Source: Conoideocrella luteorostrata (taxonomy: Eukaryota; Ascomycota; Sordariomycetes; Hypocreales; Clavicipitaceae). From it: a stretch of 43,616 bases of DNA. The notes beneath the pieces are model-generated. The model did no database searches. It was not told the origin of the DNA and saw only the letters and a program-made list of their open reading frames with translations. The position numbers and the translations under genes are program-made. Shown here in pieces: positions 1 through 43,616 of this stretch; the first letter of the stretch is position 1, and each line of letters opens with the position of its first letter. Location: the NCBI GenBank assembly GCA_032433595.1, contig JASWJB010000345.1, positions 1 to 43,616 of the forward strand, in the 5' to 3' direction.

Positions 1-807
1 CACACATATATATATATATATATACAAAAAATAAAGACACAGGTTGACCGCACCGCATTATTGACTTTCAAAGTATATGCCTCTTACCATTATCCATTTT
101 TAGCAGCCATCCAGCTCGACAAGGCACATCCACAATCTTGCTTACCCTGCCTACCATGAATGAAGCATTCCCCGGGAATCGTCAGCCCAATTCACACCAA
201 CTACGTCACCTAACTAACTAACGATCCTCACTATCAGGGTCTGCAAATCCCTTCCACGACGGGTAATACCCGCTGTCCGTCTAACTGGTCGGGGCGTCGG
301 CAGTGAGACCGGCGGAGACTCGCCGATGGTGGCTGGGCCGACCGCCGGAGAGAAATGGGAGAGGTGAGAGGCTACCAAGCTTCTGTCATGGCTGAGTCTA
401 GGTCGGGATCCACCCAGCGGCATCCACTGCCTGATTGGGATGAATTTCTTACCAGGCCGAACGTTTAAACTACACTGTCTGCACTGACTAAGGCATAGTT
501 ACAGCTCTAATTATTGCATCCCCAGCACACACGCCAAGCCGAGTGAGGTTATCCCCTGCACAATAACCCATACCCTGTACAAACACACGATAATCTTACC
601 TTCCCATCATACTCTTGTACGCTGACATCATGGGACGCGAGGGACTGGGCTGAGCCGGCTTGGCCTGGTGTAAGCCCTCAAATGGCAAACTTGATATAAA
701 ACCAGGAGCATGCTCGCAATGGAGTCAGTCAACTGGACAAAACAACCTCATCTTCTCATATCCCTTCCCCTTTTTGGACGAACAAAGCTCAGCCAAAACA
801 CACAATC
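1..807. other. Intergenic, upstream of first gene
   Basis: No gene seen. A TA dinucleotide tract lies at about 5-24. A pyrimidine-rich stretch at about 748-777, just before the ATG at 808, looks like the promoter/leader region of the first gene. Short open frames here show no recognisable protein. Confidence 0.6.
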
Positions 808-2632
808 ATGCATCTGTCTTCGACGACGGCAGCAGCAGCAGTCTGCTTCCTAGCTGCGACTGCCGTACATGCCATCCCCCATTATCCGCGAACGCAAGGC
901 GACAACAGCATCAAATGGACGCCGTGCAAGCTTGGAAATACAACCGTTCCCATGGAATGCGGATCCTTGACTGTGCCGCTCGACTATACTGACAAGACGA
1001 GTAATGCCACTCTACAGCTGCAGCTGCAGCGAGCGCCGGCCAAGAAGCCATGCAAGGACACGAAGAGCATACTGTTGAATTTCGGGGGTCCTGGTGCAGA
1101 TGGTATTCTGGATTTCGTGTACTTTTCTGAGAGAATGCAAGCGTATGTATCCTGTTTGAGCGTTCTGTTCTGAGTGTCGCTGTGAATATAAGCTTACTGG
1201 GATCATTAGTGCCACCGGAGGAGGCCATCATCTCATCAACCTCGTTCCTCGGTACGTCATCTCTCCCTAAATAGAGCGAGTCAAAGAAAGAAGGAATATA
1301 AGCAACTAACACAAGCATAAACACAAAACAGCGGAACGAACACAACCCTCCCTTTCTCTTGTTACCAGAACGACCTGCTGCGAAACTCAAACCAACCCCT
1401 CGCGGGCAACGCCTCCAACGTTGCCCTCGGCTTCGTCTGGGAGCGAGCTGCCTTTGTCGGTGTGGATTGCAAGGCTGCCCAAAACAAGACGGGCAGCCTT
1501 ATTGGAACGGCCTTTGTCGCCCGGGATATGATGCGTGTTGTGGATGCGCTTGGGGAAGACGGCATGCTGCGATACTGGGGCGTTTCGTACGGAACCATCT
1601 TGGGCGCTACAGCAGTGGCCATGTTCCCAGATAGGGTCGACAAGATTCTTCTCGATGGAGTTGTTAATCCGTTTGAATATTATGAGAATAAGTATGCGTC
1701 CCCGCTTGTTTCTGTTGAAGAAATGCTATACCGCAGAAAACCAACTCTTGCTCAAATACAACGAGATAATGTTAACATTGGATAGGGAAACCGAGCTATT
1801 TACAGACTCAGACGCCGCATTCAGAGGCTTCATGAAGGGGTGTCTCGCAAATCCCGAACTCTGCCCTCTGGCAAAGAATCAAACTCTTTCCCAGTTGGAA
1901 GATTCCATCTATAGCCTATTTGAGAGGCTCAAGTCCAAGCCCATAGGCATGTCAATCCCAGGATATCCCGGCGGCGGCATCATGATCGACTACAGCCTCG
2001 TCACGTCCATCGTCTACCGTCAGCTATACACCCCGTTCATCTGGCAGACCACAGCGAAATGTCTGAATGGTCTTCTGTCGGGCAACAAGACTGATGCCCA
2101 GCGCTGCCTCGGGGGACTTGATGCGCCGCCCGCAAACGTCAGAGCCGATCAGGAAGCTCTGCAGGGCATCAAATGCGGCGACAACCGCGTCCACACCGCC
2201 AACCTGACCGACATGCTGCCTGTTTTCGAGGGACGCCATCAGAAGAGCCGCTACTTTGGCAGCTCAGCCGATATCGTGCCCGCCACCTGTGCGCAGTGGA
2301 CTATGCCCGCCAAGGAGCGGTATATGGGCGACTTCAACGTGACGCCTAGAAAGCCCGTGCTGGTAATTGGAAATACATATGATCCCATTACCCCGTTGGT
2401 TTCGGCTCGGAATGTGAGCGAAACGTTCAAGGGGAGCGTGCTGCTGCAACATGATGCATATGGACATGACAGCTTGATGCAGGCTTCGCTTTGTACGGCC
2501 AAGGCGATCCGATCGTATTTTAGTAACGGGATCATGCCAGAGCAGGGAACCAAGTGTGGTAATGAGGTTGCTTTGTTTTCTTCTGAAGATGGGTGGGATA
2601 ACGTGATTAAGCAGTTGGAAGAAAGTTCTTAG
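808..2632 (+). CDS. Secreted alpha/beta-hydrolase with TAP-like C-terminal domain
   Basis: Four exons: 808-1142, 1210-1251, 1332-1691 and 1786-2632, giving 527 aa. All three introns (67, 80 and 94 bp) have GT...AG ends and restore one frame. Residues 1-22 form a signal peptide ending in AVHA, so the protein should be secreted. The nucleophile elbow is GVSYGT (Ser near 211). The C-terminal part carries NTYDPITP (acid Asp) and AYGHDS (catalytic His) as in the TAP-like C-terminal domain of tripeptidyl-aminopeptidase-type hydrolases. Cysteines near both ends suit an extracellular protein. Likely role: release of short peptides or amino acids outside the cell. The substrate is not readable from sequence. 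An oxyanion-side GGPG-type motif is also present (FGGPGADG, near residue 93). The next gene follows on the same strand after about 490 bp. Confidence 0.9.
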
Positions 2633-3120
2633 GGTTGATGAATGGAAAGGTAGACCGCAAGTTTGCTTAGTGCGTAACTGCAATGCATCCAAAGAATTAG
2701 AGAGTACTTTATTTTTAGACATTATGAATTTAGATTGGAAAGCGATGACACTGAATCTGCAGCTCAAGACAGGTTTCACAATTTTAATTTAATTTTTGTT
2801 TTGGGTTGGCGTGGACTGATGATCATTAAATCCCATTTCTTGCACAGGGTAACTAACTAGCTGCCAACATTATCAGTGAATGAAGCTCTTGGCTCCAGTG
2901 CGGATGACACTGAAGCATAACTAATAATAGCCCCGCATAACCAACCGCCACCATCCGACCGCAAGGCAGCATATCCACAGACACTCAACTCTCAACTCCA
3001 TACCAACCTCGCCTCGCCTCGCCTCGCCATCTCACGACGAGCAACCTCCTCCCGAACCACTATCACTACGACCTCGCTCATCCAGACACACATTTCGCGC
3101 AGCATCGCACCGCCACCAAC
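2633..3120. other. Intergenic with CTCGC pentamer run
   Basis: 3' flank of the hydrolase and promoter of the Rub1 gene. A short CTCGC tandem run sits at about 3008-3027 in a C-rich leader that continues to the ATG at 3121. No gene seen. Confidence 0.5.
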
Positions 3121-3592
3121 ATGTTAATCAAGTAGGCAAAACAATCTCCCTGGACCAGGCGTCCTAAAAATAGCTCCCCATCAAGCTCAATCTGACATTC
3201 CCTCCTACCAGAGTGCGAACCCTCACCGGCAAGGAGATCGAGCTTGACATCGAAGCCGAATACAAGGTGCGAAGCAGAACATACGAAGATGACCGACCTG
3301 CAATAACGACCCTGCCACTGACCTCCTCCGCTCTCCACAATAACAGGTCTCCCAAATCAAGGAAAAAGTCGAAGAGAAGGAGGGCATCCCTCCAGTTCAG
3401 CAGCGTCTAATCCATGGCGGAAAACAGATGTAAGGGACGGCCCCAGATGTGCATATGAGGCGAAGGGAAAAAAAGACAAATTAGGAGACTGATGATATTA
3501 TGCGTAGGACCGACGACAAGACAGCGGCAGATTATAACCTCGTGGCTGGCGATACATTACATTTGGTCCTTGCGTTGAGAGGGGGGCGCTAA
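3121..3592 (+). CDS. RUB1: Ubiquitin-like modifier Rub1/NEDD8
   Basis: Four exons: 3121-3131, 3212-3266, 3347-3429 and 3508-3592, giving 77 aa. The first exon is only 11 nt. The protein starts MLIKVRTLTGKEIELDIE and ends HLVLALRGGR. It is a single ubiquitin fold. Ala just before the terminal RGG (position 72 of the family) distinguishes NEDD8/Rub1 from ubiquitin, which has Arg there. One residue (Arg) follows the Gly-Gly, so C-terminal processing is needed before conjugation. Known role of the family: attachment to cullins, which activates cullin-RING ubiquitin ligases. Every intron joins in frame, and the order matches the family from end to end, so the gene looks intact. Elongin A, a partner of cullin ligases in other eukaryotes, is the next gene on the opposite strand. 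Confidence 0.95.
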
Positions 3593-4129
3593 ACGGCCAT
3601 GAAGTGAATAGACGAGCGATGAATCAAGTACCGACAATGTTATAATTCCTAGAGGTGGGCGCTTTGATATTCGGGCTGGCTTAACACGGGCATTTCACGT
3701 ACGGGGCCGCAGGCTGCTCACTACATACGATGCGTATTGTGGACGATTTCCTGATGGAGACAGTTCACTAAGCAGAAGAAAAAAAACACTCGAATAAGAG
3801 TACAAATTCCATTTTATGGCGTTGATATGCAAGGGTTTATGTTTCATTGTGACCCTGACAGAGCATTATCAGATTCTTGTCTTCATACAAACTCCATGCC
3901 GGTATATCCCAAATGTAATCGCATCGTAACAGTCCACATAACTTTCGCTGTTGCATCTTCTCTAACCCTCCAAGTCATGTATTATGCAACTCCATTTCAT
4001 AATGCAGATTTGACACCATACAGCATGCCTGATCCATCGCTAGCTCGAACCCATCGAGTCCTATAGTACAGGAAGAAAAAAAAAAAGCTCAAGTCCGTAA
4101 ATGAGTGCATAGTGAAATGCAAAAGTCTT
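3593..4129. other. Intergenic between convergent Rub1 and Elongin A genes
   Basis: The 3' ends of Rub1 (+) and Elongin A (-) face each other across 537 bp. No coding signal beyond short open frames. An A-run lies at about 4075-4086. Confidence 0.5.
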
Positions 4130-5392
4130 TTAGCCCATTCGCTTTTTGGGTCGCATAAATATGTCCACTGCCTTGCGCTTTCGGTGAAGGCTTGCAGAGG
4201 GCATCGGTGGTGGAAATGCTTCAATAGGCGGAGGGGATGACCGCACACTACTAGCATCAACTGGTGGAGGAGTTGTTCGGGTGCGAGGGAGATATTGTGT
4301 GGATTTAGAAGACCCAGAGCGCTGTGCTTCTTTGGCCACTGCCCTTGGTGGAGGACTGGACGAAGGTGATCTGGGTTGCACTTTGGTTATTTTGCCTCTG
4401 AATTTGTTTGAGAGGATACCTGAGCTGCGCTTCACTGGGTTAGACGCAGTGACTGTGGCTGACTTAGTGGGTCGTGATGATGAGGGAGAAGCTGATGATG
4501 ACGCTGCGGCACCAAGTGCACTTGAGTTTTTCTTGGGCATTGAAGCGGATGCTGACTGTGCAGGTGCAGTCTTGTTGTATGCCTGCTTAGAGGGTGCTTT
4601 AGGCATGTCATCATCGAACATGGCATCTTCGTCCTCATCTGACTCAGGTAAGAAGGTTGCCCTTTCCTCATGTTCTGCCATGGCAGATGGCGGTTCTGGA
4701 GACAGGGCAGATGATCGATATGAAGGTTGAGCGGCCCGTCGGTAATCATTGACCATGGAAGCCGGTGCTTTGTGCACCTGGGAGACTCTGGCTGTTCCAC
4801 GACTGGGCCTGGACAGGGCACCATGAATGGTGGCAATCTCTTTGACTTCGCGACGCACTTTGCGCATCACGCTTGCCCCGTTGCTAGTCTTGGTTCGACT
4901 TCCGGCATTGAAGGACAATGTGTTGGAGTGTGCGTCTCGATGCCCACTATACATCTTCTTAACACCCCCGAGCTTCACGGATCTTGGTAGAAGTTTTCGA
5001 TCAATGATTCGACTTGTGTTCTTCTCTTTGTCCTGTCTGAGGCCTGCCAGCGCGCTCTTGAGTTTGTCTTCGCTCTCTTGAAGGGCTGTGTCGTGGTCCT
5101 TTTTGTACTTTTCCCATACTCGATACCACTTGTCAGGGTTCTGAGGCTTGTATGCCTTGGTCTTGTATTCCAAAGGGAAGTCCTTCTCAATAAGCTTGAG
5201 CCATATCTCGCCTGTCTCACCCTGGATTTGTGGCGAATTGAGCTCGACCTGCCGGAGTTGATGTGCACTGTCTATCTTGAGGAGAATATGACGGACAGCC
5301 TTGTAGGGAAGATAGTCTCCTATACTCTCTAGCCCTTTAAGGTTTTTGACACATGAGGCAGTTGCCAGATCGAATAAGGATTTGACAGGCAT
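4130..5392 (-). CDS. Elongin A (RNA polymerase II elongation factor SIII, subunit A)
   Basis: Single exon of 420 aa. The N-terminus holds SLFDLATASCVKNL, a BC-box/F-box-like segment, followed by IGDYLPYKAVRHILLKI and a conserved EIWLKLIEKDFPLEY block, as in the fungal Elongin A family (residues about 5-85). Residues about 90-125 are charged and likely helical. The rest (about 190-420) is low-complexity Ser/Pro/Lys-rich with acidic patches (for example ESDEDEDAMFDDD), and it ends in a basic tail. Known role: Elongin A stimulates Pol II elongation and, with Elongin C and a cullin, helps ubiquitylate stalled polymerase; it acts in the nucleus. The ATG at 5392 is followed at once by the conserved region, so the start is secure. 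Divergent from the TFIIF gene. Confidence 0.88.
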   Translation of the reverse strand: MPVKSLFDLATASCVKNLKGLESIGDYLPYKAVRHILLKIDSAHQLRQVELNSPQIQGETGEIWLKLIEKDFPLEYKTKAYKPQNPDKWYRVWEKYKKDHDTALQESEDKLKSALAGLRQDKEKNTSRIIDRKLLPRSVKLGGVKKMYSGHRDAHSNTLSFNAGSRTKTSNGASVMRKVRREVKEIATIHGALSRPSRGTARVSQVHKAPASMVNDYRRAAQPSYRSSALSPEPPSAMAEHEERATFLPESDEDEDAMFDDDMPKAPSKQAYNKTAPAQSASASMPKKNSSALGAAASSSASPSSSRPTKSATVTASNPVKRSSGILSNKFRGKITKVQPRSPSSSPPPRAVAKEAQRSGSSKSTQYLPRTRTTPPPVDASSVRSSPPPIEAFPPPMPSASLHRKRKAVDIFMRPKKRMG

Positions 5393-6253
5393 TTTGAATG
5401 GGGTGCCAGTTCAGACTCTGCTTGTGAAAGCTGAAACAAGGATGCAAACTATGGCTTTATTCTTCGTTGGAATTGTGAGCTCTCTGTGGATGATATGAGA
5501 ATTGTAAAGTGGCAAGGTGAGAATTTCAAAGTAGTAAGGTGAGAATATGACAGTTGTTTGTTTGTGCATGCTTGATGATGAAGGATGAGAAAAGAGATTG
5601 TGTCCAAGAGGGGGGCAAGAGTCTTTAAATAAGACAACCAGTTATGCTTATCGCAAATCAGCGCCGTACATAGTTTCCGAGGGTGCGAGTACGAAGTAAA
5701 AAGCTTAAAGCTGGACGACTATTGGAAACCGCGAGTGATGATAGCCTGCAGTGGTGAAGTTTGACAGTCGCCTGATGATGAATGAAGGCAAAAGAAGGTG
5801 TGGCTAGTGGCTTTAATGGTCACTTTATCCACCACGTACTTACTCCGTAGAATGCTCCGTATGACATTGACCTGTAGTGGATCAAAGAATGGACACTGGG
5901 GCTGCCTGTACTCCGTAGTGACCAGACATCTTTTGCGATTCCCGGCCTGGGTTTTGTCGTGCGGATGGAGACCCTCCACGTAAAGAGAGAGAATGAGAGA
6001 GAGTCGAAAGCTGGCTTCGCGTACTGCCTGTCCTGGCTGGTTAGCGCCATGGCCCGTGCTTCGGCTACAGTGTCGACGTCCCAATGCAGCTGTGAGCTCC
6101 ACCCTGTTTGTTCCCCAGGCCCACCAAACCAACTTCCAGCCAGCCTGACTCTTCATTTCGTCACAGGCACTCAGTCAGCCTGGCTGCCTTCGACCAAGAC
6201 TTGCCCTCGCGACATCTTAACTCGGCCACGGCGAGCGCCTCACGCACAACAAA
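5393..6253. promoter_or_regulatory. Divergent promoter region, Elongin A / TFIIF beta
   Basis: An 861-bp gap between two divergent Pol II factor genes. It carries two copies of TACTCCGTA (5841-5849 and 5909-5917) and a related CTCCGTA at about 5855. No TATA box is obvious. The open frames inside show no known domain. Confidence 0.5.
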
Positions 6254-7517
6254 ATGGCCGACTCAAATTTCGTCAAGGCGGACCCGGAGGAGGACAAGAT
6301 CATGCCGCCTGCCATGCCAATGGAGGAGGATGACATGTTTGAGGATGCCGGCGATCTCGAATTCTACGACAAGACCACTCCCGGCAATAGTTTCGAAACT
6401 CTTTACCTCGCGCGCGTACCTAAATACATGTGGAACTCCTGGCTACAGATTGCGGAGAGGCTTGGCGATGACGACGAGATCCAGATCGGAACGCTGCGGA
6501 CCTGGAACGAGCCACAGCCTGACGCGACAGTTGAGGGGGGTACCAGAGACGTGACCAAACTTCGCATGCTCTTGAACTCAAACTGTCCGGAGCACCAGTC
6601 TCTTCCAAGAGAGTATGACCTCGATATTTTGGACAGAGAAGTCAAAAATCACTTCATATTCAGCGAGGAGGACTTGCCAGGGTACAAGGCCAAGAACAAA
6701 GAGCGCTCAGAGGCTGCCGCTGCAGGCATTCCCCAATCGCTGTTACGACAAAGGCAGAATCAAGGCGCAGAGAGGACGCCGCGGCCATTTGACCGAAGGG
6801 CTCGGAACCAGCCCTATTACCGCAAAGCTATCCCAAGTTAGCCCAACCCTTGACTGACCAAAAGCGGAAGATGGATAAGCTAATATTTTCAACCTACTGC
6901 AGAGCGGACAAAAGTCTTCGGCAAGGTCCACTATGACGTGCGTGTCGAGCCTCGAAATATACAAGAAGAAGAACGCCTGCTTGCCAAACAAATGTTTGAA
7001 GCCGAACACACCAAGACTAAGCTGCAAATCATAAGCAGGAACAGTGCGTCATCAATCATCAACCCCGGTGCTGCTGGCTCAGCCACCTGGGGTGGAAACT
7101 TCATTGTAAGTTTGAAACCATATTTTTCGGGGAGTTTCTTATTCGCCTTTGGCCATGCTAACAAGAAAATAGAAAAACGCGGCTCCAACTGTCAAGGCCA
7201 AGAAAGGCGAAGTTTTCAAGGCTGCGCGTATTCCCAAGAACCAGCTGCTGGATCTTATCTTCGACTGTTTCCGTCAATATCAGTTTTGGTCCATGAAGGC
7301 GTTGCGGCAGAAACTCGAGCAGCCCGATTCCTATCTTCGCCAGGTGCTCGAAGAGGTTGCCGTGTTGCACAAGAGTGGCCGCTTCGCCAACCACTACGGC
7401 TTGAATGACGCATACAAGGATAAGGCTGGCAATGACGCAAAGGAGGAAGCCGCGGAGGCCGTCGATGACGGTGATGATGACGAAAATGAGGAAATGGAGG
7501 ATGTCCTCCCGTCATAG
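6254..7517 (+). CDS. TFIIF beta subunit (Tfg2/RAP30 type)
   Basis: Three exons: 6254-6836, 6903-7105 and 7173-7517, giving 376 aa. The introns (66 and 67 bp) join in frame. The N-terminus is acidic. Residues about 45-160 form the dimerisation domain (LARVPKYMWNSWLQIAERL, then KNHFIFSEEDLPGYKAKNK). The middle has VHYDVRVEPR. Residues about 275-340 form the winged-helix domain (KAARIPKNQLLDLIFDCF, then YLRQVLEEVAVLHKSG). The tail is acidic (DDGDDDENEEMEDVLPS). Known role: the small subunit of general factor TFIIF, which stabilises RNA polymerase II in the preinitiation complex. It appears complete and intact. Confidence 0.93.
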
Positions 7518-8014
7518 GAAAGAGTCTTCACGCCAAACTTTTACCTACCAAAATGTAACAAAACATATGTTTATGGACGAGTTTGCGTAATTGTGGGCAT
7601 TCTGGCGTTTGAGCAAATAAACCCGCCCGTGCGTGGTGCGTACTAAGGTATACACGCCCTGAATAGATTGGGCTAAGAGAGGTTTAGACTTAATACATTT
7701 GTTGATCATGAGATTGAGATGGCTGGTGATGATGCTTGTGAAACCTAAAATTGCATGCACCAAGTTTTCACATCTAGTCCTGTTGGCGCGGGAACCCTAT
7801 TTTCAACCTAGAACTTTGTTCCTCATAAGCTTCATTTTAAAGCTGGGGAACGCATGATTTAGCATTGGCCCAGGGTATTATCGTATATGAATATCATACG
7901 TAGACCGATCTCCGGATGTCGAGGTGAAGCCAAATTCCCCGCCCCACCACCACCTCGCGGGAACAAACTCTCACACTAAAACCTTCGCGGTTGTCTCCCG
8001 GAGTTCTTCAAAAA
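7518..8014. other. Intergenic TFIIF beta - HAD phosphatase
   Basis: 3' flank of the TFIIF gene and promoter of the next gene on the same strand. No feature is recognised except a C-rich stretch at about 7935-7960 ahead of the next start. Confidence 0.5.
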
Positions 8015-8902
8015 ATGCCTCCGCTCCTACAACGAGTTGCGCGGTGTGCATTCCCACGAATACCCGTTCCAACCATGCGCCTGGTATTTGATTTTGACGG
8101 CACCATCACCCAGAAAGATACTATAGAGGAGTTAGCCCAGTCGGCTATCAACCGCAAGAGGCAGCAAAGCGAACACAATCTACAGCCAGCTTGGGATCAC
8201 GCCGTGAAGCAATACATCCAGGATTATGAGTCGTACAAGTTAAACTACACACCCTCCGAGTTAGAGAGGGGAAGTATTGAAGAAGAAAAGCAGTTTTTGG
8301 CGGGTTTGAAACCCGTCGAAGAAGCTTCGCTAACAAGGGTCTCGGACAGTGGGCTTTTTGCTGGTCTCAAGAGAGAGGACTTGGTTCAAATGGGCGTGGA
8401 AGGTGTGTCTTCAGGACGGATCAAGTTGACTGATGGGTTCGAAGAGCTGTTGGAGGCTGCGAAACAAAAGGGTGCAGATGTGAATGTAGTGTCTGTGAAT
8501 TGGTCTTCGGCATTTGTCCAGGGTGTTCTTCACGGACGCGGCATTGCTGACATTGTTGCAAATAACATTTCTGAGGATGGTCAGATATATGGGCCTTCGC
8601 CAAGTACTTCGAGGCTTACGACAGCATCTGACAAGATGGACGCCCTTTGCGGAACCGGAGGGCGGGACCGACAAGTCTTGTATTTTGGCGACTCGACAAC
8701 CGACATTACATGTCTTTTGCAATTTAATGGAGTTGTTCTGGCTAAGGAGAAAGAAAAGTCTTCATTATTGAAGACGCTTGCTCGGATTGGCGTGGATGTC
8801 CCACATGTTGGAAACATACACTCTCACGCGACTAAGAAGCTTTTTTGGGCGAGGGACTTTCGGGAGGTTCTGCGGAGCGGGATTGCGGACATGCTGAGTT
8901 GA
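8015..8902 (+). CDS. HAD-superfamily phosphatase, Cto1/YCR015C-like
   Basis: Single exon; 295 aa from the ATG at 8015. A second in-frame ATG at 8075 lies five codons before the first HAD motif and would give 275 aa. The extra 20 residues are Arg-rich without acids, so they could be a weak mitochondrial presequence, or translation may start at 8075. Motif I is FDFDGTITQ with both Asp residues, motif II is VVSVNWS, and motif IV is YFGDSTTDI, so the active site is complete. Insert and length fit the phosphoserine-phosphatase-like class of fungal HAD proteins related to yeast Cto1. The substrate is unknown. No intron is needed. Confidence 0.82.
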   Translation: MPPLLQRVARCAFPRIPVPTMRLVFDFDGTITQKDTIEELAQSAINRKRQQSEHNLQPAWDHAVKQYIQDYESYKLNYTPSELERGSIEEEKQFLAGLKPVEEASLTRVSDSGLFAGLKREDLVQMGVEGVSSGRIKLTDGFEELLEAAKQKGADVNVVSVNWSSAFVQGVLHGRGIADIVANNISEDGQIYGPSPSTSRLTTASDKMDALCGTGGRDRQVLYFGDSTTDITCLLQFNGVVLAKEKEKSSLLKTLARIGVDVPHVGNIHSHATKKLFWARDFREVLRSGIADMLS

Positions 8903-11021
8903 ACTCTGGGCGGTAGTACGATGATGAATGATGGCCTGATATTTTAGCTGATGAGCTATGTGGAACTTGACATGATGACTGGACACGTGGCGTAGTAAGA
9001 AGCCACGGTAGGTAACATCCAATTCATTATGGTATACTCCGCAAGCGAACTGGAATTCCATGGAAGCGAAGAGTATGGCTTAGGGTCCAATGAAGGGCTG
9101 TCTCTTACCAAACGGCGAATACTCTTTGGAGGAAACAGAAATCAGATATCGGAGAAACACTTGACGTATGGGAACGATATCTGGAGCAGCAAAAATGGCG
9201 CCGCGGGCCTTGCGATCGCCCGATGGATAGCCGCACGCAAGCGTAGCCAAATTCATGTAATATTTGTCAGAAATGCCTACTGACTTTGTACCAAAGTAGC
9301 TATGAAGCAGGTATGAACAAGTCTTTTCGAACATGTTGAAGATGAGGCTCGTCATGGCTACGCGCTAGACTGGCTCTCCAAGCATATGTTGTCGCGAAAG
9401 CTAAGACGAAAATATGTAGAGTATGCAGTGGCTTTGGAAAGACGGCCTTATCATCAACAGCACTACTCTATAATTGACCCTAATCGTCAATTGTACCACG
9501 GATCGGGTAAGAGGTGCATGTCGGCCTTGTATAAGTCGACTATTGGAAAGGGTATCGAACTAGAAATTTGAAGTGAGTCATCGTATTTATCGACCTAGAC
9601 ATCGCACTAGAGAGAACAAAAGTTTTAGATACTGGCTCCAGCGAGAAACACCGGTCGAGGAAGATGTGATTGAACTGACTCTAGATCATGGAGGCACTGA
9701 CAATACGAGCGTGCCAATGCTGGACGATGTGCTACTGGAACATTTCCAACGTATAGCACCGTATTGTTGGCCTGAACGACTCGGGGGATAAAACCGACAG
9801 CCAACCGTTGATAAAGCAGGGCTCAGGATCACAAGATGTACTAATGAAAGGCTTTGGTTAACTAGAGAAGCTCTGCCAGGGATGTTTGTTCAATAAAAAT
9901 TATATGCACTGGCCAAAACGTCAGAGGGTAACCTATAGAAGAAAGTCCTAACTAATGCACGCGCGTCAGTCTCTGAACATATTTACAAGCTGCTCGTCAT
10001 GTCGTATTGCCGATTGCACGATGTTGAAGAGACGGGAGAATGAATAACGTCGCAAAAACTGGCTCTGTCAGAAGAATACATTATGTTTGGGCATCGAGTT
10101 TTCACTCACAAGTCCTGGAGGGCCTTTCAAGAATGGACCTTTCCGATTGTTTCGAAGCTTGTATTCCATGTAGCGAAGGAGCCAGCCACATATGAAACCC
10201 GAAGGGTCCAATTGGAGTTGAACCCAAACGTTCTGCGACCCTACCCCGAACGATTGGTATAAGAGGCAATTCAATGCCTGCGATCAGGTTCGCCCTACCA
10301 GACCTTGCTTTTATGAATCTCAAATATCATGGCGTATCTTTGTCTAGAGTTGGGCATGGAAGGTTGATCGCAGGCCGGCAGGTCAATCTACCGCGCTCAC
10401 TGCCCACTCCTACAGTTCGCGTCTTGAGAATTTCGTCCAATTTGCGACTGAGACTATTGAGAATTAGCTGGCTTTGCAAACAACTCAAGATCCGAGCTAT
10501 CGGGTCTCAGCCTTACCCACATGTGTATTCGCCCTTGACTGATGTCTCGTTAAGCCCCCAGGACCCTTGACCTGGTAAGCCTCTTACCAAGCGTCAGCGG
10601 TGCATGGCAGCAGCATCTGCGAAAAAAAAAAAAACGACAGAACACAATGTGGTTCCTCCCGACGCAAACACATCTTTCGTGCGATATGAACTCCGTACTC
10701 CGTAGACTGAATGGAATTAAGCGGAGCCCACGTTTACAGACCTCCAGCGTCATTATATCCGAAGCGGTGCGAACAAACGAACTCTTTCCCGATTAGGAAA
10801 TACGTAACCCCGATTACGACCATGCAATGGACGGAGTTTAAATCGAGGACGGAGATAGTTTCAACGTGTTAATTTTTATTTCCTTGTTAATGAAAAGAAT
10901 TGCACTTGTATATAAAGGGGTTGAGTGCGGTGCAAATGCTGCCCAGAAAATTATAACCAACCGCTTCAAACTCTTCATGCCCTCAAAACAGTTCAGACAC
11001 TTCGGACACAACTCAGCAACA
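8903..11021. other. Long gap with unassigned open frames
   Basis: 2.1 kb without a recognised gene. Between 9029 and 9791 on the plus strand several open segments follow one another (9029-9283, 9386-9571, 9573-9791). Pieces such as FEHVEDEARHGYALDWLSKH and YWLQRETPVEEDVIELTLD look protein-like, but they are separated by stops and a frame change and match nothing I know. This may be a decayed gene or chance. The segment near 10689-10704 has overlapping AACTCCGTA/TACTCCGTA. A (A)12 run lies at about 10622-10634. Confidence 0.35.
10909..10918 (+). promoter_or_regulatory. TATA box of the SDR gene
   Basis: TATATAAAGG lies 59 bp before the in-frame ATG at 10977 and 104 bp before the ATG at 11022. 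The spacing fits transcription starting near 10940, so either ATG could be used. Confidence 0.5.
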
Positions 11022-11798
11022 ATGCCACTCAACTTTAACAAGCTTCGCGGCTCGCATGTTCTCGTGATTGGCGGAACCTCTGGAATCGGCCTCGGCATCA
11101 CAGAAGGAGTCCTCTCGTCCGGTGGCACCGTCACCATAGCATCATCGTCAAAAGAACGTGTTGAAAGTGCCGTGAGCAGGTTGAGAATATCTTTTCCAAG
11201 CTCCAAAGTCGCCGGCACGGTAATCGACTTGACCGCAGAGAATATAGAATCCTCATTGTCCAATCTGCTGGGACGCGCAGCAGAGGCCCAAGGGCGTCTT
11301 AAACATATTGTCTACACGGCTGCTGATGCTATCCCTTCTGCGGCGCTCGCGAGCTTTTCTGCTGAAACATTCACGAAGGCAACTCGTCTACGGGTTGTCG
11401 TTCCATTTGCTCTTGCCAAAGTTGTGGCCAGTGGAGACTATCTTGATAAGGACCGCAGCTCCAGCATTGTGTTAACAGGCGGAAACGTGGCGGTTCGGCC
11501 GATTCCGGACTGGGCATTGGTCAATTTCATCGCCTCCGGGCTGGAGGGCGCTGTTCGTGGTTTGGCTCTGGACCTGGCGCCAATCCGGGTCAATCTCGTT
11601 GCGCCCGGGGTCGTTGATACGGGCTTATGGGGAGATGAGAAGGCCAGGCGCGAATTGGCAGACGACATGAAGGCGAGGATGCCTACGCGCATCATCGGAC
11701 AAGTGGAGGATGTGGTGGAGGCGTATCTTTGGTTGTTGAAGGATGGTAATGCCACGGGAACTATTGCAAGGACCGAGAGTGGGAATAACTTGGTGTAG
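11022..11798 (+). CDS. SDR-fold protein lacking the catalytic Tyr/Lys
   Basis: Single exon of 258 aa from ATG 11022; an in-frame ATG at 10977 would add 15 residues (MPSKQFRHFG...). I prefer 11022 because MPLNFNKLRGSHVLVIGG matches usual SDR starts. The nucleotide-binding loop is GGTSGIGLG (residues 17-25). The usual NNAG is replaced by TAAD. At the active site the expected YxxxK reads WALVN, so Tyr is Trp164 and Lys is Asn168, and the usual Ser is also not evident. The fold continues normally (GLALDLAPIRVNLVAPGVV). It may bind a nucleotide without acting as a standard dehydrogenase, or use another mechanism. No frame damage is seen, so it is likely functional. It converges with the xylitol dehydrogenase gene. 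Confidence 0.85.
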   Translation: MPLNFNKLRGSHVLVIGGTSGIGLGITEGVLSSGGTVTIASSSKERVESAVSRLRISFPSSKVAGTVIDLTAENIESSLSNLLGRAAEAQGRLKHIVYTAADAIPSAALASFSAETFTKATRLRVVVPFALAKVVASGDYLDKDRSSSIVLTGGNVAVRPIPDWALVNFIASGLEGAVRGLALDLAPIRVNLVAPGVVDTGLWGDEKARRELADDMKARMPTRIIGQVEDVVEAYLWLLKDGNATGTIARTESGNNLV

Positions 11799-12022
11799 AC
11801 AGCATACGACCTCCTTTTATGATGGCCTTTGTGGTATCTCAAACCCAGAAATATGCGGGGAAGTACGGCTCTCCTGGTGTACATGGCTGTCAGAACAGTC
11901 TTACAATTATATGACTTGAGTAAAAGATGTCATGCGTATATTGGTACTGTCCCAAGCGAGTGGTGAACTGAACAACATTAAAACGAAACAGAAAAAGCAA
12001 CTCAAAGCTGACTGTGACCGAG

Positions 12023-13203
12023 TCAGTCTTTCACTCCCTCAATCAGATTCTTAATTCCCTCGCCCTTTCTTGTTTTCTCCCATGCCTCCGTTGCTTTCTC
12101 AAAAGGCACCGAGCTGCTGATCATGGCCTTGACCGAGATTTTGCCCGATGCCAATAGCTGCAGCGCAATCTCATAATCACCCGGACCATATCTAAATGAT
12201 GTTTTGATGACAACCTCCTTTTCAATCATTGCGCCGAGGGGTATATTGTGAAGGGGCTTCCCCATGCCGATCTGCACGAAGGTTGCGCCGACGGCACATG
12301 CGTAGAGACCGACCTGTATGGACGACTCAACACCGGTGCACTCCAAGACCACATCCACGCCATGTCTCAAGTTTGCTTCTTTCTTCAATCTTGCAGCTTC
12401 GTCGGGGGGCATGGAGCCGATATCAGTCGCAAATCCTACACAATCGACAAAGCCCTTTGCGAAGTTCAGCTTGGTCTCGTTGATGTCGGCAACGACGACG
12501 ACCCTGGCCCCATACGCCTTTGCCACCGCTGCCGTCAAGAGGCCAACGGTTCCGGATCCCTGCACCAGCACAGTTTGTCCGGGTCTCAGGTCAGCCAGGC
12601 GAACTCCATGGACCGCAACGCTCAGTGGCTCCACGAGCACCGCCTCCTGCAGGCTGAGCGAGTCTGGGATCTTGTATACGAAGTCCTCTGGAATCTTGAA
12701 GAGCCGCGTCAGAGTGCCATGAGACCGAGGCGGATCCGCGGCAAACTTCATGTCCCGACAAAGGTTGTATTGGCCTGCCTTGCATATGGTGCATCGCCTG
12801 CACGGAACGCCAGGCTCAACGGCCACCCTATCACCAGGCGCGACCTTTGTGACTGCCCGCCCAACCTCGTGAACAACCCCGGATGCCTCGTGGCCCATAA
12901 TAAGCGGCTCCTTTTCAGAAACCTTCCTTGATATGCCGCCATGCGTCCAAAAATGTACCTGGCTGGCTGGTGAGTCTTGGTGTTGCGGGAATGACGGGAC
13001 GTGCACTCACATCGCTGCCACAGACGCCGACATACGAGACGCGAATCAGAATGTCATAGGGGTCGTCTATCTTCGGAGTAGGCGTTTCTTTAAATTCAGC
13101 TTTCTCCGGCCCGTAGAGCAAGCATGATAAGTTGGTCTGAATCAGGTCGAGTTAGTGCGGCAGAAGCACATCTGCGCGGGCGGATACTCACAGGCCCTGG
13201 CAT
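12023..13203 (-). CDS. NAD-dependent xylitol/sorbitol-type dehydrogenase (Zn-MDR)
   Basis: Three exons on the minus strand: 13192-13203 (12 nt, MPGP), 13011-13136 and 12023-12958, giving 357 aa. The tiny first exon is needed because exon 2 has no suitable ATG; its donor GTGAGT, a CTAAC branch site and a CAG acceptor are all present, and the product TNLSCLLYGPEKAEF aligns with xylitol dehydrogenase N-termini. Catalytic zinc ligands are Cys43 (VCGSD), His69 and Glu70 (GHE). Structural zinc cysteines are 99, 102, 105 and 113. The Rossmann motif is GSGTVG, and the acidic residue in VVADINETK suggests NAD rather than NADP. Known family role: oxidation of xylitol to D-xylulose, or sorbitol to fructose, in the cytosol. 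Neighbouring SDR genes and a sugar transporter support a polyol/pentose context. Confidence 0.88.
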
Positions 13204-13904
13204 TCCGACTCGGGAGGTTGTTTCTACTACAGAAGAGGTTTCCTATTGTCCTGCTGGCGATGAATAAAATAATAACCAAGATAGTTACTCCAAGCTTCAA
13301 GTCGTCCGTCGTTGACGCGCTTTTAAGACCTGATTTCGTTCGGTTCTGCCTAATTCCCCCGCTCGGCATGTTGGTTAGGTCAAGCACAGATCGGCAGCGG
13401 CGACTGCATTGGCTGCACGACACCCTTGGTTGAGAGTCGACCTAGTTACGGAGCACACTGGCTCACTTGAACTAGATGCGAAGCCAAGCCTATAACGTCA
13501 CCTACTATAGCGATGGTTTCCCGACTGTAGAAGTCATCCGTAACGGAGCGCAAATAAAATCAAACACCCATGCATCTAATTGGGGCGCTTATCGTTGGCA
13601 AGCATTCGACGGAGCATGCCAAATTGGGACTTGGGCGGGGTATTAATTAACATACCACACTCTATAATGTCACGATATTGACGGCGCACCGGACTGCCAA
13701 GTACCGCGTTGGAGCGGGTCAACCTCCAGCTTGTGGTTTTCATCGGCAGTCCTCCGTCCTCTGTAGTTAGTTACGGGGTAGATGACACGGCTTTAAATAT
13801 GGCTATGTGGTGTCCTTGTGCTGATCTAGATGGGATCCCGCCGCTGTCTCGTTTGATGATATTCCGGTCCCTCCCGTTATTTATTGTACGCAAGACCTTC
13901 TAAA
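13204..13904. promoter_or_regulatory. Divergent promoter region, polyol dehydrogenase / decayed SDR
   Basis: 701 bp between the divergent dehydrogenase and the SDR pseudogene. No gene is supported. It is the natural place for a shared control region of the two polyol genes, but no specific binding site was recognised. Confidence 0.4.
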
Positions 13905-14811
<907 letters not shown>

Positions 14812-15158
14812 GAGACAACTTATTACTGTCGATAAAGGACTACCAATTTCTTATGCATCAAGCATTAAATAATCTTGGAGCAAGAAGAATTGTAAATTGT
14901 CATTTGATGCTTCCACTGTATAAGTCTGCATAATGGTTATTTGAGGCGTCGCCTTCGGGATGTTGAGCCTGGTCGCATGGTCACCCTGAGCGGAAAGTAA
15001 TGCACCACTCCACCAAACGTGGGTTTATAGACCAAGGCCATATCCTCCATAGTGTTTAAAAAGCCACGGAATCAGTAAGATATTACGAAGCGAGCAAAGG
15101 AAGATATTCATTCGGTTTGCGCAACAGCAAAGCCACGGCGAGGTAGGCTAGAGCTGGA
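14812..15158. other. Intergenic, nothing recognised
   Basis: 347 bp between the SDR pseudogene and the 3' end of the small minus-strand gene. No feature seen. Confidence 0.5.
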
Positions 15159-15482
15159 TCACTTCCTCCACGATCCAGTGGCGTTTAAGCCAAATTTGCT
15201 CCAAAAGTTCCCCTCCTTTCCTTGCCCTTTCGTTGCCTCATCCATTTCCGCCCGTAATACCGGATTGATACCCTTCTTGCGCATTTTGTCTTGAGTTTCG
15301 AGCGGGATTTTATGAACCGGATGATCTGGCGGTAGTTTGGAAGGGTCCGACTCTTGAGGCCCGCCCGTTGGTGTTTTGCCCCATCGATACGCTGCCTCGG
15401 CCTGCAGTCGCTGGTCTTCCGTAGTGGGACCAACCCCGGAATTGATTGTGCTGGTGGTAGATTCTGAGCCAAGCTTGCTCAT
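15159..15482 (-). CDS. Small hydrophilic protein of unknown function
   Basis: Single exon of 107 aa with an ATG at 15482. It is rich in Gly, Pro, Lys and Gln, with no Cys and no membrane segment, and looks largely unstructured. Features: LQAEAAYRWGKTPTGG, PDHPVHKIPLETQDKMRKKG and EMDEATKGQGKEGNFW. Its even codon use and composition look like a real, conserved fungal small protein, but I do not recognise the family. A T-run of about 17 at 15524-15540 lies just upstream of the start. It lies between the decayed SDR and the sugar transporter, and nothing in the sequence links it functionally to either. Confidence 0.6.
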   Translation of the reverse strand: MSKLGSESTTSTINSGVGPTTEDQRLQAEAAYRWGKTPTGGPQESDPSKLPPDHPVHKIPLETQDKMRKKGINPVLRAEMDEATKGQGKEGNFWSKFGLNATGSWRK

Positions 15483-16646
15483 TTTGTCGGTTTGTCCTGT
15501 TTCTTTTCTGATGTGGTGGTGGTTTTTTTTTTTTTTTTTTATCTCGGTGGGTATCTTGGTTGTGAACCTGCGCTGCAGTTAAATGTACAATGAGAGTGCT
15601 GGAAACGTGCGCCGCAACGTACTCCATATGCTCTTCATAAATGCTGAGACGAGAATGATGTCATGAACGATCCGAGCTGTACAAGACCTCAAATAAGCAA
15701 ACACCGCATCTAGTGACGTTGTCCCGATGTTGACGATTGTACCCACATCGCTGGAGTACGTGACATCATAACTGTTGGTTGTGAAGCTCTCTTTCGCAGA
15801 CTCAGCCACAGTTACGGCTTCTTAGCGCCATCTCTAGTCGCGGCTTCAGTGCAATTAAATAGAGAGAGTAGAGAGTAGAGAGGAATGACAGTATTGTATA
15901 ATCCGAGTTCCATCAAACCAGCTGTTGAAAGGATTTTGTGCTGTAAGCGGGGAGGAAAAAGACGAACAGGAGAGTCTGAGGTGCTGGTTAAGTAACTAAC
16001 TAGTTAGGTTGCATCAAGCTGCCCTTGCACTGCGGTGTTCATCAAGAATTGCCCACAATCTTCCACCAACACGTCCTTTGATCCTCAAGGTCTCGACCAT
16101 TCGAATCTATGCCAGGGCTGCTGGATGTCAACGTGCATTGATAGCACCCTACGAAATGCTACGGCGCTGCACATATTCGTCCGGGCTGGATACATCATCA
16201 CAGCTGCCAGGGTCTGAAGAACCAGTCAACAATCGACCACTCGTCAATTTCGCATTTAGCCAGACGTACTCGGTTCAAATCAGATAGCAAGAATCAATAG
16301 TTTGAGATAAGGGTCCCTTTCATTCTCAAAAGTCCGGTAATGTTGGAGAACCAAGAGCCCAGCAGGGCTAGTCGGCAAAATTAGTTTCCCAATAGAGGCT
16401 AAAGCTACAACGTTGCACCGGTAAACCCCGGCCCAAAACGTGGGGGAACGCCGGACGTATGCAGCTGTCACCTTTCCCCAACATGTATATGTGAATTATA
16501 GTTTATAGTAGGGGTCCAATATTGGAGTCAAACTGCATATAATTCCCCACGTAGCATTTTCGACAACGGGCTTCCAGTGACTGCAAATAGCTTCTCCCTG
16601 ATCAGAATTAGAATTAACCACATCACCAATCGGGTCGCTGGTCAAT
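15483..16646. other. Intergenic with homopolymer and GA-rich tract
   Basis: 1.16 kb. It contains a T-run (15524-15540) and a short GAGAGTA-type repeat at about 15863-15881. Open frames at 15579-15809 (-) and 16009-16287 (+) have no recognisable content. The last 200 bp should be the promoter of the transporter. Confidence 0.5.
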
Positions 16647-18508
16647 ATGGATGAAAGGAAAGAATCCCATGTGAATCCAGCGAAACACGGCGAGACGGCT
16701 GTGGTTGAGGACGTCCGCAATGTTGAAAAGGCTGACTCCCACGTTGAAGGCGACAGCCCAACTCGCGGCTTGGATATCGACAAGACTCTCGAAATCACCG
16801 TGGCCGAACATGAGCTCGGGTTTTGGCAAGCCGTGAGGATGTACCCAAAAGCTACCTTTTGGTCCATGTTTTTCTGCATTGCTGTCATCATGGCTGGTTT
16901 TGATGGACAGATTATAACTTCGTTCTATGCGCTTCCAGCATTCCAGGCAAAATACGGCGACAAAGTAGGCGACCACTTCGAGATATATGCGCCTTGGCAG
17001 ATAGGTCTTGGCATGGGCAACCCAATTGGACAGGTTGTCGGCGCACTGGCCTGTAGCTATCCGCTTCAGAAATTTGGTCGTAAGAAGACATTGGGCTTTT
17101 GTTGTGTGTGGTCCATTGCGTTTGTTTTCTTGCAGTTCTTTGCCACGTCCATTGGGATGCTGTGCGCGGGCGAAATTATTGCTGGCCTGGCGTATGGGTT
17201 CTATGTCGTGATTGCTCCAACGTACGCGTCAGAAATCTGTCCCTTGGCGTTGCGAGGCTTCCTCACGGCGTCGGTCAATCTTGCATTTGTGATTGGACAA
17301 TTTATCGCGCAGGGTTGCGCTGCTGGTGTTGAGAGCCGTCTTGACGAGTGGGCATATAAAGTACCGTTTGTGAGTCTTTTGTCTCTTGTCTTTTGTCCAA
17401 AAGCCATCTTATAGCACTCATTTTGACTGATCAACGAACCACAGGCTGTGCAGTGGATCTGGCCGGTCGTCCTTCTGGCTGGGTTGCCGTTTGCCCCAGA
17501 GAGTCCGTACTGGCTCGTTCGATGCGGTAGAAAGGAGGATGCGCGCAAGTCCCTCATGCAGCTCACATCAAGCAAGAACCGGCCCGACATCGATAAAGTC
17601 CTGTTGGGTATTGAGCAGACAGATCTGCTCGAGCGCGAGTACGAGGCGACCACTTCGTACTGGGACTGCCTGAAAGGCGCGAATCTCGTACGAACCGAGA
17701 TTTCAGTCATGGTTTACCTCATCCAAGTTATCGGTGGTAATCCTCTGATTGGCTATGCGAACTACTTTTTTGAACAGGCTGGACTGAGCTCTGCAAACGC
17801 TTTCAACAGTATGTCTTCCGCTGGGCTTGGGGCGCTATGTAATTGACGAATATGTTCAATGGCTAATCAACTCAATAGTGGGCGTTGGAAACACGGCTCT
17901 CGGCTTCCTTGGTACATGTATTTCATGGCCGCTCATGAACTTCGTAGGTGACATGAAACTGCGCGCAGACCAAAACATGAGCTTACCATTTGCAGTTCCA
18001 CCTCGGCCGAAGGACAATTTACACAACGGGGCTCGGGGCGATGACGGTGCTCCTATTCATTATAGGCTTTCTCAGCATCCCCAAGAACAATACTGGAGCG
18101 ATCTGGGCCATGGCCTCCTTGATGGATTGCTGGACCTTTATCTACCAAATGACTGTCGGGCCCATCTGCTTCGTCATTATCTCCGAAATATCGGCCACCC
18201 GGATGCGAGAAAAGACAATTGCTATATCCACTGCGGTTCAGTCCGCCGCCAACATTGTCACCATGATTGCGATGCCCTACATTCTCAACTCGGACGAAGC
18301 TAACTGGGGAGGTAAGACAGGGTTCTTGTTTGGCGGCATCAGCATTGGCTGTTTCGTGTGGTGTTTGTTCCGGCTGCCGGAGTCTGCCGGACGGACCTAT
18401 GAAGAGCTGGATATTTTGTTTCAGAGGAGGGTGCCGGCGAGGAAGTTCAAGAAATACGACCTCGTGGCGGAGACCATTAGCGATCCTGCCGGCAAGGACG
18501 TTGAGTAG
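16647..18508 (+). CDS. MFS sugar transporter, MAL/alpha-glucoside permease type
   Basis: Four exons: 16647-17369, 17445-17808, 17879-17943 and 17996-18508, giving 554 aa. All introns are short with GT...AG ends and keep frame. A hydrophilic N-terminus of about 70 residues precedes 12 predicted membrane spans. Sugar-porter signatures: KFGRKKTLG after TM2 (GRKK), PESPYWLV before the central loop, RRTIYTTG after TM8, and PESAGRTYEELDILF at the end of TM12, which is the mark of the fungal maltose/alpha-glucoside branch. Known role: proton-coupled import of di- or oligosaccharides or hexoses at the plasma membrane. It appears intact. It lies 1.8 kb from the decayed polyol SDR, so its substrate may relate to that block; this is inference. 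Confidence 0.88.
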
Positions 18509-20176
18509 GTCTATCCTTGAGGGAGATTGTGCGACAACCTATTTCATGCTTTAATTTTTGGTAAAGCCGCAATTTAAAGCACCAGTTATCTTGCCACCCT
18601 GAGTAACCACGGAAATCAGGGGAGTAATGGTGATAAGTCACATAGTAACAGTACAGGCTGGGCCTGGACATTGTCACCACCAGCAGAACGCTTGGACGAG
18701 CACCTTGATTTTAATGTGACATGTCACAATGCTTGACGCAGTTGCCGTAGCGGACCGAATTGAAAGATGCTGGAGATGATAAATTGACTGTGGGCCTTGG
18801 GAATGTGGTCCATTCGAGGTAGAAATAGAGTTTGCAGGAGGTCATAGTAAACCGTGTCAAGTTCTGCAGCAATTCGTTTGAGGCAAGACATGTCGAGCGG
18901 AGAGCGGAGTAACGCAATCAAGCGGTGCCCCCTTCAGGCTGCAGCGTGGAAGAGCGGTCGAGGCGTCAATCCGCTGGCAATTCAGGGGACCTTCCGCTGT
19001 CCCTCCCGCTGGACGGTCCGCTGAAATGCCCCACTGTCCGTCCACTGCCAAATTCCACATGTATACTCCGTACGCACGCGCTTGTGTAGTGCCTGACTAC
19101 TCCGTAGCAATCTTGTGAGTTGAAAATATTGCGTCGTCGATTGTTAATGGCCTTAAGGTTGGTGTTGAAGATGCGAGCCCTTCGCTATGTACTGTACTGT
19201 ACTGTATTGTATCCTATCTGCGCTGGCAGCTAGTCATGTGATTATGGCAAGAACACTACTTGTCCTTGTCTCCTTCACCGCCGGGCAGGATTAAGTGTGG
19301 AGGAGCGAAGAATAACGAAACATCATGTCATTGTCGAGTAATTGCGGACATCTACTCCGTACAATCGTACAGCATCAATGCGTGCCAGAGATTATATCCC
19401 AGCCCGTACTAATGCTGACACTCCTGCGGAATCCTCCGTTGCATGGTTAGTACCTACATACGTCAGGCCCACACCGCCCCTTTTGTGACCCTCGGCATCG
19501 GGATCGAGACGCGGATAGGGGGCTCTGACGCACGAAGCCGATACGCGACCCATGCTTTCAACTCTTGCGACCGATTTGCTCACCTGCAGATGCCATCGCT
19601 CAGCTTGGCAGGCAAACAGACGAGTGAAGCCATGTTGGCTCTGACAGCCTATATCGTCAGTGCACCTCCTGGAGCTTGTCTGGCCTGAACGACCCACCGT
19701 CGATTCATACTCCATTTGTCCCTTGTCCCTGAGACCTGTGTGAAGCGTGGCGCCGAATCCTTCGTTGTGGTTGGCGCAATACGGGGACTCTAACCAGCGC
19801 ACGGTAGTTGCTACCATCCAGCTACGCCCTTTTCAGATACCAACGGCCGAGATTGACGGAGGGAAAGCCTTGTACAAAGTTACTACTATGGAGTAGTAGT
19901 AGTAGTAGTAGTAGTTAGCTATTGTACTTACGAAGTGGCTGTTGGGTGATATTTGCCGGCATCCACATTCTTACTGCTCTTTGGCCCCCCTCCATCTTGT
20001 ACTTAAGTCGGATAGCGGCAGCCTCCACTCTCGATCTCGCTGAACGTCCCTTTTCGCATTCGTCTCCTTGCTGCAGCTGCTAGCAGCCCTGACGCGTATC
20101 CGATGAACGCTAATATGAACAATTAAACGATTAATCCGCAGGTTTGCGCCGTTGCTGAGCGCGTGTACTCAGACAG
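18509..20176. other. Intergenic with motif copies and microsatellites
   Basis: 1.67 kb without a supported gene. Three TACTCCGTA copies lie at 19064-19072, 19098-19106 and 19353-19361. A TGTAC pentamer run lies at 19189-19210 and an AGT trinucleotide run at about 19893-19915. Open frames at 19392-19817 (-) and 19443-19688 (+) overlap each other and show no domain. Confidence 0.5.
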
Positions 20177-21698
20177 ATGGCGACGACACCTTTCCAGGTC
20201 GAAGCCTGGGCGGAATACGCCATCGGCATCGTCATCCTCTCTAGCCGAATCGCCTATCGAATAAGCGTAGTTGGATGGAACTGGCATGGCGACGATTACT
20301 TTGCTGTTGCGGCGGCAATATTCTTGACGGTAACGACGAATTCATGCGCATGACATGTTTAAAACCCCATTTGCTAATCCGTGGTGCTGGTGTTTGTTTG
20401 ATAGGGTGAAACGGCGATGCTGGAAATGATAGGTAGGAATTAAATAGCCGACTGATATAGCTTCTTTACGCGCTAACGTGGCCTTGCCTAGGTCAATGGG
20501 GGTCCATTGTAGGCATGACGGACAAAGTGGCCTTGTCATTAACAGACGCTCAAAAAGCGACCATCGTCAAAGGTGCCAAGGCCGATATTGCAGGCTGGTG
20601 CCTCTACATCACACTCATCTGGTGCCTGAAGGCATGCATGCTATTCTTCTACCGCAGACTCACGTGAGTTATCTTGGTTGAGTTTTCAGCAGTTTGTGTG
20701 TACTAAGCATCGTGGTGGCAGCCTCGAAACCCAGCAACGTCGACTTGTCTATGTAGCGGCCGTTGCTTGTATTTGCTCATACATCGCCACGATTGGCGTT
20801 GTACTTTTGCGATGTCTCCCTTTTTATAGGAATTGGCAAATCTATCCCTACCCTGGTGGTATGAAAGAAGCATTCGTCCTGTCCATGACCAATTTTGGCT
20901 GCGTGTTTTGCGTTGCTGACCAACGCGTTTAGATGAGTGCGGCAGTCCGAATCAAATCTTCCTCACATTAGTTATCACTAACGTCTCGTATGCTGCATCG
21001 ATGCTTGAACCCTTCTATCATCGTATGGTGATGTGTCTAACTAATTGAATAGAACCGACCTACTCATTCTATACATTCCATTGCCACTCCTTTGGGTTGT
21101 GCAGCTGCCTTGGTCGCGGTAAGAAATCATGCGAAAGAGAAGGAGGAACAATCTTTGACCAAATGCTCATGGATTTTAACAGAAAAATTGTGTATGGTCT
21201 CTGGCTCACGACTGGGATTTTCGTTATCGTGGCTAGCCTCTTGCGATGCATATTGTCGATCAGAGATTCTACCGAGGTTGACATATCTACCATCTGGGCA
21301 ATTCGCGAAACCGTAAGAGCCCCGTCGTCCCATGCGTTTTATGCAAGCGTCCGCCGTAAATACCGCTGACACCGGACTATGGACAGTTTGTTGGCATCAT
21401 ATCTGTCAATGCCCCGATCCTCGGCCCCTGGATCATTAGGAAATGCACATTTATCGCACAAAGTGTTACATCGAAAGACCGTTCGGCAACTGACGGCGGC
21501 AACAAAACCAAGGGTCTCTCCATCATAACCATCGGACGACGAAGCTATCGGATGGACCGATTGAAACGAGATGATAAGCGGCAGCACCCGCCAGGATGGA
21601 CAACGATCAACGATAGTGAAGAATATATCATGGACGAATACGCGCAGGATAGCGGGAGCCATGCAGCGGGAGCCTCGACAATCTCGAATAAAGTATGA
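20177..21698 (+). CDS. PTH11-type integral membrane receptor (fungal rhodopsin-like domain)
   Basis: Eight exons: 20177-20329, 20405-20432, 20492-20663, 20722-20858, 20933-20987, 21053-21118, 21183-21312 and 21387-21698, giving 350 aa; every join keeps frame. Exon 2 is only 28 nt. Seven hydrophobic segments are visible. Family signs: WNWHGDDYFAV after TM1, YITLIWCLKACMLFFYRRL in TM3, CLPFYRNWQIYPYPG with conserved Trp, ECGSPNQ, STDLLILYIPLPLLW in TM5/6 and RCILSIRDS in the next loop. The C-terminal tail is about 100 residues, hydrophilic and basic (GRRSYRMDRLKRDD). Known family context: PTH11-like proteins and related fungal GPCR-like proteins sense host surface or plant-material cues; the ligand is unknown. 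It converges with the amidase gene. Confidence 0.85.
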
Positions 21699-22408
21699 AT
21701 AGGCTTTACATTTTAGAATTTGGGGTATCAAAATGCCGGTGCATTAATCGGCGTATCTGGGCGTTACAGTTTTGTAATAATGACGATTACGACAGCTCTC
21801 AACCGGGCAGTTTCAGGCGCTGGGGCTATATTAAACGGTGTCTTATACGGTGTCGCTGCAAAGCCAACATGATTGCTAATCTAGGGTTAGCTTTGGACTC
21901 ATGTTATATCCCAGGAGCTGAAGAAGCTACCGCGGGCAATGCATCATCGATCTCCACCACACAAAAAGCTCCTGTTTATACGTAGAGAGGTACACTGGAC
22001 AATAATTATGTTACGCACTTGGGCCGATTTTTTTTTTACGAGCAGATGTGTTTACTATTCCGAAATACCACGATTCTGACTACAACTGCGATGATATCGA
22101 GGCTCTAGACTGATCTCCTCCGCCCCATCCTCGTCCATCTTAAGATGGACGCATGCAGGATGGTAAACTCATAATGAATTATATGAATTAAATAAACAAA
22201 TACCACCATAAATACCTATTCCATGATAAAGAGCACTATATGATGCTTGCATTTACATCGTGATGCGTCCGAACCGGCATTATCATGACTCGTGCCAAAG
22301 TAAATGATTCGCCGAGCCTACCAGTTGGCGCAGGAGTGAAATCCGTATAAAGCGCGAAGCCAGAGGGTATCTATCATCGCGAGAAAACCTCGCAACGGGG
22401 CCGTTCTA
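21699..22408. other. Intergenic between convergent genes
   Basis: 710 bp between the 3' ends of the receptor and the amidase. A T-run lies at about 22030-22038. No gene recognised. Confidence 0.5.
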
Positions 22409-23890
22409 CTACTTGTAATTGGGTGGTGGCGGCAAGTGTCCAAAGACGTGTTCCAACGCGAGCCCAAGAGAGAGCAGTCTCTCGTCGCTGCCCAGGGGGC
22501 CATTGATCTCGATACCGATCGGCCGGAGGGTATTGGTGATCCCAATCGGCAAGGACAATCCAGGAAGGCCGGCATTGCTCCCAGGGCCAGCGTTTCGGGT
22601 ATAGGCAGCAAAGGCATCGATAGGTGGTCCGCCGTTAATGGATACGTGTCCAGACCCCCGAACTGTGTCGATTGGGGTGGCGGGTAAGATTGTTGTCGGG
22701 AACAAAATAGCATCAACGCGCTTTTCTGTGAAGTAGTCGGCGTACAGCTTCTGCAGGGCGGGTCGTCGAACCGCGATGGTGTCGTTGTATTCGGAAGCGA
22801 ATGTGTCGTTCAAGACGCTGCCGAATATGGCCTTGACGTCTGGGCTGGCAATGCCGTCGACAATGTTCTGCAGGCTCACGCCCCGGACATCAGATGCGTT
22901 TAGGTAGGCAGGGATGTCGGCCAGGGGCTCATGCAGCGCAAGCACATTTCCGATGGTGGCGTCCAATTTCAGCAGCTTCGGGATGTCGTCCTTGACCAGG
23001 ATAACGCCAGCTTTCTGGAGCGCTTGGCTTGCCCAAAGAGCCGCGTGTTCAACCTTCTTGTCGAGGCCGGACCAGAGCACCGGCGGCACGCCGAACCTCA
23101 GGCCATGAAGCCGCGTGGGCTGGTTTACTCGGAGACGACGAGTGATGGCGGAATCCAGCAGGGTAACGTCGGCGACGGTGCGACCCAAGACTCCGACAGT
23201 GTCGCGGGTGTGGCTGATGGGCACGACGGCGCCCTCATCGTGGTATCGGCGCTGCTTGCCTCCGTCGCCAACAGATGGACGGAAGCCCACAATTCCCGTC
23301 AAGGCTGCGGGGATTCTCGCGGAGCCTCCAGTGTCTGTGCCCAAGCCGCAGCTCACGACCCGCGAGGCAATCGCCGCAGCGGTGCCTCCCGACGAGCCCC
23401 CGGGAATCATGTTCTCGGCATAAGGGTTGTGCACCGGCCCAGCAAACGGCTGGAGATTGGTGCTGGTGATGCCAAAGGCGAGCTCGTGCATGTTTGTCTT
23501 GCCAATCACGATGGCCCCGGCCGCTATGAGCTTCTTCAGACTCGGGGCCGTGTTGGAGGGACGGCTGTGCTGGAGGGCGGCCGTGCCGGCGGTGGTGGGA
23601 AACCCAGCCATGTTGATGTTGTCTTTGGCGACAATGGCCAGACCGGCGAGAGGAGGCAACTCGTCGCCATGGGCGATGGCGCGGTCCAGCTTGTCCGCAG
23701 CGGACAGGGCGTAGTCCGGGAGCAGGTTGATGAATGCGTTTAATGACTTTCCCTGCTGCGCACGGTCGAGCACACTTGAGATGTAATCGCGGGCGGTGAC
23801 GGACCGGTTCCGTATGGATAAGACGGTATCCTCTGCAGACCAGTCCAGGTAATTGACCCCCCGGTAGGGCGAAGGCGAAACAGGACTCAT
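22409..23890 (-). CDS. Amidase-signature hydrolase
   Basis: Single exon of 493 aa; the first ATG is at 23890. The amidase signature is complete: catalytic Lys89 (VAKDNIN), cis-Ser166 in PGGSSGGTAAA and nucleophile Ser190 in GTDTGGSARIP. The C-terminal third has PTTILPATPID and GLPGLSLPIG blocks typical of the family (GatA/indoleacetamide hydrolase/fatty-acid amide hydrolase superfamily). Known reaction: hydrolysis of a carboxylic amide to acid and ammonia or amine; the substrate cannot be read from sequence. No signal peptide, so probably cytosolic. G+C is higher than in the flanks, and there is no intron. Confidence 0.9.
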   Translation of the reverse strand: MSPVSPSPYRGVNYLDWSAEDTVLSIRNRSVTARDYISSVLDRAQQGKSLNAFINLLPDYALSAADKLDRAIAHGDELPPLAGLAIVAKDNINMAGFPTTAGTAALQHSRPSNTAPSLKKLIAAGAIVIGKTNMHELAFGITSTNLQPFAGPVHNPYAENMIPGGSSGGTAAAIASRVVSCGLGTDTGGSARIPAALTGIVGFRPSVGDGGKQRRYHDEGAVVPISHTRDTVGVLGRTVADVTLLDSAITRRLRVNQPTRLHGLRFGVPPVLWSGLDKKVEHAALWASQALQKAGVILVKDDIPKLLKLDATIGNVLALHEPLADIPAYLNASDVRGVSLQNIVDGIASPDVKAIFGSVLNDTFASEYNDTIAVRRPALQKLYADYFTEKRVDAILFPTTILPATPIDTVRGSGHVSINGGPPIDAFAAYTRNAGPGSNAGLPGLSLPIGITNTLRPIGIEINGPLGSDERLLSLGLALEHVFGHLPPPPNYK

Positions 23891-25424
23891 GGTTTTATAC
23901 AACAACTTCTGTCCGGCGCTCCTTCTTTTGCTGAAACTGCGTCTTTCTGACCATGAAATATCCTAGGAAACCTTAATCACAGGAGAAGAAGAGGAGGTCG
24001 AGACGTGGCAGCTCTCATAGGAGACAAGAAACTTTAGCCCCCTTCCCCGCCGCTAACATCATGACGTAGAATGAGGCGAACAAAGACGTTCTTCACCGCA
24101 TAACCACGTAAAATAGATCAATGTCGCCATCCGAAATAGGACGGTCCTCCATGGATACCCTCAATGCTAGTGTACCGGACGGAAATGCAACGAGCAGGGG
24201 TTGTCAGTGCCAGCTGTACAACCGTCGGACAGGCATTGGGTCCCAAAGCTTCCATTCTGGTCTAGTGATCATTTTCGCCCCCAGTTATTATGCGGGACAG
24301 CCAGAGGCCAAGGGAAGCGGTGTTGAAAAGAGCCAGAGATGAAAAGAGAGAAAGAAAAGAAGCGGTGACCAACCTTTCGTCAAGGTCTAAAATTAGTGCA
24401 AGGCGGACGAACTTAAATAGAAGAAAAGAAGAAAGCGCACATGGAATTGTGCTCCCGAGACAGCGGACACTCTTTGTAAGTGAGACATGTGGGTTCATGA
24501 CTTGACTGAGGAGACTGGTGGGGCAGGCCAGGGTGGGATATCGTCCCTGGAAAAAGTGCAATGTCATGCAGTCGTCGGCAGCGGCTGAATCATGCGAACC
24601 AGATCATCTGTCCGTCATGCCGGGCGACGTGCAATAGGTAGAAGAATCAAGGGTAGCTTGGGAGCGGGGTCTTCATATGTTCAATTGTACTTTGTACGAC
24701 TCTGGATGACCCTGGGGCGTGGAGGATCGAAGACGATGCGGTTCCCATCATCAATCAAACTGGCAAGATTGCAAATTGCGAGTGACCGATGGACAGTCAG
24801 ACAGAACGAAGTCGTTCACTCAGCGGCCCGCAATCTCTACCTCCAATTATGGCGCGTATTCACCGCAGTCTAATAATATTGTCCTGGGTCGGGTTTATAG
24901 TTATATGAAGGAGCTCTCACCAGTATTTTCTGTTAGTAGGCATACTTTTCTTGAGTATTTAAGGTTAAAAATATGTGGCAATTTTACTCGTTCTCTACAA
25001 TTTGCCGCATTTTGCATTTCGTCAAGTAACCCCGGCAGAAACAGCAGGTGGCATTAAGTATTTAGAATGTTGCCGATGGGGCGAGGATGGAACTGGGTAG
25101 TCTGCATTGTCATACTAGTATGGGCTGGCACTCACCAGTCCCCGCCATCCAGTGTCCACCAGCCATCTGAATGCACCTCCACAGCTGTTCCTCCGTACTT
25201 GGTGCCATGGTTCAAGTGCAATCGAAGCGCGTGCGTAGTCAAGCCCTATTCTCAAGTTTTCTCACCATGCTCGAAGAAATCCCCAGTGTAGCCGGATCAA
25301 CACTGGTCCAGACCATTTGTTTGAGTCTTCCTCCCGCCGTAAAGATGGCCGCGGCTGTGCAACATGAGATACAGAGGCGCTTGTTCAAAGGGTTGCTCGT
25401 CCTCTCCACCATCAGGTACAACTT
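23891..25424. other. Long intergenic region, no gene supported
   Basis: About 1.5 kb. It has a purine-rich stretch at about 24300-24365 on the plus strand. An open frame at 25171-25551 includes hydrophobic and basic pieces (LTMLEEIPSVAGSTLVQ, VQHEIQRRLFKGLLVLS) that look protein-like, but I cannot assign them. No promoter or RNA gene seen. Confidence 0.4.
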
Positions 25425-25453
25425 CACCATCGCACCATCGCACCATCGCACCA
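25425..25453. repeat. 8-bp tandem repeat (CACCATCG)n
   Basis: About three and a half perfect copies of CACCATCG, directly before the nucleoside-phosphorylase remnant. The unit is not a multiple of three, so changes in copy number would shift a reading frame crossing it. Confidence 0.8.
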
Positions 25454-25508
25454 GCAAACACACTGATAAACGATGCGATGGAGCTACAACGTATCTGCGA
25501 TGCACTCG

Positions 25509-25700
25509 GTGGGCGATATTCTCTGCTTTGAGATGGAAGCAGCTGGGCTGATGAATAATTTTCATTGTCCCGTGATACGCGGCATCTGCGAGCACGCCCA
25601 CTCTCACAACAACTAGCAACGGCAAGCACGCCGCAGAACGGCTGCTGCATACGCCAAGGAGTTGCTATCAATGATGCCGCCCAACGAGGAGCAGCGCAAG
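25509..25700 (+). pseudogene. C-terminal remnant of nucleoside-phosphorylase-like domain
   Basis: Reading from 25509 gives [16 protein letters not shown] and then [18 protein letters not shown] stop at 25614 follows, and then in the same frame TAAAYAKELLSMMPP. This is the end of the PNP/UDP-phosphorylase-like domain (family motif [10 protein letters not shown]...VIRGICDYADSH...AAAYAKELL) found at the N-terminus of many fungal NLR and ankyrin proteins. The stop sits where the family has a Lys/Gln codon. Upstream, CDGATTYLR in another frame resembles the preceding family segment, which would mean a frameshift as well. No earlier part of the domain was found. Related intact domains act as NADase- or nucleosidase-type effectors in fungal NLRs. 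Confidence 0.65.
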
Positions 25701-25733
25701 GTAGGGTCCTTGACGTGTCATTTTACAGACCTT

Positions 25734-25751
25734 GTACTCCGTACGGAGTAC
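25734..25751. repeat. 18-bp perfect palindrome from TACTCCGTA
   Basis: GTACTCCGTACGGAGTAC is its own reverse complement: two head-to-head copies of the window's recurring TACTCCGTA motif sharing the central TA. It lies 34 bp after the phosphorylase remnant. Confidence 0.85.
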
Positions 25752-26855
25752 CATAACACGGCACTGCGAAGTGTGGAAATGGTTTCACATGTTGCCGCGT
25801 AAGATCGACTCGGTCCGTGCCGCTGCTTGGCAGTACTTTGATCAGCCTCACATACACAATCGTGGGACAGCAAGCCATGCAATCGTAGCGGGATAACAAA
25901 ACCATAATGATAGACCTGCCATTACAAATTTTTCACGCAGCTTACTGGTTTTTAACAAAATTCTGATCAAGTGTCCAGCTGTGTAAATATGCCATCTACT
26001 GATATTCGTCTGGTTATGCTACCTACACCAACTCTCAAAGAGCTATGCTGTTCCACAAAACCTATCAGGCGAACGCTGGGGCTGCTTTTCAGGTTTCGTC
26101 TTCATGGTTTCTGGTTCGTGCATACAATTGAGTAACAAGCGGATTCTTTGACGCACATGTCAGGAAAACTTTTGCTCATTCCCGTCACTGCCCTTCTAGC
26201 TCTAGACTTATTGCTAAGCTCCATACTCCATAGCACACACTGAATCTCAGCCGCCAGTTTCCGCATCTGTACTAATAAATATTATAGTAAATCATATTCC
26301 CCCCCCCCCTTTTTTTTTTATATAAATTTAATACTTCTTCTAAATTAATCAAGTTGAATTGTTATTTACGTGATTATCTCTTTGGTATTATTCTTGCTCA
26401 GCCTTGGTGAAGTACCCTGCCACACGGGGGACAATTTACGTGACCCTTCACGGCTAACCCAGCCACGCTGCACCCACGGCTGTGTGAGATCCGTCGGAGT
26501 AGCTCGCATTTAGAAAATAGTCGCCGGTCACTGGCCTTTAATGCCGCCTGGTCCCCTCGCCGGCCAGCAGAAAATAGCAGGCAGGACCCGCTGTAATTTG
26601 CATCAGTCTGTTCGTGCTCGTTATGCCGTATTTGTAACCCATCATTGATATACATCCAGCTGGCCCGGCCCGTTCCTAGAGTGGATGTATCCGCATTCCC
26701 AGAACATTTTTGTTCTTGAGTTGCCCAAAACGATTTCAGCTGTCTCCGCTTAATTGAGTCGCTGCACATGAGGCTGGCTTTTTCTCCAATAGTAGAGTCT
26801 CTCATTTCTTACTTTCTCCACCAATCCTGCGCCCCATTTCCCTAGATCAGCTTGA
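25752..26855. other. Intergenic with C-run/T-run
   Basis: 1.1 kb without a supported gene. At 26300-26320 a run of about ten C is followed by about ten T, in an AT-rich segment that continues to about 26390. An open frame at 26398-26805 (-) shows no known domain. Confidence 0.45.
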
Positions 26856-27397
26856 AATGGCTCCGCAGCCAGCTTGCCACTTCAGGTACGCCCGGCTTCT
26901 TCGTCTCAACCCTTATTATACCCGACCCGCCACAATTCCCTGCCTGTATTATAATTTCGCTTTTGTACTTTGTTTCCGCTCTCATATCTTGGCATTGTCC
27001 TCTGCGACGAGCAGCTACACGCAGACTCCATAGAGCGACTAGTGTTCGACATGCCAAAAAAACGGCGGCCGATCTAGAGCAGGGTGTGAAGATTATCCAC
27101 GAGGGTGGGAAACCTGAAGTCGACATCGTCCTCGTCCCCGGGCTCGGAGCTCACCCCGTAAATTGCTGGGCTTCTGCCTCTGGTTTCAATTGGGTCACTT
27201 GCCAAGATGGTCTGCAACGAGACTTTCCCATTGCTAGGGTCTTGCTATATCATTCTGCATCTTCATGGTCGGGACCTCTGAAGGTCCATCAGGATATGCA
27301 AAACCTCAGTGTAACTCTTTTACATGCACTCAAGGGAAGACGTCAAGAGTGTTCGCGGAGACCTATAGTCTTCATTGGGCACAGCATGGGCGGCCTT
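26856..27397 (+). pseudogene. Truncated SesB-like alpha/beta-hydrolase domain (NLR N-terminus)
   Basis: A long frame on the plus strand reads VDIVLVPGLGAHPVNCW, then RVLLYHSASSWSGP, then RPIVFIGHSMGGL. This is the alpha/beta-hydrolase domain (SERAC1/SesB type) that heads many fungal NLR proteins. Homology stops right after the nucleophile elbow GHSMGGL (about 27397), and the frame then runs into AT-rich sequence until a stop at 27457. The start is unclear: ATG 26856 could be joined through an intron (donor after CACTTCAG at about 26885, acceptor CTACACGCAG at about 27021) to the body, in frame. The remaining catalytic Asp/His and any NB-ARC/NACHT and repeat domains are absent. Likely cut by insertion or rearrangement. 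Confidence 0.72.
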
Positions 27398-27590
27398 TAT
27401 ACCAAAATATATATTAATAAAAGTAATAAAATAATATTAAGAGAAAAAATATATTAATTCTTAATAATATAAATAATTACTAAAAATAAAAGCTTATAAA
27501 ATAACTAATTATATAATATATAACTTATTATTATACTTAAAATATTTAGTAAATAAAGTAAAAAAATAATATAAATAATAATTAGGCTTA
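27398..27590. other. Very AT-rich insert or RIP-like block
   Basis: In 27421-27540 I count 10 G/C in 120 bases (about 8 percent), against roughly even composition on both sides. The block starts exactly where the hydrolase homology ends. It has no open frame of note. It could be the edge of a transposable element degraded by RIP, or AT-rich filler at a rearrangement point. Confidence 0.6.
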
Positions 27591-28099
27591 TCCCTCAGGA
27601 ACTAACCACAGCTGTCACACAATAGGTAGCGTCACCTAGGATAATAACTAAAGGTTATAATCCTATAGATAGTTTAATTAAACAAGTAATTTAAGGAAAG
27701 ATCTGTGTTAAAGACTAACTATTTAAGATATCTAAAGAGTGTAATTTAGTGATGCCTATATAGTACGTGGTTCACTGGTGATTCACCCGAACCACAGGTG
27801 ATCCCATCCACATACGAAGGTAAGTGTTCACCGACAGTTCACGCGAACCCGAGTGAACCCTTCCCTCTACTACGGAACATCCCTCGTTCCGTACCGTGAG
27901 CCACGTGCGTTCTTGGCGGGGTGTTGCCCATGGCCGGCCATCCTGCAGCCCCCTAGCCTAGGTCGTAACATAGCCTCTAGCGATTCCTCAACCCGCTCAC
28001 AGTTTCTGGTAGAATTGTTCACAACAGCCTAGTCGGGTACTGTCCAAACCGTTGTTTTCGATATGTTGGAGAATTGCTAATACGTTAAGATTAATCTCC
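27591..28099. other. Possible transposon relic with short inverted repeats
   Basis: Non-coding. The AT-rich block grades into normal composition. Around 27768-27862 short inverted arms occur: GGTTCACT near the start and AGTGAACC near the end, with several TTCAC copies between. It could be an LTR or MITE relic, but no target-site duplication or terminal repeat could be fixed. Confidence 0.3.
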
Positions 28100-29221
28100 T
28101 TATGGCGCGCATGTGGCGCCTTTTAATCTGGGTAAAAGCTGAATATCACGGATATCGTTGTGTTGCATAACCCAGGACAGAAACCTCTCTGTTCCGATTC
28201 CCCACCCTGTTGAGGTTAAAGGCTTGATGGCTCTCATATCAAGATACCAGGCATAATCAAGTGGGCTGACCTCATGCTGATCAAGAGCCTGAAGGGCCTC
28301 TTCCTTGGTCCGGTGTCGTTCTCCGCAGCCGACGACCTCACCAAGGCCGAGTAGCAAATCACCGCACTTGGCTTTATTAAGCCCGTCTCCAACATACGAC
28401 TGATAAAATGGGACGCTGAGGTGATCCATCTCCATTAGCCAACATGCGCCGCCGAACTTCTCGATCAGCATGCGTTCGCCTTTGCGGGTCAGACATCGAC
28501 CAAACTGAGGTTGACCATCCACGGCATATTGCCACATGTCGCTTTTCATCTCAGGAAGATTCAAAGCGTCGTCCAGATTGATGGTAGGGAACTGGTTACC
28601 GTTGTTCCTAAAAAGCGCTAGGAGTGATTCCAAATGACTCGTTGTGCCTGCATACGCCTTGATCTCGGAAGCATGGTCCCGCAAAAGGCCTTCAACCAGG
28701 AAGACCACATACGAGTTCGCAACCCCAATTCCATTATTCAAGTCACCGACCAACTCGCATTCGACGTGGCAAAACTGGTTGAGATGTGTGGCGTCATGAT
28801 CCTCTCCACGAGCAGATGTTCCAACATAGTACGCTCCTAGGAGCCCATCCTCAAGCCTCAGCGCATACTCGAGCACAAATTGCTGAGAATCCGCAATATA
28901 CGTCTTGTCGCCGTGGAGCTCGATGCTCACGGGCTGCGAATCAGATCCCAAACCCATCGGAGAGCTTATGCTATTTGTGGTTATTGGCACAACCAAGTAC
29001 TTGTAACCCATGCGTTGGCCGAAAAAATCGACGGACAGGTGGAAGAGAGTACTCTGAAGTTTGAACATGGCTGTGTACCATGAGTCCTGCATGGATTTGG
29101 CAGCGAATGTGCTGGGGTCTTTCCACAGCTTGGGTACGACTTGTTTGCTGCTTAGATTGGTCTTTGGCTCATATTCCTTACTTCTGTTGTTCAACAGGAC
29201 AGAACTCTCGACGATGGCCAT
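28100..29221 (-). CDS. Stand-alone AsnRS-like class II synthetase core
   Basis: Single exon of 373 aa, far shorter than fungal AsnRS. It begins directly in a class II catalytic core with no N-terminal OB-fold anticodon-binding domain. Motif 2 region: GTSARGEDHDATHLNQF followed by HVECEL (Arg and Glu of the R-x-E loop kept). Then LGLGEVVGCGERHRTKEEAL and YAWYLDMR as in AsnRS. Motif 3: GWGIGTERFLSWV and DIRDIQLLPR (Arg kept). The ATP-binding site therefore looks complete. Known precedent: archaeal AsnRS-related asparagine synthetase, which makes Asn from an aspartyl-adenylate without tRNA. I infer an adenylate-forming amide or peptide ligase, possibly on Asp or Asn. It is divergent from the P-loop kinase gene. 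Confidence 0.85.
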   Translation of the reverse strand: MAIVESSVLLNNRSKEYEPKTNLSSKQVVPKLWKDPSTFAAKSMQDSWYTAMFKLQSTLFHLSVDFFGQRMGYKYLVVPITTNSISSPMGLGSDSQPVSIELHGDKTYIADSQQFVLEYALRLEDGLLGAYYVGTSARGEDHDATHLNQFCHVECELVGDLNNGIGVANSYVVFLVEGLLRDHASEIKAYAGTTSHLESLLALFRNNGNQFPTINLDDALNLPEMKSDMWQYAVDGQPQFGRCLTRKGERMLIEKFGGACWLMEMDHLSVPFYQSYVGDGLNKAKCGDLLLGLGEVVGCGERHRTKEEALQALDQHEVSPLDYAWYLDMRAIKPLTSTGWGIGTERFLSWVMQHNDIRDIQLLPRLKGATCAP

Positions 29222-30158
29222 CTTTATTGAGATGAGTGGGTTTGGTGTTAATTTTTTAAGCTGAAACTGATCGTGATGAATAAGATGATTGGTGATAGTA
29301 CAAATGGTCGACTCGGACTTGGTGAGTTAGTTCCCAGAGGATTTGCCCATGGCCCTTTTATAGTGAATGAACCTACAGTCAGTGAAGACACTCTGGTTAG
29401 CGTCTACCCCAAGTGAGTCAGTTGTCTAATCATCATTTGATTCGTTTCGAGTCGTACGAGAAGCACCTGATTTGCCGACAACCTAATTCCCTCTGACCGG
29501 ATCACTAGACATCTCCTACTCATATTGGAGGCCTTGCGTTTCGTATTGTCTGTCATATCTAACCATTCGCCGGCGTTTTTATGGAGTGTGCCCGTCGTAT
29601 CTTTTTAGCATGACCCTGATTCATTCCCTCAAATATTTGGCGCTCATAGGACAGAGCTAGATTAAAAATAACATACCCCATGCAGCACTTGCGTTATAGT
29701 GGACGGATCGGATTCATAGAGGTCAGGGAACAGACATTTGGTTGGGCTAGACTTGGTCCGCTTTGACGAAGTTCCCACTTGGAGGATTTGTCTAGTTACT
29801 TGCATAAGTGGTGGCCTTATTGGGCTCTTAGCGGAATCCCTCGGGCCTGATCCATGCTATAATTGCCTGAAATAAACAAGACATTGCCTGTAGTTATACG
29901 ATGTCCACTCTTATACGACCAGTCTACTTACTTGCATAAGCGGTGGCCTTATTGGGCTCTTAGCAGAATCATTCGGGTCTAATCTTTTCTCCTTCCAATT
30001 CCGGGTGCATAGCAATACAGCTATAACACAGTCATTGAGTTTCGTCGCCAAAGAATATGCCTTCTCGAGCATCATACGCCTTTCCTTTTTGTTTTTTATC
30101 CTTCTGTGGATAGGTGACTTCTAAGTGTCTTTCACAACCAAGGCTGGTTTTCTCTAAA
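29222..30158. promoter_or_regulatory. Divergent promoter region, AsnRS-like / P-loop kinase
   Basis: 937 bp between two divergent starts. Most of its second half is taken up by the 62-bp direct repeat listed separately. A candidate TATA-like TTTTATAG lies at about 29356. No gene inside. Confidence 0.5.
29791..29984. repeat. 62-bp imperfect direct repeat
   Basis: Copy 1 is 29791-29852 and copy 2 is 29923-29984, 132 bp apart start to start. Both contain CTTGCATAAG, a variable base, then GGTGGCCTTATTGGGCTCTT, followed by a GGAATC/AGAATC-type end. I count about eight differences, mostly C/T and G/A. It lies 175-370 bp before the kinase start, so it may be a duplicated control element. Confidence 0.8.
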
Positions 30159-30800
30159 ATGGCCACATCACCATCCTCTGCCTCACTCGGGGTACACCAT
30201 CGCTATCCTATAGTACATATCAACGCCTACCCAGGGACAGGGAAATTGACTATAGCGAAATCCCTACTGGCCATGTTGAGCCCTCCGGCGATGAAGCTCG
30301 TCCACAATCATCTTCTGATCAATCCAGCAGACGTTGTACTTGGCCGAGAGCAAGATGGCTACCAGGACTTACGCCAACGTATACGCTCCGCGATATTTTG
30401 GTCGCTTGTGCATGAACCGGCCACGTACTCTTCATCATACGTTTTTACCGACTTTCAAACAAATAACCACCTCGGGGAAAAAGTAATGAAGGAGTACGCG
30501 AAGTGTGCGAAGGATCGAGATACTGTCTACATTCCCATTGTGCTAACCTGCGATCTGGATACCAACTTGACGAGGTGCGAAGCTCCAGACCGTGCACATA
30601 GCGGGAAACTTGTCGACAAACAGCTGCTCAGGAAATTTAGAAACCACACCGAGCTTTATTCATTTCATCATGATTATGCGACCTTGGAGTTGGACGTGTC
30701 AACGCTCTCGGCTGCTGACGCGGCAAAGCAAATATTAAGGCATGTGCTGAATCTTGCTCCCGAGCTCAGTGTCCACGTTATTAGTCCTGTACCTTTATAG
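30159..30800 (+). CDS. P-loop kinase-like protein (AAA_33/zeta-like fold)
   Basis: Single exon; 213 aa from ATG 30159 (the frame stays open upstream but has no earlier ATG). The Walker A region is NAYPGTGKLT (residues 22-31). Leu follows the Lys where Ser/Thr is usual, with Thr next. LVHNHLLINPADVV and then FTDFQTN follow, the latter as a Walker B-type strand, with Arg-rich segments (TRCEAPDRAHSGK) suggestive of a lid. This resembles a family of small fungal and bacterial P-loop proteins grouped with chloramphenicol-phosphotransferase- or zeta-like kinases; the substrate is unknown. It ends 108 bp from the 3' end of the Ntn-hydrolase gene (convergent). As part of the cluster it might phosphorylate an intermediate or the product; that is inference. 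Confidence 0.72.
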   Translation: MATSPSSASLGVHHRYPIVHINAYPGTGKLTIAKSLLAMLSPPAMKLVHNHLLINPADVVLGREQDGYQDLRQRIRSAIFWSLVHEPATYSSSYVFTDFQTNNHLGEKVMKEYAKCAKDRDTVYIPIVLTCDLDTNLTRCEAPDRAHSGKLVDKQLLRKFRNHTELYSFHHDYATLELDVSTLSAADAAKQILRHVLNLAPELSVHVISPVPL

Positions 30801-30908
30801 AGATTTTCATGTAGAACACGAAATACTTGTCTCAGAGTGCACTAGTTCCGTATTTTCCGAAATGCTTTTTAGTTTCTTGTCTTGTTATTTCTCGTTCTCT
30901 ATTCTCCA

Positions 30909-33513
30909 TCACTCCCACAAAGTTTCTAAAAAAACTCCAATATTGAGCTCAAGTCCCGCCACTGCAGGTCCATCTGAATTGGACGGATCGATTACATCCG
31001 ATGTTGCCAATAAATAGTTACCGTCTGACTGTTCGACATTGAGCCCTCTGGGCCATACTTTGACAGTCCCCAGGAGCTTGTCTTGTGGGGTGAAGCACTG
31101 CGCGCAGGATGCGTCGCTACTTTGCCAAGCCTCTTCCTGTTTCCAAGCCATTCGGCTTGGATCAAAACTTGATAGCCTATGAAAGAAACACGTAAGTGAC
31201 GGCATTGTATCCCGAACTTTGTAATACAATATCATCTTTTTGAGACGTGCTATGAACTGTTGTGTTAGCCGTTTCCCATCTTCCATATTACCGGCAAGAA
31301 GCAGGGAAACGGTCAGATTATCAAGCAGTCCTATTTTTGGACCGTTCGATCGCTCGTTTGAGAACGAGATGGTATATAAACCTTCATGTATAGGACAAGG
31401 GAGATGCAGCACATGTGCATCAGCTTGCCAAAGCCTGACACCTGGAGAAAGCGCCGTGAAAAGTTTGTCACAAACCTGATAACCAAGATTAATACCAAAG
31501 AATCCATGAATCTCATGGAAGCACAACTGATGGAGTTGTGATTTGCGGCTTTGTGCGAGGAAGGTATGACTGACGGCAACATTCTGGGATGATCCGTCAC
31601 AGTCGTCATTCCCTCTAGTACAGCGATCATACAATCGCTCTCGAGTGACAGCGGCGAGCGATCCGAGTTCTTCAAAGTCTGGCGCAATCACTCCACACTC
31701 AATGCTTGGGGCGTCTTGCGAGTTGCCGCAGTATGGTGCAGGTGATGGGAAGTGTTGGAGAATAGTTTCCAGAGGTCTTATCTCAATGACGATTGCTGAA
31801 GAAACACATGGGGACTGAAAAGCGATTGAATCTGTGTGAGTATCGAACCTTTTAGTTAATATTTTCAATGCGCTCCATATTGCTGCTATCACATTGTGGA
31901 AGCGACGAGGATCTAAATTGAAGAAGTCCCTTGTCGAGCAATTGTGCTTCTCATGTATTTCAGCCCTGTCCAGCTTGCTGCCTTCGCTTTCACGAACGGT
32001 CCAGATTTTGAGGCAGAAATTGTCATCCAGCTCTTCTTCAAAGCATTTTAACGACAAGGCTGTCGTAGAGGCTTTCATCTCGCACAAATGAGCTCGATTT
32101 TCGGTGCGTCCACTGCTGGTTGCACCATCAGGACATTGCTCCCATGACCGGTGAGACTCAACTTCAGCGTCGGACAATGCAGGATTATTGGTAGTGATCA
32201 TGCGAAAGGGAGATAGAAAAACCTTTGTAGGGCCTTCAGTAATGAATTTGAAGCCTGTGCAACCCAAAGTGGCTTGGATTTCAGATGCAAGACGACGTAT
32301 TGTGAGGAAGAACCGCTCAAAGAGGACAAAGTTAAAAGTATTGCCTTTTCTGTTAGGCTTGACTTCTGCAATGATCTGGTATTTTCGTGTGGGATATTTG
32401 CAAAACCCTGCCTGCATGAGGGTGTCTGTGTAGAACATATGATGCTTCAATGCTAGAATTGACGGGGCGAGGACGTTCGCCGTCCTTGTTCCACTCTGAG
32501 ACGTCGCGGCTGCGGTCGTGAAAAGCCTGCTATTCGATTGAATTGATATCTCTCCTTCGGAAGATATGGCAATGCAACCACAAGAGGATTTGGGGAAGGC
32601 GTCGCCAGTCTGCAATATGGCAGTTCGAACAGCATCATCCAAGCTTGAACCGGCACTGTAGTATGCAGCAATCTTCCCGGCTGTCGTGGTTTGCAGAATA
32701 GCCTCTCCAGATCCACTGCTGTATATATAAGTTAGCTTGTTAAGTTCACCGGGACTTTTCTTGGACATGGTCTTTTGGACCAGGTTGCCTACCAAACAAT
32801 TGCCACGTTCCTGTCGGCCCAGATGCCCGCGCCAACAATTGCCGTATCGCCAAGGCGCCCGCTCAGCTTGAACGTCAGCCCTCCAGTCGTGTTCGCTGCT
32901 GCGAGGTCGCCGTTTATATCTATTGCCACGGCTCCCGCTGTGCCATGATCTTCAATGATAGCCCTGACTCTGGATATATTCGCTTCCCAGTATGTTCTTC
33001 GTCTATCCGTGGTGAAGTAGTCGTTATCGACAATGACCAAGCCTTCTTCCGCAGCCATATCATCTGCTGTCGTGCCAAAGATTAAACATGGCACAGGACG
33101 ACGCATCAGGGTTGATGCAAGGCGAATTGGATTCTTGGTGCGTTGCAAGCCAGTAACAGCCCGGTACTTGGAGGTGCTGCCGTCGACAATACCCGCCTCG
33201 AGCTTCAAGACGCCAGCCAAACATTAGCTCACGCTACACATGCGCAGACCCGTTTCCAGTAAAACGAACTTACTTCATGAATGCCATCGATGTTTAGCGC
33301 CGAGCCGCGTCCTGCATTGATATCAGGATAGTCCTCCAGAGATGCAACGACTTCAGTAACGACAGTAATCGCTGAGGCGCCGCCTGCCAACGCAGTTTCA
33401 GCAGTTTTCAGGATTTCTTGCAAGAAAATACACAGATTTTCGTGAGAATTGTCATCCCCGATCCACGAATCTGCCGCACCGCCGTGCAAGGCGATTGCCC
33501 ATGTATTTCTCAT
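30909..33513 (-). CDS. Isoaspartyl peptidase/asparaginase-type Ntn hydrolase with long C-terminal extension
   Basis: Three exons on the minus strand: 33274-33513, 32793-33202 and 30909-32718, giving 819 aa; introns of 71 and 74 bp keep frame. Start: ATG 33513, immediately before the conserved WAIALHGGA. Residues about 1-290 are a complete Ntn asparaginase-2 domain: HGGA, NAGRGSALN, LEAGIVDG, autocleavage site with nucleophile Thr168 in DHGTAGAVAID, NTTGG, and GRLGDTAIVGAG. Residues about 300-819 (HHMFYTDTLMQAGFCKYP, WQADAHVLHLPCPIHEG) are one open exon that I cannot assign. Usual family members are about 300-350 aa, so the extension more than doubles it. Known role: hydrolysis of beta-aspartyl peptides or Asn after self-cleavage. 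Divergent from the ATP-grasp gene. Confidence 0.82.
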
Positions 33514-33881
33514 GACGCTTGGTATCGCGCTGTTGACCCACCAATGGTGCAAAGAGAATCCAAAACCACTTGAATAGATTTGGGGTAAATAGGAGGAGTT
33601 ACGAATCTTTGTGATGCGTATCGTGAAGTAAAGCCATGTTTTACTGCCCAAAGGTCATTCATTGGATTATCTGCCTTGATCCGCGGTTTGCAGTGGACCC
33701 GAAGCCTAGTCAAGGCCAACCTCTCGATGAGGCCACCCACAAAACGGGGTGGCACGCTCCAATTTGATCCGTTGCGTCATGTCCAATACGATGAACGTCG
33801 ATACGGGCTCTCTCGGCGATGAATGGCCTGACTCAGATCCATGTCACTTTCGTGGCCTTGTAGTTTATATTACTGGCCCTA
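33514..33881. promoter_or_regulatory. Bidirectional promoter, Ntn hydrolase / ATP-grasp ligase
   Basis: A 368-bp gap between two divergent starts, so the two genes are probably co-expressed. GTGGCCTT at 33852-33859 is also found in both copies of the 62-bp repeat upstream of the kinase gene. A TATA-like TTTATATT lies at 33864-33871, only about 11-18 bp before the ATG at 33882; a later ATG at 33969 would fit it better. Confidence 0.5.
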
Positions 33882-35849
33882 ATGGCTCGCAACTATGACG
33901 GCAACACCGAGCTAACATCTCGTGGTTACCATAGTACTCCGACCATCTCCTGCTCTCTGCTCGAAACCATGACCAACTCGTCACCTGCGGCAAATTACCT
34001 TTTCCATGTTGTCATAAATGACATCGAACAGCATTTCGTCAAAGTTGAGCTGCATTTGCAGCATCTCCCTGACGTGCAAGCGCTGCTGAGCCTGCTTCAG
34101 AATGATATATCACACCCCCACGCCGCTACGGACATGCAAGCGTTGGAACAGCACCTTTCCACGTTAAGCGGAAGCCGATCGGCTGCTGTGGTGCTAATTG
34201 GATCAAAAAGTGAGGGATGGTTAACCAGGGCAGATATAACGACTTATCGCCTCCAGAATATCCCAGAATTTCCATCAATTTACGACTTGAAGCCCCCATC
34301 CACGAATGTGACGTCCATGCTGAAGCCGTCACAAATCGGCCAAGTTTACAAAGACATCGTGAAGGATTTGTTCTCTTCAGCTATCAGCGCTATCGTTGTT
34401 GAGGGATCTGATCCGAAAGATCTTCAGTCTCTCTTAAATCAGCTTTCTGAAAAACTATCCCGCAATCTTAATATTCCGTTGACGGTCCCTCAGCATACTT
34501 TCAACAAGGTCATTGGTGTTGTCGGTGGAGGTTATAGCCCTGCCTTTCGCATCGACATGTTTAAGGCTGCGGCGGCAGCCAGACTGCATCTGGTGATTAT
34601 GGATGATCCGACACACTGGTTGAATTCATGGAAACATCCTGCCGTAAGTTTTGTGCCCATTGATTTGGCTCTGGACGATGGACTTTGCGATCGATTGATT
34701 GCCGCTTGCCAATCTTATGGGCAAGAAATACATGGAGTAACTACCTTTTCCGATTATTATCGCACTGTGACAGCCAGCCTCGCTGTAGGTCTTGGTTTGC
34801 AGACCGATTCTCCCGATGCGCTGGATATTTGTGTTCGTAAAGACAAGTTTCGCCGGCTCTTCCCGATCGAGAATTACAAATCATTCTGCTGCTCTTCCGT
34901 GGAAGACCTTGAGAGACATACCCACGAATTAGCAGGTTCCTTTCCAGTGATCATCAAACCTCGCAGTGGTGGAAACTCTGCTGGGGTGCACAAAATTGAC
35001 TCTCTGGGAGAGCTCATGCTGTTGGTCAAGGCCCAAAGTCGTCTTAGTTCCGAAATCCTGGTGGAAAAATATATCGACGGTCCCGAGTTCGATATCAATA
35101 TCGTTCTGATAGATGGAAGTATCGTTTTTCATGACATCAACGATGCCTCACCTTGTTCTGCAGAGCGTAATGGGCGCATAAACCAGCCAGCCTCCTTCAT
35201 AGAGGACAAGATGATCTGGCCGTCCATGCTACCATTATCCGAGCAACTTCTCGTGAAGCGGAAAGCACAAGAAACCGCCACGAAACTTGGCTTCACCGAT
35301 GGAATATTCCATATGGAGGGTCGTGTCATAGGGTCTTCTATGGCGTGGAGCCTCTCGACATCAAGACAGACGCCAAAATTTGAATCAATCGACAATCAAC
35401 CAAAGGAGACGCCACAAGCTATGTTGATAGAAATCAACCCTCGAAGTCCGGGGTACTCTACTCAGGCGGCCTACTCGGCTATGTATGGCGTAGACTATGT
35501 CTTGATCCAGCTGCTTCTTTGCGCGGACGACAAAGAACGTGCCAGGATACTCTCTATTCCCTTTGCGAACCCTAATGATACGTGTGTTATCACCCAGTGT
35601 ATCCATACGCCGCGCGCTGGAATCTTCTACGGAGAGAATATGTTTGATGTCTTGCAACAACAATTCCCTCTAATGATGACGTGTGTGATTTCAACCTATA
35701 CCTTCTTTCGTGATGGTGATGTTGTCAACGACCCGAAGGATAGACCTTCGTGGGTGGCGTTATTCGTTGTCAAGACTGACAACGGCCGTGAGGAAGCAGT
35801 GAAAATATGCGAAGAAATTATAGCAAACATAAAATACGAGATATGTTAG
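33882..35849 (+). CDS. ATP-grasp ligase, carnosine-synthase-like
   Basis: Single exon of 655 aa from ATG 33882; an in-frame ATG at 33969 (MTNSSPAANYLF) would give 626 aa and suits the TATA-like element better. Residues about 1-210 are unassigned. At about 215 VIGVVGGGYSPAF starts the pre-ATP-grasp Rossmann-like domain. The ATP-grasp core follows: VIIKPRSGGNSAGVHKI (nucleotide-binding Lys, Gly-rich loop, about 354-370), LVEKYIDGPEFDINIV (about 393-408), and the metal-binding LIEINPRSPGY (Glu and Asn, about 513-523). The order and the GPEFDINIV and EINPRSPGY motifs match carnosine synthase and bacterial amino-acid ligases. Known chemistry: ATP to ADP with an acyl-phosphate intermediate, forming an amide or dipeptide. 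Substrates are unknown. Confidence 0.87.
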   Translation: MARNYDGNTELTSRGYHSTPTISCSLLETMTNSSPAANYLFHVVINDIEQHFVKVELHLQHLPDVQALLSLLQNDISHPHAATDMQALEQHLSTLSGSRSAAVVLIGSKSEGWLTRADITTYRLQNIPEFPSIYDLKPPSTNVTSMLKPSQIGQVYKDIVKDLFSSAISAIVVEGSDPKDLQSLLNQLSEKLSRNLNIPLTVPQHTFNKVIGVVGGGYSPAFRIDMFKAAAAARLHLVIMDDPTHWLNSWKHPAVSFVPIDLALDDGLCDRLIAACQSYGQEIHGVTTFSDYYRTVTASLAVGLGLQTDSPDALDICVRKDKFRRLFPIENYKSFCCSSVEDLERHTHELAGSFPVIIKPRSGGNSAGVHKIDSLGELMLLVKAQSRLSSEILVEKYIDGPEFDINIVLIDGSIVFHDINDASPCSAERNGRINQPASFIEDKMIWPSMLPLSEQLLVKRKAQETATKLGFTDGIFHMEGRVIGSSMAWSLSTSRQTPKFESIDNQPKETPQAMLIEINPRSPGYSTQAAYSAMYGVDYVLIQLLLCADDKERARILSIPFANPNDTCVITQCIHTPRAGIFYGENMFDVLQQQFPLMMTCVISTYTFFRDGDVVNDPKDRPSWVALFVVKTDNGREEAVKICEEIIANIKYEIC

Positions 35850-36434
35850 AAGTTTAGTCTTTAATCGCATTCATTCTTTATTGCCAGTGTAAATACACCA
35901 TAGTGATCCATTCTGTACAATCAACGTAGCTGAATGAGCAAGACATGACGTGGTTGCATGAGTTTCCTCTAGCCACTTCATCCTGTTACATAGAACATTG
36001 CAGCAAACCGACCATCAAGCAGCAGAGCAGCTAGTAAAGGACAAGGTAGTGATAGGAGTTGTACTCATAACTACTTTAGTTAGTGGAGATCAAATAATTG
36101 AGTCGTTCCCCCTTTTGTTATTGAGAGCAAACACTGTGGCTGATCTCGGAAAACACGTACACGAACGCACGAGAAGGTCCATGAAAAGCAGCTTGAAGGA
36201 AAAGCGAAGATGATTGATTCCTTGGCATCTACCTTAGCGACATGAATCCCTTTTTATTCCTTCGTACGAAGTAGCTAATTTCCACTTTGACCCTGGTCCA
36301 TTCTCCCAAGCGAAATTCCGTCTTTGTGGATGTGCCGGGTCCGTCTATACAGCAGCTAACTAAGCAACATTGAAGTATGCATATGGCGTTGAAGGTTCTC
36401 ATATGCCAGATAAGTATCGTTTCGTTGAAATTTC
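35850..36434. other. Intergenic between convergent ATP-grasp and C2H2 genes
   Basis: 585 bp. A short open frame at about 35998-36213 has no ATG start and no domain. Nothing else seen. Confidence 0.5.
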
Positions 36435-37164
36435 TCACTTTCGCTTTGTCAGCCGGCACGGACGGGGAAACAGGTTATTTCTCATCGTGCAATGTATTCG
36501 ATCGAAATGTGTTTCCTGATTAATTTAAAAATAATGAGATGTGTTTGCTTCAATCTCTTTATTTGCGTTACTTCAAAAGGAAGGGTTAGCCGTGGCCTAG
36601 GTTACTTACCATGTTGTCTTTCCTGCTAAATACTCTCTTACAAAGAGGAAATCGACATTCAATGGTTGGTTGGTGGGATTTGAGATGTCGCTTGTAGTCT
36701 TTCTGGGTTGCAAAGCCGATTTCAGATTGCTGGCACTGGGGTTTGGAACAGAAGTAGACTTTGACATGGCCACGGAAATGCTTTCGTAAATCGCAGGCCC
36801 GTTCAAACACACGCTTCGAATGACAACCTGGATATGCGCACCGCCAATTGCAAGCGGCGTCCTGATAGCCGATTTCAAACACGTCGTTGGGAAGCGACTC
36901 ATCGGGGGGCGGGCAGAAGGTTTGTTCATACAGTGGATCATCTTCCGGAGACTTGTACAACGAGAAGGGCGCAGCCTTGATGTCCGGACCCAACTCCCAG
37001 ATTGGATATTCCTGATGGCTCGTGATTTGTGATGTCTTTGAAAGCGGATTATGCTGTGGAATCGTATCAGCTTCGAGCAATAGCATGGCAAGACTAAGCT
37101 CTTGACAGGCCGTGAAAGCTGTTTCAGCTTCAGGTATAGACGCAATATCACCGAATTCGTTCAT
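36435..37164 (-). CDS. C2H2 zinc-finger transcription factor
   Basis: Two exons on the minus strand: 36610-37164 and 36435-36515, giving 211 aa. The 94-bp intron lies inside the third finger; only after splicing does it read CRFPLCKRVFSRKDNMETH followed by FDRIH, a full C2H2 unit. The other fingers are WRCAYPGCHSKRVFERACDL with RKHFRGH, and YFCSKPQCQQSEIGF with KRHLKSH. The last exon ends in a basic tail (RPCRLTKRK). An ATG at 37275 is in frame upstream and would add 37 hydrophobic residues that do not fit a nuclear protein, so I use 37164 (MNEFGDIASIPEAE). Its place between the ATP-grasp ligase and the exporter suggests a cluster-specific regulator. Confidence 0.8.
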
Positions 37165-38559
37165 AGTGCCTTTCACAGTATTAACTAAACAAAGAGTATG
37201 CGAGCAAGTAGAAGCTTTGTATACAATACGGCTAATTGCGATTGTAAGGTTAAAGTCCAAGAAATTTAGTCTCATAGCAGAGAAATACCTTATCTGCGAA
37301 CTGTGTAGTGTATATAACGTATGTTAGATTTGATTGGAACGATCCAGCAACTTGACTCATGTATCCTGGTTCCGCAATTCTTTGGTCGTGGAGAGACCCC
37401 TATGTCTTGCCATACCTTTGAGTCATTCTGTTTTTCCGCAGACAATGTGATCCTAATCCTCATTTTTAACCTTCCTTCATTCGGGAGTACTTCGTTATAC
37501 TTGAACGGATTGATCCTGACTGTGACCGAGCTAACGCGTTGACTGATACGTTGGCTACGGGTAGCTGCTAGAGCTCTAAAAGAGCTACAAGAATGGATTT
37601 TCGTTTCGTGAGTGTGTTTTTTGAGCTGGATTCGTTATGTTGATCAGTTCAGACACGGGGAGAGTGGGTCCAAAACTCGGAGTTCGTATGCTGCCATAAT
37701 GCAACATCAGACCCAGAGCTTGATTTAGAGAAGCCCGAGTATTATTACGAAGCCAGGGTCTGAGCACCGGGCGATGACTCCGATACCGCAGGGCTGAGCA
37801 CATCCATATTAAATGCGGTGAACACATAGTATTCATTACGTGTCGCCCGACTTCTCTTAGCGTTCATGATTATTATGGCTGTTTTAAGACATGGGTCCAT
37901 GGAGATACAGCTTCAACCGGGCGAACTTGAAACGAAGGATCGATAAAGATACTTGATGCGTGCACGGTACTTACAAAGAAATTTGGGGGGCAAAGCGTCT
38001 TTAGTTAGTCCCGCTCGACGGCTAATGATGGAAGTCGGAGAAAGCAGGAGATAATCCTGTGTCACAAAATTTAGCAAAAGATGAAGCTCCACACTACTAG
38101 TGTGGATTATGCAATTTATATTGCCCGTGAGACAGGAGATAATCCTGCATTCACTAAGGATCCCGCCCGACTGGCAAAGAAGATTACAAACCCCATACAG
38201 TGGCTCTCGGGACGTGCCTATTATTTCCTCTGAATATTTCTGTTCACCGCCGCTTAGCAAAGATTATAGTTGATTATTAATACCATTCTGGATCCCCCTC
38301 TAGCTGATATTATTTAGCCTGTTACACCTTAGGATTAGTCGTGAAACTCCCATTATTGCTTCAATCGGCGGCGAATGCATCAAGACTGGGAGGGCCTAGT
38401 AGTATACTCCAACACGTCCCCGTCGCCTCACTACTCCTTATCTCACTCTGCACAGCCGCTCATCTAAGTCTTGTTACGTGTCTCTCCCTGTTGTTTCGGT
38501 ACCTACACATAGTTGCCGGCGCTGTTCCTTGCTGTGAAGCCACCAGCATGAGATAGAAT
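37165..38559. promoter_or_regulatory. Divergent promoter region, C2H2 factor / MFS exporter
   Basis: 1.4 kb between divergent starts. It holds the fold-back sequence at 38044-38148. Other open frames (37585-37836 and 37913-38260 on the minus strand) look accidental. Confidence 0.5.
38044..38148. repeat. Fold-back element with three nested palindromes
   Basis: CAGGAGATAATCCTG occurs exactly twice (38045-38059 and 38133-38147). Each copy is a palindrome apart from its GATAA centre. Midway lies CCACACTACTAGTGTGG (38089-38105), with 8-bp arms around one base. The centres are 45 and 43 bp apart, so the whole 105 bp is one imperfect inverted repeat: GCAGGA...TCCTGT plus TCAC on the left pairs with GTGA plus ACAGGA...TCCTGC on the right. 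It lies about 410 bp before the exporter's ATG. Confidence 0.85.
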
Positions 38560-40860
38560 ATGCGCTACCCACGCCATCACGATAACGAGGACTCCCATTC
38601 TCAGCTTCTAGAAGAGGATTATGAGCTTCAACGCTATGAGTCAGGCAATTCATCAGGTGCTAATAACCATACACCAAGCGCCAACGGCTCCAGCAATGAA
38701 GAACTCGGCTTGAATCAAGCAGATTTTACAAACAAGGTCTCAAAATCAACCTTTTTCATCATAGTAGCAGGTGCGCATATCATGAGCAATGGATGGAAGT
38801 ACCTCTTTCAGGGACAAATATAGCTAACGTCGCCAACTCAGCTATTCTCTTATCTAATTTCGTGAGTATTTTCCACGTACCGACAAGCATGCGAGAACCT
38901 TCGCTTACCACTAACTAATGTTAGTCTGCCGCCGTAGACACTGGACTGTCAGCTTCCACGCATACAACAGTAGCAGCCTCCTTCAACCACACGAACTTGC
39001 AAGCCTGGCCAGTTAACGCCTTTGTTCTCGCATCGATGATTGTGCAGCCACTATATGGGAGGTTTTCAGACGTAATGGGCCGCAAAATACCATATGTTAC
39101 CGCGTCTTGTCTTTTCTCATTGGGTATAGCAGCGAGCTCCGTCGCCCCTACCTGGGAAGTGTTGATAGCCGCTCGGGCATTATGTGGCATTGGCTCTGCA
39201 GGCGTCACGACTATGGGTATGCATTTAACGTTCTTAAAAATCTTCCCGTGGCTGACCAGCGATATCAACTAGGATCTGTTGTTCTCACCGACACAGTTGG
39301 CTTATCTAAACGTGGATACTACCAATCACTCAATTATGCTGTGTACGGCGGAGGAACTGCGTGAGTCCAATCCCTTCTTAAGTTTCTTCAGCCTGAAATT
39401 ATTGCATTAACATCATTAAAACTAATTCCTGACAGACTTGGTTCTGCATGTGGAGGAAGCATTGTAGAACTACTTGGTTGGGGTTGGATTTATAAGGTAA
39501 GTCAGCACTGCATATCTTGTCAATATATGACGCATAAGAAAGCAGAAAAAATATAGCAGAACAGGTTCATAATTTAACAGTGGAATAAGTTGCAACTCCC
39601 GATAACTCTGCTGGCATTGAGCCTCTTATCTTGGGTCATCCCGGCCAAATTAGAACCCGTTGTGCAGTCTCAAAAGCATCGTCTACCTCTAAAGTCTATA
39701 CTTCGTAACTTCGATTGGCAGGGCTCTATATACTTGGTACGTCTTTTGAACTTGTAGATGGTATGGAGCCCAACTAGAGGATTCGTTTTCTGATCTGTCT
39801 CTAGATGGTTACGCTCTTGTGTCTGTTTATTCTCCTGACTATGGGCGGCAACCTTTATCCATGGGGCCATCCCTTTGTGCTCCTGGCAGCCATAGCTACT
39901 GTAATTGCTGCTGGCTTGTTTATTTTCACTGAGAAGAAGAAAGAGTATGCGGTCTTGCCGTTGTACTTACTTATGAATTTCCCCTCTCGAAACGTAATGT
40001 TAACAGGGTTTTTAACTTCCTTTATCAACTACAGCGTCCGTTCCCCCCCTTTTGAATATATAAAGATGACGTTATTGATGGATCTTCCAGGTTCTATATA
40101 ATACAACCCTTTTTTTTCAAACAGTTCTCCTTGATTCGGTTCATACCGCCGGGTTTCGACTTCTCATTCCGTCAGTCTCTTATACTCTAGCAAGCTGCCT
40201 CACTGGAGTCATCATCGCCAGACGTAAGAGCCCGCTGCTTACTCTGAGGCTGGGTCAACTGTTTCTCTGTCTAGGCACGATAGGCCTGGTCGTAATGGCC
40301 TCAGCATTTCGTACAGTGTCAATAGCTGGCTGGACGTACAATATCATGTTATCTATACCGATTATTGGGGTAGGCATGCTAGCCTCAAGTACCGTTCTTA
40401 CACTATTGCATGTCACCCCAAGTGCCGACCAGGCTGTTGCAACCGGCGGGCTTATAATGGTTAGATCTTTGGGCGTCTTTACTGCGACAGCCATTAGTGG
40501 TGCCATTCTGCAGAACATCTTCTTACTGGTTCTTCGGCCGCAGCAATTGGACAAAGAATCGGCTCTAGTAAGTCCAGCAAGGAACATTCGGCCGCGTATA
40601 CTTTCACCGTAATCATGTGCTTACCCAGTCTATTTAAGTCTGTTGAAGCTGTTCGCGAGGATGCTTCAAAGCTTCTAGAAATGGCTGAACCGCTAAAGTC
40701 ACAAGGTTTGTGTTTACTCTTCTTAATAGAAATGATAGGAGTTAACTTTACAATAGTTATTGCATCATATGAAAAAGCCTTCACAGCAGTATATGGGACC
40801 TGTGCAGTGGCAGCTATTATATTGATCGCATCCCTATCATGTATACAGCGTGTATTATAG
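38560..40860 (+). CDS. MFS exporter, DHA2/14-TM type
   Basis: Ten exons: 38560-38770, 38842-38861, 38925-39216, 39273-39360, 39436-39496, 39581-39736, 39805-40035, 40091-40567, 40639-40705 and 40757-40860, giving 568 aa; all joins keep frame. Exon 2 has only 20 nt. Two splice sites are less usual: donor GTCCGT at 40036 and acceptor TTTAAG at 40638. The N-terminus of about 65 residues is hydrophilic. Motif A is GRFSDVMGRK between TM2 and TM3; ARALCGIGSAGV and YAVYGGGTALGSACGG follow. About 14 membrane spans are expected, as in the DHA2 drug:H+ antiporter and vacuolar basic amino acid transporter branch. Likely role: export or vacuolar storage of the cluster product. The join after IYK (KWNKLQLP) is less certain. 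Confidence 0.82.
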
Positions 40861-41280
40861 ACAGATCTGATCTGAATAATTAGTATGCCAGTAAGTCCAT
40901 GCGCGTGCCAGTTTGGACGAGGCGTGTTACGATAAGATTCGTTGGCTGTGTGGGTGGATTAGTCATACACGCAAGTGGGACCTACAGGCACACTACGGCC
41001 CCTTTTCTATAGCTAGATAAAGTATCATACATACAACAACAATAGAAACATTTATCTTGCAATTCCAGCACGTAACAAGGCGAGTGGATGCTCATTAAAG
41101 TTGTGGATAAAGTTGTGGATTGACAGTGCATCTGGACAACGTGGCAGCAGGAAACCCAGACCACAAACAAACCTGACCAGGGGCGAGCATGAAGGGCCTC
41201 GCAATCGGTATGCGACGCCCGGTAGGGCAGGGAGGCTCCTCTCGGCCCACAGGGGGTGGGTGTTTGGGTTTGTAGGCTAT
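40861..41280. other. Intergenic, nothing recognised
   Basis: 3' flank of the exporter. Two short copies of AAAGTTGTGGAT lie side by side at about 41097-41120. No gene supported. Confidence 0.45.
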
Positions 41281-41430
41281 TGACAGGTACGCTGCGGATC
41301 GGGAAGTGGCGGATGCTGAGTGCATGGATGAGAAGTTGCAATGTCGCCGGGATACTGACAGGTACGCTGCGGATCGGGAAGTGGCGGATTCTGAGTGCAT
41401 GGATGAGAAGTTGCAATGTCGCTGGGATAG
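41281..41430. repeat. 75-bp tandem duplication (two copies)
   Basis: 41281-41355 and 41356-41430 are tandem copies starting TGACAGGTACGCTGCGGATC, with three differences. The unit is a multiple of three and both strands stay open through it, but no protein family is recognisable. Confidence 0.9.
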
Positions 41431-42076
41431 ATCCGAGACGAGCACGGACTAGCCGGCCCGATGTCATGCTTTAGACAACAGTGATCAACAGCTGGTAATG
41501 GCTGAGACTGCATCCAGATACGCCTTGACTGCGGAGTGCGTGTCCGCGAAGTTGATGCGAAACAAACTGAACCTGCTCCCTCGTGTTTTCACTGTAAGCT
41601 TGCACGGTTCTCCGTACAATAAGGTGGTGGGAGACTCCACCACGGCCTTTCTATTTGACCAACCGGGCTCCCCGGTGGTGATCTGACAACTGCCGCTGTG
41701 TCATATGATGGCTCACTCCATTTCTTAGATGCAATTCAGTTCGCCTATTGCACTCGGCGCAGACGACGATCGTCTGACCGACCTCGTTCCTGGGCTCGAA
41801 GGGTCGAGGTGGATCTGAGAATCTTGTACGGAGTACGGAGTACGGAGACTGGAGTACTCAAGCGCACGGTATTCGTCGGCAAATGCAAGAACGGTGGGCC
41901 CTAATCAATAGCCTTGTGCCGCTTGCCGATACACATTGCTGAGGGTCCTGCCCCCAGAGGACTGCGGCATAACTGACTAGAATGGCAATGCCGGAACGCT
42001 GAATAGTTATGGACGCCCAATATCCGCTCGGCCAGTGGGCGGTGGGCCATTGGTCGGGTATTGATCACAGAGTTTA
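41431..42076. other. Intergenic with TACGGAGTA copies
   Basis: Two overlapping TACGGAGTA copies lie at 41827-41842, followed by a third partial one (TACGGAGAC). This is the reverse complement of the TACTCCGTA motif. Open frames in this stretch are not recognisable. Confidence 0.6.
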
Positions 42077-42308
42077 ACGTGCTTACACGAGTGCTGCATC
42101 TATCGCATGACATGGAAAAATCTTCTTCAGCCGTGATCTGTCGGATTGGTTGAATGGTTCCACTTCCTGTATTGCTGTTCCAGCTCTGGTGGTAGTTTGG
42201 GAGACAGCAGTGATTGATGAGGCTCATGGTGGGATAGACTCCATCAGGCGAACCCGATCCACGGCGAAGTGAGTTAGTTGAACAATGTGTTACGTGCTGG
42301 AATTGCAA
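42077..42308 (-). pseudogene. SET-domain fragment
   Basis: The minus-strand reading has PDGVYPTMSLINHCCLPN, then HQSWNSNTG, then TIQPIRQITAEEDFSMSCD. This matches the core of fungal SET-domain proteins (consensus NHSCxPN...W N...T..IR.I..GEE...Y.D). The catalytic-core Ser of NHSC is Cys here, the final Tyr-containing block is altered, and no upstream SET part or downstream cysteine cluster was found. It is best read as a decayed piece of a SET-domain methyltransferase gene. Confidence 0.6.
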
Positions 42309-43616
42309 GATAAGTGATGTTATTGTTGTTGTATGTACTCCGTATGATGCTTAATCTAATTAGAACTCGATAACCAATATCATCTAACAGCAAAATAGAA
42401 TCATGGAAAAATATACATTAAGTGTAACTAAGTTCACGCTCGAATGCCTAGCGCAAGGGTCTGGGCGGCTGGGTTTCCCCGAGCTACCTCTTCCTAGCTA
42501 CTAAACCATTTGATCTTAAGACTCACTGCAAGCTCTTTATGCTGGCGGTTTTGTTGCTGGCCTCCTCGCCGAAGGTAAGTTGTCCGCTGCCTGACCTGAC
42601 CGTCATGACGCATTGGAATTGGGCTTCCAATTAATCTCACCTACGGCTTCATTATCACTACGTCCACTGCGCTGTTGGTTTTCTCTTTATTTCTTGACAA
42701 AATACGAATTCCTTTGCTTTCGAGTGACGGCTTACCAATGAGGCAGTCTCGTACAATTTAGACATCGCATCCCCAAGATGTATCATGCAAGGTAAACTGT
42801 TCACGAAGAAATGCAGAGACCACTGTACTATAGAGCTCTGCAAGCGCCAAATTTCGAAGAGTTAGCACTCTGTTAGATGTTTTGTTGACCAAAACACACA
42901 CAACCCACAACAGCTTGCTATGAACGTCGAGTGTAGGGTAGCGGACCTGAAGTGGTTTGAACCGAAGGTTGTGTAACTCACTTAGCGCGATAGATAAAGG
43001 AGCAAGGGAATTATAAGATCTTTAAAGTAATAATGATCAAATGGTTCAATTCAATTCCCTTTGTTTAACTCGTAGTCAGACTAGCATTCCACGGTGCAAT
43101 AACTCGAGGCACTTAAGCTACTTCTGAGAGGAGTCAATCCATGAGAGCAAAAGTTCAATGCTCGAGCTAATACTTTGAGAGAAAAATAAATTTATTATAC
43201 ACATTAAAGTCATGAGATAAAATGAACTTTGGTCCTGTTGCCCTTGCATCTTGGTGTGCGCGAGATCCGCCACACAATGTTTACACAGCAATGACAGAAG
43301 GCCATGGAGTGAGATGTACGTAAACTAAAACAGAATTAACTTACTTCATTCCAAGACACACGCGGCTTCCACAACCAAATACTACGAGCAAGACGGGATT
43401 CCGGTATAGTTCCACAATAGCATCTCAATCGTGCGAACCAAGGATCTGCATGTGTTGAGATTAGAGTGGCACCTTCGGAAATAACCAATATGTCAGAGAT
43501 TACTGCTTGTGAGGGCATTCAGAAGCCACGTGATGTCGTGAGTCTAGTGACGCACCTCAGCCTATGGGAGGAGTATAGCATGCAGCTAGCAAACTCTTCG
43601 CTGCGGGGTAACAGCG
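42309..43616. other. Right-end region, no supported gene
   Basis: TACTCCGTA occurs at 42336-42344. A minus-strand open segment at 43334-43518 (MPSQAVISDILVISEGATL at its start) ends in a GAA-GTAAGT donor, so it could be a first exon, but no partner exon or family was recognised. AT-rich stretches lie at about 43170-43205. Otherwise nothing seen. Confidence 0.35.

What the first reader, a model, noticed from the sequence alone, without database searches (positions are those of the whole stretch)
28100..40860. Backbone-less gene cluster: AsnRS-like core, ATP-grasp ligase, Ntn asparaginase fusion, kinase, C2H2 factor, exporter
Six adjacent genes, with divergent starts at 29.2/30.2 kb and 33.5/33.9 kb, encode two unrelated ATP-dependent carboxylate-activating enzymes, an isoaspartyl/asparagine hydrolase, a P-loop kinase-like protein, a regulator and an exporter. 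None is a PKS, NRPS, terpene synthase or RiPP precursor, so rule-based cluster finders would likely miss it. Family knowledge: AsnRS-like cores and ATP-grasp ligases can both form amides without a ribosome. Inference: the cluster makes a small peptide or amide built on Asp/Asn. The Ntn hydrolase would trim a beta-aspartyl group or give self-protection, and the MFS protein would export the product.
Basis: partly seen in the sequence, partly recalled or inferred. Interest (0 to 1): 0.88.

Follow-up and report, generated by a model that had tools for sequence, protein, structure and literature searches.

The report
AsnRS-derived amide-making cluster with detox hydrolase
A scale-insect fungus carries six neighbouring genes around a stripped-down tRNA-charging enzyme that likely now makes a small asparagine-based amide for export; relatives of that enzyme, found in bacteria, archaea, other fungi and fish, often sit beside or are fused to hydrolases of kinds predicted to destroy one type of toxic compound, which points to a possibly overlooked natural-product chemistry.

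Summary
The core is a 373-aa AsnRS catalytic domain without the anticodon domain, beside an Ntn isoaspartyl-peptidase-type hydrolase fused to decayed HIT domains, a P-loop protein, an ATP-grasp ligase, a weak C2H2 protein and an MFS transporter. In other fungi the AsnRS-like gene keeps company with the Ntn gene (fused or on contigs of equal length); the Ntn gene also runs into a P-loop gene (a lichen fungus) or the same MFS family (Colletotrichum). In prokaryotes such cores lie within 5 kb of MccF-like S66 peptidases (45 of 64 A-type loci; 11 of 15 B-type; 0 of 10 canonical loci), of HIT proteins with the motif of the microcin-C phosphoramidase MccH (4 of 15 B-type, 0 of 64 A-type), or, once, of HIT plus Ntn as in fungi. 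Two Streptomyces loci hold AsnRS-like, ATP-grasp, MFS and MccF-like genes together. MccF and MccH destroy aspartamide-nucleotides. So the likely product is an asparagine-derived amide, possibly a microcin-C-like warhead made without a ribosome. No product, expression or activity was measured; ATP-grasp co-location in other fungi could not be tested.

The parts
28103..29221 (-). AsnRS-like catalytic core, 373 aa, no anticodon-binding domain; R138, R302 and R346 invariant in 16 aligned sequences; QFxLE signature as in this genome's AsnRS proteins, not KQ as in its AspRS-type proteins
   Evidence: 77% identical to a Trichoderma gamsii protein
30159..30800 (+). P-loop kinase-like protein, 213 aa, Walker A with GKL; relatives beside the second copy in this genome, at the end of a Pyrenodesmia Ntn gene model, and beside one alphaproteobacterial AsnRS-like gene (L059; 1 of 64 A-type loci)
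32793..33513 (-). Ntn hydrolase, exons 1 (33513-33274) and 2 (33202-32793): isoaspartyl peptidase/asparaginase family with GTAGAVA (catalytic Thr, assignment recalled)
30909..32718 (-). Ntn gene exon 3: end of the Ntn domain, two degenerate HIT-like regions (about 32438-32205 and 32051-31773, from a low-confidence model) and a C-terminal region of unknown function
33882..35849 (+). ATP-grasp ligase (655 aa from 33882, or 629 aa from 33960), related to L-amino-acid and D-Ala-D-Ala ligases; ExNPR motif present (read by eye)
36589..37164 (-). C2H2 zinc-finger-like protein, possible regulator; fingers below Pfam cut-offs, gene end uncertain
38560..40860 (+). MFS transporter, several exons; same family as the MFS joined to the Ntn gene model in Colletotrichum salicis and C. 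phormii

Best explanation
The cluster encodes an AsnRS catalytic core without its anticodon-binding domain, an isoaspartyl-peptidase-type Ntn hydrolase, an ATP-grasp ligase and an MFS transporter, and it is predicted to make a small asparagine- or aspartate-derived amide without ribosome or NRPS and to export it. Likely steps (all inferred): the AsnRS-like enzyme makes Asn-AMP (or Asp-AMP) and passes the acyl group to a nitrogen, giving an (iso)aspartyl amide or an aspartamide-nucleotide; the ATP-grasp enzyme would add one more amino acid; the MFS protein would pump the product out; the Ntn hydrolase would cleave the isoaspartyl bond of product left in the cell, as MccF does in microcin-C producers. 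The P-loop protein would phosphorylate an intermediate. Shown directly: the domains, the missing anticodon domain, the recurring partners and the absence of the HIT motif in the window's branch.
For: (1) Core only, AsnRS-type signature; the same genome has AsnRS elsewhere (L003: asnS 374 bits, cut-off 343; L004: asnS best at 326). (2) Fungal partners: fusion Ntn-HIT-AsnRS in Gyalolechia (P0138); equal contig lengths for AsnRS-like and Ntn genes in Penicillium digitatum, Colletotrichum fioriniae PJ7 and C. phormii; Ntn gene model running into an MFS in C. salicis and C. phormii, homologous to the window's MFS; Ntn gene model of Pyrenodesmia ending in the P-loop family (36% over 78 aa); second copy on contig C426 as Ntn-HIT-AsnRS with a divergent P-loop gene. 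(3) MccF-like S66 within 5 kb in 45 of 64 A-type loci; in the 45 loci with full flanks 30 within 5 kb and 5 at 5-10 kb; canonical controls 0 of 10; 11 of 15 B-type loci. Four of these S66 proteins as a profile fit MccF-like structures better than LD-carboxypeptidases (352 and 272 against 121 bits). (4) HIT within 5 kb of 4 of 15 B-type genes, each with the MccH motif E-x5-H-x-H-x-K; in L094 and L209 it lies 25-40 bases before an S66 gene on the same strand; in L100 the order is AsnRS-like, HIT, Ntn. (5) 8 of 8 AsnRS-like proteins with an independent HIT signature, among the 120 listed, have the motif in its H or Y form. MccH and MccF destroy aspartamide-adenylate (PMC7157772, PMC9239234, passages). 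(6) Streptomyces L176 and L179 hold AsnRS-like, S66, ATP-grasp and MFS genes. (7) Patchy spread: 19 of 392 Streptomyces (E <= 1e-50), 11 of 371 genomes of the Woesearchaeota locus's phylum (E <= 1e-60).
Against: No product, expression or activity was measured. The window's cluster has no S66 gene and no HIT motif, so inference from MccF/MccH is indirect. P0073, a relative with a long N-terminal extension, has no HIT motif. The ATP-grasp has few close relatives (P0122, P0123), has paralogues elsewhere in the genome away from any AsnRS-like gene, and is not on C426, so it may be a recent or unrelated neighbour. The MFS family was not found within the 9.9 kb around the C426 copy either. 19 of 64 A-type loci have no S66 within 5 kb by my rule, a part of them beside NRPS genes, so the family does not do one thing everywhere. 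Near prokaryotic AsnRS-like genes, Ntn T2 was seen once (L100: 1 of 15 B-type, 0 of 64 A-type), HIT in 0 of 64 A-type, the P-loop family in 1 of 64 A-type.
Confidence: 0.5

Rival explanations
1. Primary metabolism: the AsnRS-like protein is an asparagine synthetase (Asp + NH3 to Asn, like archaeal AS-AR) and the Ntn protein an asparaginase, so the pair tunes asparagine.
For: Nearest NCBIfam models are 'asparagine synthetase A' PRK06462 (203 bits) over asnS (112 bits); archaeal asparagine synthetase A is among the PDB hits (3p8t).
Against: Score is below the curated cut-off of 322; the signature is that of AsnRS, not of AspRS; patchy spread; partners are MccF/MccH-type hydrolases, ATP-grasp and MFS, none needed for asparagine supply.
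Confidence: 0.18
2. Metabolite repair: the AsnRS-like enzyme or cellular AsnRS leaks toxic aspartamide-adenylate, and the hydrolases (HIT, S66 or Ntn) only clean it up; nothing is exported as a weapon.
For: In carp the Ntn and AsnRS-like parts share a gene model, and in a lichen fungus Ntn, HIT and AsnRS-like do; exporters beside them were not looked for. HINT-type clean-up of aminoacyl-AMP is recalled.
Against: In the window's branch the HIT motif is absent while MFS and ATP-grasp genes are present; Streptomyces loci look like biosynthetic clusters.
Confidence: 0.15
3. Alarmone metabolism: the core makes diadenosine polyphosphates and HIT domains hydrolyse them.
For: aaRS cores can make ApnA and FHIT cleaves it (recalled); weak FHIT-fold match of the window's HIT region.
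Against: The HIT motif in relatives is the MccH type with Lys as last residue, not HxHxH; it does not explain Ntn, S66, ATP-grasp or MFS partners.
Confidence: 0.05
4. Only part of the block is a unit: AsnRS-like, Ntn, P-loop and MFS belong together, while the ATP-grasp and C2H2 genes are chance neighbours.
For: The C426 copy and the Colletotrichum and lichen gene models show such partners but no ATP-grasp; ATP-grasp paralogues lie elsewhere.
Against: ATP-grasp genes recur beside AsnRS-like genes in bacteria: within 5 kb in 11 of 64 A-type loci (5-10 kb away 3 of 45; canonical 0 of 10; difference not significant, p = 0.34), and in 9 of 17 Streptomyces stretches; the ATP-grasp gene starts divergently from the Ntn gene.
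Confidence: 0.3

Closest known systems
Microcin C pathway and its immunity enzymes MccF (S66) and MccH (HIT)
   Same: An Asn-derived aspartamide-nucleotide destroyed by MccF and by the HIT protein MccH, and exported by a pump (passages; Asn origin and MFS type of the pump recalled); the same hydrolase types lie near AsnRS-like genes
   Different: ThiF family (MccB) was sought in 22 genomes: 21 could be judged, and in none did a match lie near the AsnRS-like gene (other contig or over 800 kb away; some contigs are short; G003 unresolved). No precursor peptide was sought; the window has Ntn instead of S66 and no HIT motif
Archaeal asparagine synthetase A (3p8t) and PRK06462 'asparagine synthetase A'
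   Same: AsnRS-derived core of 294 aa without room for the anticodon domain
   Different: Window protein scores 203 bits against a cut-off of 322; partners of the archaeal enzyme not compared
SlgZ/SlgM of streptolydigin
   Same: AsnRS-like enzyme plus methyltransferase in a tetramic-acid pathway (PMC5357945, passages); many bacterial AsnRS-like genes here have a methyltransferase within 5 kb (36 of 64)
   Different: SlgZ sequence not compared; in 20 genomes searched no methylaspartate mutase lay within 300 kb of the AsnRS-like gene
SbzA, tRNA-synthetase-like aminoacyl transferase of SB-203208
   Same: A tRNA-synthetase-like enzyme that transfers isoleucine in a natural-product pathway (PMC6331615, abstract and outline)
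   Different: Isoleucine, not asparagine (class I kinship recalled); bacterial; partners not compared
L-amino acid ligases of the ATP-grasp fold (BL00235)
   Same: Same fold as the window's ligase (3vot); ATP-grasp_4 proteins beside bacterial AsnRS-like genes, with weak, below-cut-off matches to the L-amino-acid-ligase domain PF18603
   Different: Low similarity (22 bits), substrates unknown

Membership tests
Asparagine-tRNA ligase (AsnRS) | Class II D/K/N core with AsnRS-type substrate signature | tested here: met
   PF00152 76 bits; QFxLE compared with QLxLE of this genome's AsnRS proteins; meaning of the signature recalled
Asparagine-tRNA ligase (AsnRS) | N-terminal anticodon-binding domain | tested here: not met
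   Profile match starts at residue 126 of 1x54; protein is 373 aa
Asparagine synthetase A (PRK06462) | Score over curated cut-off | tested here: not met
   203 bits, cut-off 322
T2 isoaspartyl peptidase/asparaginase | Asparaginase_2 domain with catalytic Thr | tested here: met
   PF01112 34.5 bits on the frame with exon 3, cut-off 27; GTAGAVA in the joined protein, aligned Thr column at least 90% kept; role of Thr recalled
MccH-type HIT phosphoramidase | Motif ExxxxxHxHxKxx (H/Y/F allowed at the first H) | tested here: not met
   Absent in the window protein and in 11 of 11 split-type Ntn proteins, the window's database record among them; present in fused relatives and near B-type genes
Microcin C-type pathway | ThiF-family adenylating enzyme MccB nearby | tested here: not met
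   No ThiF match on the window's contig C345; of 22 genomes searched 21 could be judged and none had one near the AsnRS-like gene
Microcin C-type pathway | MccF-like S66 peptidase | tested here: not met
   Met in many bacterial and archaeal relatives; none of the seven window frames scanned is S66; the rest of the window was not scanned
Microcin C-type pathway | Aspartamide-nucleotide product | not testable with these tools
   Needs enzymology or mass spectrometry
ATP-grasp L-amino acid ligase | ATP-grasp_4 and ATPgrasp_N domains | tested here: met
   Both over cut-off; substrate class untested
SlgZ-type amide synthetase | Sequence kinship to SlgZ | not tested
   SlgZ sequence was not in hand

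The most novel reading that the evidence does not exclude
A repurposed AsnRS core replaces MccB: it adenylates free asparagine and turns it into an isoaspartyl/aspartamide-nucleotide, a microcin-C-like warhead made with no ribosome and no precursor peptide. The chemistry spans bacteria, DPANN archaea, fungi and fish. Its hydrolases are interchangeable across life (MccF-like S66 or Ntn isoaspartyl peptidase, with MccH-like HIT). The Conoideocrella branch disarmed its HIT and gained an exporter, turning a contained activity into a secreted one.
Probability: 0.3. Interest if true: 0.93.

Novelty: new variant of a known kind. Interest (0 to 1): 0.78.

Why it matters
If right, it gives natural-product genome mining a new handle: an AsnRS core plus MccF/MccH or Ntn partners, seen here in genomes from Patescibacteria to fungi, with the fused protein reaching fish. 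No listed title or opened passage of the searches described it (open-access PMC only). It makes the idea that tRNA-synthetase cores became amide-makers directly testable with one small, intron-free fungal gene, and it would extend peptide-nucleotide chemistry to eukaryotes.

Tried and rejected
Canonical tRNA charging: rejected, as the anticodon domain is missing. Counting methyltransferase neighbours as specific: weak, the family is broad (36 of 64 near; 9 of 45 at 5-10 kb). Shared promoter motif: no 8-mer common to the three divergent promoters. Streptolydigin link: 8 of 20 genomes have a methylaspartate mutase, none near the AsnRS-like gene, so SlgZ kinship stays open. Structure of the Ntn C-terminal part: model too poor (pLDDT 52), used only for the HIT-fold hint. 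Third copy on contig C200 is a fragment. PMC8748450 was a false lead (a reference entry only).

Rows moved or dropped: of the 16 loci first taken as controls, six proved to be AsnRS-like cores themselves and became 'B-type' before the counts; before the move the control counts were S66 3, HIT 3, Ntn 1 and methyltransferase 6 of 16. L103 was counted as A-type. In one search I kept only matches of 40 bits or more. L031's only S66 match overlaps its AsnRS-like frame and was not counted. In one search I dropped P0086, whose motif match lies in the AsnRS domain; P0136 (no motif) has a gene model that skips that part. Notes differ from the report where I recounted: ATP-grasp is 9 of 17 (not 10), and the HIT and S66 genes of L094 and L209 do not overlap but lie 25-40 bases apart; the split-type count is 11, not 12. 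At least four of the 17 Streptomyces stretches repeat loci (equal contig lengths), L112 is L100's locus and L113 and L114 equal A-type rows, and many loci come from related species, so counts are not independent events.
Full report
What is there. The window comes from Conoideocrella luteorostrata: a database protein on a contig of the same length, 96-99.5% identical piece by piece to the window's Ntn gene (differences include exon edges), is named QQS21_010987 of that fungus, a scale-insect pathogen with a published draft genome and 48 antiSMASH clusters (PMC12352038, passages). Between 28.1 and 40.9 kb lie six genes: an AsnRS-like core, a P-loop protein, an Ntn hydrolase with a long extra part, an ATP-grasp ligase, a C2H2-like protein and an MFS transporter.

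The core enzyme. The profile of the 373-aa protein and 15 relatives matches only the catalytic part of AsnRS, from residue 126 of the P. horikoshii enzyme on, so the anticodon-binding domain is missing. Residues invariant in the 16 aligned sequences include R138, R302 and R346. Its signature QFxLE is that of this genome's AsnRS proteins (QLHLE in L003, QLYLE in L004), not of its AspRS-type ones (QLAKQ in L001, QFYKQ in L008) (NCBIfam names L003 and L004 best as asparagine-tRNA ligase and L001 as aspartate-tRNA ligase). This suggests asparagine as substrate; that inference rests on recalled AspRS biochemistry. NCBIfam's nearest models for the window protein are called asparagine synthetase A, but the score misses the cut-off (203 against 322 bits).

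Relatives of the core. A protein search gave 939 matches, 120 of them listed: fungi, fish, the brachiopod Lingula, bacteria and unnamed metagenome proteins. In a tree of 116 rows the fungal, fish and Lingula proteins form one clade with some metagenome rows (SH-aLRT 100) among bacterial ones, the window next to T. gamsii (quick tree, no bootstrap, several long branches, and the program warns of long branches meeting).

Fungal neighbourhood. Fungal genomes other than this one could not be searched for neighbours, so I used gene models and contig lengths. Ntn, HIT and AsnRS-like parts are one protein in Gyalolechia (P0138), and Ntn and AsnRS-like share a Fusarium gene model (P0038). AsnRS-like and Ntn proteins of P. 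digitatum, C. fioriniae PJ7 and C. phormii come from contigs of equal length, hence likely the same contig. In C. salicis and C. phormii the Ntn gene model runs into an MFS that is homologous to the window's MFS. In Pyrenodesmia (P0136) the Ntn gene model ends in the P-loop family (36% over 78 aa, E 2e-11). The same genome's contig C426 has a second set: Ntn-HIT-HIT-AsnRS collinear on one strand with apparent frameshifts, and a divergent P-loop gene; no ATP-grasp lies on C426 and the MFS family was not found in the 9.9 kb read there. So AsnRS-like and Ntn form a conserved pair, and P-loop and MFS recur with it. The ATP-grasp does not have that support: two relatives at 45-48% identity were found, without context.

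Prokaryotic neighbourhood. One scan gave 80 loci, the best of 537. I sorted them into 64 A-type cores, 6 B-type cores and 10 canonical AsnRS/AspRS loci. MccF-like S66 genes lie within 5 kb in 45 of 64 A-type, 3 of 6 B-type and 0 of 10 canonical loci (Fisher for 48 of 70 against 0 of 10: p = 4e-5; related loci inflate this). In the 45 A-type loci with full flanks, S66 lies within 5 kb in 30 and at 5-10 kb in 5. In 30 Patescibacteria loci (the best of 82 genomes with a match among 379) the four core-only genes have neighbours of the set in short flanks (HIT + Ntn, methyltransferase twice, S66), the 26 canonical-looking ones none; three of the four repeat loci already counted. Nine more B-type loci from the phylum of the Woesearchaeota genome gave S66 in 8 and methyltransferase in 7. 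Over all 15 B-type loci: S66 11, methyltransferase 11, HIT 4, Ntn 1. The four HIT proteins (L094, L095, L100, L209) have the exact MccH motif; in L094 and L209 the HIT gene ends 25-40 bases before the S66 gene on the same strand. L100 has AsnRS-like, HIT and Ntn in a row, 17 bases between the first two and the last two overlapping, the set that is fused in Gyalolechia; its genome has a second, 436-aa AsnRS-type frame elsewhere. In the tree L100 and the eukaryotes are far apart, so the HIT + Ntn partnership either arose twice or is old. L059 has an Ntn gene of another family (AAT, PF03417, 27 bits, cut-off 23) just before the AsnRS-like gene, the P-loop gene just after it and an S66-cluster gene further on; it is the only one of 64 A-type loci with the P-loop family.

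What the hydrolases say. MccF cleaves the carboxamide bond of processed microcin C, MccH its phosphoramide bond, and the toxic part is called an isoaspartyl-nucleotide (PMC7157772 and PMC9239234, passages). Four neighbouring S66 proteins, taken as a profile, score 352 bits with the MccF-like BA_5613 structure, 272 with MccF and 121 with muramoyltetrapeptide carboxypeptidase; one of them alone also gave MccF first. Of the 120 listed AsnRS-like proteins, 8 carry an independent HIT signature, and all 8 have E-x5-[HY]-x-H-x-K; P0073, with a long N-terminal extension, has neither. A T2 Ntn isoaspartyl peptidase has the right bond type to stand in for MccF (inference). ThiF-family proteins were sought in 22 genomes; 21 could be judged and in none did one lie near the AsnRS-like gene (the contig of G003 was not resolved, and some contigs are short). 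This is the basis for the novel case: the AsnRS core may be the adenylating enzyme.

The window's own branch. In the 11 split-type Ntn proteins (P0126-P0135, P0137), the window's record included, the HIT motif is absent (joined window protein), while the Ntn Thr is kept in at least 90% of rows. The fold model of that part is poor but its best matches are HIT/GalT-type proteins and a DUF4931 protein. Loss of a phosphoramidase next to presence of a transporter would fit a product that is kept intact and secreted; this is inference.

ATP-grasp and pump. A-type loci have an ATP-grasp within 5 kb in 11 of 64 (3 of 45 at 5-10 kb; canonical 0 of 10, not significant by itself), and 9 of 17 Streptomyces stretches of 12 to 20 kb hold one; S66 is in 10 and methyltransferase in 10 of the 17 (at least four of the 17 repeat earlier loci). 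L176 and L179 hold AsnRS-like, methyltransferase, MccF-like S66, an ATP-grasp_4 protein (with below-cut-off matches to the L-amino-acid-ligase domain) and an MFS transporter, plus a PheRS-alpha-type or a LeuRS-type gene; L179 also has a PLP decarboxylase-type frame and a second ATP-grasp. The window thus looks like a fungal counterpart of that kit. AsnRS-like genes are rare: 19 of 392 Streptomyces and 11 of 371 genomes of the archaeal phylum at the thresholds used, as expected of accessory pathways.

Known precedents. SlgZ, called asparaginyl-tRNA synthetase-like, works with methyltransferase SlgM in streptolydigin's tetramic acid (PMC5357945, passages), and SbzA is a tRNA-synthetase-like aminoacyl transferase (PMC6331615, abstract and outline). 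So natural-product use of synthetase-like enzymes is known; the MccF/MccH/Ntn partnership of an AsnRS core was not seen in the listings (open-access PMC only).

Verdict. A real, unusual cluster around a module that recurs across kingdoms. Most likely it makes and exports a small asparagine-derived amide; an aspartamide-nucleotide is the boldest reading that the data allow. Function is inferred throughout. The checking round mended counts and gene spacings but changed none of the odds.

Noticed in passing
window 41028-41077 and 42288-42337: 50-nt inverted repeats, 92% complementary, 1.2 kb apart: possibly a small transposable element at the right edge of the cluster.
   Followed up: no
window 27404-27584: Strongly AT-rich, repetitive tract that overlaps the end of a short alpha/beta-hydrolase-like frame (26846-27457); possible RIP-mutated repeat at the left edge of the cluster.
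   Followed up: no
window 29766-29852 and 29898-29984: Two 87-nt copies, 80% alike, between the AsnRS-like and P-loop genes; possible regulator sites.
   Followed up: partly
window 41275-41424: 75-bp unit twice in tandem, 95% alike.
   Followed up: no
L025 (C426:13000-22900) 3465-7795: Second, fused Ntn-HIT-HIT-AsnRS copy with apparent frameshifts but the MccH-type HIT motif in Y form (read by eye), and a divergent P-loop gene.
   Followed up: partly
L030 (C200:38000-47900) about 4395-4814: Fragment of a third AsnRS-like gene.
   Followed up: no
P0053, P0054, P0057, P0066, P0074, P0080, P0083 (fish), P0070 (Lingula): Animals encode the same AsnRS-like protein, in carp joined to an Ntn domain (P0080, P0083); three fish proteins (P0053, P0054, P0057) show the MccH-type motif in Y form. 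Function unknown to me; no literature search was made for it.
   Followed up: partly
L066, L050, L054, L061; L179 5966-8533; L176 6762-7829: Further synthetase genes beside AsnRS-like genes: a class II G/H/P/S/T type with anticodon domain (ProRS by my reading; Pfam run on L066 only), a LeuRS type and a PheRS-alpha type; could be self-resistance copies against a synthetase inhibitor.
   Followed up: no
window 30159-30800; L059 6412-7029: P-loop family with GKL instead of GKS/T in Walker A, shared by the fungal and the bacterial member.
   Followed up: no
G000 contigs C254, C9, C222, C224, C88, C618: Further ATP-grasp paralogues or pieces (29-36% identical) on contigs without a detected AsnRS-like gene.
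   Followed up: no
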